Part shown: positions 1-64,000 of the stretch, one piece after another
How the letters are laid out: each line of letters opens with the position of its first letter
How positions within the stretch are numbered: position 1 is the stretch's first letter
From: Vicia villosa
Taxonomy: Eukaryota; Streptophyta; Magnoliopsida; Fabales; Fabaceae
Direction: 5' to 3'
DNA: 64,000 nucleotides
Assembly: GCF_029867415.1 (NCBI RefSeq)
Contig: NW_026705216.1
Location: forward strand, 653,134-717,133
The notes under the pieces: generated by a model
Databases searched by the model: none
Told to the model about the DNA's origin: nothing
What the model saw: only the letters and a program-made list of their open reading frames with translations
Made by a program: the position numbers and the translations under genes

Positions 1-299
1 TATATTTTTTTATTATATTAGAATAAAACATAACTTAAAAAAATAGAATATATGATATGTATTATATATTAGATTTTTATTATATTTTTTTAAATAGAAA
101 ATAATAGTTAGGTATTAAAAATATTTTATTAAATATGTATTCAAAACAAACACATGATATTATTATATTTATTGTTTGTAATATTTGTATTTAAAAAACA
201 TTTTATTATTTGTAGCATATAATGTATTAGTATATAATGTAGACCAATAATGTAGACTAATTAACTTTAGACTAGTAAAAAATTTACTCATGAAATTGT

Positions 300-813
300 A
301 TGATTGGACAAATTCACAGTATGGAATATTATCTGTACTATCGTAGTTGGATGTACGATAGATTAGAACCAGGAAGACGTGTACTTAAACTAAATTTCAT
401 AGAAGGAGTTGATGGGTTTATCAAGTGGGCATTTGTTCAGGAATGTTGTCGAAGCGAAGGAGGGTGGAAATTTGGCGGGAAGCTTGAGAAGTGGGGATAG
501 AACTTTATTTCAAAGAGTTAGAGGTGGGGAAGGATCGTCACGTCCAACACAATTGGCACCGCAAGTAATGGAAACAATAAGACAATTGGCCCTAACTGAG
601 GCGAAACGTGAGTCAGCTCAACGTGAGGCGGCGCTAAAAGCCCAAATGGATGAGCAAGCGCAACGTGAGGCGGCGCTAAAAACGCAAATGGAGGGGCAAC
701 AACAACAAATAGAGGCAATGGCAAAGAGGCAAGAAGAGATGGAGCAGCAAATGCGATTATTTATGCAATTTCAACAAAGAAGTGGTAGTCAACCGTTTGG
801 TGGAAACGTATGA
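300..813 (+). pseudogene. Deleted CACTA transposase remnant: transposase-associated domain joined to En/Spm-type C-terminus
   Basis: The frame from 300 to 500 encodes RSWMYDRLEPGRR followed by FIEGVDGFIKWAF, which matches the N-terminal transposase-associated domain normally found at the start of CACTA TNP2-type proteins. A second, overlapping frame (409-813) encodes NVVEAKEGGNLAGS and TLFQRVR, then a Gln/Glu/Arg-rich coiled coil with tandem QREAALK units. That is typical of the C-terminus of the plant En/Spm transposase family (PF03004-like). The switch falls near 440-450, between two frames. Normally these domains belong to separate CACTA proteins, so an internal deletion that removed the middle of the element is the simplest explanation. 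No functional transposase is expected. Family assignments are by eye. Confidence 0.7.
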
Positions 814-1140
814 GTGGTTGAAAATGAGCGAGAGAATGATGATGAAGATATAAACCTTGAGGATTTTCCCGATCCAAATGACCCTTAGGATTAATTTTAT
901 TTTTATTTAAATTTGAAATTGTGTAGGATGATTTAATTTTATGTAATATTTTGTTTATTATATTATAAATTCAATATATTTTAGTATTTTGTTTATTATA
1001 TTATACCATTTTGTTTATTATTATTATTTCAATTTAATAAATATTTTTATTAATATTTATTAATTTTGAATAAAAAATATTAATAATAAAATCTTTTTTA
1101 TAATAATCAATTTTAATTATTTTTTATAAAAATTAACATT

Positions 1141-1520
1141 TGTGACGTGATATACATGTCACTAGTTTGTGACATGTTTATCACGTCGCTACATCTTTAA
1201 ATTAATCAAAAAAATTGTGAAATGATTTCCACGCTAGTTTGTGTCATGCTTTCCACGCCACAACTCTTCTCCGTGTTCTGTGCCTTGCTGCTTTTTCCTG
1301 GCGCTGTCTGTTCCAACAGAATAAATTTGTTGGGGTCTGTGCATCACGTTGCGACGTGATTCCCATGTCACTATTTAGTGACGTGAAAATCATGACACAA
1401 CTAAGTTGCCATGCTCTCCCAAGCGACATATATGTCCATGTCGCTAATTTGGTGTTGTGACGTGATATTCCATTTTGTGGCATGATTATCACGTCGCTAC
1501 AGAGCTTATTTTTTGTAGTG
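1141..1520. repeat. CACTA subterminal repeat array and terminal inverted repeat
   Basis: Direct and inverted copies of a word close to gtgacgtgat/atcacgtcgc recur about every 50-100 bases (near 1142, 1180, 1350, 1380, 1456, 1485), ending in the terminal gtagtg at 1520. Such arrays bind the element's own transposase in En/Spm. The ORFs predicted across this block (1239-1492) are by-products of the repeats. Confidence 0.7.
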
Positions 1521-1602
1521 ATATAAATTTATATTTTATTGTAATAAAATATAAAAAATAAATTATAGATTAAGTAAAATTAATATTATAATTTTACAGT
1601 AA

Positions 1603-1606
<4 letters not shown>

Positions 1607-1673
<67 letters not shown>
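1607..1673. repeat. (AT)n microsatellite
   Basis: An uninterrupted AT dinucleotide run of about 67 bases lies between the CACTA right end and the 3' remnant of the outer copia element. Confidence 0.97.
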
Positions 1674-1675
<2 letters not shown>

Positions 1676-1843
1676 CCTACAACTTAATTTACGATAATAT
1701 CCTTGCACCGTATCTCAGGGGCTACCGCCAACGCACCCCCAAGTCACATATCCATAATAAATAGTTGGGTCTAAGACATGTTTCAAGTTTCAAAGCTCTT
1801 ATTGTGTTTCTCTTTGTGATCATTATATGAGTCATACTCAGCA
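1674..1843 (-). mobile_element. Possible truncated 3' LTR of the outer Ty1-copia element
   Basis: On the minus strand the sequence ccaaggtgaagat just before 1843 resembles a copia polypurine tract and is followed by tgctgagt, a plausible LTR start. The LTR would run toward 1674 and is cut by the microsatellite and CACTA end. No clear similarity to the other LTR (11759 onwards) was seen, so this is tentative. Confidence 0.4.
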
Positions 1844-1934
1844 ATCTTCACCTTGGCAAATATCAAACTCATAAGAAGACTTCATGCATGACGATGACAT
1901 CTTGTCAACTATGGAATATACCTTATACTTAACA

Positions 1935-2421
1935 CTGAGAAACATGTAATAAATTCAAGTGACGCTTGAAATTGTCACTAATGACTAGCTTGGTTAACAT
2001 ATCAGTTGCATTATCTAAAATATGAACATTTTTAAGTTATATTTGTCTAGATGTAAGTAACTATTTGATCTCGTGAAATCTCACATCAATATGTTTGGTC
2101 ATGACATGCCTGATTGTTTGTCAAATAGATGACACAATGACTATCACAATGCAACTGAACTCCACCTTATTTGGCAAATTTAATTTCCATGTACTTTACT
2201 TCAATTGTCGACATGGCCACTTTGAATTGAATTGATGATTTCTGACAAATAGGCCATCTAACTAAAGAAAAGACATACCTTGTTGTAAACTTTCTATAAT
2301 TCATATCACTAGCATAGTCTGAATCAACATATCCTACGATTAAAAGATCACCATGTTCATTAGACGACTTCCTAATGACGCTCGCTAGATTTGAACATAA
2401 ACTTACAAACTTCACATACAA
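1935..2421 (-). pseudogene. Ty1-copia RNase H domain, decayed
   Basis: The frame 2421 to 2167 encodes GYVDSDYASD, the conserved copia RNase H entry motif, then QFKVAMSTIEVKYMEI. After a stop near 2167, degenerate sequence still encodes VQLHCDSHCVIYLTNNQ and, near 1990, a remnant of the TDMLTK tail, so the domain ran on to about 1935. In copia elements this domain removes the RNA template during reverse transcription. Several stops and frame changes make it non-functional. It belongs to the outer minus-strand element. Confidence 0.8.
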
Positions 2422-3743
2422 CTTATGTCAAATCTGGTCAAGTGCAAATTATATAATACATTAAACAACCAACATCACTAACATAAGGAAGCTTTTGACA
2501 TATAATCAACTTCTACATTTGTGTTTGGACACTAATAAAATGAGATTTTAAAGTGATTCACCATTGGAGTACTCATAACCTTTGAATTATTGATGTCAAA
2601 CTTCTCTATCATCTTTTCAACATAGCTTTTTTGAGATAGCCAAACTTTTCTAGCAATTATATCCCTGTGAATTTCTATACCAATAATCTTTTTTAACAAC
2701 ACCCAAGTCTTTCACGTCAAACTCCTTTTCAACATGATTTTTAGCTCATGCACGCCATGTAAATGATTAACAGTAATCAACATATCATCAATATACAATA
2801 AGAAGAAATTAAAAGAACTATCATCAAGGCTTCTAACATAAAAACAACACACATACTCACACCTTTTATAACCAATGTGAATCATGTATGAATCAAAACT
2901 TTTGTACCATTTCCCTAGAGACTGTTTTAAACCATACAAAGACCTCTTTAATTTACAAACTAGTATTCCATGTCCAGTGTTACTGAACCCCTATGACTGA
3001 TTCATGTAAATTTGCTCATCTAGATTACCATGAAGAAATGTTGTCTTCGCATTTACTCTAAATGCATGTCTCCATTAGCTACCAATGCTAACACTACTCT
3101 GATAGAAATAGGTTTGACGATTGGAGAGAATATCTTATCATAGTTAACCCCTTTATTTGTGAGTTCCCATTTTCTACAAGTTAAGCCTTTAACTTTTCCT
3201 CTTATTTTCTTATTACTGTTTGTTTTCTCTTGAACACCTACTTACAACCGATGACGTTTTCCCATTAAAAAGTTGAACACGCTCTCATGTCTGATTTTTC
3301 TTCAAAGACTCTATTTCATTCACCATTGCACCCATCCTCTCATTTTTCTCATGGAAAGCTATAACATCTTTAAAGGTGGAAGGGTCTCAAAAATTAATAA
3401 GAAGTGCATAGGTTGTCAAATCTTCATACCCATATCTTTCTTGTGGCGTAGTTAAACGATACTCTCTGTCAGGTAGAAGAATAAAATCTTCCACTTTATC
3501 TGAAATTTAGGTTTGTGGTTAATTTCAGTATTAGAGTCTATTTTTTTTTGTGGTTCATGCACTAGCTGCATATTTTACACTGGTGACAAATCAACATCCA
3601 CCTAAATCACATGTTTGGTGAAAGTTTCTCTTTCAAATGTTTCAACATTTATGTTGCAATTGATTATGTTAACATTAATTGCTCATCAAAACAACATCTT
3701 TCACAACTACAATCTTATTTTTTAATTGGATCCCATAACTTGA
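2422..3743 (-). pseudogene. Ty1-copia reverse transcriptase and end of integrase, decayed
   Basis: The frame 2939 to 2712 encodes YGLKQSLGKWYKSFDSYM and then LLYIDDMLI. These are the conserved copia RT segment and its YXDD catalytic motif (here YIDD). The upstream minus strand (3000-3270) holds further RT-like fragments in changing frames. At 3680-3740 the sequence gives LWDPIK and KIVVVKDVV, which is the conserved integrase-RT linker. This is a broken copy: no frame spans the domain. ORFs predicted on the plus strand here are shadows. Confidence 0.75.
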
Positions 3744-5351
3744 TGTTGAACTTGAGACTTCACATACTAGAGAGGGTGAATTGTGTGGTTCATGTAAAAT
3801 AAAAAGCAAAAAGTAAATTGCAGAAATTAAATAAGTTAAGAGAAAAGAGAAACACCAAGAATTATAGAGGTTCAATTGAAAAAAATGACTTAATCCTCTC
3901 CCTAAGAATTGTTCTTGAGAGTTTATAATAAACATTGATAATTTTTAGTATGAAAGACTCACAAAACCTCTTATACAAGGAAATTATGGTTGACCTTCAA
4001 TCAATTAATACAAGACAATGGATTTGGGGGTTTGCGTCATTTCTTCCAGGTAAACTTAGGAGTGAAGTGGGCGGACTTCCTTCCGAATGGTGGGTTGAAG
4101 CGATTAGTCCTCTTTCCACAAACAAAAACCTTGGAGTTGTTATTCCTCAAGCTTCTTAAAACTTGAGCTTTAAACTTTGGTTTTGCATGGGATAACCAAT
4201 AACCTATGAGATTTTAACGTCGGACTGATCTCGAACTTATGAAGCTTTTAATACTGGGATAAGCTTCAACTTATCTTAGTTTCATATCGGGCTAACCAAT
4301 AATGTACCAAGCTTTTAGTAGCGGGTTGACCTTGAACCTAGGAGATTGTATAGTAGGCTAATCTCGAACCTAAACTGGAACTGAATCACACAATCCCAAA
4401 TCAAAGCTTTTAACAGGTTTAGCTTCTAACTTAAATAAATCCCTAAATGAATAATATTCAACCAAGGTGTATACAAAAGATTCTCTTGGTGAATTTACAA
4501 TTTTACTCTTTCCAGAATTACAAATATATTCCCAGTCACAACGAGACTTTTCTCATAAAAGTACTTAGACTAAAATATTAGTGAGAGAAAGTGAGATAAA
4601 ACTTTAGAGAGAGAGAGAGGTGTCAAAATACGTTTTTTAATGAATTAAAATGAGAAAAATGACCTTTATTTATAGGCAACAGGTTGACTCAAAAAGGAAT
4701 TTCCAATAAATGCATTTTATGACAATCTAATCTATTGGCACATATTCATAATCGATTAGAAGTTTGAAATATAATCGCTTGTAAATTTATAAAATGAGGG
4801 AAAAGATATCTAGCCATTGAACATCGTTAAGGCGCTATCCTAATCGCTTGTGACTCAATTTTGAGCTGATCTAACCGATTGGACAAATGTTCCAACCGAT
4901 TAGAAAAGTTAAAATTTCGCCTATAGTTATTTTGACTGCTCCCAATTTATATAGCACAACTTCAAGATGTTTTTGAAGATATTTTCTTTTGGTAAAACCA
5001 TTTTGAAAATATTTTAGTGTGTGTGCTTTAGCCATGCACTTTTATGATAAAGCCCTTATGTATTACATTTGTTTCACTCATTGCTAAATTAGGATGTACC
5101 ATAATACTTCAAGACTTTGCCACATATTTTCTCTTTTGTGGACACTTACTTGAGTAGCTTGAGATGAAGCTTTAGTTACATTCCATTTGATTATCATCAT
5201 AGGATAGTCAAGTCCATCAAACCCTAATGATAAGGTTTTCATCTTTATCCGCTTAACCATTCATGCTTAATTTATTATAAGACATTAGTTCTCATCATCA
5301 AAAATCGATGTCCTTGTTAAAAGAATATCACCAGCAAAACAAGGTTCCACA
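3744..5351 (-). repeat. 3' LTR of the inner retrotransposon (1608 bp)
   Basis: The ends read tgtggaacc...caaca on the minus strand. It matches 9061-10756 along its length with many substitutions and small indels. Repeated aatcgatt/aaccgatt words occur at 4749-4760 and 4868-4905. The ORFs at 3675-3935 and 3935-4159 lie across or within the LTR and are not genes. Confidence 0.85.
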
Positions 5352-5361
5352 TTCTCCCCCT
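5352..5361 (-). promoter_or_regulatory. Polypurine tract of the inner retrotransposon
   Basis: On the minus strand a purine run (agggggagaa) directly precedes the 3' LTR. This is the plus-strand priming site of LTR retroelements and fixes the element's orientation. Confidence 0.8.
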
Positions 5362-5839
5362 ACTTTATGATGGCAACACTTCTCTCAGGAGAAGTGGTAA
5401 AAGAAACAAACTAAATGTGATTGGAGTACTTAGACCCTCATGAGTTAAATAAAGAGTATACACTGCTCCCCTTGAGAGTATACTGTCAAAATCCAAAAGG
5501 CGAATAAAGACACATTGCAAAAGGTAAATATGCAGACAATGGAGATTTAAACATTTAGAGAAATGAAAATATCACTCATAATTATTACTAAAAATTTAAA
5601 TTACAGAAAGAAATTTGTGAGAAAATAAAGTACATGAAGGAAAAATATTAAATTTAAAAGTTTGCAAAGCAAAAAGCATGAAATAAGAAAATACTTTTAA
5701 GTGAGATAATTCTTCATCAAGATCATCATAAAATAATAGGTCGTGTGGGAGTTTGGTTTGGTCAGGGAAGAAGTGGCGTACTATGAAGTCAATCTTGTCA
5801 TTGGATACATTTATGTTTTCACTGATGATTATCATGAAA
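5362..5839. other. Internal non-coding part of the inner retrotransposon
   Basis: Between the polypurine tract and the transposon-like ORF I see only AT-rich sequence. The small minus-strand ORF at 5596-5835 continues the acidic, degenerate character of the ORF upstream of it but has no motif I recognise. Confidence 0.5.
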
Positions 5840-6500
5840 TCATTGGTTGTGAGTATTTGTGGGGAATTGCCTGAGCTTTCTTTTCTTCACACTTGATGGT
5901 GCCTTTTTGGTGATCTTTCCATTTATTAGCTTGAGCTTTATTAAAGGTAAGACAATACTTTCTATTGTAGTTGTTTCTTCCTTGAATTCTTCATCTCCAA
6001 AGTCGTATCCTGTTTCTTCTAGAATATTTGTGACTAAATTTCTATATGGAAGGTATGTATCTCCTTTAGTGTGCTTTATCATGTAGTTAGTTACTTGTTG
6101 TGCCCAATTTAACTTGATTTTTTTCTATCACCCATATTGTTTCCATAACAACTTGGGTCAAGAGACTAAAATTCCCTCTTTTGGGAAAAAGGATGTGATT
6201 GAAAACATAATGAATCAATATACTTTTAGGGTTTATGTATCTAGAAGTGATTGGGTAAGGTATGAATGGTGACAGTTCTTTCATAAGAGAGGATGCGATG
6301 ATGGTGTAGTTTTACATGTTGGCTTTGTCTCCAAGCTCAATGATTCGATCTTCATGAGGGAGATTTAACATCTTTCCAAATTCTTCTACTAAGAGGTTTA
6401 TCTTACGTCTTCTCATTTTGCTTTGAAGTATTCCATCAGTGAGATGAAGCTTTAAGAAGAACATCTTCACAAGGAATGTGTAGATTCTTTTTGAAGGCAT
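5840..6500 (-). pseudogene. Putative plant transposon protein domain (PF20167-like), broken
   Basis: Three successive minus-strand segments read as one protein with breaks. 6500-6312 encodes LTDGILQSKMRRRKINLLVE and GKMLNLPHEDR. After an in-frame TAA, 6284-6087 encodes NPKSILIHYVFNHILFPKRG. After a +1 frame change, 6082-5840 encodes LPYRNLVTNILEETGYDFGD. The order recalls the putative plant transposon protein domain common in legume repeats: an LNLP motif, a HNILFPK-like segment, then LPYG-LT-IF. The function of that family is unknown. It sits inside a gag-bearing LTR element where pol would be expected. Assignment is from pattern memory. Confidence 0.5.
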
Positions 6501-7500
6501 GTAGAGAGAGATCGAGAGCTTGAGTTCTTCAAAGGTTTTGAAGAATTTGCATTCTTTGAAATCTTATGGAGCTAAAGTATGAATTCTTAGAAGGGTATGG
6601 TTGTAAAATTGTTGGAAGAACCTTGATTCTTGTTATCCGGTGGTCAAATCATTAGTAAGAGGGATAAAGGTGAAGCTCAACCTTCTTGGAATCTAGATGA
6701 TTTTGCAAGAACAATCTCGCAGACACGTTTTAAATGGAAAATATGCAATGCAAAAGAGTGAGAATAGAATACTTATTTATAGCTTGCCATTTGTGGATTT
6801 GAACGTGTATTACTGGAAAGCATTCAATGTAGATTGTTCTAATCAAAAATTAAATCAAAATACTTCCTTTTTTCGTCTCCTAACCAATTGGCTAAAAGAT
6901 CTAATCAGTCAGATTTTCCAATTTCTCATAATTCTGTGAAATCTTCATTAATGTTGGGATTTTATTTTCCTTAGACACATGTTGGACTTTTATTCAATAT
7001 GAAAACATTTGTTTCGAGCTTTTATAATTGTTGTCATCACGTGCTAATCGATTGGACTTGTGTAGCTCATCCTCCTTTATGCATGTTTGGGCCTTATGTT
7101 GGATTTCTACTTTTCAGCACCCCCAATTGTTATTTTTTGCACCCCTTTGCTAGAAAACAAAAAAATTCTCATCTTATGGGTTAGAAAATAATTTAATTTG
7201 ATGAGAAAAATTTTAAAAAATATTATTTTAAGGGGTTAATCAGATTTTCCTGATTATTTCTACCTTAAGATAATTTTACCTCTTTTATCACGAAGTCTTG
7301 ATAAATATTTCCCAAAAGGGAGATCATTACATGGTGTGTCCTTCTGTACACACGGTTGGATGTGAGAGTTCGTAAAGGCCACAAAATGAATAAATTTATT
7401 ACAGACATATCCATTCAACTGATCACTACATATCATAAACTTTGAGATACTCTTAAATAGTTTGCTTTGCTCACAATGGTTGACATTTTCCATCATCGTT
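6501..7500. other. Internal region of inner retrotransposon without recognisable gene
   Basis: About 1 kb between the PF20167-like ORF and gag. The aatcgattgg-type words seen in the LTRs recur here (near 6885-6910 and 7045). Small ORFs at 6697-6939, 6999-7184 and 7260-7496 show no conserved domain and are probably chance. Confidence 0.45.
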
Positions 7501-7689
7501 CATCTTTGAATCGGAGACTTCATAAGTATTGTATACTTTAAAATTATACTCTTTCTTTGCATAACTTTATTTTAATAGTTATAAAAAAACTTCAAGTTGC
7601 AAAGCATACCTTTAAAACACAAAGGTTTCACCTTTGGTGCCCCCAACTTCTTGGGTCAAGGTGTATTAGATGCAAAAGATCTAATTAGA

Positions 7690-9008
7690 TCTTTTCAACT
7701 TACCATAACATAAAGGTTCTAAGTGACCCATTCTTTTACAATGTGTACATTTATATGTTGTATATTTTTTTCCTTATGATTTGTGTCTTTTCTTGTCTCT
7801 TTTTCCTTAAAACCTAGACCAGTTTTACTTATGGAAGATCTCTTACTAGATAACAAAAGGTTAAGCTTCTTTTTCCCTTGGGTAAATTTTCCCAGGGTTT
7901 ACGTAGATTAATCACTTCTTTTATAGGCGAGTCACACCATTTTCATTTCTCTTTCGAATTCCTAAGCTTAGTTATCTCTATTTGGAGAGAATTATTGATT
8001 TCCTTGAGATATCTTAGGTATTTCTTAAGACCTAGAGTACACTCTCTTAGTTTAGCATTTTCTTCCTCTAATTGACTACTTATTCTAAATAGTTATGCTT
8101 AAAATGGCTGGATACCTGGAATAGTGTCTCCCTCGTAGGATGCCTTTAAGCAAATTTAATCTTTTTCGTTGGAAGAAGATTCTTTCATATTTCTCCATGA
8201 GGTTGATGTCTCTCCTACTTTTATTCGTTCGATTGTTGAAGAAATTTCTTCATCTTCTTTGTCATTCCTCGAACAAGGAGGTCCTTCATTTGATGTTGAA
8301 TCTTCCGAGGTTCATTCAACTACTAAGTAAGTTCTTTCGAAGGATTGTACAAGAGTCGTATGATAGGAGTATGATGAGGATGATGATTCTTTAGTTTGGA
8401 TTCCTTCCTCTTTAAGTAATTAAACTTGTTCATTTAACTTGTCTTTAATTTACTTTTTTTCTTGTTTTTTATTGAAATTCATGAAGGTTCCCATTTATTG
8501 ATTTAAGAGTTAGATTAAACTTTCAGTTCTTAATTCTTATATTTTTGTTAGTAATGCAATTTCCAACAAAATTTCCAATATTTCTAAATTTGGAAAAACA
8601 TCCATTAATGGTATCTTTATCTTCTTTGGCTCGTGTGTTCATCTTCTCTCGTTCGATACTTGGAAAGGTTCCATATATTATTTCAAGAGTATCCCACATT
8701 TCCTTGACGGTATTGCAATGATGGACATAGTAAAATTTGGTATCATCTAAAGACATTGTTATAAATCTTTTAATTTTTAAATTTATTTCAAATTTTCTAT
8801 TTTCCTCTTTCATCCAAAGGAAAAAGAGTTTATCTACTACTTCGTCATTTACCTGATGAGTAGGGATAAATGTACCATTGACTACTGTTTTCCACAATTC
8901 ATAATTTATGCTTTGAAGATAAATTTTAAATCTAGCTTGCCAAATATCAAATCTACTATCATTAAAAAATGGTGGTGTGTTTAGAAAAGCTCTCTTGTCA
9001 GAAGTCAT
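7690..9008 (-). pseudogene. Ty1-copia gag (UBN2-type) with zinc knuckle, inner element
   Basis: The likely start is the ATG at 9008 (minus), just inside the primer site; the open frame itself extends into the LTR to 9086. It encodes FFNDSRFDIWQARFKIYLQS, then KEMWDTLEIIYGT, the signature of copia gag polyproteins (UBN2/DUF4219 type), and is open to 8523. Downstream an acidic stretch and a coiled coil (LEEENAKLRE, about 8040-8070) are followed by a zinc knuckle, CTHCKRMGHLEPLC, around 7705-7750 (CX2CX4HX4C intact). Stops separate these parts, so the full Gag is broken although the first 160 residues are open. Gag forms the virus-like particle that packages element RNA. Confidence 0.8.
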
Positions 9009-9048
9009 CTTCCTCTTGAGACGATTAGTCCTTAAACATGAGTTAGAC

Positions 9049-9060
9049 TCTGATACCAAT
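9049..9060 (-). promoter_or_regulatory. Primer-binding site, initiator Met tRNA type
   Basis: The minus strand reads attggtatcaga directly after the LTR end caaca. This is the standard copia primer site and it identifies 9061-10756 as the 5' LTR. Confidence 0.88.
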
Positions 9061-10756
9061 TGTTGGACTTGAGACTTCACACACAAAAGGGGGTGAATTG
9101 TGTGGTTTAGGAAAAAGTGATTTTTAAAATCTTTGAGAAATAAAATCAGAGTTTAAAAATATTTTTGAAAACTTAACAGTAGAAAATAAATTCTAGAAAG
9201 TAAATGCGGAACTTAAAAAAGTTAAGGGAAAAGAGGAATACCAAAAATTATAGATGTTCAATTGAAACAAAATGACCTGCTACTCTCTCCAAGAACCGAT
9301 CTGAAGAGTTTCCAAAAACATATTGAGAGATTTTAGTAGGAGAGGCTCATGAACCCCCTTATACAAGGAAGTGATGGTTGACCTCTAACCAGATAATATA
9401 AGACAATAGATTTGAGCATTTTTGTCTTTTCTTCCAGATAAACTTAGGAGTGAAGTGACCAGTTTTCCTTCCTAGTGGTGGATTGAAGCGGTTAGTCCTC
9501 TTTCCACAAAAAAGAACTTTGGAGCTGCTAATCTTCAAGCTTCTTAAACCTTGATTTTGCACGGGATAACCAATAACCTATGAGATTTTAAACCCCAATT
9601 GATCTCAAACATAAAAAGCTTTTAATATCGGGGTGAGCTTTGGTCTATATTAGTTTTATATCGAGCTAACCAAGAACCTACCAGGATTTTAGTACCAAGC
9701 TGAGCGTGAACCTATGACATTGTATAACTAGCTAATCTCGAACGTAAACCAAAACTGAATCAGACAATCCCAAACCAAAGCTTTTAAAATGTTTAGCTTC
9801 TAACCCAAATAAATCCCTAAATGGATAATATTCAAAAAAAGGTCTATACACAATATTCATTTGGTGAATTTAAAATTCTATCCTTTCCAAAATTTCAAAT
9901 ATATTCTCACTCACAAAAGGATTTTTCTCACAAAGTAACTTACGCTAAAATATTAGTGAGAGAAAGTGAAATAAAATTTTAAAGAGAGGGATAGAGAGAG
10001 AAATAGAGAGAGAGAGAGAGAAGTGTTAAAATACATTTTTGGATGAAATTAAATGAGAAAATGGGCCTCTATTTAGAGGCTAGAGTTTGGCTCAAAAAGG
10101 AATTTCAAATAAATGAATTTTTTGACAATCTAATCGATTGGCACGTATTCACAATTGACTAGAAGTATTAAATATAATTGGTTGTAATTTTATAAAAGGA
10201 AAGAAAAGATATCTAGTTGTTGCACATCATTAAGGAAATGTCCTAATCGCTTGTGACTCAATTTTGAGTTAATCTAATTGATTGGTCAAATGTTCTAACC
10301 AACTAGAAAATTCAAAATTTTGACTATAGCTATTTTGACTTCTCTCATTTCATCTGGCACACCTTTAAGATGTTTTTCAGGATATTTTCTTTAGGTAAAA
10401 CTATTTTGAAAATATTTTAATGTGTGTATGCTTTTGTCATGCTCTTTTACGATAAAGTCCTTACATATTACATTTGTTTCACTCATTACTAAATAAGAAG
10501 GTACCACAGTACTTCAAGACTTTGCCATATATTTTCTCTTTTGTGGACAATTATTTGGGTAGCTTGATATGAGGCTTTAGTTACATTCCATTTGATTTCC
10601 ATTATCGGATAGTCAAGTCCATCAAACCCTGATGATAAGATTTGTATTTTTATCCGCTTAACCGTTCATGCTTGACTTATTATAACAGATCAGTTGTTAT
10701 CATCAAAAGTTGATGTTCTTGTTAAAAGCGTATCACCTGCAAAAGAAGGTTCCACT
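9061..10756 (-). repeat. 5' LTR of the inner retrotransposon (about 1696 bp)
   Basis: It aligns with the 3' LTR at 3744-5351. The first minus-strand base is mutated (agtggaacc in place of tgtggaacc). A GA-rich microsatellite lies at about 9985-10021. The two LTRs have clearly diverged, so the insertion is not recent. Confidence 0.85.
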
Positions 10757-11540
10757 TTTGAAACGTTCACACCTTTTATGTAACCAATGAATACACATTT
10801 ATTTGACTTTGGATCAAGTTTGGATATATCTTTACTAGATATATGAACATAAGTTAGACACCTAAAATCCTTAGATTATCAAAATCAATAAGATTACCCA
10901 TCCATACCTCATCTACAAACTTTCCCTCCAATGAATCTCTTGGTGACATGTTGATAAGATAACACGCCATGTTAATTATATTTTCTTAAAAACCTTTTGA
11001 AATTATTGCATTTAACAAATGACATCATTCTCTTTTAGTTAGAGAGCTATTCATTCTCTTTGTCGCACCATTTTGTTATGGTGTCTTACAAAGTGAAAAA
11101 TAACTTTGAATTTTGTGTTCTTCACCAAGCCTCTTGAAATTAGAATCACTATACTCTGTCCCATTATCGAATTGCAAATATTTGATTTTTTATACCAATT
11201 TTATTCTACCTCTTCCTTCCACAACTTGAATTTGGTAAATAAGAACTAGATTACAATATTGCAAGAAAATCATCTCTGTAAGTCATAAAATACATGGAAC
11301 CAAGTGGTCATAAGAACTTAGTAACGAGCACAACAAGATAATAACCCTGTCTTCGTCATCAATCTTCATCCCCAGCCTCATCACATTGATAACTATGTTG
11401 TTGTAAGTTGGATTTTTCCTACATCTTCATACTGTATAGTAGCTGCTTCGTGAACATTTTATTTATTAACATCATTGACATATGCTGACTCTCCAATTTT
11501 CCCCAACCGTTAGGTCTAGAATATGATACATAACATCGTA
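10757..11540 (-). pseudogene. Ty1-copia integrase piece of the outer element
   Basis: On the minus strand around 11190-10990 the sequence encodes FDNGTEYSDSNF, then QNGATKRMN. These match the conserved integrase core segments DNGxEY and QNGVAERxN. Closer to 10960-10800 it encodes YLINMSPRDSLEGK and DEVWMGN, the downstream integrase segment. Stops interrupt all frames. The reading resumes at 3743 (LWDPIK) on the far side of the inserted element. Confidence 0.75.
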
Positions 11541-11758
11541 TTAAACACATAGGAGAATTAATCCCATGACACTCTCTTTCTTCATTACCCAGTCAGTATC
11601 ATCTATTTTGGTCAGTTTCTTCTCACACAACACCTTCTGGAAACTGTGCTTATTCAACAAATTCTCAAACCTCATTTGCCATAATCCAAAGTTACTCGTT
11701 CCATCAAACCTTGTCACCTTAAATTTTATACCAGGGTTAATCATCATCTAATACCAAC
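11541..11758 (-). pseudogene. Start of copia gag and primer site, outer element
   Basis: The minus-strand frame 11747-11541 encodes FKVTRFDGTSNFGLWQMRFE, which matches the N-terminus of copia Gag. Immediately upstream, 11747-11757 reads ttggtattaga, a one-base variant of the initiator Met primer site. The gag frame stops after 68 residues, and the rest of gag and the protease are not recognisable. Confidence 0.7.
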
Positions 11759-11960
11759 TGTTAAAGCAACAATCAATATAGAATACTAAGGAGAAATAAA
11801 AGTAAAAGATAATGAGCACACTCAATCTTTGTTAATAAATAGTAAATATTGGTAATGTTAAATTTTATTCATATTAACTATACTTTGAAAACTAAAGATC
11901 AAATTTAATAATAACATAAAAATTTAGTTGATAATATGTAATTAAAATTCAAAATGTGGT
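11759..11960 (-). repeat. Truncated 5' LTR of the outer copia element
   Basis: The LTR end (minus: ...gctttaaca) lies directly before the primer site. The LTR start could not be located, and LINE-derived sequence takes over at about 11960. Confidence 0.45.
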
Positions 11961-12569
11961 TGATTAGCTTCAACGAAAGGGGAGGACAAAAGTAATGAAG
12001 TTCAATGAGGAAGTGAATAAATGTACTGAATAATTAGAAATTTGAGAAGTAAGAATGAGCCATATAGTACAACCAAGTACCAAGAGATGCAACAACATGC
12101 CGATGTTATGGTTATAATAGAACCTTTTGGAGGCAAAGGATTAATATGCATTGGCTCAGGGAACGTGACCTTAATACCAAATTATTTTATAGATCAACAA
12201 CTGCAAGAGGTAATATGAAAATGATTGAAAAGTTAGTGAGTGATACTAATGTTGAGGTTACAAATCAGGATTGTGTTTGTGAAGTAGCCAAGAATTTTAT
12301 TTGATATACTTTTCAAAGGATAAAAGGTAGTCATGAACCGACACTGTCTCTTATTACTATTAAAGTTATATAAATGGATAATAAGTGGTAAGTAGCACCA
12401 ATTTCGAAATAAGAGCTCCATTGTGCATTGTTACAAATGCATCAAGATAAATCCCTGAGCCCTGGTGGGTTTAATCCGACATTTTTTTAAACAATTTTGG
12501 AATATTTATGGAGATAATATTTTTCAGGAACAAATGAGTGGCTTGTGGGGATACTTTTTGTCATATCTA

Positions 12570-13480
12570 AATGAAACGAATATTTGTATTATTCCGAAGT
12601 GTGAGAATCCTACATCTATGAGAGAAAAAAAGACATATCTTTTTATGCAATGTGTTGTATAAAATGGTGTCCAATCTACTTACGAATAGACTCAAAATAT
12701 TTGTTAGTAATTGTAAATTTGTACCAAAGGAGAAATCAATATTTTTGGAGGAAAGGTCTATTCTTGATAATGCTCTTATTATTATCGAAGTTATAGACAC
12801 TCTTAAAAGAAAAACAATAGGAGTAAAAGGTGATTTAGCTATCAAAATAGATATAAGTAAAGCATATGACAAGGTGGATTTGAGATTTTTGAAAGGTATA
12901 CTTGCTTGTATGAGACTCTCAGCTAAATGGATTCAACGGATAACTTTGTATGTTAGTTATATCAATTATTCAATGCTTATGGATTTTGGCAAGACGTAGC
13001 CTATTTATCTAGGAAGAGGATTGAGACAAGGAGACTCATTGCATCCTTATTTCTGTTTTGGAGACAAAAGGTCTTATAAGTGTGAAAATTTATGAACGGG
13101 CACCTTTGGAGTCCCATACACATTTTGTTGACGATTATTTACTTTTTTACATGGCTACTATTACGAAGGCAGATTATCTAATTCAAATTCTTGAAATTTA
13201 TAAATCGACGTCCGTACAAGAAATCAATATGTCCAAGTCGAAAACATATTTTAATAAAAACATGAGTATGACGATACATGAGTACCTATCTAGAATTATA
13301 GGTGTCCACCATATGCTGAGGGGAAATACTTATTCGGGCTTGCCATCTATGGTGGGGAGGAAAAAAAGACTCACTTTCCTATGTTAATGATCGATTGTGG
13401 AGGAAAATTAACTCTTTGAGGCGCGAATCATTGTCAAAAGCCAGTAAGGAAGTTATGATAAAATCAATTTTGCAAACAAT
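12570..13480 (+). pseudogene. LINE reverse transcriptase domain, frameshifted
   Basis: Around 12570-12660 the sequence encodes TNICIIPKCENPTSMRE in one frame, then LTNRLK (12670-12700) in another. The frame 12652-12999 encodes ERSILDNALIIIEV and AIKIDISKAYDKVDLRFL. The latter carries the first catalytic aspartate of non-LTR RT. After a frameshift near 13000 come GLRQGDSLHPY and, in 13058-13387, HFVDDYLLF, the FADD-type catalytic box with Val for Ala. KSKTYFNKN follows. The breaks make it inactive. The domain would have copied LINE RNA at a nicked target site. Confidence 0.85.
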
Positions 13481-13503
13481 TCCATCTAATGTCATGAATA
13501 TCT

Positions 13504-14826
13504 TGTTGGAACAAAACTGGTATGTACCATATCCCTTTGGTTCTGATGATAACACAATATTTAAATAACAATTGAGTATACTAATGTTTGTTCAAGTGTG
13601 CAGGAACATAGATCCAAATTCTGATTCTAAGCCGGTTCTGACACTGCATTGAACATTTAAAGAGAAGCCTTAAGATGCAGATTCTAAAGATCAAACTCTA
13701 AAGAAACAATTTCTGAAGAGGTCAATTTTCGAAAACCATCGTCTGAAGAAATTCAACCTTTGAAGGATCAAAGCCTGAAGACTCAGACTCTGAACCTGAT
13801 CAAGGATCAATATCTGAAGATCCCACATTCTGAATGAAGTCTACTTCTGAAGATTCATCTTTTGAAGACTCAGAACCTGAAGCCATTCAAAGCTCAAGGA
13901 TCAATAAACTCTAATAGGTCATTATAAGACTCTGAAGACATTTTGTCATGTTTTGATCGTCCTCTTCTAATCACGTGAAGACTTAGCAGAAGCATGCATA
14001 AGATAAAATAAGTGCAACTGATAATTCCTCTTGTATCAAAGGATGTTGAAATGGCCTCTCATTGACATTAACCATATCCGGAAGCTTTCTAACGTCTTTG
14101 ATGATGATTCTCTCAAATACTTCGCGTGCATGAAGTTTTATCCAATGTCTTTTTTGCGTTCCTTTATAAAAGGAGCTGAAAATTTAGATAAGATATACAA
14201 CACTGCGCCTTGACAATGAAAGAGTTGTTACTCTGTCAAAACTATTCCATAAGCTTTAACTTAGAACTTCTTATCAATTATATATTCTTAGAAGTTCTTA
14301 AGTCTTAGAGTCTTTTTATGTTGTATCTTGTTTACACTTCTGATTGTATATTAAGTTTAAGTCTTAAATAATCCTTAATCTATAAGATAGGTTGTTAGAA
14401 GTCTCTTGCTTTTTGCTTGATCATCTAAAGTCTCTTGCTTGTGTGCTTGAGCATCTGAAAGTCTCTTGCTTGTGTGCTTGAGAATTAAAGTCTCTTACTT
14501 TTGTGTTTGAGCATTTGAAAGTCTCTTGCTTGTATGCTTGAGTATTTGAAAGTATATTGCTTGCGTGCTTGAGCATTTGTAAATAGATTTAGTTATAGGG
14601 AAAATCCCTTGAAAGTGCAAGGGGACTTGACTACTCATATTTTGTGGGAAATTCCAGGATAATTGCTTGTGTGTTTCTTTTTTACTTCTGAACTTTTATT
14701 CTGCTGCATACTTCAAACTCTGAGTCAGATTCTAACCTTGTATTTAGAGTCTGATAAGAGATTTTTAAGAGTAAAATAATAAAAAGTTAACACAATTCAA
14801 CCTCTCTTATTTTTTTATCACCTTCA
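13504..14826 (+). mobile_element. Solo LTR (copia-type) inserted in the LINE, TSD tatct
   Basis: The block begins tgttgg and ends cttca. It is flanked by the 5-bp direct repeat tatct at 13499-13503 and 14827-14831. LINE coding sequence lies on both sides. No primer site, polypurine tract or coding region is present, so this is a solo LTR left by LTR-LTR recombination. It is 1323 bp and contains imperfect repeats of ctgaagattc-type words (13620-13900) and a tandem array at 14395-14585. The small ORF at 14031-14213 is not a gene. Confidence 0.85.
14395..14585 (+). repeat. Tandem array within solo LTR, about 30-35-bp unit
   Basis: Six imperfect copies of a unit containing gtctcttgcttgtgtgcttg and gagcatttgaa run head to tail. 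Confidence 0.85.
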
Positions 14827-14831
14827 TATCT

Positions 14832-15827
14832 ACTTGATCATGAATTACTCATTAAGGGTAGAATGTGGTTTGAGTTTTCAAAATTTCCAAGCTTTTAAAC
14901 TAGATATGTGGGAGGAAAAACATTTAAAGTTAGGTACTTCCTTGGAACCTCTTTTTTTACATGCTAAAATTGGTGCAAATTCGAGTTATGTTTGGCGGAG
15001 TTTATGAAAATCTCGTAATCTACTTATGGATGGATGTAGGACGAAGATTGGCGATGGTGGCAAGATAAATGTTATGGCGGAGCCTTGGTTTGAGAGTGAT
15101 GATAAGCTATGGGTTTCATTCCCACAAGTGCAAGATGTGTACAATCTCTTTGTTAATTAATTAATGCTTTTGAGGGAGAAACATTGTGATACTCACCTGA
15201 TTTATTCTCCTTTTTCAGTTGTTATAACCAATATTATTATGGATATGCCCTTGATGGAATTTATCCGGTAAGGTCAAATTAAATTTTATTATGACGAACA
15301 TATTCGAGTCATTGGGCCTGGGAATTTGAAGTAATTGGAATAGTTTATGGAGGATTCCTGCACCGCCAAAAGTGAAACACCTATTATAGGGTATCCGTGT
15401 TGTTTGCTTACTGACTCATATTTGTTTGCAAGAATACTCTGTTCAATGCTGACCATCGTGTCTATTATGTTCAGAGGAAGGTGGAGATGATTGACATATT
15501 CTCCTTGAGTGCGAGGAAAGTAAAATATGTTGGTTGGTAGCTAGTCTCGCTAATGATATTATTCCAAAAATGTAAAATGTTCACAACGCTACAAAGTTGT
15601 TACTTGATGTTTGCAACAGCATGGATAAATTTTTTGCAGGAGTCGTGGTTATGTTGGTCTGGATGATATGGAAAATCATAATAATTTGTTATGAAATAAT
15701 GCAAGAGACAAATCAACATATATAATTATGCGCGCAACACAGTTATGGGGGCAATGATGGGTTGTTCAGTCTGTTCACATGGACGATGCAAGTCATATAG
15801 TAGACCAACAGGTGTTCTAATGGCATG
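14832..15827 (+). pseudogene. LINE C-terminal region (thumb and zf-RVT), decayed
   Basis: 14890-15150 encodes LDMWEEKHLKLG, AKIGANSSYVWRSL, TKIGDGGKINVMAEPWF: the conserved region of plant L1 ORF2 just after RT. Near 15340-15530 frames encode WNSLWRIPAPPKVKH and ECEESKICW, the zf-RVT region. Frames change repeatedly. It continues the LINE interrupted by the solo LTR. Confidence 0.75.
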
Positions 15828-16431
15828 GTAAGGGTGGACATAAACTAGGCTTTAGAAGGTCAGAGCCTGGACTATGGCCTAATGTAGGATTTTTTTTCAG
15901 TCTGGCCTGACCTTTTTAAAAGTTTGGTCTTGCCTGAAAGCCCATTTAAAAGCCTATTTTTTATTAAAGTTTTCAATTATTCTATATCACTTAAGAAGCC
16001 TTATAGGTCAACATATATATGCATATATAGGCCGACCTATTTATCCATTTGGGTAATGCTAACATGTGCCCTTAGGGTACATGTTAAGAGCTAAATGTAG
16101 AAATTCTTTCTTAGAATTTGTGCATTGTTTTCATTAAAAATTGATAATTAATGTGTTTATTACATTTTCTAATACAAGTTTTCTATATTTAAATTTTTTA
16201 ACATGTGCCCTTAAGCCAACCTATTTAGACTATTTTTAATATCTATGAAAATATATACCGACTTATAAGGCTTCATATAATTTTTTTAATAGCCTAAGCC
16301 TGACCTATTTAATTAAATAGGTTTTTAAAAAAGTTTAAGCCTGACATTTTTATTAAATATGTCTGGTATGACCTGACCTTAAATAGGCTAGGCTATAGGC
16401 TCCTGTAAGCCGACCTGGCTTATTCCCATCT
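15828..16431. mobile_element. MITE-like element inserted in the LINE
   Basis: Ends are imperfect inverted repeats (left agggtggacataaactagg; the right end complement reads atgggaataagccagg). The flanks ctaatggcatg (15817-15827) and ctaatgacatg (16432-16442) match at ten of eleven bases and look like the target duplication. The interior repeats agcctgacctattt-like words. A second small element with acatgtgccctta ends may be nested at about 16045-16215. No coding capacity. Confidence 0.65.
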
Positions 16432-16439
16432 CTAATGAC

Positions 16440-16745
16440 ATGTACATAGACACAATTTGTTTAAATGTAACCACTACGTCAATTTTCACAAAATTGCAGA
16501 CCCTTCAAGTTAGGGTGGTGTGTTTGAAACAATTAACAAAGGTTTGTAATTTTTTTTATAGCAATTGGGTACATGTGAATCTCTCTATAATTGAAAGTGA
16601 AGTTCTGATCTTACTAGATGCAATTCCGGAAGCCGCTAATAGAGGTTAGTTAAATATTTTGTTTAAGAATGATTATAAGATTGTTGTAGATGCTCTCCAA
16701 GCAAACACAAGCGGCATATCAGAATTTAGTACTCTTATTTATTTG
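16440..16745 (+). pseudogene. LINE type I RNase H remnant
   Basis: The frame 16440-16649 ends with SEVLILLDAIPEAANRG and is followed, after a stop, by YKIVVDALQANTSGISEFST. This matches the E...D region of the plant LINE RNase H (EAEALALLxAI...ESDSKxVVDAL), with the first catalytic aspartate region lost. It ends the plus-strand LINE. Confidence 0.75.
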
Positions 16746-16770
16746 TTTTTTACGTTAAAATTGATTTCCA

Positions 16771-17709
16771 TTACGTTAAAGGTGTTACAACATTTAGTGA
16801 ATCTAATAAGGGAAATTCACCAGTCCATGTTCTAGAGCCAATATGCTTGCCCAAACCAACAAGTTGATGGGCTTCACTATTGAAATCCCTACTAACAAAC
16901 ACAATAGAAGCAAACAAAAAGCTTTTACAAAATAATCTACAATCCTCAACTATAGGATCCAGTACTACAAATCTCTTAATCCCATTTATACAATCAACAA
17001 CATTGAGACAATCAGAATGAATGATGATTTTCTGAACCTGTATTCTCTTTGCCAAAGTGAGGCACCACCAGATAGCATTCATTTCAGCCATAGCAGGATC
17101 CACCGCTATTGTTTCTTTGTGGCTCGCAGCAAGAATAAACTCACGAAGGTGTTTCCTCATGGTGCAACCACAGGACACGAACCCCTCACTGAAAACCCCA
17201 ACATCAACATAGGCAATGATCACATCCTGCAAATGCGAACTCTCAACAGGTCTCACCAGCATCTTTTTTGGCACTGTCAGCAAAGGATTCCTGCTGTTAA
17301 ATTCTAAAACCGCCTCCAAAGCCTTATTAGCCACCACAATTAGAGAAGTTTCCTTCTGTTGGTAAACAAGTGTATTCCGAGCGTGCCAAATGCCTTGGAT
17401 AGCCCAACAGAGAATTTGAGTACTGAAACAGTCCCCACACAATAGAACATTAAGAAGCCAATCTTGAATGTCCATGTTCGGAGGAACACGATAGCCAATG
17501 ATAGAGGAGAACAAAACTTGTTTCGAGAAAACACATTTCAGGAAAAGATGGTGTGCAGACTCACTAGCATTGTGACAAAAAGAGCACGAGACATTAAGAG
17601 TAATACCTTTCTTAAGGAGATTGGACTTGTTGGCAGTATGTTTTTGGACATCCTCCACAACAGATTGCGCACTCGAAGATGGATGGGAGCCTTCCAGATT
17701 TCCTTCCAA
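16771..17709 (-). CDS. LINE ORF2 C-terminal fragment: zf-RVT plus RNase H, 312 residues open
   Basis: An uninterrupted minus-strand frame. Residues 39-62 form a zf-RVT zinc site (Cys42, Cys45, His54, Cys59). Residues about 163-285 form a type I RNase H fold of the RVT_3 type: AYVDVG (Asp169), AEMNAIWWCLTLA (Glu209), IHSDCLNVVD (Asp233) and SRDFNSEAH (Asn277, His281). Catalytic Asp-Glu-Asp residues all appear kept. RT and endonuclease are absent, so this is a 5'-truncated LINE or a domesticated fragment. It converges tail to tail with the plus-strand LINE only about 25 bases away. The annotated start is only the first ATG in an open stretch; a real mRNA is not evident. Confidence 0.75.
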   Translation of the reverse strand: MEGNLEGSHPSSSAQSVVEDVQKHTANKSNLLKKGITLNVSCSFCHNASESAHHLFLKCVFSKQVLFSSIIGYRVPPNMDIQDWLLNVLLCGDCFSTQILCWAIQGIWHARNTLVYQQKETSLIVVANKALEAVLEFNSRNPLLTVPKKMLVRPVESSHLQDVIIAYVDVGVFSEGFVSCGCTMRKHLREFILAASHKETIAVDPAMAEMNAIWWCLTLAKRIQVQKIIIHSDCLNVVDCINGIKRFVVLDPIVEDCRLFCKSFLFASIVFVSRDFNSEAHQLVGLGKHIGSRTWTGEFPLLDSLNVVTPLT

Positions 17710-17775
17710 AAGGGCTTGTTGGATTGGTATGATGGGCCAAGACGAGAAGCCGAATGGTGTTGTAGGTTAAGGTGA

Positions 17776-18480
17776 TAGGTTGTAGACTCTTATTTATACT
17801 ATTAAGTCTTTATTGTATTTACATTCAAACTTTGAGATAAAGCTCATTAAACAACAAACGGACATGATTGCCCATGCTCTAACTAAGACAACCATATCTT
17901 AGCCTAGTAGTTGGTTGACTATTTGATTACCTTGAAAATTTCATTATTAACGAAATTAATTAAATTTGTTATTATAAAAAATAAAATAAAATAATAATTA
18001 AAAAGAAACAATTAAATCTTAAATATTTAATTTATAGTTAAAGGGAATAAAAAAAAATCATAATCTCATTAATAATCAATTTAAAAGCAATGTATACAAA
18101 ACTATGGATTAATTTGATGAATCTCCACCAAACCGAAACATCCATGACCATGTCATTATCCTTAACTACTGTGCACCAGTTCGCACGCTATCCCACCCTT
18201 CCCAGACAATACGCGAATTGTTAACGCCTATACACACCCACCCTACACATTGCTTGGTCGGTAACGCAACGCTTGTAACAGGTCAACCGTCAAGGCTAAA
18301 ATCGTAATTTCACAAACCACTCCAAAGTGGAAAAAAGCTGTTTACTCACTTCAATTCAAGTGGATAGTATAATAGATTTTCTATTTATTTTTTTATTCGA
18401 TTAAGATTTAACAATAATAATTATTTTTTTTTATGTTGGATTTAACGAAGTCTTCGATTCCGTGTTTCCTTCAGAGTCAG
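17776..18480. other. Intergenic region upstream of TLP copy 1
   Basis: No coding signal. AT-rich to about 18120, then a more GC-balanced stretch (18130-18330) that probably belongs to the upstream control region of the Tubby-like gene. I see no repeat ends here. Confidence 0.5.
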
Positions 18481-18506
18481 CTTCTTTGTTTGTTAGAGAG
18501 AGAAAA

Positions 18507-18514
18507 TATAAAAG
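18507..18514 (+). promoter_or_regulatory. Candidate TATA box of TLP copy 1
   Basis: tataaaag lies within a GA-rich leader about 900 bases upstream of the start codon. It would be followed by an untranslated exon and a leader intron ending at 19314. This is placement by motif only. Confidence 0.4.
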
Positions 18515-18539
18515 TTTTTAGAGAGAGAAAGTGGGTCTT

Positions 18540-19411
18540 GTTTTAACACAGACAGAAGATCTAGGAGCGTGTTCTTTGATAAGACTTTGAAACATCATGG
18601 TCAGCACCTACCTCTTCTTCTTGTTCTTGTTCTTGTTTTTCATCTAATCTAATCTAAATCTATCATGTTTTTCTCTTCCTCAACACCCACTTCTTCTTGG
18701 AAACTGAAACTGAAACTTCAACACCCATAATTGTTTTTGGTACTAATTTTCTTCTGGGTTGTTTGTTTCTTTCCAAAGTTTCCATTTTTATAATCTAGGA
18801 GTATGTTTTTTGTAAAAGTTATATTTGGGTTTTTTTTTTGTCGATGTTGAAATCTACTAGGTTGTTGTTATGTTTGGGGTATAGTGGAGAAAACTGATCT
18901 ACTCTTTTTTGCTTTTGATTTCACAGATCTCTTATGTTCTTTGATCTCAGCGTTTTGGAGTGTTTGAGGTTTGTTATGTTATCCTCAACTTTAATGTTTT
19001 ATGTTCTTGTTATTGTTACGTGTATGCTTCTTTGGGTGTATGAGGTATTTCATTCGATTCTATTAAGGGAAAAGGTAAACTGAAAATAGAGATGATAGAT
19101 TCTGTTGTTAGATTTGAAATCAGCTTAAATTTGTTTCTGTCAAAAGTATAGAATTTTAAGCTGCTTTAGCTTTTAGGTCCATGTGGGGCTTCGTTTGATG
19201 AGAATCTCTTTGTGCTTTTCTCTATCTGTGTTCCTTCCTTTTCTTTCTTGATCACTAAGTATTGAAAATGGAATTTTAAATTAAAGTTTTGTTTGTTTAT
19301 TTATTTATTTGCAGCTTTTCATTCTACTGGAGGAACATTTATTTATTCTTGAAGTGGTTTTGGTTATATACTAATTACTAAATTCTAAGATTGTGAGGGT
19401 GTTTGGAACAA
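18540..19411 (+). other. 5' untranslated region with probable leader intron, TLP copy 1
   Basis: A plausible untranslated first exon ends near 18600. A T-rich interval follows, with a strong acceptor (ttatttatttgcag) at 19313-19314, then about 97 bases of leader before the ATG at 19412. Leader introns are common in plant TLP genes. The same acceptor is kept in copy 2, where the first exon and donor are missing. Confidence 0.5.
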
Positions 19412-21114
19412 ATGTCGTTTCGGAGTATTGTTCGTGACGTGAGGGATGGGATTGGAAGTTTATCGAGTCGGCGTTTTGAGGTGAGGCTTCCTGGACATCA
19501 GAAGGGGAAGTCGAGGAGTTCGGTTCATGAATTGCAGGATCAGCCTCCTGTTATACAGAATAGCCGGTGGGCGAGTTTACCGCCGGAGCTTCTTCGTGAT
19601 GTTATTAAGAGATTGGAATCTAATGAGAGTACTTGGCCTAGCCGGAAACATGTGGTTGCGTGTGCTGCGGTGTGTAAGTCGTGGAGAGAAATGTGCAAAG
19701 AAATTGTTAGCAGTCTTGAGTATTGTGGGAAGATTACCTTTCCGGTTTCGCTGAAACAGGTGAGATACTGATTTTCGTTGTTTAAAAGATGTTTAAAATT
19801 TGGAACTTTGCCTAATGTTATTGTTTTTGTGCTCGGTTGATTTTTTTTGCAGCCTGGATATAGAGATGGACCAATCCAGTGTTTCATCAAGAGGGACAAA
19901 TCTAAGCTGACATACCATCTTTTCCTTTGCCTTAGTCCCGGTAAACTTTTCGATACCGAATACACTTTTTTATTTGATCATCTTGTTTTGTGGTTTATTT
20001 GAATTTTTCTATGTGATTTATTAACTTATTATTTTTCCTATTGTCTATACTGTATGAAAATTGAAAGTTTCTATCCCTCGCCGTGCGTTGGTTCGATACT
20101 TCGATTGTTTGTGAGTCTCTGAATTCTTCATTGTGTTCTTGCAGCCTTGCTTGTTGAAAATGGAAAATTTCTTCTCTCTGCTAAACGCACCAGAAGAACG
20201 ACTTGCACTGAGTATGTTATATCAATGGATGCAGATAACATATCAAGATCTAGCAGCACTTACATCGGAAAGCTTAGGTACAACCTTTTTTTTAAGCCAC
20301 AAGAACTCAAATTTTTTGTTCTTTCCTATCATTACACACTTCACATCTATTAACTTTCCCTTGTTTCAGGTCTAATTTTCTTGGAACCAAGTTCATAATT
20401 TATGATACGCAGCCTCCCTATAACAATGCTCAGTTGGCGGCTCCACCTGGACGCAGCAGCCGTAGATTCTACTCGAAAAAAGTTTCTCCAAAGGTCCCTA
20501 GTGGCAACTACAACGTCGCACAGGTAACCTACGAGTTGAATGTCCTCGGCACAAGAGGCCCACGAAGGATGAACTGCACTATGTACTCAATCCCTTCATC
20601 ATCCCTTGAGCCCGGCGGCGTTGTCCCCGGCCAGCCAGAGCTCATTTCTCGCTCACTCGAGGATTCTTTCCGTAGCTTATCCTTTGCAAGATCAATCGAT
20701 AACTCAACCGAGTTTAGCAGCTGTAGATTCTCGGACATAATGGGAGCTAGCATAATGGAAGATAGAAATGAAGACGAGGAGGGGAAGGAGAGACCTCTAG
20801 TTCTTAAGAACAAATCTCCAAGATGGCACGAACAGCTGCAATGCTGGTGCCTCAACTTTAGGGGACGTGTGACCGTAGCGTCTGTCAAGAATTTTCAGCT
20901 GATCGCTTCAACACAGCCTGCAGCCGTCCCTCCTCGTGCAGCAACTGGACCCGCACCGTCTCAGCCGGCACAGTCTGACCATGACAAGATTATTCTTCAG
21001 TTTGGTAAGGTCGGCGAGGACATGTTTACGATGGACTATCGATACCCTCTCTCGGCATTTCAGGCTTTTGCGATATGCTTGACTAGCTTTGACACAAAAC
21101 TGGCATGTGAATAG
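19412..21114 (+). CDS. Tubby-like F-box protein, copy 1 (four coding exons, 437 residues)
   Basis: Exons are 19412-19759, 19853-19940, 20145-20277 and 20370-21114. All introns are GT-AG and the frame joins cleanly. I start at ATG 19412 ([13 protein letters not shown]), as in plant TLPs. Residues 53-98 are the F-box ([16 protein letters not shown]...SWREMCKEI), which recruits an SCF ubiquitin ligase through a SKP1-like protein. Residues 117-437 are the Tubby domain, which binds membrane phosphoinositides. The basic AKRTRR patch and both Tubby signatures are intact: [14 protein letters not shown] (353-366) and [16 protein letters not shown] (422-437). By memory it resembles the Arabidopsis TLP6/10/11 group. 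Plant TLPs act in stress and hormone signalling, partly by release from the plasma membrane. This is the one clearly intact host gene in the window. Confidence 0.96.
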
Positions 21115-22302
21115 TGACAAGAGACATATATATGGTAACCAAGACAAGTAGAGAATGTAATCTCCATTTTAGGAATTCATAGGATGGTGAAGCTGAACCA
21201 AGTCATTGATTGTATGCCTCATAGTTACTCTAAATTGTAAAGTACAGAACAATCTCTTCCCAGTGTCCCTTTTTTTTTGCCTTTTTCATTTTCTGAAGTC
21301 CTTATTTTTAGTATGTTTTAATGTTTAAACCATCTCTGTCAAACTTTGTTGATGTAGACTTCCATACTTTTTATGGTAAAAGATGTAATGAAAAATGTAG
21401 TAGCATTCAATGTCTGTTTGATCTAATGTTTAAGCCTGTCTAACTAAACTCTGTTCTATAATTTTATTTTAATACTAAAAAAGTTTAACTATTGACACAT
21501 TGTGTAATCAATAGAAAGTCTACCTTTTTTTTATCTGTAAAAAAATTGGTATTAGAAATTCACAAATACAATCACGAAGTTTATGATTCTAACTCTGGTA
21601 TTTGCGTCCAACTTAACTCTGGTGTTTGCGTCCAACTTAACAATAACTGGCGTCTAACGACTCTGGTGTTCGCGTCCAACTTAGCAATAATTGGCGTCTA
21701 ACGATTCTAACTCTGGAGTTTGGTGTCAGTGTTTAAGTTTTTTATTATACAAGTTAGAAGTTTCAAGGGTCATATATAAACCTCATTAGGGAATTCTCTT
21801 GTCCTTATTATGTAATCTACTATGGCCATTAGGACTATGGTTATGGATTAGTGATGTTATAGTTTATTAATCTCATGATCTCATTCTCTCAATTGGATTT
21901 ATTATCTTATTATTATACAACTAGTAAACAGATCTCTGCAATGCATCAGTAAGATTTGGATGGTGGGTTGTGACGTTTGACAGAAAATAAACAATGAAAT
22001 ATTCTAAACGGAAAGTTAATAAAGGTAGAATAATTTTTCATATCAACATTTTCATTGTTTATAGGATTGGAAGCTTGAACTTTATAAACTCCACAAAACA
22101 TGATAATTATGAAATACACTTTCATATCAAACCAGGTTGTACATCCTAAAGTAAATATTTATGATGTAATTTTTGTATACACATGCATCTAAGTAAATTA
22201 TGGCAAATAGATTAGGTATTTATAAGTAATTTAAAGTGTTATTATAGAATGGTTTGATTTGATTTGATTTGATTACATGAATGAATAAAAAAAGTTTATA
22301 CT
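21115..22302 (+). other. 3' untranslated and downstream region of TLP copy 1
   Basis: The 3' UTR probably ends within the first 250-400 bases. There are several AT-rich candidate polyadenylation regions but no single one can be chosen. A small tandem repeat lies at 21592-21720. Otherwise AT-rich and non-coding. This is the segment deleted in copy 2. Confidence 0.55.
21592..21720 (+). repeat. Minisatellite downstream of TLP copy 1
   Basis: Imperfect tandem copies of a unit containing actctggtgtttgcgtccaa and cttagcaataattggcgtct. About four partial or full units are visible. Confidence 0.75.
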
Positions 22303-22699
22303 AATGAGTGGTTCAAATGCTTAATTGGTTGTACCTAAATCTTAGACGTTGGATTGGATATGTGCCCACTTAAAAATGTCTCCAAACACACCCTCTTACT
22401 ATTTGCTTTCAAAAGTACTACTAATGTTTAACTATTTATATGATAATCGTACCTTAATTACTAAGTCGAACCTCTATGTATTTATTAAAAAATAAAATTG
22501 AATTATAATGATAATTGTGTCACAACTAACTCATAATTTTTAATTTGACTAATTGAAGTGGTGGATCTTATCCAAAATTTTAGGGGAAACTGCCGCAAGC
22601 ACCAATTAAAGTTAGTATAATTAAAATTTAATATTAAAATTTAAAATTTAATAAATTGGCTAGATATAATTTAGTAATTTATAAAGAGATCAAATTCCC

Positions 22700-22863
22700 A
22701 TGTTGCTTATGAATGCTTGGGATGTTGGATTTATAAGAGAGGGGATCCATTCACCCATCGCCTTAAATTTTTTGTAGATACGTGGTGTAAAGGTCTCTTG
22801 TAACCATGGACATTTGATTCATTATTAACACATCCGGACCTCGCTCCATGGACTTATCCAACA
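22700..22863 (+). repeat. Short 5' LTR of a copia-like element
   Basis: It ends in ccaaca at 22863 and is followed by agtgctatcaagagcc, a degraded initiator Met primer site. Its middle (tttataagagaggggatcca) matches the LTR at 23878-24066. The LTR is unusually short for a coding copia element (about 165 bp). Confidence 0.6.
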
Positions 22864-23039
22864 AGTGCTATCAAGAGCCTTGGTTTGGTGGGGTATAAAT
22901 TTTAGTATACTTTGTGATTGTAGTTTCGTCTGATCTTCGACGTCAAAAAAGAAATTTTATACTCTGTGTTGGTTGGGAAAATTTTGGTTTGCTGCAGGAT
23001 AGATTTTGGTTGCAATGTAAAAATTTTCAAGTGCAGTGA

Positions 23040-23705
23040 AGGTTGACTTAGAGAAATTTAATGGAAGAATCAATTTTGTCTTGTGAAAAATTCAAGTCAA
23101 AGATGTTTTAATACAATTAGGAGTACACAAGGCGTTGAAAAGAAACATTTCCAACATTTCCAACGAGAAGTGTGAGAAACTGGATTTGAGAGCTTCCAGT
23201 ACAATCCACATGTCTTTGTTTAAGAATTTTCTTGTGAATGTACTTGGTACGTGGTCAACCTAAGTGCTTTGGAAGAAACTTGAATGGCTATATCATGGAA
23301 ATAGTATATCAAATAGTTTATTGTTGAATGAGCAATTTCATAGCTTGTGTATGGATGAACATTCAAAAGTATTTGATCATCTAAGTGTTTTAAAAGGTAT
23401 TGCTTATGAATTAGAAACTATTGGAGTCAAGATTGATGATGAAGATAAAGTTTTGAGACTCACATGGTCTCTTCCAATGAGCATATTAAACATGTTTTGA
23501 TATATGGGAAGGAAACTTTGAGTTTTGAAGAAGTTGCTAGTAAAATTATTTCTGAAGAAAGAAGGTTGAAGGGTGAGGATAATACTTCTTCAAACTCAAT
23601 GTTGGTTGCTAGAGGAAGGTCTTGTGTGAAAAAAAGCAATGAAACAAGTGTGAAATGTTGGAAATAAGATAGATTGGACATATAAAGTATAAGTGTCCTG
23701 ATGGG
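23040..23705 (+). pseudogene. Copia-type gag, degenerate
   Basis: Plus-strand frames encode VDLEKFNGRINF (23043 on), LWKKLEWLYHGNSISNSLLL (23264 on), FDHLSVLKGIAYELETIG and SFEEVASKIISEERR. These match the UBN2-type copia Gag in order. At 23650-23700 a damaged zinc knuckle is visible (KCWK in one frame, GHIKYKCPD in another). At least two stops and several frame changes break it. It follows the short LTR and primer site at 22700-22880, so it is the gag of that element. Confidence 0.75.
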
Positions 23706-24106
23706 GGAGCGTCCTCTCTCTTATGGTCCTATATCATTAGTCTCATTGGTGCTCTGACTCTCCCGGACTCCCCAACAGTGATATCAGAGTCGTGGTTCGG
23801 CTTGGTGGGGAGCGGGAGCTGGATTCAGTGTTGGATCTTATTATAGGATGTGGAGGACTCACACATATGGGGGAGAATGTTGGGTGCAAGTGTGATTGAT
23901 TAAAGTCCCACATTTTCTATTAATGGGTTGAATGTTAGATTTATAAGAGAGAAGATCCATTCACCCATCACTTTAAGGTTTTAGGTGAAGATGTGGCGTC
24001 TCCCTCTCTTGTGGTGTTGGGGCATTAGTCTCGTTGGTGCATCCGCCTTCTCCGGACTCCCCAATAGTGGTATCAGAGTTGTGGTTCGACTTGGTGGGGG
24101 AGCGGG
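23706..24106 (+). mobile_element. TRIM-like miniature LTR element, LTR-internal-LTR-internal
   Basis: A partial LTR ends ccccaaca at 23777. Its internal region is only about 100 bp, with a primer site (tgatatcagag, 23779-23789) and a polypurine tract (tgggggagaa, 23868-23877). A complete 189-bp LTR follows (23878-24066, tgttggg...ccccaata). A second primer site (tggtatcagag, 24068-24078) begins another internal region, which is cut at 24106 by a CACTA end. Short LTRs, a 100-bp interior and no coding capacity are the TRIM definition. The tandem order implies LTR-LTR recombination between copies. Confidence 0.75.
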
Positions 24107-25027
24107 CACTACGCCAAAAATGAGTTTTACTAGCGCACCTTAGACATCGCTTTCTTCCAAAAGTGCTGCTATAAGTTAAATAAAAAATAAAACACGGAAA
24201 CTGTATACGAAAAAGAGTAAAAGCGCGGCTAAAAGGCCTACCTTAGACAACGCTTTTCTCAGAAGCGCTGTCTAAATTCATGTAAAATTTTTTAAAAATA
24301 TTCTCAAAAGCGAGGCCCATATTAGCCAACGCTTTCAATAGCGCTGCTAAAGGTCTACCTTAGCCAGCGCTTTTTCTCCAAAGCGCTGTCTTAGACGAAT
24401 TATACTAACACTAATAAAAAAATAGATTCTAATCACTGTTAAACTTACTTTCTATTCTCTATTATCGTTTTTCTTCTCTCCCAAGTAAAAACCCGAGAAT
24501 CTCAATTAATCAGTGTTAACCCTAGAATCTCACCAAAATCTTCTGAATCCTCAACGAAATCGGAAAACCCTCATGAAAATTTCTTCTTTTGCACGACCGC
24601 GAATTCAGAAATCGAACCCAACACCTTCTCAATCCATTTCAACAACTATTCCATCAACATTGCATCGTAAGTATCTTACTCAAAACCACTTTCTCATCGA
24701 TTCCATCTCTACTTTTGTTCAACCTAAAATTTCATTTTGTTTTCGCGACCTAACAGATTTGAAGGAAATAGCATTGAAACTGGTTCAAACTCTAAGGAAG
24801 TTCGTAGGATTTCTCGTGTCGTACGCCTTACAATTGCTTTAAGGTCTAAACTCACAGCTCCAGTTCTCTCATCGTTCATCGATCACGGTCTTCCTACTAC
24901 TTCTGAGTCTCATTCTAGGTTATCTTCTTATCTTCCTAAGGTAATCTGTTTTCTCTGATTTAAACCTTTACATTGTATTAGGTGTTAGGTCTGTTTGAAT
25001 TGACTTATTCATAAACAACTTATAACT
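24107..25027 (+). mobile_element. Left end of a CACTA element carrying an RPN3 fragment; right end not found
   Basis: It starts CACTACGCCAAAAA at 24107, directly after ggg. The first 280 bases hold direct and inverted copies of aaaagcgctg/cagcgctttt. This is the same terminus and subterminal family as the complete element at 35402-40664. It carries two host-derived exons (24560-24940). No matching ggcgtagtg end occurs to the right within reach, so the element is truncated; a repeat unrelated to CACTA starts at 25028. Confidence 0.8.
24560..24940 (+). pseudogene. Captured fragment of 26S proteasome subunit RPN3 (PSMD3) gene
   Basis: Exon-like piece 1 ends at 24666 (PSQSISTTIPSTLH, then gtaagt). 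Piece 2 starts after cag at 24757 and ends at 24940 before gtaatc. Joined across the splice it reads STLH-H-LKEIA. After a frame-changing deletion it continues SIETGSNSKEVRRISRVVRL, LTAPVLSSFIDHGLP and SRLSSYLPK, the N-terminal region of plant RPN3. RPN3 is a PCI-domain lid subunit of the 26S proteasome. Only the first about 80 residues are present. Intron retention shows capture from genomic DNA rather than cDNA. The frame break means it is non-functional. Identified from memory of the family. Confidence 0.75.
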
Positions 25028-25690
25028 TACATTTAGCAATTGAGTAAGAAAACCACAATCATAGAATTTCTTAACAAAAACTTAACTGTCACAAGTAGTT
25101 TTCCCATACATGTGCCTCTCGATAAGCAGTTTTACCATACACGTGTCTCTCTCTATGAGTGAATCAAATTTCATGTATTATTGTTTTTTTATGTTTGCTT
25201 GAGCCCATACAAATATTTTTTAGTTTGCAAACAAGTTATTATTTAACTTTGAACCCTCAAGTTATTTTATATAGCCTAGCGTTCAAATGGGCACTCCTGT
25301 GCTCGTTTGTTCATTTTTTTAATGTGCACAGCGTCAAAACCCAAACGTATTTCTTTATTTCATATTGATCTTAATTTAAAATATTTATTAAATAAATTTT
25401 GTGATAGAAATTAAAAATAAAATAGATGAATTGTAAAAAAAATAGATGAATTGTAAAAAAAATAGATGAATTGTAAAATAAGATCACCTGAAAATGAACT
25501 ATATAAATAGGTATTAAATAGGAGTTAATTACATGCATTTATTTTTAATTACCAAATGTGTTTAAACTAAGATATATTAGTCTAAACTCACTTAACTCGC
25601 GTGTTTGTTTGTCCGCTTTTTTTATTTCACAAATTCGTGTATGTATTTTATTATGTTTTTCCCATACTTCTCTTTAAAAAAAGAATATTA
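25028..25690 (+). repeat. Dispersed repeat, copy A (partner 40858-41500)
   Basis: About 650 bases beginning tacatttagcaattgagtaa match 40858-41500 closely, with small indels. No coding motif or clear terminal structure is visible. In both places the repeat lies downstream of TRIM/CACTA material. ORFs at 25159-25368 and 41410-41670 fall inside or across it and are not conserved between copies. Confidence 0.88.
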
Positions 25691-25908
25691 TTTGAACATA
25701 GTTATTAAAAAATAAAAATAAAATGATAATGTTTACTCCCTCCCTCCCTCTCTCTAAACTCACTTAGCTCGCTTGTTTGTTTGTCAGCTTTTTTTATTTC
25801 ACAAATTCGTGTATGTATTTTATTATGTTTTTCCCATACGTCTCTTTAAAAAAAAATACTATTTGAACATATTTATTAAAAAATAAAATGATAATGTTTA
25901 CTCCCCCC
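25588..25908 (+). repeat. Tandem duplication, about 170-bp unit
   Basis: Two consecutive copies of a unit running from aaactcacttaactcgc through tatttcacaaattcgtgtat to gataatgtttactccc. The second begins near 25757. The first copy overlaps the end of the dispersed repeat. Confidence 0.85.
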
Positions 25909-26337
25909 TCTCATTAATTAAAAAAAATTGTAATCTTCATATCAATTTATCAATGCACAGATAATTGCTAATTTATATTTAGCAAACATACTGCACTTCT
26001 AAGAAACTAATTACTAAACTGTTTTAAAATATTTCATATTCTTTACCTTAACTTCTAATTGAATAAAATCAATTAAAGAAACTAAAATAATAATTGAAAT
26101 ATCTATCTCTAAATTAGTAGTAATTATAATGTCTTACCAGTTAAGAGAAAAAGTAGTTCTATTATGTTGAACAAATAGATTCCCAACAATATGTTTTTCA
26201 TTTCCTATTTCTCATAATTAAAATATTAAAAGATTAAAAACAAAATCCGATGAAACAAATTTAAAATTGAAGAACCGGAGATAGATCAATACCTAGAGAA
26301 CAAACATAAGCAATAAGTTGAAGGCTAAAGAAGAAAT
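25909..26337. other. AT-rich spacer
   Basis: No coding signal, repeat end or regulatory motif recognised. Confidence 0.4.
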
Positions 26338-26771
26338 TGTTGGAACAAGTCATAAACTTGCTATGAACATCAATGGTGAAAAGTGAATTTGGGGAAGATG
26401 AAGTGGAATAGAGTAAATTGAGAGAGAGAGAGAGAGAGTTGAGGAAAAAAGTTTATTATTCAGAAATGGCATTAGTTGCAATATTACACAAAATAGTCCT
26501 TTTATAGTGTGTACAAAACTAAGCAACTATAACAAAACAACTAATAAACTGAACAAAATAACATTGTTATTTTTCAAAATATCGTGCTAGAAACCGTTTT
26601 CCAAAAACCTAGAAACCGGTTTCTTATTCGAAACCAGCTCTGGAAACCGGTTTCTTCTTCGAAACCTGCAAATTCCAGAACCAGCCAAAATGCTTATTCC
26701 AATAAGCTGTTTCTCCAAAACAGCTACCAGAGGTCTCCAAAATGCATATGACTTAAAACCAACTTTCAACA
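26338..26771 (-). repeat. 3' LTR of a minus-strand Ty1-copia element (434 bp)
   Basis: Minus strand reads tgttgaaag (26771) to ccaaca (26338). It is preceded by a purine-rich tract aaggtggtt (26772-26780) and by the end of a copia RNase H frame. Inside are a TATA-like ctataaaagg and three gaaaccggttt words. No primer site follows, confirming it as a 3' LTR. Confidence 0.82.
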
Positions 26772-26780
26772 AACCACCTT

Positions 26781-26900
26781 AAGTCAAGTGCTCAACATTC
26801 CTCATGTTCAAACTCCTCAATAGCTTCTTGAAAACTTCATTCGATACCGCTTTTGTCAACAAGTCCGCAACTTGCTTTTCACTTGTGCAGTACACTAACC
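26781..26900 (-). pseudogene. Copia RNase H C-terminal tail
   Basis: The minus strand encodes TSEKQVADLLTKAVSNEVF, then KKLLRSLNMRN, then a stop just before the polypurine tract and LTR. This is the conserved C-terminal end of copia pol (QVADILTKxL). The rest of that element is absent: upstream the sequence changes directly into CACTA TNP2 coding sequence. Confidence 0.8.
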
Positions 26901-26905
26901 TCAAC

Positions 26906-27799
26906 TAGCCTACACTTACCAAATTCAGGATAATCATTATCAACTTTCATCCACTATGGTGAGTCTGCTGGATGTCGCAACTTTCCATCAATAATTCTTT
27001 CATCTGCATGCCAAGTCAAGTGTCTTGAATCGGTTTCACTACGATACATGCGTCTAAATCTCGGAATTATAGGAAAATACCATAAAACTTTTGCCAGAGA
27101 CAACTTTTTCTTATATCGAGGGGAACCGCATTTAGGACACTCATTTAACGCTGCATACTCGTTTCGAAACAAAACGCAATCTTTTGGACAAGCATGTATC
27201 CTATCATAGCTCAGGCCAATAGAGGACAACATCTTTTTGGCCTCATACATTCGATTGGGAAGAACATTATACTCTGGTAGCATATCTTTCATAAGGGCTA
27301 ATAACTCAGTGAAACTTTTATCTGACCATCCATTTTTCGACTTTAAGTTGTACAACTTTAACACCACAGACAATCTTGTGAATTTTGTACAACCATCATA
27401 CAACAGTTTCTCTGCATCGCTTACCAACCTCTAAAACATTTCGGGAAAATCCTCAAGATCTTCTTCAAGTGCTTCTGCAATCTCTTCGACTCGATCATAA
27501 TCGTATGTGTTTGTGCCATTGTCGTTTGAAGCATACGTCGTATTATCCCCTGATTTGACATTCCCGTTACTTTTCTCACCATGCAAATTCCAACATGTAT
27601 AACTTCTATCAATTCCAAACAGTACTAAATGCGATGCCAACTGAACCACGTCAACCCGACTCCCATAACAACAACCTAAGCAAGGACACTTCATTCGACT
27701 CGGGTCTTCAGCGTGCGCAACCGCAAATTTAACTAATTTCGATACCCCTTTCTCGTACTCTTTCGACAATCGATTTGAATGCATCCATGTCTTATCCAT
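26906..27799 (-). pseudogene. CACTA TNP2-type transposase N-terminal half, two premature stops
   Basis: The frame opens at 27799 with MDKTWMHSNRLSKEYEKGV, the transposase-associated domain, with KCPCLGCCYG near 27680. It continues to DFPEMF, where TAG (27431-27433) replaces the usual Glu. The same frame then carries SDAEKLLYDGCTKFTRLSVV and LYNLKSKNGWSDKSFTELLA, then PKCGSPRYKK, the TNP2 domain. Near 26954 a second TAG replaces the Gln of DSPQW. WMKVDNDYPEFGK follows, and the reading is cut at about 26905 by copia sequence. TNP2 proteins cut CACTA ends. Both stops are single-base in-frame changes, so decay is modest. Confidence 0.88.
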
Positions 27800-28480
27800 G
27801 TCTTAATTAAGCTAAACAAAAACAAAATATTAAGGCACAACTAATTAGAGTAGAAACGATCCATCATAGCAGTTCATTCAAAGCATAAAGTTAGTAAGTT
27901 CATCACTTAACGATTAACAGCATTGCCATCAAGAATCATAACAAAAACAGAAAAGATCCGAGTTTGATTCTCGATTTTACTACTAAGTAAGCTAAACAAA
28001 AACGCTAATTAGTCACACAACTATAACAAAAGAATAACTAATTACCTGTAGTGAAATTTAGGAGCCTCTAGAACCACACACCGTAAGATAATCTGATGTC
28101 TCTAGTGACATTCTCTTAAAAAATCTTTAATATCCCCGGAAAAACAAAGTTTAGAACAATTAGCCTTTACCATGGTCGGCTCAGAACAATTTCAAAGCTA
28201 CATGGGGCATTAAATCATAGAGGTGCCACTATTATCACAAAGTCAATTAAAGTATAAGAATTACATGAAACTCATAAAATAGAACTACTCCATAAAGCAC
28301 AAAAACAATCTCATTTTAACTTTCAACAAACACAACAATAGCATAATAGAACTACTTTTTTTTGGGCTGGAAAATGAAACTAATCTCATTTAAACAATTT
28401 TAAGAATCTGTTACTAAGAGTGATAACATCATTCTACTGTAAAATTTATGAGAAAAAAATAATAGAACTGTCATGAAGAA
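27800..28480. other. Spacer upstream of TNP2 remnant
   Basis: AT-rich, no recognised gene. It may contain 5' sequence of the CACTA element, but no CACTA terminus or subterminal repeat was seen. Confidence 0.4.
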
Positions 28481-28489
28481 TTTACAGAA

Positions 28490-28683
<194 letters not shown>

Positions 28684-28885
28684 ACTGACAATTGATCCTT
28701 CATTCAATCAAATGCAACAGCAAGCAGGAATTTCTTGTTAGAGAAACAAAACATCATTTTATAAAATCTTTTCATTCACACTTGAAAAATATCGTGTGTT
28801 TCAGCCACAAAAAATATCGGTAGCTGCAAACTTGAAGGTATGAGAGTAATGTTAGTCAAGAGGGTGGAGGGTATTTTGAGCTTAC

Positions 28886-29050
28886 CTGCTTTGTGTAAGA
28901 ACCAGAAAGAAAGAAATTCTTCACTGGTGTCTTCTGGTCAGGTCTAAATGGATCTTTGCCAGGCCCCTCATGGTACCGAGATTGGCCAATTTTAACAACA
29001 GATGACCAAGTCACTTCTAAGCCTTGAGATGATGGGAACAGGGATATGAC
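28886..29050 (-). pseudogene. Orphan exon of zeta-carotene desaturase (ZDS)
   Basis: The minus strand encodes [36 protein letters not shown] and [11 protein letters not shown], the near-C-terminal part of plant zeta-carotene desaturase, a plastid enzyme of the carotenoid pathway. The exon is bounded by a proper acceptor (gtaatcag before 29050) and donor (gtaagc after 28886) and is open for 55 codons. Neither the preceding exons nor the last exon (DYIDSMEGAT...) is visible nearby. It is therefore a gene fragment moved here as genomic DNA, not a working gene. Identification is from memory of the family but the motif is distinctive. Confidence 0.8.
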
Positions 29051-29089
29051 CTGATTACAATTTTTAAACCAATTTAAGATGCCCATTTT

Positions 29090-30057
29090 TCATGCCATTA
29101 CTAAAACAATAATGAAAAGATCATTAAAACAAAACTTTAACAAATGTCGCATATTTTTAAACTATTTCATTGTAACAAAACCATAATAGGAACTTCTGAA
29201 GTATTAGAATATATAGTCCCATTGTAACTATTTCATTCCTAACTTACAGAAATTCCATTATATGTTTATAAGTGCTCATGGAGAAGTTAGATGAGAGAGC
29301 TTTGAAAATGTAGAGGTACATAAGCAAATTTCAACTTATACAAGAAGTTAATACATAGAAGATACATGGTCACTGCAAGATCATTTCAATTTAGAGAGTG
29401 CTCATGCAGTTTACAAAGTGCTAAATTCATCAAAATTTTGGCAAATTTCGCTGTAGCAAGCACCATACCAGCAGAAGGCAGCTTGTTGGCATAATAAATA
29501 GCAGTGCAGGTCTACTATACTTCTCTTGCTTGAGACATAAATCTTGTAAATATTTATTGATCAATAAAAAACTACTTAGAAGCTTTAGTGGTTGCAATAT
29601 ACTCAACATCATAAAAGATAAACAACATACTTTTATAATATTGATATCTAAGACATTGTCTCATGTAAAAGTCATTAAGTATCTAGAAGCTTATTTTCTA
29701 GAATTGAGACGAATGCCTGTTTTCGCACATGAGTATATATCTAACATAAGCTCAACACCCCAAAGCATAAGATAACTATGGAAATGTCTCCAAGATATAA
29801 GAGAATCAAAAAGTGTTGATTATTGATGTAGTGTTGACAGTGGGATAATGTCAACTGATCTTATATAGGCAACACATGCATACACGCCTAGTTGGATGCT
29901 TTGTTATATATATAAATTTTGAGCGACTGAAACAATGCAATGGTAAATTTTGGCATTGGATAATTCATCTTTAATTTCAAAAAAGATTTCTCCCAAACAA
30001 AAATTGGACCGTAAGTTAAGAAGCGGTTTGTAGAAGCAGTATTATATCCGTAGTAAA
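29090..30057. other. Spacer between ZDS exon and TLP copy 2 block
   Basis: AT-rich. ORFs at 29430-29612 and 29530-29775 overlap in opposite strands and have no recognisable motif. Nothing else is supported. Confidence 0.4.
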
Positions 30058-30110
30058 TCTATAACTATATATAAAAGGATAGCCTATTTTTTTTCTCAAT
30101 AATACCCTTT
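30058..30110 (+). repeat. Possible Helitron-like 5' terminus, facing right
   Basis: Starts TCTATAACTATATATAAA directly after an A. An inverted relative occurs at 35318, with a further shared accctttataatt block. A TC start after A and an AT-rich terminus are typical of plant Helitron 5' ends; the identification is tentative. Confidence 0.4.
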
Positions 30111-30119
30111 ATAATTAGT

Positions 30120-30820
30120 GTAATTATTTAAAAGAAAAACTAACAGTTTTAGTTTTGGGTGTTGAAAAAAAAAGGTGTAGTAACTTCCACTTCCTATCTT
30201 ACGGTTAAAAAAATTCAAAAACTCAAGCAAACTACCATCTCCTTATTTCTTCTTTCTTTACATCTCCCACTCTCTTCTTTGTCTTCCTAATATATTTTCC
30301 CTTTTACAGAAATTTGTTAAGACATGATGGCAAAGTCATGCTGGTATGAATTCTCCGTTAATCTCTCTTTTAAATTCTTAACTCACTCTCTCTCTCTCTC
30401 CTAGGCCTTTAATTAATATTAGGGTTCAGATTTATTCCCTTTAATTTGATTGATCCCACAAAATACATGTTCGTTCTTTAATTACTCTATCTTTCATCCT
30501 ATTACTCTACATTACTCCGTTATTTATTGAATTCGGTTTTGATTATAGTTATTGTTTTATGTGTTTTTTAAAATTTTATTGGATTTGGTGGATTTGTGTC
30601 TTGCCAAAGAGATTGTTTCCTTTGACAGTTTAATTTTTATTTTAGTACCAATTGTATACAGTAGGAAACAATATGTCTGTCAAATGTGTTTATTTTGGTA
30701 TGTAATTACGATTTTACTAAGAAATTTTCACATTATTCTTGGCCACCAAGAAAGGAAAAGGTACAAAAAGATAGAGAATGAAAAAGAAAGGAAGTGGAGA
30801 CAGTGTAAGAGAAATAAACA
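30120..30820. other. Unique-looking sequence upstream of TLP copy 2
   Basis: Contains pyrimidine-rich stretches (30230-30300, 30380-30410). The promoter and untranslated first exon of TLP copy 1 are not found here. The 103-residue ORF at 30552-30863 crosses the duplication edge and has no recognised domain. Confidence 0.45.
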
Positions 30821-32969
30821 TTTTCTCTATATGTGTTCCTTCCTTTTATTTATTGATCACTAAGTATTGAAAATGGAATTTTAAATATTAAAGTTTTGTT
30901 TGTTTATTTGTTTGCAGCTATTCATTCTAGTGGGAGAACATTTTTTTATTCTTGAAGTGATTTTGGTGATATCCTAATTACTAAATTCTAAGATTGTGAG
31001 GGTGTTGGAACAAATGTCATTTCGGAGTATTGTTCGTGACGTGAGGGATGGAATTGGAAGTTTATGGAGTCCGCGTTTTGAGGTGAGGCTTCCTGGAGAT
31101 CAGAACGGGAAGTCGAGGAGTTCGGTCCATGAGTTGCAGGATCAGCCTCCTGTTATACAGAATAGCCGGTGGGCGAGTTTACCGCCGGAGCTTCTTCGTG
31201 ATGTTATTAAGAGATTGGAATCTAATGAGAGTACTTGGCCTAGTCGGAAACATGTGGTTGCGTGTGCTGCAGTGTGCAAGTCGTGGAGAGAAATGTGCAA
31301 AGAAATTGTTAGCAGTCTTGAGTATTGTGGGAAGATTACTTTCCCGGTTTCACTGAAACAGGTGAGATACCGATTTTCTTTGTTTAAAGGATGCTTAAAT
31401 TTGGAACTTTGCCTAATATTATCGCTTTTGTGCGTGCATGTTTGATTTTTATTGCAGCCCGGGTATAGAGATGGACCAATCCAGTGTTTCATCAAGAGGG
31501 ACAAATCTAAGCTGACATACCACCTTTTCCTTTGCCTCAGTCCCGGTAAACTTTTTGATACCGTATTATCTTTTTATTTGATATATTCTTGTCTTGTGAT
31601 TTATTTGAATTTTTCTACGTGATTTATTATCTTACGAGTTATGGCGCTTGATGGTTTATTTTTCATCTTGTCCATGCTGTATGAAAGTCGAAAGTTTCTA
31701 TCCCACTCTGTGTATTGGTTCGGTACTTCAATTGTTATCTATGCTGGCATAAATATGAATTGAACAAGTTTTAAGATCAGGTAGTTTGTTGGTATCTGAA
31801 TTCTGCACTGTGTTCCTGCAGCTTTGCTAGTTGAAAATGGAAAATTTCTTCTCTCGGCTAAACGCACCAGAAGAACGATTTGCAATGAGTATGTTATATC
31901 AATGGATGCAGATAACATATCACGATCTAGCAGCACTTACATTGGAAAGCTTAGGTATGGCTTTTCTTTTTTAAGCCGCAAGAACTCGAGTCTATTGTTC
32001 TTTCCTTACCATTATGCACTTCACGTATTAACTTTCCCTTGTTTCAGGTCTAATAATTTTCTTGGAACCAAGTTCATAATTTACGATACACAGCCTCCAT
32101 ATAACAATGCTCAGTTGGCGGCTCCACCTGGACGCAACAGCAGTAGATTCTACTCAAAAAAAGTTTCTCCAAAGGTCCCTAGTGGCAACTACAACGTCGC
32201 ACAGGTCACCTATGGCTTTAATGTCCTCGGCACCCGAGGTCCACGCACCCAAGGTCCACGAAGGATGAATTGCACTATGTACTCAATCCCTTCATCATCC
32301 CTTGAGCCCGGTGGCGTTGTCCCAGGCCAGCCAGAGCTCATTTCTCGCTCACTCGAGGATTCTTTCCGTAGCTTATCCTTTGCAAGGTCAATCGATAACT
32401 CAACCGAGTTTAGCAGTTGTAGATTCTCGGGCATAATGGGAGCTAGCATAATGGAAGATAGAAATGAAGACGAGGAGGGGAAGGAGAGACCTCTAGTTCT
32501 TAAGAACAAATCTTCAGGATGGAACGAACAGCAGCAATGCTGGTGCCTTGACTTTAGGGGACGCGTGACCGTAACGTCCGTCAAGAATTTTCAGCTGATC
32601 GCTTCAACACAGCCAGCAGCCGTCCCTCCTTGCGCAGCAACAGGACCTGCGCCGTCGCAGCCGGCTCAGTCTGACCATGACAAGATTATTCTTCAGTTCG
32701 GTAAGGTTGGCGAGGACATGTTTACGATGGACTATCGATACCCTCTCTCGGCGTTTCAGGCTTTTGCGATATGCTTGACTAGCTTTGACACAAATATTTA
32801 TTAGATGAGTGGTTCAAATGCTTAATTGGTTGTACCTAAATCTTAGATGTTGGATTGGATATGTGCCCACTTAAGAATGTCTCCAAACACACCCTCTTAC
32901 TATTTGCTTTCAAAAGTACCACTAATGTTTAACTATTTGTATGATATATATTCGTACTTTAATTATTAA
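30821..32969 (+). repeat. Derived copy of the TLP segmental duplication
   Basis: Matches 19216-22463 except that about 1.2 kb (21103-22300 of copy 1) is missing. It starts inside the leader intron, keeping the intron acceptor (30916-30917) but not the first exon or promoter. Confidence 0.9.
31014..32804 (+). CDS. Tubby-like F-box protein, copy 2, altered C-terminus (441 residues), probably decaying
   Basis: Exons 31014-31361, 31458-31545, 31822-31954 and 32048-32804 have the same splice sites as copy 1 and an open frame. The F-box is kept. Differences fall in conserved Tubby positions: TYGFNVLG for [22 protein letters not shown] for [14 protein letters not shown], and TVTSVKNFQ for TVASVKNFQ. 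There are two in-frame insertions: one Asn (SNNFLGTK) and five residues from a 15-bp tandem duplication at 32231-32260. The last five residues (KLACE) are replaced by NIY because a 1.2-kb deletion joined the gene to former downstream sequence. The second Tubby signature and native 3' UTR are gone, and there is no duplicated promoter. It could be expressed from a new promoter, but reduced constraint is more likely. Confidence 0.85.
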
Positions 32970-33360
32970 GGCTATGTCTTGGAAAAATAACAGCTGGATA
33001 ATAAGTTCGTTGATAGCTATAGCTTATGACTAAGGGGTGATGACTGATGAATTGTAGCGGATGACTAATGATTTATAGCTGATAAATTAATTAAAATATT
33101 TGTTAAAACTAGTTGTTCAAATAGATGATAAATTAAAATGATATAAAAAATATTTAATATATAATTATTTTTTAATTAAAATAAATTATAAAGGGCAATA
33201 GTGGATTTTAGTTAAAATAATAAAGATAAAATGGAATAAAATATGATAAGGTATAAGCTATAAGTTAAAACTCTATTTAAAATACCGTATGAAAAATAAG
33301 TTATAAATTAGTAAAATAAGCTATAAGCTCGTGATGAAAAGACTGTTACCAAACAAATTT
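32970..33360. mobile_element. MITE-like element at the end of the TLP duplication
   Basis: Begins ggctatgtcttggaaaaata and ends with gttaccaaacaaat, imperfectly inverted. The interior is full of agctataagctataag-type words seen in common legume MITEs. It starts exactly where homology to TLP copy 1 flanking DNA stops. Confidence 0.55.
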
Positions 33361-33423
33361 TTTATTGTCATATGAGCTAATAATTACAGTGGAGAAAAAT
33401 AATTACGTGTATATATTTTATGA

Positions 33424-34047
33424 GAGTTTTATTGTACATCGCATTAGAATTTTTTTTATAACACACAATCATATGAAACATTCTATTTAAATTTTATTGC
33501 GTTAACACATGGAATAGTATTGGGTTAACGTCTCTCTATCTCTATCTGAAATTAACATTTTATTGTGTTAACACATGCAATAGTATTGTGTTAACGTCTC
33601 TCTGAAAGCAACATTTTATTGCGTTAACACATAGAATAGTATCGGGTTAACGTCTCTCTCTCTCTCTCACTCTTCCTCTCTCTCTATATCTATCTCTCTC
33701 TCTAAAAGCAACATTTTATTGCGTTAACACATAGAATAGTATTGGGTTAACGACTCTCTTCCTCCCTCTCCCTCCCTCCCTCTCTCTCACTCACTGAAAG
33801 CAACATTTTTTGCGTTAAAACATGGAATAGTATTGGGTTAATGTCTCTCTGAAACGATTTATGGTCATTGTGCTAGTCAAGTCCTTACAAATATGCATCT
33901 TTAGAACCAATTCTGTTTTATAACACACATTCATATGAAACAGTTTAAATTTTATTGTATTAACACATTAAATAATATTGGGTTAATGTCTCTCTCTAAA
34001 ATATTATTGTGTTATTTTTTTTTATAATGCAATGTACAATAAAACTC
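33424..34047. mobile_element. Foldback-like element with internal GTTAAC minisatellite
   Basis: Inverted ends of about 40 bp: left gagttttattgtacatcgca, and the complement of 34008-34047 reads gagttttattgtacattgca. Between them lie seven imperfect copies of a unit holding attgcgttaacacatagaat and agtattgggttaacg, separated by CT-rich spacers. A second copy of ataacacacattcatatgaaac (33920) repeats the left subterminal sequence (33460). No coding capacity; target duplication not certain. Confidence 0.75.
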
Positions 34048-35300
34048 GAAAAAAATATAGATAAATGAAAGCCAAATAAATATGAACCCAAAAAGAAGTA
34101 GTGAGATAAAGAGAAGAAAGAGAAGAATGTGAGAAATGAAAGAAGAAAATCATTATAGACTATCACAAAATATAAATAATTTCAAAAATGAAATTTATAA
34201 AAAATTATATAGCGGGTGCAATTTAAGATTTATGATGGATAATCATAAACTAACGTATGATTCATTTCTCTTTTGATTTTTTTTTTAAAAATATCCTTTT
34301 TTTTTCAAAACACTGATACAATGAAGATTTTCAATATTTTAACAATTTAACTAAAATATGCAAATATTTTTCAAAATTATCATAATTTATTACGTTTGAT
34401 TACTCATTCAATATTAATATATTTGAATTAACAATGACAAATGTTTCTCATCAATTATGAATAAGCAGTATATTACACATAATATACTTTATAAATGTAT
34501 ATATATTTTCCAAAGCATACCCTTATAAAATTTATTGAATCATCAAAATTTTAAACCATATATATTATACATATTTGTGCAATACTAACTTAATAAAAGA
34601 AACCAAATTCTTTAAATGCAATGGAGAATATAGTTCCATATGATATCTCACAAAGGAATATTTTAATTAGTAATCACAACCACACACATAAGATTGAGAA
34701 GAAAAAAAGTACACATAGATACATCTTAAATGAAGAAAACGATTTATCTTTTCCACCATGGCTAGGAGTTTCTATTCCCAAAATCATAATAGTTAATCCC
34801 AATTCTTACTCACAATTTTCTTCTAATGATGATTTCTTCTTATGATGGTAAAAAATGATTTCTTCTTATGATGATAAAAGCTACTAAATGAGTAAAATAT
34901 ATAAGAGAAATCGCTTAACTTACCTCTCAGTCAACTTTTATTTTTTTTGTAATTAAAGAGCAAAAGAGAATTTGCCAAATAAAACAAAAACATAAACAAA
35001 AAAAGCAAATGAATGTGAGAGATTGAAAAAGAGATGCATTTTATAGAACGTGTTTATATGTTTCCATCATTTATGAAGTTACAAAGTTACATAAAAATAT
35101 TACAGTATTACATAGAACGTGTTTATCTCATTTTGTTATGTAGTTACAGTTTTTCTTTCATTGCATTATATAAAAATGATAGACAAACTAACTTTGGTAG
35201 TTATACACGCAAATTCTCTTAAAAAAACTGCACCACCTTATAAGCATTTTATTTTTTAAAAATTTAATAAATTATATTTTAAAGGGTAATCTTTATCCTC
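34048..35300. other. AT-rich spacer
   Basis: No supported gene. A tandem pair of cttcttatgatggtaaaa / cttcttatgatgataaaa units occurs near 34835-34880. ORFs 34621-34845 and 35034-35222 have no recognised motif. Confidence 0.4.
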
Positions 35301-35318
35301 TTTATATATAGTTATAGA
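35265..35318 (-). repeat. Possible Helitron-like 5' terminus, facing left
   Basis: On the minus strand starts TCTATAACTATATATAAA at 35318 after an A. It is the inverted relative of 30058-30110, with shared accctttaaaatataatt farther in. Confidence 0.4.
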
Positions 35319-35401
35319 TATGTGATGTCAAAGATTCTTGAACTCCCAATATTTGGTCTATTGACATTTCTGGGTCTCGCTCCTCGAATTCTTCAATAAA
35401 T
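35319..35401 (+). repeat. LTR 3' end of a TRIM-like element, split by the CACTA insertion
   Basis: Ends gaattcttcaataaat. Removing the CACTA element joins this to ggtatcagagtctgg at 40668, the layout LTR-end plus primer site seen in the related element at 24060-24080. Confidence 0.6.
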
Positions 35402-35700
35402 CACTACGCCAAAAACAGTTTTTGGCAGCGCCACTTAGACAGCGCTTATTTCCAAAAGCGCTGCTATACATAAAAAATAAAATAAAACACGGGATATATA
35501 CACAAAACTGGGTAAAAGCGCTGTTAAAAGGTGCACTTTAAAAAGCGCTTTATGAAAGGGCTGTCATAGACTCACATTAGAAAGCGCTTGTTTGAAAGCG
35601 CTAGCATAGGCCCCCGTTACAAAGCGTTTTTTATAAACGCTGCCATAGGTCCAGTGTTTGTTTTCCTAAAAAGCGCTGCTACAGTAAATAATAATAAAAA
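35402..35700. repeat. Left TIR and subterminal repeats of the CACTA element
   Basis: About ten copies of an agcgct-centred 10-bp word in both orientations follow the CACTACGCCAAA terminus. Confidence 0.88.
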
Positions 35701-35719
35701 AAATAAAACAAAATAAAAA

Positions 35720-36440
35720 CTAATGAAATTAGATTTAGGGTTTTTCACCGTTTCTTTCTCTCTCTCACCGTAACAGTACCCTCTCACCATTCTTTCTCTC
35801 TCACCCTAACATTACCTCACTTCTCTCTCACCGCTGCCGTTACAAAATCGATTCACACCGCCGCCGTAAGAAACTCCTTCCATCTCAGTTAAAGAAGAAG
35901 CTCTCAAACCCCATCGATTTGGATTTCATACCTCTCTCACACGAAGAAACCCCATCGGTGAAACAATCTCTCCGACGAAGAAGCCCCTCACTCTCATTTC
36001 AGGATACGAGCTAAGTATTATACAAAAGTAAAATTGTTCTTCTCTTCATTTTTTCTGCAAACACTCTCTCCGACGAAGAAGCCTCTCCCTTGGAAGTTTC
36101 TTTTTCTCCGACGAAGAAGCTCCAGTCGCAATCTTCCTATCATTTTCACTTTGTTGAAGCTCAAGAGGAAGAATCATAAGGGTTTCTTGCATTATTCAGA
36201 GGCATTGAGTGAGTTTATCTCACTCTCAAGAGGTAAGTTCAAATCTGAGTTCTTTCATCTCTAGCATGTTTCAGATGATTTGAAGCTTCTATATATGTTG
36301 TTAGCTGGCCAGATAATAGATATGATGTATAATTGTGGTTGGTCTTGAGCTCCATCGTGTTTTTTAGTTTCTGAAAATTTTGAAGAAATAGTTGAATCCG
36401 TGAGTTGGAGCTTGATTTTCTGTGATTTTGCATTTTGCAC
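35720..36440 (+). other. Host-like 5' sequence inside the CACTA element, gene not identified
   Basis: A CT-rich, leader-like stretch with repeated tctccgacgaagaagc (35968, 36068, 36105) is followed by an open stretch ending LHYSEALSEFISLSR and a donor-like gaggtaagttc at 36231-36240. It looks like a captured 5' UTR plus a first exon, perhaps of a fourth gene or of the callose synthase donor. I could not identify it. Confidence 0.45.
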
Positions 36441-36444
36441 TAGG

Positions 36445-36762
36445 GGTCTTCCTTGGCCTAACGACTACAAGAAAAAAAAGACGAAGACATTTTGGATTGG
36501 CTTGGGTCGATGTTCGGATTTCAGGTAAACAAAATCTGGAAATGCGAAGTTACTTATTTCTTTAAATAATCTTCAATTTTGTTTTTCAAAACTACTTCAC
36601 CACTAATTAATTGAATTGGATTTGTTTGTTTATCCTTTTGGTTTTAATATATTTTTATACGTAATTCAGAAGCACAATGTTACAAATCAGAGAGAGCATT
36701 TGATCTTATTGCTTGCTAATGTTCACATAAGATAATTTCCAAAGCCTGATCAGCAGCCCAAG
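36445..36762 (+). pseudogene. Captured callose synthase (glucan synthase-like) exons
   Basis: Piece 1 ends at 36524 and encodes GLPWPNDY, then after a poly-A frame shift DILDWLGSMFGFQ, followed by gtaaac. Piece 2 (36670-36762) encodes KHNVTNQREHLILLLANVHI and FPKPDQQPK, with TAA in place of a Gln codon between R and F, and is followed by a gtcag donor. These match a conserved N-terminal cytosolic region of plant callose synthases (FGFQKDNVANQREHLILLL...), large plasma-membrane beta-1,3-glucan synthases. Only about 60 of some 1900 residues are present, so no enzyme can be made. The intron between the pieces is retained. Confidence 0.85.
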
Positions 36763-38078
36763 GTCAGTTTTTGATTTCAAGCATTAGTACAGTACATATT
36801 TTCAATTTAACTTTTGTAGAAAACTGTTTTAATTTATTTAATTTTTCAAGAAAATGTAAAGCAAAGGTAAAAAAACAAATGAAGAATGAAGAGCGTGTTT
36901 AGTTGACCGATCCTATTTTCCTATGGTAGAACTATAAGCTACTGTGTTGAATTTTCTTCTCTTCTTGTACCTCATTGTTTCTACTGCTATGATATTTTGT
37001 GAAGCATACGAGGGTTTTACTGTTATGTTTACAGTTTAATCTCAAAGTCTGATTTTGTTGTTGCTATATGTTAAGAGGCTTAGAAGCTTGAATTCTGCTC
37101 GGTATTTTTGCTGTCACGTGGAATCTTGTTTGAGCTTGGGTTACCTTGTAGATGGTTTCCAAGCTTGCCACCTAGTTTGGAAGGGCCAAAAAGGGATTCC
37201 TAACCTTTGGCTTAAACTATCTATCCTCCTTCTATAAGGGTTGTGAATATTGTGCCCAATGTTGTTAGTAAGTATCGCGCGATTTGTACGACTCATATCT
37301 TGGTTTGAAAATGTTATCAAATGTGATTGATACATATCAAAGGGTTTCGAGTTGTTTCTCTTGTCTTTTTTATGTCATATATTGTTTTTGCTAATTTTGT
37401 GTAATAGTAGCCAATTATGACTTGATCGGTCGATTAAAACATTTTATAAGTAGCCAATTATGGATTTACATTAATGAAGAATTTGTTCATGATAAAGCAT
37501 TTCAATTTCCTATTAATGAAGTAGCAGAATTTAAGTACTCCTTCATTCATGAGATCAAAGACTAGTTACTATTCTTAAATTTAAGTAGCAGAATTTAAGT
37601 ACTCCTTCATTCATTAGTTGTTTGGTTGATGAATTAACCTTTGCTTGATCCTCAACATTGTAGTTTATTCAGCTCACTCTTGAAATTACGGATTACTACA
37701 TATTTGATTTCAGCTTAAATTTAAGCTATGGAACTTTAGATTTGTGTACTTGATTACTGGAATTAAGGGCTGTGTGTATTTGCTATTGATTTGGAATGTG
37801 AGACTCTATTGTTGTTTTGTTGGTTCTCTCATAGGATATTTATTTATAGATAAGAAAATTAGGAGATATGAAGTGAAGAATTTTATAGCAGGGCACTAGT
37901 AATACTATATTACTATAAAATAAGACTGAGAAGGTCGAAGAAGTAGCTCCTGAGGTTAGTCTCTATTTATATCCTTTCACTTTTTTTTGCTGAATCATGG
38001 TGGGATGAAGAACAAGAGCATCTGCAACATCAGCCCCTTTAGATCCTTTCACCCTTTTCACACAGTTTCCCGTTTCAG
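36763..38078 (+). other. Intron-like and unidentified DNA between captured fragments
   Basis: AT-rich, T-biased sequence like plant introns. A direct repeat containing tagcagaatttaagtactcc occurs at 37521 and 37585. ORFs at 37055-37237 and 37141-37335 have no recognised domain. Confidence 0.4.
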
Positions 38079-38487
38079 ATCACAAAAGCCGCCGTTGATA
38101 TAGTTCGCGGATTAACCGGCTCCGATGAAGGCATACATTCCTTATCCAATCAAGCAAATACCTTGATCCCCTCACTCTCCCGTCTCTTAACGGCACCAAA
38201 GGTAAACATCTATCACTGTCGTTAGGGTTTATACTTTTTTCGATTATTTATTATTTTTGGAATTGATGATGATGGTTGACTGGTTTCAGGAGGTTTTTGA
38301 GACTGCTGCTGAAGCTCTTGTGAATCTTTCGCAGAATTCAAATCTTGCGACGGAAATGGTTCGAATGAGAATAGTTGAATCTACGATGGATGTTTTGTAT
38401 AAGCCGGAGTGTTTTGTTACTCGTTTGCTTGTTATGCTTTTGGTTAATCTCACTCAACTTGATGCTGGTACTGATTCCTTGCTTCAG
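38079..38487 (+). pseudogene. Captured HGH1-like ARM-repeat gene fragment, two exons
   Basis: Exon 1 (38079-38201) encodes ITKAAVDIVRGLTGSDEGIH and LIPSLSRLLTAPK. A GT-AG intron (38202-38289) follows. Exon 2 (38290-38487) encodes EVFETAAEALVNLSQNS, LYKPECFVTRLLVMLLVNLT and QLDAGTDSLLQ, then a gtgtgt donor. The order matches the N-terminal region of plant HGH1 homologues (ARM-fold proteins related to yeast Hgh1, an elongation factor 2 folding chaperone). The frame is open across both exons, so this piece is better preserved than its neighbours, but the start and C-terminal two thirds are missing. It is a transposon-captured fragment, not a gene. Confidence 0.83.
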
Positions 38488-38796
38488 GTGTGTTTTTGTT
38501 TATTTATTTTGAAAGTAATTTGGACTGTTTCTTCAATTCAATCAGAAAAAACTAAAAGGAATAATATTTTTGAAGTTGTCAAAACAATGGTTGATGTTAT
38601 GATAAATACATGATGATTTGATTAGCATAATGAAGAAAATAAACTCGAATTGAATGGACAAAATCATGGTTTGTATTTCAATGCATTGAATCGATTAATT
38701 TTTTTTATTTTATATACCTTCCCAAGATTGAAGCTAGTAAATCATAATGAGAAAAATGGAAGAGGAATTAGCCAAACACATTCCACAATCAGAAAA

Positions 38797-39894
38797 ATGG
38801 GTTGCTCCACTTTATCTCTTCATCACCTTCTTTTTTCATCTCTTTTTATTTTCAGTTTGTTGCTCAATCAGGTTCATGCCACCAAAAAGGTAATCCAATT
38901 TTGCTTCTTAAGACCATGGATTCATTAATTTGATATGCTATTTGTTTTTTACTATTATCCTAATAATTTACAGTGTTACATTGTATACTTGGGAGCACAT
39001 TCTCATGGTCCAACTCCTTCCTCTGCTGACCTTCAAATTGCTACAACTTCTCATTATGATTTACTAGCTTCAATCATGGGAAGGTATATAAAGTAACAAA
39101 ACTAACCATTGCAATATTCTACTTAATTAAGCTCTTTCTTGTATTGAAATTGATTGATAAAGTCATATATATTGATTATTGACTGTGACAGTGAGGAGAA
39201 TGCAAAAGAAGCAATTATTTATTCATACAATAAACAAATCAATGGGTTTGCAGCTATGCTTCAAGAGGAAGAAGCTGCACAAATTGCAAGTATGTTTTTA
39301 TTATATTTTCAACTTAATAATAATGATAAATTTGTTTTCAAAACACACATATATTTATTTATGTGCAGAAAATGAAAAGGTGGTATCGGTGTTTTTGATT
39401 AAAGAGCATAAACTTCACACTACGCGTTCATGGCATTGCGTAAAAACAGCGCGTGACTTTGTAGGTCACGGGACTCATACATTATCAAGACTTGCAACAT
39501 GTAAAGTGTGCTGGTCTTTAACTGATGCTACTAGTTGTTTTGGTGCGGATGTATTAGCTGCCATTGATCAAGCAATTAATGACGGTGTTGATTTGATTTC
39601 TGTTTCTGCTGGTGAAAGTACTGGTACAAATTCTGAAGAAGTTTTTACTGATGTGGTTTCAATAGGTGCATTTCATGCACTTGCTAGAAATATATTGCTA
39701 GTTGCTTCTTCCGGAAATGATGGACCTACCACTGGAAGTGTTGTTAATGTTGCCCCTTGGGTTTTCACTGCTGCTAGTTCTAAAACAGTTAGAGAAGGGA
39801 AAATAAAATCAGTTTCTGAGCCTCATGTTTTGTCTACTGTCAGCTACGACAAACATCCTGAGACCCATTCAAATGTCATGGGCTGGCCGTTTGG
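38797..39894 (+). pseudogene. Captured subtilase (S8 serine protease) fragment with internal deletions
   Basis: Exon 1 (38797-38889) encodes a signal peptide (MGCSTLSLHHLLFSSLFIFS...ATKK). Exon 2 (38974-39083) encodes CYIVYLGAHSHGP, and exon 3 (39192-39289) encodes YSYNKQINGFAAMLQEEEAA: the I9 inhibitor propeptide. Exon 4 (39369 on) starts NEKVVSVFLIKEHKLHTTRS, then jumps to TARDFVGHGTHTLS (catalytic His) and again to ATCKVCW...GADVLAAIDQAINDGVDLIS and VASSGNDGP. The block with the catalytic Asp (DTGVWPES) is deleted, and the fragment stops before the catalytic Ser (GTSMS). It is therefore inactive. Splice junctions of exons 1-4 still join in frame, so a chimeric transcript encoding a secreted truncated protein is possible. 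Confidence 0.88.
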
Positions 39895-40149
39895 TAAGTG
39901 TAGACATGTATGTGTGGCTATGTATTTGTATGAACTTTGGTAGAGTTGTTGTTTGTATTCTTTTTTTTTACAGTTTCGGCGCTAAGTTAGTCGGTGTTGC
40001 ATCGGTAGAATATACTATGTTAGGAAGAATGTAAATAGGTTAACAGTTGATTGTATATTATCAAAGAATGTAAATAAGTTAACTGGTGATTGTATGTTAT
40101 CATTTCATCATTAATTTTTTTACTGAATTTTCATTTGTATATTTCCAAA

Positions 40150-40201
40150 CAATGATATTATTATTATGATTATTATGATTATGATTATGATTATGATTAT
40201 G

Positions 40202-40240
<39 letters not shown>

Positions 40241-40241
40241 T
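40150..40241. repeat. (ATT)n/(ATG)n trinucleotide microsatellite
   Basis: A run of att and gattat units; the poly-Asn/His minus-strand ORF across it (40100-40288) is an artefact. Confidence 0.95.
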
Positions 40242-40299
40242 TGTGTAAAAAACAGGTGCATATAAAATATATAATTCAAACAGCGCAATTTTAAGTAAA

Positions 40300-40664
40300 T
40301 TATATAAAAAAAATTGTATAGCTTAGATAGCGCTTTACACTAAAAGTGCTGCCTAAAGTAGCTTTTCTTTTTTAATTTTTGGTTTACTAAAAGTGCTGCC
40401 GTAGGGGGGCTTTTAGCAGCGCTTTTAAATAAAAGCGCTAGCTTAGGTGGGCCTTTAGCAGCGCTTTTAAACTAAAAGTGCTGGCTTAGTGGGGCTTTTA
40501 GCAGCGCTTTTAAACTAAAAGCGCTGGCTTAGGGGGGCCTTTAGCAGCGCTTGCCTTTTAAAAAAAGCGCTGTCTTTACCTACAGCAGCGCTGGAATAGA
40601 TAGCGCTTTAAAGCGCTGTCTAAAGCCAAAAAAAGCGCTGTCTAAGGTCTTGTTTGGCGTAGTG
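40300..40664. repeat. Right subterminal repeats and TIR of the CACTA element
   Basis: Inverted pairs of agcgcttttaaactaaaagc type are arranged about every 55 bases (40395-40560), followed by aagcgctgtctaa copies and ending ggcgtagtg. The dense pairing would let the end fold into hairpins. Confidence 0.9.
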
Positions 40665-40666
40665 AA

Positions 40667-40853
40667 TGGTATCAGAGTCTGGTTGATTCGGTGGAGGAAC
40701 GGAAGTAGATCTTAGTGTGCATCAAGGCTAGTGGTGTGAGTGACTCCCACTTGTGGACGAGATTGTTGGGTTTCAAGTATAAATGGTAAAATCTCACATT
40801 GAGTAGGAATAAAAGAAATGTTAGATTTATAAAAGAGGTGACTCACATGTCAT
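40667..40853 (+). mobile_element. TRIM-like internal region and partial right LTR
   Basis: Primer site tggtatcagag at 40667-40677. An about 85-base interior ends at gtggacgagat, and an LTR-like tgttgggtttcaag starts at 40764 and contains gttagatttataaaagaggt, similar to the LTR at 23878-24066. The LTR is cut by the dispersed repeat at 40858. Confidence 0.62.
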
Positions 40854-40857
40854 TATC

Positions 40858-41500
40858 TACATTTAGCAATTGAGTAAGAAAACCACAATCATAAAATTTC
40901 TTAACAAAAACTTAACTGTCACAAGTAGTTTTGTCATACATGTGCCTCTCGATAAGTAGTTTTATCATACATGTGTCTCTCTCTATGAGTGGATCAAATT
41001 TCATGTATTATTGTTTTTTTATGTTTGCTTGAGCCCATACAAATATTTTTTTAGTTTGCAAACAAGTTATTATTTAACTTTGAACCCTTAAGTTATTTTA
41101 TATAGCCTAGCGTTCAAATGGGCACTTCCGTGTCCGTTTGTCCGTTTTTTTTAATGTGCACAGCATCAAAACCCAAACGTATTTCTTTATTTCATATTGA
41201 TCTTAATTTAAAATATTTATTAAATAAATTTTGTGATAGAAATTAAAAAAATAAATAAATGAATTGTAAAAAAAAATAGATGAATTGTAAAATAAGATCA
41301 CCTGAAAATGAACTAAATAAATAGGTATTAAATAGGAGTTAATTACATGCATTTATTTGTAATTATCAAATGTGTTTAAACTAAGATATATTAGTCTAAA
41401 CTCACTTAAGTGTTTGTTTGTCCTCTTTTTTTATTTCACAAATTCGTGTATGTATTTTATTATGTTTTTCCCATACTTCTATTTAAAAAAAGAATATTAA
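40858..41500 (+). repeat. Dispersed repeat, copy B (partner 25028-25690)
   Basis: Closely matches copy A from tacatttagc to aagaatatta. The tandem second unit present after copy A (25757-25908) is missing here. Confidence 0.88.
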
Positions 41501-42000
41501 AAGCTTCAATCAAGAGACACACACTCGTGCTTAAAAGCTTAGAGTGGCAATTAACAAAACACAACCTATTCCAACGCAATCATCAAAGACAAATGCTTGG
41601 AGTACAAGAGACAACTACAGAACCATGGTTCTTCACAATTAACAATCCTTCTCTCTGCGTTCCAAATTAGGATTGCAGACTTTTTATATGCAGCTCTTGG
41701 GCCTTGGGCTTTTTTAGAAACACATTAGGGTTAACCAAGTTAACCTAATTCACACGTCATCTCGTTGTTACAGAATGTGTTGTCAGCGAAATCTTCTGGA
41801 CAAAATATTCAGCACACAATAAAAGGTTTCCTAAATTGTAGATTGAGAGAAATCAGGAAACACAATTAATAAAATATAATAGCTCCTGCTGTCACACAAG
41901 GATGTCATGACATCAGTCATGACATTCGCCAGAACATGTATTAGGTAAACACAAATGCAACGTGCATTACACGCTATCAAACATGTCATGACATTAGTCA
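41501..42000. repeat. LTR-like sequence with tgtcatgacat words
   Basis: Contains repeated gtcatgacat/atgtcatgac palindromic words (41910-42000) and other features of legume copia LTRs, but no clear ends. Tentative LTR fragment. Confidence 0.45.
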
Positions 42001-42500
42001 AGACATTAAACACATAGGTATGTTTTACTATAAATGCAACCAACATGAAAACATCTACATGTAGGTTGTACCTGGTTTCCTTGATATGTGGAAAAAGGAC
42101 CACCTTGAGAGTTCGAAGGACCCTCTGTTGTACCCAAGAAGGAAGGTACAGTGGTCGAACCATAAATAGGTATGGTGCCTATGGACAGCGGTATAGAGTT
42201 ATTCGTAGTCATAGACCATGTAGATGTGGGGATGGCTTGGGAACTATTTGTGGCCATAGATCTTGAAGATACAGGTATGGCCTGAGAACTACTTATGGCC
42301 ATAGATCTTGAAGATATAGGTATGGCCTGAGAGTTAGGCATAATGGTCGAAGCATTGTTCGAACTTCCTATGATCGTACCAGACCCTTGCGGAGGATTTT
42401 GTCCTTCTTGATCATTGGTCGAATTAACCATTTTTCTATTGTATTTTCTCTTAGGTATTATCTGCAAATTGCTGGTAGTTTTCCCACTCCTAAGGTTCAT
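42001..42500 (-). pseudogene. Start of a gypsy-type gag, truncated
   Basis: The minus-strand frame 42500-42006 opens MNLRSGKTTSN, a common start of plant Ty3-gypsy gag proteins. It continues as a Ser/Asn/Pro-rich region with three imperfect copies of SSQAIPxSSRSMATN (about residues 60-105). After QGNQVQPTC the sequence changes character at about 42050, so the remaining Gag (capsid, zinc knuckle) is missing. It lies just downstream of the LTR and primer-site region at 42575-43351. The Gag would package element RNA. Internal repeats of this kind suggest a fast-evolving N-terminal region. Confidence 0.6.
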
Positions 42501-42577
42501 ATTATACTTTGGTATGTACTTAACTTAGAAGGACAACAATTATAAATGAAAAATACGAATTTTAAACAATCTGACAC

Positions 42578-42599
42578 CGTCCCACTGGGCGTGCCAATT
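42578..42599 (-). promoter_or_regulatory. Primer-binding site of gypsy-type element
   Basis: Minus strand reads ttggcacgcccagtggg two bases after the LTR end gtaaaca, a primer-site layout common in plant gypsy elements. The priming tRNA is not identified. Confidence 0.6.
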
Positions 42600-43351
42600 T
42601 GTTTACCAGTGATTTCTGACAAACAATCGCTAGTCCTCCAAATTATTAACTATACTTTGGTTACTCGCAGGATCGACTAGATTGATCTTAGGACATGTGT
42701 CAGAAAGTTTCTATCATGATAATTGAAGTCATATTTCTGAGTTTTACTTCTATAAGAAATGCTATATAATCTAAGGCTTGGTGTAAAAAGGCAATGTAAA
42801 ATACAATTCAACAAAAGAGATTGCAGAAAGTAATTCGAAATGACTGGACTGTAAATGTAAATTATTCGACAGAAATGTAAAGATATCTAAATTACTTGTG
42901 TTTATAAAACAAAAGATTGAAAATGTAATGGTGTTACACGTACATTTCTCAGCGAAAACTCTTTCTCTTACGCTTGATACTTGAGTGATTTGTGAGTAAT
43001 TTATACAAAATAAACACCTCTGGATCCTACCACTAAGATCCTTATATATACTAATTCGACCCTAATGGTCCTACTCTAATGAGATGCCACGTTGCTTGTT
43101 GCATGCGCTTCGAATTCCTGGAGTTCCACGTGTCTCCCTTGATCCAAACGAAACACTTTGAAATTCAAATCCTCCCGCTCGAAAACCCTTCGACACAGAA
43201 AAATGTGTCTTTGCAAATAACATGTCAGAATACCTTAAGTATTTTTATTCTTCGAAGAGAATCTATTTGCATTTTACTTTGACTTAGAAAATACTTCAGA
43301 CATATAGTAACTCTAAAAATAGCCTTTTACAGCCATTCTCTCTTCAAAACA
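42600..43351 (-). repeat. 5' LTR of gypsy-type element (about 752 bp)
   Basis: Minus strand runs tgttttgaagag (43351) to ggtaaaca (42600), followed by primer site and gag. The start was chosen as the tg...ca pair that fits; a target duplication cannot be tested because the other LTR is absent. The ORF at 43079-43282 is not a gene. Confidence 0.55.
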
Positions 43352-44140
43352 TATTGTTGAAATCTCCAGCTAACAACTATATGCACCCATAACCAGACGC
43401 TCTTATGCCAATTAAAGGTTCAAAAAACACAATAAGGGGGGTTGGATTGAGTTTTAAATAAAATAAAAACTTATGACATGTTTGGTTATCCTGCTTCGTT
43501 TGAACTCAAACTACTCTAGTCCACCCTATCAAGGTGATTTCGCCTCTCTCTTACGAGGTCTTAATCCACTAATCAAACTTGATTACAACAACTTCACAAT
43601 GACAACCGTCAAAGTCTTCTTGAGATAAACCACAACCCGGTTTCTCAAGGAACAATAACAACAAAACTTAATCTTATGTATTTACAAAATTGCTTCTAAT
43701 AAGTTGTATCACAACTGTGATGTATACACGATATTTGAGTACAATGCACAAAAACAAAAGAATGAATAGTAACTTTAGAGCTTTACGAAAATGATTTGTG
43801 TGTAAGAGTTCTTGACCATAACTTCAGTTGTGTCTTCAATATATAGTGGAGCTTTTGAACCGTTGGAGAGACATACTTTTCACTTTTGGAATGTTGAAAT
43901 AATATGATTTAAGACCTTTCCAAATATAGAGATTATGTCCATAGAATAGATGATCCAGCCGTTAATAGAAGATCTTGATTTTAATACTTTGTAATGGAAA
44001 AGAGTGTCAGAGCATTATATCAACATTGGTGCAAGGAGCGTTTCTATATGAGAGCTTTATCAGAACTTCTGATTCTGAAAAATCACGGTCAAAACCTGAA
44101 TAATTAATAACCTGAGAAATCACAGTCAAAACATGTATCA
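43352..44140 (-). mobile_element. 5' LTR and leader of a SIRE/Maximus-like copia element
   Basis: On the minus strand an LTR-like block (about 44140 to 43420) ends at tttgaaccttt. It is followed by aattggcataagagcgtctg, a variant of the initiator Met primer site, and a short leader. The gypsy LTR begins directly after it at 43351, so the gypsy element probably inserted into this one. No gag remains. Confidence 0.5.
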
Positions 44141-44397
44141 AAAGTATAATAAAAAATTATTTTAAAATCATTAGTATGTATTCTTTGTAGAAAATACGGC
44201 GTGGGTGTATAATGTATTTATGTTAAAAATAAACCATTTATATATGAGTATTTGGGTGAAAATGTATAAATGACACGGGATGACATTTTCAAATGGTATG
44301 AGAAACCCTAATTCTTTTTTTAGCCAAAAACATATAATGACTTCAAAAATGGTATGAGAAAATTAAGCGAAGTCAGCAGACGTCCTCTGAATCAGAG

Positions 44398-45533
44398 ATG
44401 GATACCGCTGACGAGGAGCAGGGGAGAAAAAGCTATAATCCATTATCGTTCTACTCCCCTGATCCGATCAAGGTAAACAAGTCCTTACAATTAAAGCTGC
44501 TCAACAAAAACTATATTCCACTCTCGCTCTTCACCTACGGTTCCACCGCCGACCGCCGTCGTCAATCAAAGAGGTCAGCAAAATTCCACTATGGTTCTAC
44601 GATGTCTCCAAATCAAAGGTTAGCATAAACTCTATTCCTAATAAAGTTGCTTTCTCTATTCTTTCAAAACTCTCCATAAAGTCATTGAAGCGCTTTGAAT
44701 GTCTAGGCAAAACATGGTCCACTTTATTTGAAAACCCTGACTTCATGACCTTGCACAGCAACCATTTCATATCTCGTCACGGTTCTGATGATGATCATCG
44801 TACATTTCTTCTCACTCTCACACCTGCACCTGCTCTTTACAACTGTGAATTCTATTTGCTCGGCAACCCACTCAAACTCAATTTGCCATCTCCATTTCAA
44901 CGCCCTTGCTCCTTTGTTTCTATTCTCGGCTCCACAAGTGTTAACGGCATTTTTTGTTTAAAAACTAATTCTTGGAGATGGATCAGCATGAACGGGAGGA
45001 TTGATCTGGATCATTGGATGTATACTGGGTCATTTGATGGTCATGAAGTTTATGTGGATGGAACCTGTCATTGGTTGTTTACTAAGGATGACAGCAAAGA
45101 ACAACATACTGTAGTAACTCTATTGTCATTTGACCTGAGTAATCAGGCGTTCATTACAACACCCATCGGGGAAGAATCTATCACTCCACACACTTATAAT
45201 AGACGCTTGGCCGTGTTAAATGCCTCAATTGCTTTACTCTCAAATTATGACGATAATATTGTTTTTCACATATCTATTCTGGGTCAACTTGGTGTGACTG
45301 AATCATGGACCAAACTATATATTTGTGGCCCCTTACCTTCCCTCGAATGGCCCCCATATGGATTTGGGAAGATGGGATATATGTTCTTTGAAAAAACAGA
45401 TGGTGAACTAGCCTATGTTGATCTGAGCACCCAAAAAATTGAGGAAGTTGATATCACTACTAGAAGCGCATGTTTATTTACGGTCGGTCTTTACAAGAAA
45501 AGCCTTCTTTCGATCAGAGGATCAAGTAAATAG
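44398..45533 (+). CDS. F-box protein with FBA-type C-terminal domain, start uncertain
   Basis: The frame open to 45533 encodes SINSIPNKVAFSILSKLSIK and SLKRFECLGKTWSTLFENPD, a legume-type F-box, then an F-box-associated region (CHWLF, LLSFDLSNQAFITTPI). It would be an SCF substrate receptor of unknown target. No in-frame ATG precedes the F-box. Two models fit. (a) Exon 44398-44472 (MDTADEEQGRKSYNPLSFYS...PDPIK) is spliced by gtaaac...caaag to 44619-45533, giving about 330 residues. (b) An unspliced gene starting at ATG 44602 (MSP) has lost one base near 44610, making it a pseudogene. The intron of model (a) is GC-rich and coding-like, which favours (b). Length is shorter than usual for the family (about 390). 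Confidence 0.72.
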
Positions 45534-46890
45534 TTTTTTTAATTCTTCTTGTTGGTGATATCATCTTGTTTTATCAATTTAATTTTGAAGGTTTAGGCTT
45601 TTGTGATTTGCAAACTGATTGTATTTATATTTCATCTGTAGGAATGATATGTTTTATTTAATGAATGTGCTCCAATATGTCTTTTGGTTTTTACTTAAAT
45701 TATATATAACCACTCTGTATAATATTTCTCTTTTGATTTTTTTTAACACGATCCAACTCAGTTATCTTGGTATGTACAAGTTTCATGGCTTAGTGCTAAG
45801 AATGTTGATTTAAACCGGTTTCATGGTTTACCCATAACCTTATTTGGTATTGAAAAACCGGTGAATTTTAAATCGGGTTTTCAAAGATTGGTCCAAAATC
45901 CTAACCCAACCAAACCCAAACTTGTTTGTGGTGTATTTCTTACAGGTATTTGTGATTCTCTATTATCTCTCAATCTCAATCAATGCAAACCCTAATCACA
46001 AATGACAACCATTTTCTACCTTCACTTTGAAGGAATGACATAAAATCACTAATCATGATTTGCTATGCTATCCTGCCCAATGATGTATAAATAGACTATT
46101 CAGCTGCTACATGGTTTTCTTCATAACTTGCATTGCAACATTCTCTCTCAGTCTCTCTCAATGTGTGTATGTGAATCATGATCTTTCTTTCTCTCTCGCT
46201 CTGGATATCTATATCTATCTATCTAAGATGCAAAAAGGTTGTGAATGAATCCATTGTAAATGCTCTACATCATTTTTATTTAGGTATGAGATCTGAGGGC
46301 ACTGTGTCCTTTTTTTCTGTCAATTGAAGTTATTGTTATTATTGCAAAAGGAGTTTTTGCTATGCTCTCATTGCAAGAGAGTTTTATGCTAGGCTTAATG
46401 AATACATACTGTATTACTATAGTATGCTGTTGCAGAAACTCAACATCTCTAGTACATTATCCCAGAGACACATCTCAAGTATAAATTATAATAAAGTATA
46501 TTTAGTTTCAATGCATCTCATAAGGATTCCAAGTGGTTACATTTGGTGTGGATAATATGCTAAGTTTTTCAATTGATGACCTTCCAATATGATTAGTCAA
46601 TTCCCTATTGTGTCATGTCTATATGTCCAATGAGGAATGCTTGTTAAGATATGTTTCTTCATACTAATGTCACTGGTGTCTTCTTTTTCTTTCACTCATT
46701 TACATTTGTAAAGGAGCTCTGTAGTTAATCTCCAGAACAAATGTGTAAGTACTCTCGCTGTCATCTCTTCTTAAACTGCTAACAAACTTTCAACATTGAC
46801 ATATTTATTGTTTAGGGAGCCAATGTTATGTTTAAACTTGGATGTGAAGTAATATAGTTTCTCTTTTAATTTAGTATTTCTTATTCATCT
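45534..46890 (+). other. Downstream of F-box gene, non-coding
   Basis: Probable 3' UTR at first, then AT-rich DNA with a few intron-like stretches. The ORF at 45619-45813 has no recognised motif. Confidence 0.4.
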
Positions 46891-46904
46891 GTGGCTCCAT
46901 CTAG

Positions 46905-48870
46905 TTATCTACCGTAGGGTGGAAAATTTATTTCTAAGTTTCGGCTGTCAATCCCACCGTTCTCATATATGCTTATGGTTGTGTTTTGGCTCTTGTATTG
47001 TAATAATTACTTGGGTTTTTCCTGTTTTATTGTCGTTACTTAATTCAACCATTTTCCCTTTATAGTGAACTGTTGAATAGTTCTCAATTTTCACGAAGTG
47101 TAGATTTGCTTTACCATTAAAGAGAACTAATATACTTTCAATTTCCTTGGGATAAATTTGCACATGGTAGGGTGGCAAATTTATATTATTTTTGGTTGTC
47201 CATCAACACTTCTCATTTATGCTTAATAGATTTTTCTTGACAGGTTATTAGGTTAAGTTTAGACATCATATTACTAATGGATGTATCTTGTGGATTTCCT
47301 TTTCAAATGATAAATACCTATTGTGCTGACTCTGTTCCCTCTGGAGAAATTCCTTAGTGTTTTTTGGATATGCCCAATAACGAAAGCTTATAAAGATATG
47401 GTACTTTGAATATAATCCAAAGCCTTTCCGTCCCTTTTGCCCTTTTAACACTGCCATCACTATTGACTTGTTCTTCTTCTTCTTCTACTTCTTCCACTTC
47501 TTCTTTTTCTTCTTCTACACTGTCGTCGCCATCATCATCATCATTATTATTACTATTATTATTATTATTATTATTATTCATAGTGACAGTGGGTTGAAGT
47601 GGCGGAGGTTGTGCCCTTGGGCACTCCCTTGATGGGGATGTTGAGAGGCTTTTATGGATGTTGAAAAAGTACAAATCTGACAATATCCGAGGGCTGAGTT
47701 TCTATCTCTTATTTGGATAATCTTGTTAGTTGGTTCCTTTCTTCATTTTTTATGTTATCTTCAGGTCAGGAATTTATTGGTCTGCCTAACTATGCCTCAG
47801 TCCTGCCTAACAGGTGAAGAGAAATGTAGATGCTCTTCCTGTCTACTAATTTCTCTAGTTTTCTCTGTCCTACGTTTTTGCAGGTTGACGTTTTATAATT
47901 CGTTATCGTTCACCTACTTCTTTCACTTGTGAATGAACTTTAGTTGATGTCCAGAATAAACGTGTAAGTACTCCCGCTTTCATGTCTTCTTAAACTGCAC
48001 AGAAACTTTCATTGGTAGGGTGGCAAATTTATATTTCTTAGTTTCCATTTGAGTTTAGTGTTTCTTATTCATCTGCAGCTCCCTCTAGTTTTGGCTGTCA
48101 ATAAATCGTTCTTATATATGCTTAAGTGATTTTTGTTGGCAGGTTAAATTTAGATATTAATTAAGGTTGTATTTTGGCTCTTGTGTTTTAATTATTACTT
48201 GACTTTTCCCTGTTTTATTGTCATCAATAAATTTGATCATTTTTCCTTTATCTTAAACTATTGAATAGTTCTCAATTTTCACTAAGTGTAGATTTGCTTT
48301 ACCATCAAAGAGAACTAAATTACTTGCTCATTTATACTTAATGGTTGTATTTTGGCAATTGTGTTTTGAAAATTACTTGGAGTTTCACTATTTAATTGTC
48401 ATCATCAAATTCGGTTGTTATTATTTTTTTTAAGCTTATACTATTGAATACTTCCCAATTTGCACTTGGTGTAGATTTGCTTTACCATCAAACATAACTT
48501 ATTTTAATTGTTCGATTTCCTTGGGATAAATTTGCGTATAATTTCTTCCGTATATGCCCGATGATGATTTTTCCCTATTAGACATGTTACTCTGAATATG
48601 ATTCACAGCTTTTCCATCCATTCTGCCTTTCTTCTCACTGTCATCACTTCTAACTATGGTGTTGTTGTTGGTGCTGTTGTTGTTCTACTTCCTTTTCTTC
48701 TTCGTCTTCTCATTTTCATTGTCGTTGTTATCACTACTACTGACAGTGGGTAGAGATGGTGGAGGTTGTGCGATTCTTTCTCTTGTGCACAACCTGATGG
48801 ATGGCGAGAGGCTTTTCTGGATGTTGAAAAATTACTAACCTACTAAATATCTGAGGGCACAGTTGCTATC
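46905..48870 (+). repeat. Locally duplicated non-coding block (two and a half copies)
   Basis: 46905-47720 and 48010-48870 share ordered similarity: gtagggtggcaaatttatat, gaatagttctcaattttcac, gtgtagatttgctttaccat, then cagtgggt...ggtggaggttgtgc and gagaggcttttctggatgtt. A further partial copy lies at 48310-48520. The copies are well diverged. The reading frames in them (47354-47683, 48656-48838) differ between copies and are not conserved as protein. Confidence 0.75.
47468..47580. repeat. (TTC)n and (ATT)n compound microsatellite
   Basis: Runs of cttctt and attatt units. The acidic, Asn-rich ORF predicted on the minus strand is an artefact of these units. Confidence 0.92.
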
Positions 48871-50160
48871 TTGTGTTTGAATAATTTTTTCAATGGTTTC
48901 ACTTTTAATTTATTTATTTGACTTGTTATTTTCATGAATCATGACTAACATACTTCCGTCAAGTATCTGTTGTCTTCTGTGTAATTCTAGTTACATATGT
49001 TTGTTGTGCAAGTTAGAGAGAAAGGAGGTGGGGAGCTTTTGTGGATATGTCTGTATGTTTAGCTATGAGATCTGCGGGCTCTGCATTTATTTTTATGGCA
49101 ATTGTTTAGGACTCTACAAATGTTAAAATATGTTTACATTCTCATTACATGCATTCTATCTCTTACAAACTTTTTAAGTTATTAACTTCTAGGAAAAGTG
49201 AAAACAATATAGCAGGTTGAAAGGAATTGAAGCGTGTGTTTGGAATGCTGGTGGACCACCGCCACCGTACGTTTCAAGCCCCTCCAACGTGATTTTGAAA
49301 AGCTACTATTGGTAGCTTTTGCACAACGCACCGTATTGCCGTGATTCTTTTACATTTCCAAGCATAGGCTTAGTTAGTTTTGTTCAAAACTCAACTTCAT
49401 GACTCTAGCTACCTACGAGTTTCTCTAACTACGGTTGAAAGGAACCGTAGTTATGTCCAGAACTAATGTGCAAGTACTAAAGCTTTTCATATCTTCTTTA
49501 ACAGTTTATTTCAATTAAACTTGGATGCCAAATAGTTTTACTTTATTTTATTTCAATTAATAAGTTGATGTATTTTGCAAGCAAGTTGGGTGAAGACCTA
49601 TTTTGACTTGGAATCTTTTGTATAGTGACTATGTAGTGACATTGGAAGGTTGTTTGAATTAGTTTTTATTTGATTCAGTTGTTATTTATGATAGAAATTT
49701 TTGTTCTGGCAGATTTGTTATTTTTAATCCCTGTCTTTCTTGAAACGAATTTGATAAAACTCCATCTTACAATACTCTAGAGAGGTAAAATGATCAATCG
49801 GCACTTTGCAATCTTTCCTTTTGGTTGAAAGAATAGAATAAGGTGAATGCAAGAAAAATAATAGAAGCAGCAGATCAGACCCACCAACCAAATTTAGTGC
49901 GGCAGAAGCCAATATCCTGAATATATTCTTGATCCATAATGTTTTTCACTTCATATGCTTCACCTTTTGCTTCACTTGTAAAATATTGTTATAATGTGGG
50001 ATGGTTGTTGATTGCTATGCTTTTTGGATTTGGATACGTGTTGTTAATTTACTTCAATGGCTCAATTTGAATGGGGAAGGATGGGGAATGTATACGATGA
50101 AGGAAAAATTCAAAATGATTAAGAGCAACTAAAAGAGTGCCACAAATCTCATACTCAAAA
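48871..50160. other. Non-coding spacer; possible small MITE at 49230-49375
   Basis: No gene recognised. At 49232 tgtttggaatgctggtgg and near 49350 acatttccaagcat are weakly inverted and could be the ends of a short MITE. Confidence 0.35.
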
Positions 50161-50164
50161 TTTC

Positions 50165-50445
50165 ATGGTAAGATCAAGTTGCACAATAGCTCATTAGGCT
50201 TGATTTAAAAGACGAATCGCATAACTTATTATAAGCATAGGTGAATCGAACTTTATGAGTGGACTTGAGAAATTCCCAAGTATCTTTGGCCACAATACAA
50301 GTGACGCATAATGTTCACCAATTGCATAGATAATAAAGTTGATGATTTCAGAGTGACAAAGAGCAACCTCAGAGTCTCCTATCCTATCAATTCTTCAAGA
50401 TCTATTGTCCATTGATAGTTGGAATTGTGAGTGCAACTTCACCAT
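50165..50445 (-). pseudogene. Possible copia gag remnant
   Basis: The minus strand contains fragments such as SEIINFIIYAIGEHYASLVL and THKVRFTYAYNK that resemble the middle of copia Gag, with stops. It is adjacent to LTR-like DNA with the same family character. Weak. Confidence 0.3.
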
Positions 50446-50599
50446 TAGAAATTTTAAATGATGTCGAAACTAAATGAAAACATAGTATGTTGGATGGTAT
50501 CTCTGAGTTTGTGTGGCACTCTTGCATTAGAGGTATTAGGAATCATTAAAGAAGAACAGGTCCAACATCATCAAAAACAGTTTCTGCACAAATGCATTG

Positions 50600-51356
50600 C
50601 ATGTATCGGCACATTCGCTTTTCAGGCCGACACATGTAACTCAATATTGAAGCATGTGGCTTCTGTCAAGGTCAGGCCGACACGTAATGTTCTTTAGGTC
50701 GACACATGTTGAAACCTCAGTATCATGTGACGACACATGCAATTTTCAAGTCGGCACATACAACTTAGAAATGAAGTGTGTAGTCTCTGTTTCATTTGGG
50801 TCGACACATGCATATTACAGCCTGACACATACTGAAATAGATTATTGTATGTGTCAGCACATACGCCAAATAGGCCTGCACATGTACCTGCCTAAATAAG
50901 GTTGTAGTTTCTGCTTTGTATTGGTCGAAACATATACATCTTCATGCCGACATATACTGATACTTTTTATAACATGTGTCCGCACATGTATCAAACATGT
51001 CAGCACATGCTGTTAGTTGGGCCAATTTCTTTTAATTTTCTTAATTTCGAGTTTTTTCCTTTTGCCACCAAACTTCCACAACTATAAATACATCATTCAT
51101 GCATCATTTCAACTTGATGAAACCATAACTGATTTTTTTGATTGCTCTTCATTTTCAACCTTGACCCTGTGCATACACACTAACAAATCACACATAATCG
51201 TCTTTTGTTGGGGTGCCATCTAGACTTGGTGATAAGACTCGTGTTAGTTTTATGGGAATCTAACTATTAAGGTTGAGAATCAAGGAGGCTTCATCTGGAA
51301 AAACCGCGAGTTTTTCCTCAATATCTTTGATAGATTTGGGGTTTTTTGTAACACTC
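50600..51356. repeat. LTR-like block with cgacacatg palindrome array, left part
   Basis: At least ten copies of gtcggcacatg/catgtgtcggc-type words between 50600 and 51015. The block is interrupted at 51357 and continues at 53531. ORFs 50458-50697 and 50654-50899 are by-products. Confidence 0.6.
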
Positions 51357-53530
51357 CATATTTTCTTAATTTAATTTAATTAATTTTTAAATTGAATTAT
51401 AAGAATTATTTGGCATTTTATTGAATTTATTAGACAATTGTCAATAAATAAGGTTATTGGGCCAAGTTGTGGTTAGTAATGGAAGGGGTGTGATTGGTAG
51501 GCCCTATTACTAAAGTTATTTTGCTTTATTTTCATAAAATAAGATAATTGGGAAAAAGAGAGAATAGAAGCAAATGAGAAGAAAAGTTCAGAACGTGAGA
51601 AGAGCAGAGAACGTGAAGAAGCGCAAAGAGAGGAAGACTCAAGATCAACCTTAAGGTAAGGGAGACTCTTCCATTTAGCATCTATTATGAGATTATATAT
51701 GGTGGGATTGAATGAGTATGTTGTTTATGTCGATTGTGATATGTGTTAGGTTTTGGAATACTTGGGATTTTGGGAGATTTGATGAATTGACTGAATAATG
51801 TTATGTATGATGTTAGATTTCCATTAAAACGTGCTAAAGTTGTGTTAAAAGGTGTATTCTTGTACTGTTTGGTGATTTAACATGTCATGGTACGCATTGA
51901 ATGGAATGTGGAATGGTACGGGTGCTGTAAAATGGCAATTTTGGGGTTACAGGTACGAAGTAACCGGTTATTGGGGTTTGGGTAATCAGTTACCACTGAA
52001 GTCTGGGAGGCAGTAACCGGTTACTGAAATGGCAGTAACCGATTACCCCTATTAAAAATAGAACTCTGGGTTACGTGAGATACAGTAACCGGTTACTGGG
52101 GTTTGGGTAATCGGTTACCACTGTTTGTTTTTTAAAAATAAAATATTTTATAAAAGCCATAACTTTCAAACCGTATGTCTGTTTTTAGTGCCGTTTCGAG
52201 CATGATGAACCTTATGAAATAACCTATGCGCTTAGATGATGAAATGATGTGTAAATTTGATTATTTTAGGTCATTATTTATTTTCTTATTGAATGATGTA
52301 TTGTGTATATATAAGATGAGATATGACAATACATGCTATGTTTAAAGCATGAGTTGTATGATGATTTATTTGATTGTATGATGAAGCTTATGAGACATTC
52401 TATGCAAGGATATGAGTATGATGTGAATATTTTGTTAGTTTGATGGATGATGTATTGTTGACATATATGATGAAATGTGACAATATAAGATGTGTTTGAA
52501 AACATGATTATGTGATGATTGTTGAGAATTGTATAATGATGATTGATTTGTTTTGGATGATAGGAATCCATGTATATTCTTTATGGATGATGATGATGAG
52601 GATTGATGTGGTTACATGTATGTTCTTAATCATGATGATGATGATTGATTTGTAGTGAATGATGTTAATATATATAAACATGCTTGATGATGATGATGGT
52701 TTGAGTATTGGATGATGTTACTCATAGACTTGAAGATGGTATAAGTATGTTTCATATATGTTTGCATGCATTCATAATCATTTGTTGAGGCTGTATCCAT
52801 GATGATGTGTTTGATCAGTGAAGGGCATGATTTCCATTGTGTGGAATTTGTGCTGGCAGGGTCGTATCTTGATGATGTTGGATCGGTCGGTGGGTTAATC
52901 CCATTGATGATGTTGGTACCACATGCATGTAGTTTGCATTGCATTAGTATATTTTCATTATTATAACATGAATGGAAGATTGTCCAATGTTATAATATGT
53001 TGTGATTGATAGACTGTTGCGATTGATGAATGTTGTTGTGAATCTGATCATAATTGCAATTGGGTGAATAATACGCGAATGATGTCTTATTATTTATAAC
53101 TTATAACATTTTCTAATTGAGAATGAGACTCACCCTTACATGTTGTCATTTTCATATCGAAGATAGCGACTTTCGACTCGGTGAGGATTAACTCATGAGT
53201 CAGTGTGTTAGTTTAGCGTCAAGTGTCATGCTCTGATAATTGTAACACTAAGGAACGTTAGCTTAGGGTTCATGTTTTAATAACTATATTTTAATGATCT
53301 TGGTTTTATTTTGGGATGTAGTATTAAAGATGTTATACTCATTCGAATGTTGGATTTTCGCTGTGTTGACATGAGATTATTTTATGAGTTATGACGAATT
53401 ATGTTGAATTTCCTCAGTGAATGCATGGCAATGACGTATGATGTTTATTTTTAAATTGAATTGTGGCACCCTTGTTTCATGTACTCTGAAATATTTATTT
53501 AATTGTCGCGGGGTTTAGAAGGGTGTTACA
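51357..53530. mobile_element. 2.17-kb element with TGTAACAC...GTGTTACA ends (probable solo LTR)
   Basis: The ends are tgtaacactcc (51357) and gggtgttaca (53530), inverted as in many plant gypsy LTRs. The flanks hold gtttt at 51351-51355 (one extra t before the element) and 53531-53535, a likely target duplication. No primer site, polypurine tract or coding region. The interior carries four palindromic agtaaccggttact-like words (51958-52125) and a gatgat-rich stretch (52530-52740). It splits the cgacacatg LTR block. ORFs 52278-52571 and 52630-52944 are not genes. Confidence 0.68.
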
Positions 53531-53932
53531 GTTTTCGTGCAAGATGGTCCAAGGAGGAATCGCAGCATAGTGAAAGCTTTAGAGATAAATAACGCAAAGG
53601 AATAGCTCGATAACGGCATATTGAATTGGGAGCCTTGTGTTGCAACAGGTACAATCGATCATGCGCAAAATCTTAAGAGATAAATCACTCAAAGGAGTAG
53701 CAATATTCGACTAGTCAATTGGTAGTTGTCGTGTCTTGGTCTTGATCAAGATCAAAAGAAGAGAAAGGGTTGAACCAACATCAGACAGTTGTGTTTGTAG
53801 GTTGCTCTTGGAACTTTTCTCTTGTAATCAACTTTTTGCATAGTAAGAATCTATCATAATTTTGATATTTGGAATTAGGGGCAGACATACCCACACATGA
53901 GGAAGCATGGGGAACTGCCTAAACATATCCTC

Positions 53933-54009
<77 letters not shown>

Positions 54010-54509
54010 CTTTTTACTTGCTTTAATTCAATTATGCAATTTATCGAGTAACATTGTTTAAATGATCGAATCGTAAGAAATTTTCTACAACTTTTTGTCA
54101 AGGAAGTGTGTTGATCAGCTTGTAATCACATTGATTATAAGTGGCTTTAATATCAACACAAATCAAACGAAAAATTCTGAAAACTCGTTCGCACACCAAA
54201 TGTTCGATAAATTGTGCATCCTATCATTTTTAATTTGTTAAGTATTGGAAATAACATTGCTGCAACTTAGTTTAAACGAGTAATTGATTGACACTTGTTT
54301 GAGCGTATCAATTTCACCTTATTGTGTTTAACCATTCCATTAGCTTAGTGTATATCGGACTTCCAATAGTTTGGTTCGTATAGACGGTTTAATTTATCTA
54401 TAGGGATACCTTTCGCGCGTACTAATTTTCAAAAACTAGAATTTAATTGGTGTATTTTTATAGTGGTGATCTATTCACCCCTCTCTAGATACGTTGCCAT
54501 CATCTAACA
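53531..54509. repeat. LTR-like block, right part
   Basis: Continues the LTR interrupted at 51356 and ends attcacccctctctag...ctaaca (54509), resembling the end of legume copia LTRs. Confidence 0.5.
53935..54006. repeat. (CT)n microsatellite
   Basis: Pure CT dinucleotide run of about 72 bases inside the LTR-like block. Confidence 0.97.
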
Positions 54510-55490
54510 GGAATAACAACACTTCATCCTTCCAACAAGAACACTAGTATCCGAAAAATACTCCCTGAAGCTCACCCAATGGACCAGAGTGTCTGCTCTG
54601 ATACCAATTGAAATTTATGGTACAGGAAAAATATGTTAATATTGGTGTCCTAATATCAGAACAATGTCGAGACAGATGTTACAACATCTGTCTTCAAACT
54701 GAATAGATTCATCAAGCTGTGATTGATACTGAAATAAAAATTGCAGAACGATAAACAACATAGAGATTTGTTAACCCAGTTCGTTGCAACATCACCTACT
54801 CTGGAGGCTACCAAGCCAGAAAGAAAATCCACTATTAGTAGTAATATCAATTCAAAGTTAAACAATCCCACTTTACAACTTCTCACTTAATCATTACCTA
54901 GTGCAACTTCTACCTAGAAATTGACAACTAAATATGAGAAATCACCATCTCACTTCCAAAATCACCTCAGTGATATCTAACAGTCTTAATTCTAGTGATT
55001 GTATCAAGACCAACCCAACAAGAAGATTATTCTTCCAAAACAAAACTCAACTCTCTTTTGCTTAAAAGCTTCAAAAGTGAGAACAACACTCAACTCATTA
55101 CCCAAAAGCTTCTGAGTGAGAACATTTTGTCTACCACAAGTATCAGAAGATACAAGGGTGACTTAAAACTACACAATAGACTACCAATCCTACAACTCTA
55201 AGTTTCCCCTAATTTACAAAAATATGAAAAGTTCATATTACATTAGGTAAAATCTACTCTTTAAATAAACCTCTACAGTCCATGGGCTTCGAAATATGCA
55301 TTCAGATTTTCTTGATCCACAAGTTGAGTAATGCACCAATTGTGTAGATAAATCTCCTTAAATCTTGGAACAACAATATCAAGTTTCCTAAATTGTCTTA
55401 TCATCTAATTTTGGAAACTTGTATACAGCTGGAGATATAAAACTTGTTCCAGATTAAATCTTCTTGACATGTGAAAAAGATCAAATGTAA
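54510..55490 (-). mobile_element. 5' LTR, primer site and gag leader of a minus-strand copia element
   Basis: Minus strand: an LTR ends aaatttca at 54610, followed by attggtatcagagcagacac (a perfect initiator Met primer site, about 54595-54609) and a leader of about 85 bases cut at 54510. The LTR extends to about 55490 and contains two agtgagaac-containing repeats (55075-55120). The rest of the element is missing, replaced by the LTR block on the left. Confidence 0.75.
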
Positions 55491-55865
55491 AAAACAAAGA
55501 TGAAATATTCTTTCAATGTGGTTAATTTAATTAAAAATAAAAGGTAAAGGTAAGGTAAAAGTTAGAAAAAAAGTATTTTTTTCATCACTTAAATACACAA
55601 TACTCACTCTTTTTACTCACTCATTTTACGATTCTGATTAGTTTAAGAGAAGCAAGTGAGGGAGAGTTACATAAGAGAGAAAGAGAAGAAAAATAAATTA
55701 CATCCATTATTTGGTCATAAGAGAAATAGGTAAAAGAGATCCAAAATACTGGATCCCAATGTTTTAATTCATTTATCTAGTGAAACTAGTAAAATACTTT
55801 TGCGTCCGCGAAGACTCGTTAATTTTAATTGGTATATAATTTATTTAAATGCACTTATAAATATA
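55491..55865. other. AT-rich spacer
   Basis: No gene or repeat end recognised. Confidence 0.4.
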
Positions 55866-57445
55866 AGGCTTAAATACACTTTTGGTCCCCCTATTTTCAA
55901 GTTTCTTAAGTTTCAGGCCCCCCTTTTAAAATCCAGGTTTCTGGTCCCTAAACTTTATCTTACTCGGAATTTTATTGGTCCCCCTCCAAATTTGCATAGC
56001 TGGCACTGATGACTGGGATTAAAAATTTCTTTTTAATTACGTGGCATTAATGATTAGGTTATTTTAGTATTTAATATTATTTATTAAAAATTTAATTAAT
56101 TAATTATTAATTATTTTAATTGTTATTTTATAAATTAGTTAATAATTAATTCTTAAAAGATAAATTATAGGCCTAACCCTTTTGGCCCACTCATTTATTT
56201 TTCAATTTGAAACTATGGTATGGATTAGGCTTTATAAACACACAATGTTGTTCTTAAAAAACCGATGTGGGACATAATAAAAACACTACTTTACCAATCT
56301 TCTTCAACCACAAACCAACATCGTTTTCCTCTCCTCTTTTCTCTTCTTCTTAACCCAATCACTCAGTCTTTCTTTCTCTAATTCAAAGATCTCTCAACAA
56401 GCTACAATAACCACATAAACAGAAATTAATAGCAACAAAAAAAACCTTTGGCGATGTAATGGTGGCGGAACCGAACAACAGTGTTACATGAATCCGGCTC
56501 GGAGATGATGGTTGCAAGATGAAATCCAATGAAACAGAGGCAAACAATGGCATTAAGGATGAGGAGGTTATGGTTGTTAGTGTTTGAGGCGTCACCAGAT
56601 CTGTTGGTTAGGTTCACGGTTTCTAACGGCAACAAAGGATTCAGTTTCTAACGAAAACTTCAATATATTTCTTCTTTTTCTTCTCCATTTTAAATTTTCC
56701 TTCTCTCTTTTTTCTTCTCTGTTTCTTTGGTTTATGTTGTGTTGATAAAATTTTGTTATTGTGATGTTTGCGTGTGTTGGTTAATTGATGAAGTTTTTTT
56801 GCAAGTTAGGGGTAATGGTTTTTGTTGTTTATGTGAAGAAGGTTAAGGATGGTGTTTGGTATTATTGTTGTGAAGAAGGTTAGGGATGAATGTTGGTTTG
56901 TGGAGATTTCATGGTGGTTTAGATGATGGTGATGAAAAACAATAAAGTTGTTTTTGGAAGAAGATTCAATTGATGGTTGTTCATGGTGTTATAAAGTTGG
57001 ATTGTGTATGAAGTGGTTATGGTGAAGAAGAAATTTTTGATTTTCATGTGGCTTTGATACTATTTTGTGTCTGATATTGTCCCACATCGTTTTGTGTATA
57101 GAAACATTTAGTGTATATATTGATTTAGAAAACCTAGCAATTAAAATAGAAATGGGTTGGATTGAAAGGACTTAACAAAGGAATGGGCTAAAGGCCCCAA
57201 TTTATGGTTTTGAAATTTGTCTGCAATAATTTTCAAATAAATTTGTATCTAAAATTTAGAAAATCTTAATTAATTAATTAATTAGTCAATATTGCCACGT
57301 AATTAAAAAGAAATTTTCAATCCCAATCATCAGTGCCAGCTATGCAAATTTGGAGGGGATCAATAAAATTCCGAGTAAGATAAAGTTTAGGGACCAGAAA
57401 TCTGGTTTTTAAATGAGGGGACAAGATGGTTTTAATTGTGTAACA
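55866..57445. mobile_element. MULE-like element with long terminal inverted repeats
   Basis: The left 170 bases (from taaggcttaaatacactttt) are the inverted partner of about 57275-57440: shared ggtccctaaactttatctta, ctcggaattttattg, ccaaatttgcatagctggca and ttaattacgtggca. TIRs longer than 100 bp point to a Mutator-like element. There is no MURA transposase, so it is non-autonomous. A central segment (56260-57085) is itself bounded by inverted cgatgtgggaca/tgtcccacatcg words. Target duplication not resolved. Confidence 0.78.
56383..56650 (-). pseudogene. Possible captured exon inside the MULE-like element
   Basis: Minus-strand frame 56635-56426 encodes NLTNRSGDASNTNNHNLLIL and AIVCLCFIGFHLATIISE, a short polar segment then a hydrophobic helix. 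It is richer in G+C and more coding-like than its surroundings, with pyrimidine-rich leader-like DNA next to it. I do not recognise the protein. It could be a host gene piece picked up by the element (Pack-MULE), or chance. Confidence 0.35.
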
Positions 57446-57879
57446 CAGAATGATCCTCTCAAATAAATAGTATATTAAAATTGTCATAAAAAATTAACCA
57501 TTTTAAAACCACGTTAAACAATTTTTTAATTTGAAAAAGTGATGATATATCAAAAATTGAAAAAATTGAAATTTTTTAACCCTCATGAATTTTCACCTAA
57601 GTATTTCAATAGACAAACCTCTAGTATTTATTTATTTTCTTACAAATGCTATTTAGAATTTTGCTTGGAACATAATAAATTCTATGGCCCAATAACCTAA
57701 GTCATGTTCGTATGACAATGTTAAAGCAAATGATATTTGGATATTCAAAATTAGAAAATTGAATTGAAAATAATACAAAGGAATGTATCATTAAATGCAA
57801 TAGAATTTTGCTAAAGGTTAACAATTATGCAACTTTTCACACAACATGAAGAGGAAAGTACAATAGATTTGAGTGAAAG
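57446..57879. other. AT-rich spacer
   Basis: Nothing recognised. Confidence 0.4.
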
Positions 57880-58337
57880 CAGGGCCGTTTGTTTTGTTTT
57901 TTTTTTAAAATGATTTTTATAGTATTCGCAAATTTTGTGAAAAAATTTTTTACAAAAAAACTTTTTTTAAAAACTTCAAATGAAAATTTTGTTTGAATAG
58001 GTATTCTTAAAATGTGATTTTAGGTATTTCATCTATTTATGGAAAAAAAAATTGGATATCAAAATTTCAAGAAATCACTTAATTTTGAAGCTATTTCAAA
58101 TAGATTTTCATAAAAATCATTTTTGAAATATAACTTTTTGAAAAAATTATGATTTTGACTAAGTTTTCGTCTTCAATTATGTACGTTTATGTTATAGGAT
58201 GTCAAATTAAGTGTTTCATTTTAGAAAAAACGAATATAAAAAAACTTGTAATATTTTGAAAAATGGTTTTAGAAAATCTATTTTCAAAAATACAAAGAAA
58301 AAATCCATTTTTTTAAAGCTGAAACAAACTGGCCCTA
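57880..58337. mobile_element. MITE (hAT-like termini), about 458 bp
   Basis: Starts cagggccgtttgtttt and ends with gaaacaaactggccctat, an inverted pair. The interior is poly-A/T rich with internal pairing. No flanking 8-bp duplication is evident. Confidence 0.7.
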
Positions 58338-58904
58338 TCTCTGATGAGCTGAAGATGGTTTGACACCTGCTATCAATATATCAAAGGTGGTGAGCCTTAT
58401 GTTTAGAAATTAAACGCAGTATGCAGGTATGCTTTTTAATCCAAAGATCTCACTAGCCATTGTAAGATGATGGTAAGAAATCCAAGTAAGTTATTGAATA
58501 TAAACATTGTTGCGGCTAAAAAACAATTGCAGAACTATATATCTAGCAAATAAAAAATAATGTAGGTTTAAAATACATCTTATTTCATCAAGAATTTTCT
58601 CAGTGACTTTTTCAATTCTTTGCTCAGTTAAATCCCTTAGATTTCTTTGTTGCGATGCAAAAAATATCCGAGCGTAAGAAACGCTCGAAATATAATAGAG
58701 TAACCATCGAACTTTATTGATTGCTTTTAAGGAGTGATGCTTGAATAGTATTGAGCGGTTAAACATTACTTGTTGCTCGCTCTAGGAGGGTGAAGTGTTA
58801 GTTTAGTTCGTGTCGAAATGAATTAAGCTTACTTGTTTATGAAAAGTTTATCCAAGTCGTGCCAAGGCAGATTTTTTTTAATGAGTTGAGTTGATTTTAT
58901 ATGG
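58338..58904. other. Spacer
   Basis: ORF 58491-58766 (minus) has no recognised domain. Nothing else seen. Confidence 0.35.
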
Positions 58905-59400
58905 ATTCGGGTAACCGTTTGAGCAAGGTGTGCACCAAGCGCTCGTTTACCCAAAGTTTCAAAAGGATGTGCATCCAATTGTCCTTTGTCGTCCCTTTTT
59001 ATGAAAATTCTTTTTTGCGGAATATGAGTAAGTGTTTGAACAAGGTGTGCACCAAGCCTCGTTTCCTCGAGTTTCAAAAGAATGTGCATCCAATTGTCCC
59101 TTTATTTCAAATTTAATTAATGTGTTTTCGGTTGAAAGACTAATAGCCGTTTTTAACAAAGTGTGCATCTTGTGCCCGACTATTAAGGTTTCAAAAGGAT
59201 GTGCATCCAATTGTCCTCTGTCTTTCAATTTTATTGAGAAAAATTTTTGTACACGTAAAAACAACTTGACGTTGGATCAAGTGTTTAATTTATTATAAAC
59301 ATATTTGAATTAATTGGGAAAAAGCACTTGACGTTGAATCAAGCATTTGCTTCACATTCAATTAAATTTAATGCGGAAGAATCCTTGACGTTGAGTCAAG
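58905..59400 (+). repeat. Tandem repeats: about 115-bp unit x3, then cttgacgttgg-type units
   Basis: Three imperfect copies of a unit with gtttgaacaaggtgtgcacc and ggatgtgcatccaattgtcc start near 58911, 59026 and 59140. Then cttgacgttgratcaag recurs at about 59266, 59328 and 59384. The overlapping ORFs on both strands (58829-59298) follow the repeats. Confidence 0.85.
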
Positions 59401-59729
59401 CTTTTTAGTTCTTTTTTAAAAATTAAATTGTTTTAATTTATATTCTTGATTAATTTAAATTAATCATAAAAAAACAAATAATTATCAAAACTAAAAAAAA
59501 GAGAAAAAAAACAAACAATTGTTAACTCATAAACATAAAACGAAAACCAAAAGACTAATGCAAAAAGTAATAAAGAAACTATACAAAAATAAAATTGAAA
59601 ATAAAAACAACTTAGAATAAAACAAAATGGCCAAGAACATTAAAAAAGGGAAACCCAAAAGAAGGCACTGAATAGCAGCAGTAACAGGTGGTGCTATAAA
59701 AGTTTTGGACTCGATTTGCTAACTTTAGG

Positions 59730-60116
59730 GCTATGTTTGGGAGTTTAGAGGGGAGAGGAGGGAAAGATTTCCAAAAACAAAATTTTAAACAAATTTAGGA
59801 AAATATTTGATATTTTTTGAAAAAATGATTTTGTTTAAATTGATAAAAGAGCCATTATCATTAATAAATTTTTAAATTTCAAAATACTATAACAACCTAA
59901 AAGATATTTAGAAAATTTATCTAAGTCCTTCAAAACCCTCCAAAACTCTTCTTCAATACAATTTTTGAGTTCCCCATTTTATGGGGTTTTTGGTGTTATA
60001 AATAAACTAAAACCCTCCAAAACCCTCTTACCCAAAATCTTTTTATCCTTTTCACCTCATTATTTCTATTTTTCAAAGCTCTCCTCTCTCTTCCCCTCCA
60101 AACTCCCAATCATAGC
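59730..60116. mobile_element. MITE, about 387 bp
   Basis: The left end gctatgtttgggagtttaga is the inverted partner of the right end ccaaactcccaatcatagc, with further pairing of gggagaggagg and cctctctcttcccc. The interior is AT-rich without coding capacity. Confidence 0.8.
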
Positions 60117-60991
60117 ATAGGAGTCACGTAAGATTCAAAGGCTATGGGCCAAGCTCAAATGCGTGCCATATGGAACCAATCGATCATATGAGATGAGGGA
60201 GAAAAAAAAGTGGAAGCTTCATAAAAGGTTCATTTGACATCCTCATTTCTCTCTCTTCTTATCTCTCTTTAAAACGCTCTCTCAAACTCCCCTCCATCCC
60301 TAACTTTCTGACCACCGTCCCAACCCTAAGACACCACAAAACCACCTTGAGCCTCCTTCTAATCCTAATTCCGGTCATATTCTCCGGCCTAAACACCATT
60401 TTCAAAACCTAGCTCCGACAACAAGTATTTCCAACAAATAAGCGCAAAGGGAGAAAAATGTTACCACTCTAGATGTTCCTGGAGGATCGATCCACACAAG
60501 TAAATGTCTCTAAACCCTCACTTTTCTGCCTTCTAATTTCTGCTTCTTCTACTTCTCTCTGCCTCTTTATTTTGTGTTGCTGTGTACTGTTGCTGTTAGG
60601 GTTAGGTTTAGCTTACCCTGATCAGAGTTTTAGTGTGAAACTATGTTAGGTTTAGAGAATAGAGAGATTTAGTGAGGTTAGGCGGTAATTTTGGTAGGGG
60701 TTTGATATGGAAGTTGTGGATGAAGAGTAGTCAACAGTAGGTCTTGTTATATAGTGAAATGGTACGTGGAAAATATTGTTACAAAGTGTACGAATGAGGA
60801 AGTTTTTGGAGGGAATCAAAGATGAATTATGGTTAATTTGGGATGTATTTAGATGGCATTTGAGGATTGGAAGGTTGGGATTAAAGGGGGTGGTGATCCG
60901 TGTGAGGGATCAATGAATTGGATGGTGAGAATCAATTCAAAGTGTGTTTGTTGAGTGAATTTTCTATGAAATATGGTGAAATGTGTTTCTT
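60117..60991. other. Leader-like region without identified gene
   Basis: CT-rich (60240-60340), then sequence with a gtaaatg donor-like site near 60500. It could be the 5' part of a gene or a captured leader. No coding domain recognised. Confidence 0.35.
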
Positions 60992-61009
60992 AAAATTAAA
61001 TTTGGTTTC

Positions 61010-61060
61010 GCCCCCGAACCGGACTAAACCGGTGGTATAAAGCCAAAAAAAAAAAAAAAA
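61010..61060 (+). mobile_element. Tiny poly(A)-tailed retro-insertion (truncated SINE/LINE type), 18-bp TSD
   Basis: About 34 bases beginning gcccccgaaccgg and ending ggtataaagcc are followed by a run of A. They are flanked by direct repeats of aaattaaatttggtttc (60993-61009 and 61059-61075). This is the signature of target-primed reverse transcription. Confidence 0.85.
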
Positions 61061-61075
61061 ATTAAATTTGGTTTC

Positions 61076-62170
61076 AATTTGCTGTTAATTTTGAAGACCC
61101 GAAGTTTGTTAATGCATTGTGCGTGTGTGTGTTTGTTGTATGGTCCCACTGATGATTCTTATGGATGTATGTGTGAAGATTTGGTGATGATGGCTGATTA
61201 TTCTAACGGTTTAATGCTCTTTTTGTCTAGTATGTATATGTGCATGTGGTGAAGAGATGACAAGCATAATGATGAGGAGGCTGGGCTCGGTTTTGACATG
61301 GAATTGACACAAGTGTCTTGGCTTAAGGTTAACTTGGAGATGATGGCTTAGCATGATGGGAAGCTGAAGCATGAGGATAGTTGGAAGATATTGTTGATGA
61401 GACCCAAAGGTTGAAGTGAGATGGTTTGGCTTAGCTTGCACAAAGGCTCGGAGCTGAAGCATGATGAGGTAATCCTTCTATTTTGTTTTTGGCTTTTCTG
61501 TAATTGAGTCAATGTAATATGTATGTAGTGTAAATGAGCAAAAAACGTGTACTGAATACTAATAAATTAAAATGGAATATTTGTATGGAGAATGAGATAT
61601 AATGGAATAAAACATTTATTTAATAAAATTCATTTTTTATTTCAAATTGATTCTAGCTTTGTCTTACTTAAATATACGTAAAGTACTTAAATAAAACAAA
61701 AGCCACAAAACAAATTGAAATTAATAACTATATAGTAGAGTTCATTAATAAATAAATAAATAAATAAATAAAAGATCAAAGTCAAAAGTTAAGTGAGACT
61801 TTTGACTTATTCTCCAATATATATTAATGAGGGGCTAAAAGTGATGCAAATAAAAAACAATGCAAATGAACTAGCAACAAAGTTAACACAGTCAATCTTT
61901 GACTTCTGACTTTCATTCCAAAAATATGTTGATGATTGACAATTATGCAGATGAATTATGAATAGGGAACCAAATGCAAAGTAGTCAAACTCTTAGACTT
62001 TTTACTTCTAATTCTCAAACATAAATGACAGTCAAAATTTATAAAGAAACATATGAACTTAGTACTCTTGACTATTCATCCATCTAGATCTCTAAGACCT
62101 CATGCAACAAAATAGTACCCTAGGACATCAAAATCAGATGATGTGCCAAACTCCTGACTTTTAATCTAAA
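61076..62170. other. Non-coding DNA with (AAAT)n at 61741-61771
   Basis: A tetranucleotide run of taaa units lies at 61741-61771. The ORF 61211-61462 (minus) has no recognised domain. Confidence 0.45.
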
Positions 62171-62250
62171 CCCAGATGAATGCTTTTGATTGATGAAATG
62201 TATGATCAAATGGAATGCTTTTGATTGATGAAATGTATGATCAAATGGAA
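62171..62250 (+). repeat. Tandem duplication, about 41-bp unit
   Basis: Two copies of gcttttgattgatgaaatgt followed by atgatcaaatgg. Confidence 0.93.
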
Positions 62251-62906
62251 TGATCATGCTATGCTAATTCCGGTAAAAAAACTCTGTAAAATTTAGGGTC
62301 TGACATTCTCTAAAATGACACTCACTTCAATCATTGTTCTTACCGCATCTTTGAGATAAATCGGTAACTAATCCATTATCAACATGTAGTTCAATGACAA
62401 AATATCACCATAATGATATGTTAATGTTATCTACACTCAATGACAAAAGCTCAACATAACTTATATATATTGATAAGTCATTCCAATGTATTAATTTATT
62501 TTAGCAAAAACAATGAATAACACAATCAAACAAAAACACAAGTTTGATTCAAGCAGTGATGATGTAGTTATTTTTGATGGCTTACCATATCAATGCTCAT
62601 AGTCTAGAGATTGAATTTGAATTTCACAATGAACCATCACTCTCTCAAGCTACAGCTATAACTCTGATAAAACAAAAAGATCAAAATAATTAAACCGTAA
62701 AACAAACAACATTGAACTGCAAAAACCATCAAAATGAAAAAAGACATAAAAAAGAAAAAGTTTTTTAAGCTTTGACATAAAGTAAACTCGAAATAAGATA
62801 CATTCATAGAGCAACGACACATTCATAGAGCAGTAAAATTCACAGATGTAAAATGAAGAAAAACGATTTAGACTAATTACATTTTAGAGACTTAACATGT
62901 TACTAA

Positions 62907-63022
62907 TCCAAATAGCTTTAGAAAATTTCACTTCAAAACCAACAACAAACAATTGAAAAATGTAAATCCAAATAGCTTTAGAAAATTCACTTCAAAACCA
63001 ACAACAAACAACTGAAAAATGT
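62907..63022 (+). repeat. Tandem duplication, about 58-bp unit
   Basis: Two copies of a unit containing aatccaaatagctttagaaa and aaaaccaacaacaaaca. Confidence 0.93.
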
Positions 63023-63417
63023 AAAAATAAGATAACACATTTGATGTACCATGCAAGAAACATAATTTTGCTCTAAAAGTCAATGAAACTGTTATCGGTA
63101 AAATAGTAAATCTGAATGAAAATTATTTAGCAGAAATTGTAATCAACATAACCTTAGACTAATATTTTACCTTTTATTCAACAAAACCTCGCCCCCATTA
63201 TTGATGATGAACTTCAAGACATGGAGCATAGCAAATCCTATCAATGAGGGAAAAATTAAAGAACAGTCTTGTGAGCTTGTAACCAACCTCATTGAATCAA
63301 CAATATTGTATAAAGCACAAATATCCATTCAAAAAACTAAACCCTAACCTAGCTTCAAACCATAACAATAATAACCACAAACATTACTTTGATAAGAACA
63401 ATGACATAATCAAATAT

Positions 63418-63500
63418 CCAACACTTTGTATTAAAAAGCATTATGGTCAACATTAAGTCAACACTTTGAATTAAAAAGCATGATGGTCAACATTAATTCA
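63418..63500 (+). repeat. Tandem duplication, about 40-bp unit
   Basis: Two copies of ccaacactttgtattaaaaa... and tggtcaacattaa units with a few differences. Confidence 0.88.
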
Positions 63501-63723
63501 AATCATAAGTGGTTTTGAATTTGTAAATGAGTATGATATAGTGAATTAAACTAAAGAAAATTAACATAAAAAACACATATCATAGAAGAATCCAGGAAGG
63601 AGACATAGGTTCTTGCTTGTGCCGATTTTCCCATAAACGAAAACCCGTACATTATTCCCTTCCACTGCAGACCTTAGAATTAGTTTCACCTTACATAAAA
63701 TAGAGTGTTTCTTTGCATTTTCT

Positions 63724-63937
63724 TCTTATCAAATGCAAAGGTATAATTTAGGGAGTTAAACATTGATGATGATTTAGTTTCACATCAGTCCTCTATTTTA
63801 GAATTAGTTTCCCTTCAGTATAAATAAAGGTATAAACAAAGGCATTTTCCTCTTATCAAATGCAAATGTATTGATAGAGTGTTTTTTAGAAAATGCAAAA
63901 GGTATAATTTAGGGAGTTAAACATTGATGATGATGTA
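63724..63937 (+). repeat. Direct duplication with about 165-bp spacing
   Basis: ggtataatttagggagttaa plus acattgatgatgat occurs at about 63739 and 63900, each near a tcttatcaaatgcaaa word. Confidence 0.85.
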
Positions 63938-64000
63938 TCAACTGAGAACCATTTTTCTCTGTTTTTGATTACTTCATTTATTCATTTCAACAACTAGTGT

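Follow-up and report, generated by a model that had tools for sequence, protein, structure and literature searches.

The 5263-bp segment at positions 35402-40664 of the window (the whole 64-kb stretch of DNA that was analyzed) is a non-autonomous CACTA element that retains both termini, and we regard it, with a probability of about 95%, as a Pack-CACTA transposon whose cargo derives from three genes: callose synthase 3, HGH1 and a subtilase of the plant type. Protein and domain searches place genomic DNA of these three unrelated host genes, introns included, between the CACTA ends. Every defining Pack-CACTA feature that was tested with a clear result is present in the element, and the host coding DNA was confirmed for callose synthase, HGH1 and subtilase alike.

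The termini of the element, CACTACGCC...GGCGTAGTG, lie at 35402 and 40664 and are bordered by a duplicated AAT; a 3-bp target duplication is a hallmark of the CACTA superfamily. The left end reads CACTACGCCAAAAACAG from 35402 onward and the right end closing at 40664 reads TTTGGCGTAGTG. Both termini, the duplication and the two subterminal arrays were thus found where the original prediction had put them. The ends had been described as 9 bp long, and here the inverted arrangement stood and the length did not, as CACTA...TAGTG form a perfect terminal inverted repeat of exactly 12 bp (CACTACGCCAAA). The features that delimit the element are the following.

35399-35401, strand not applicable: left target-site duplication AAT, read directly and from the joined-flank alignment
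35402-35413, + strand: 5' terminal inverted repeat CACTACGCCAAA
35402-35700, strand not applicable: 5' subterminal array with 7 AGCGCT
40270-40664, strand not applicable: 3' subterminal array with 12 AGCGCT
40653-40664, - strand: 3' terminal inverted repeat TTTGGCGTAGTG
40665-40667, strand not applicable: right target-site duplication AAT, read directly and from the joined-flank alignment

The chance control for the end repeats consisted of dinucleotide shuffles of the window, in which CACTA pairs 0.3-20 kb apart were considered. Repeats of at least 9 bp accompanied by a 3-bp duplication arose in 26 of 300 shuffles, so 9-bp ends with a duplication are insufficient alone. Repeats of at least 12 bp arose by themselves in 66 of 600 shuffles and together with a 3-bp duplication in 4 of 600. 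Given these frequencies, the ends taken alone are good evidence, not overwhelming. The AGCGCT arrays strengthen the call much more than the terminal repeats do: seven copies of the motif lie in the left 299 bp and 12 in the right 395 bp, against six in all other parts of the 64-kb window, four of which belong to a second element at 24107. In shuffled ends (n = 500) the mean count was 1.4 and the maximum seven, versus the 19 observed at the two ends. Direct and inverted repeat pairs were also detected in the subterminal arrays. A chance origin of the ends was rejected on the shuffles, the arrays and the joined-flank alignments.

For these alignments, serving as an empty-site test, the left flank was joined to the right flank with the second AAT omitted and aligned within the window. 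Two matches span the junction of this joined sequence: 23760-23951 (138/198, 70%, E 2e-17), with 22 matched bases to the left of the insertion point, and 22772-22891 (84/123, 68%, E 2e-8). The E-value of the latter overstates its strength, because under the permissive scoring used, AT-rich matches confined to one side of the junction attained values down to E 3e-6. Both sites lie between corresponding segments of a paralogous block (19216-21098 versus 30821-32794, 88%; 22304-22465 versus 32805-32970, 94%; 25028-25690 versus 40858-41499, 93%). The two sites are retrotransposon relics without the element and are relatives of the insertion site, not an orthologous empty site; as related sites lacking the element they support its borders. 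The element itself lies within a retrotransposon relic. The opening of the right flank, AATGGTATCAGAG, resembles the primer-binding site of LTR retrotransposons. We infer mobility of the element from the target duplication and the related empty sites alone.

A Pfam scan of 35700-40330 in all six frames detected no transposase family, in agreement with the absence claimed earlier; only the I9 and S8 domains were returned, plus a match at E 0.59 to an unrelated family. Elsewhere in the window, a relic of a transposase-associated domain is located at 27431-27802 on the - strand.

The interior of the element consists of the following pieces.

35721-36232, + strand: leader region, CT-rich, in which TCTCCGACGAAGAAGC-like units recur, ending at a donor-like CAAGAG/gtaagt (36233)
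36439-36524, + strand: callose synthase 3 exon piece, residues ~217-250, with a frameshift in an A-run
36525-36669, + strand: retained callose synthase intron
36670-36762, + strand: next callose synthase exon, residues ~242-278, with an in-frame TAA at 36733-36735
37992-38030, + strand: tentative callose synthase C-terminal piece, residues ~1740-1754 (profile E 0.015; tblastn)
38058-38201, + strand: HGH1 exon 1 piece, residues ~12-59
38202-38289, + strand: retained HGH1 intron
38290-38487, + strand: HGH1 exon 2, residues ~59-125
38797-39893, + strand: subtilase exons 1-4 (38797-38889, 38974-39083, 39192-39289 and 39369-39893), with start codon and retained introns
39894-40110, + strand: putative last intron (39894-39973) followed by a short terminal exon with an early stop
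40025-40102: 39-bp tandem duplicate

All named cargo pieces lie on the + strand, and GT/AG borders are present at 5/5 complete donor introns (one of callose synthase, one of HGH1 and three of subtilase), which upholds the claim of a single orientation with donor introns kept. GT is also present at two further splice donors; the callose synthase exon-2 donor is at 36763. In the searches, where the proposed three-gene cargo could have failed, all three genes were recovered, the first two by protein search and the subtilase by PDB and Pfam. As to detail, the exons of the three genes held, and the frameshift and stop in callose synthase and the deletions in subtilase exon 4 are corrections to the earlier description. 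The CT-rich leader-like region that had been proposed upstream of the cargo was located at 35721-36232. For this leader and for the stretch 36763-37991 no gene was named by Pfam in six frames or by PDB in one + frame each.

The callose synthase piece by itself had no Pfam or PDB match, and the HGH1 piece had a Pfam match below the cut-off and designed armadillo chains as its best PDB matches; both identities rest on protein search. With callose synthase exon 2 as a 43-residue query in a large protein search, 364 of 366 candidates had E <= 1e-3 (best 4e-12), and in the best 120 matches listed the first 31 showed 85-94% identity over 77-93% of the query; the ranking of the matches listed does not single out Fabeae. 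The pieces correspond to residues 219-279 of Lathyrus and Trifolium proteins. The reading frame of exon 1 shifts inside an A-rich run, and the TAA of exon 2 stands where aligned relatives have Q. A profile built from 60 callose synthases was run against the 4008 stop-to-stop ORFs of the window, and a 15-residue stretch in ORF 37947-38039 ranked third (E 0.015, model positions 1740-1754). A second callose synthase fragment near 37992-38030 is therefore likely, though not proven by such a match. Weak matches of 37117-37158 (E 7.0) and 39930-40028 (E 0.67) to callose synthase were dismissed as chance.

For HGH1 exon 2, 327 of 374 candidates in the large protein search had E <= 1e-3. The best match was a Vicia faba protein at 92% identity, followed among named matches by Cicer and Trifolium, and this one ranking makes a Fabeae legume the likely host. 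Residues 18-59 of the Vicia faba protein are identical to the translation of 38076-38201 at 42/42 positions. A profile of 76 HGH1 proteins gave E-values of 3.9e-32 and 6.9e-16 for two ORFs of the element. The Pfam match of the HGH1 piece (E 0.012) was below the cut-off, and its best PDB matches were designed armadillo chains (best E 0.0013). The sequence after exon 2 is presumably HGH1 intron 2.

When joined, the subtilase exons, including the short terminal one, give an open reading of 280 residues. In Pfam this reading matched the I9 prodomain (6e-16) and Peptidase_S8 (2.9e-6), and in PDB cucumisin (3.2e-19), a chain labeled "Protease" (7eox, 1.8e-17) and a subtilisin-like protease (3i6s, 9.6e-15). 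The subtilase cargo is of the plant type and consists of the prodomain and part of the catalytic domain, internally deleted. In exon 4, 27 chain residues are skipped after the GTHT motif relative to 3/3 PDB chains listed; since the part before the skip scores only 4-6 bits by itself, the skip rests on the shared GTHT motif and the equal offset in the three chains. If the mature enzyme starts at TTRSW, a further, larger gap of ~77 residues separates the end of the prodomain from GTHT. Judged by subtilase motifs, the catalytic His region is retained, and the Asp and Ser regions are absent. The tail beyond the last internal deletion had no PDB match by itself, and its assignment to the subtilase is therefore tentative.

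The window holds one further member of the family with other cargo.

24107-25027, + strand: second family member with 5' end, AGCGCT array and exons of RPN3 (26S proteasome subunit 3), 3' end missing

The first 14 bases are common to both elements, and 136/168 aligned 5' positions are identical, gaps aside. To the left of the second element is GGG. Its cargo, located behind the array, matched PDB chain 8amz_S (E 4.6e-14), labeled "PCI domain-containing protein," which we take to be RPN3, and in Pfam the PSMD3 N-terminal family below the cut-off (E 3.9e-4). The element stops before 25028, the start of the paralogous flank. As its position in its retrotransposon relic is ~40 bp beyond that of the element at 35402 in its own, the two appear to have inserted independently and in the same orientation. 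A single CACTA insertion predating the block duplication was rejected on account of the different relic positions and of the 5' ends, which are 76% identical (81% without gaps) versus 88-94% for the flanks. Between the two elements lies a Tubby-like gene (PF01167, E 6.7e-81).

How the cargo was acquired can be approached from the junction between HGH1 exon 2 and the subtilase start codon, which holds a short inverted segment.

38700-38753, - strand: inverted 54-nt copy of 39048-39101, a stretch that runs from the last part of subtilase exon 2 into the following intron (51/54, 94%, three mismatches)

A processed (retrotransposed) origin of the cargo was rejected because the introns are retained. 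We propose that a CACTA transposase, supplied in trans and acting at the common ends and AGCGCT arrays, would have mobilized the element, which may have gained its cargo through faulty copying with template switching while the broken element was being repaired. The odds of this capture route we would put at roughly even. The inverted subtilase copy at the cargo junction, possibly a template-switch footprint of repair synthesis, and the internally deleted donor pieces would be the traces of such events. For DNA transposons, PMC8277862 discusses models in which genes are captured by template switching.

The strongest competitor is the published model for Pack-CACTA elements (PMC8903248, PMC13317346), in which two nearby CACTA elements of the same orientation lose complementary ends on their inner sides, after which their outer ends mobilize the intervening chromosomal DNA, here repeatedly. 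The window does contain two same-orientation members with 5' ends 11.3 kb apart, the left one without a 3' end, and the model is a possible, somewhat less probable account of the cargo. Against it, pieces of three unrelated genes, the internal subtilase deletions and the inverted copy fit template switching at least equally well, and so does callose synthase, which would also be internally deleted if its small second piece is real.

With respect to expression, the splice sites of the cargo look intact, and transcription running into the element could yield chimeric spliced RNAs, the peptides of which would mostly be non-functional relics. That the element is instead a live chimeric gene, with the subtilase part (280 residues, prodomain and partial catalytic domain) translated and acting, for example, as a decoy, is very unlikely: subtilase exons 1-4 do stay open and keep their splice sites despite the internal deletions of exon 4, but by its motifs the subtilase lacks the catalytic Asp and Ser regions, the callose synthase part has a frameshift and a stop, and deletions that happen to be in frame may be due to chance. 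For the RNA of 38695-39106 the folding energy is -112.1 kcal/mol versus a shuffled mean of -69.05 (z -7.63; 0/100 shuffles). It is conceivable, although we hold it to be very improbable, that a transcript of 38700-39101 would fold into a long stem and give rise to small RNAs silencing the donor subtilase in trans; if true, a passenger fragment would have become a regulator through one template-switch accident. An ordinary chromosomal pseudogene cluster lying by chance between CACTA-like motifs is hardly credible, since, for all that shuffles yield a repeat with duplication (4/600 at 12 bp, 26/300 at 9 bp), dense AGCGCT arrays stand at both ends and the related sites are continuous across the insertion point.

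The closest known system is Tgm-Express1 of soybean (Glycine max), a 5.7-kb CACTA element that carries fragments of five unrelated host genes, exons and introns of which are spliced into chimeric transcripts, in the wp allele of F3H (PMC1947982). Both are legume CACTA elements of similar size (5.3 versus 5.7 kb) with unrelated gene fragments, introns and GT/AG borders. Tgm-Express1 differs in that it has five other genes and resides in a gene intron, whereas the present element carries three genes and lies in a retrotransposon relic; the comparison covers structure and cargo. Pack-TYPE elements that combine genic DNA of several loci are likewise reported (PMC8903248), and the Pack-CACTA elements of Arabidopsis and maize share with ours the CACTA ends, the host coding DNA and, in reported cases, the multi-locus cargo. 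Arabidopsis autonomous elements end in CACTACAA, different from the ends found here, and Arabidopsis and maize Pack-CACTA elements are annotated in element clusters (PMC8903248). The animal Pack-TIR elements, for which gap-filling and FoSTeST models are put forward, resemble our case in that template-switch capture is proposed there and favored here, and differ in their animal hosts (PMC8277862). Chenopodium also has CACTA elements with gene fragments (PMC8978399). Among the literature matches listed for the end sequence CACTACGCC, all were unrelated by title. No paper on CACTA capture in Pisum or Vicia was found, as judged by titles and the openings of abstracts, and we do not claim that it is absent from print.

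The kind of element is thus already known from soybean, Arabidopsis and maize, and the present one is real but unsurprising; the general picture of CACTA gene capture is unchanged. New are the RPN3-carrying sibling at 24107 and the 54-bp inverted subtilase copy at the cargo junction, the parts that specialists might follow. The element adds a well-bounded multi-gene CACTA capture in a probable Fabeae legume; its related empty sites, its sibling with other cargo and the inverted insertion, which resembles the outcome of a template switch, make it suitable for testing the ways in which plant CACTA elements take up genes.

The Pack-CACTA element at 35402-40664, which carries pieces of callose synthase 3, HGH1 and subtilase genes, is not the only member of its family in the window. 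The second member and related features are:

24107-25027: 3'-truncated Pack-CACTA element of the same family, its cargo matching a proteasome subunit that we take to be RPN3
22688-24106 and 40665-40857: relics of several retrotransposons, related to one another, in which a TGGTATCAGAG-like site occurs
26954-27802 (-): CACTA transposase gene relic with a Transpos_assoc domain

Both CACTA insertions are located in such retrotransposon relics, in the same orientation and approximately 40 bp or less from the same point, and this near-coincidence may reflect either a hot spot or chance. In the transposase relic, the Transpos_assoc domain is matched at 27431-27802 (-; E 1.9e-18), and the ORF following it is presumably TNP2-like. 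A long AT dinucleotide run occupies 28523-28657.

An F-box/Tubby-like gene is duplicated (19216-21098 vs 30821-32794, 88% identity) as part of a larger paralogous block. The window also contains an approximately 1.6 kb direct repeat (3796-5353 vs 9183-10758, 81% identity) and a 356-aa ORF at 44463-45533 (+), whose F-box and F-box-associated matches are weak, all under the Pfam cut-offs.

The two elements share one orientation, and their outer ends, on the 24107 and 40664 sides, have 12 bp in common and enclose a Tubby-like gene (span 24107-40664). Their outer flanks are unlike (GGG vs AAT), and therefore the pair never moved as a single unit. The arrangement corresponds to the starting layout of the neighbouring-element capture model, in which the outer ends of two such elements mobilise the chromosomal DNA between them.
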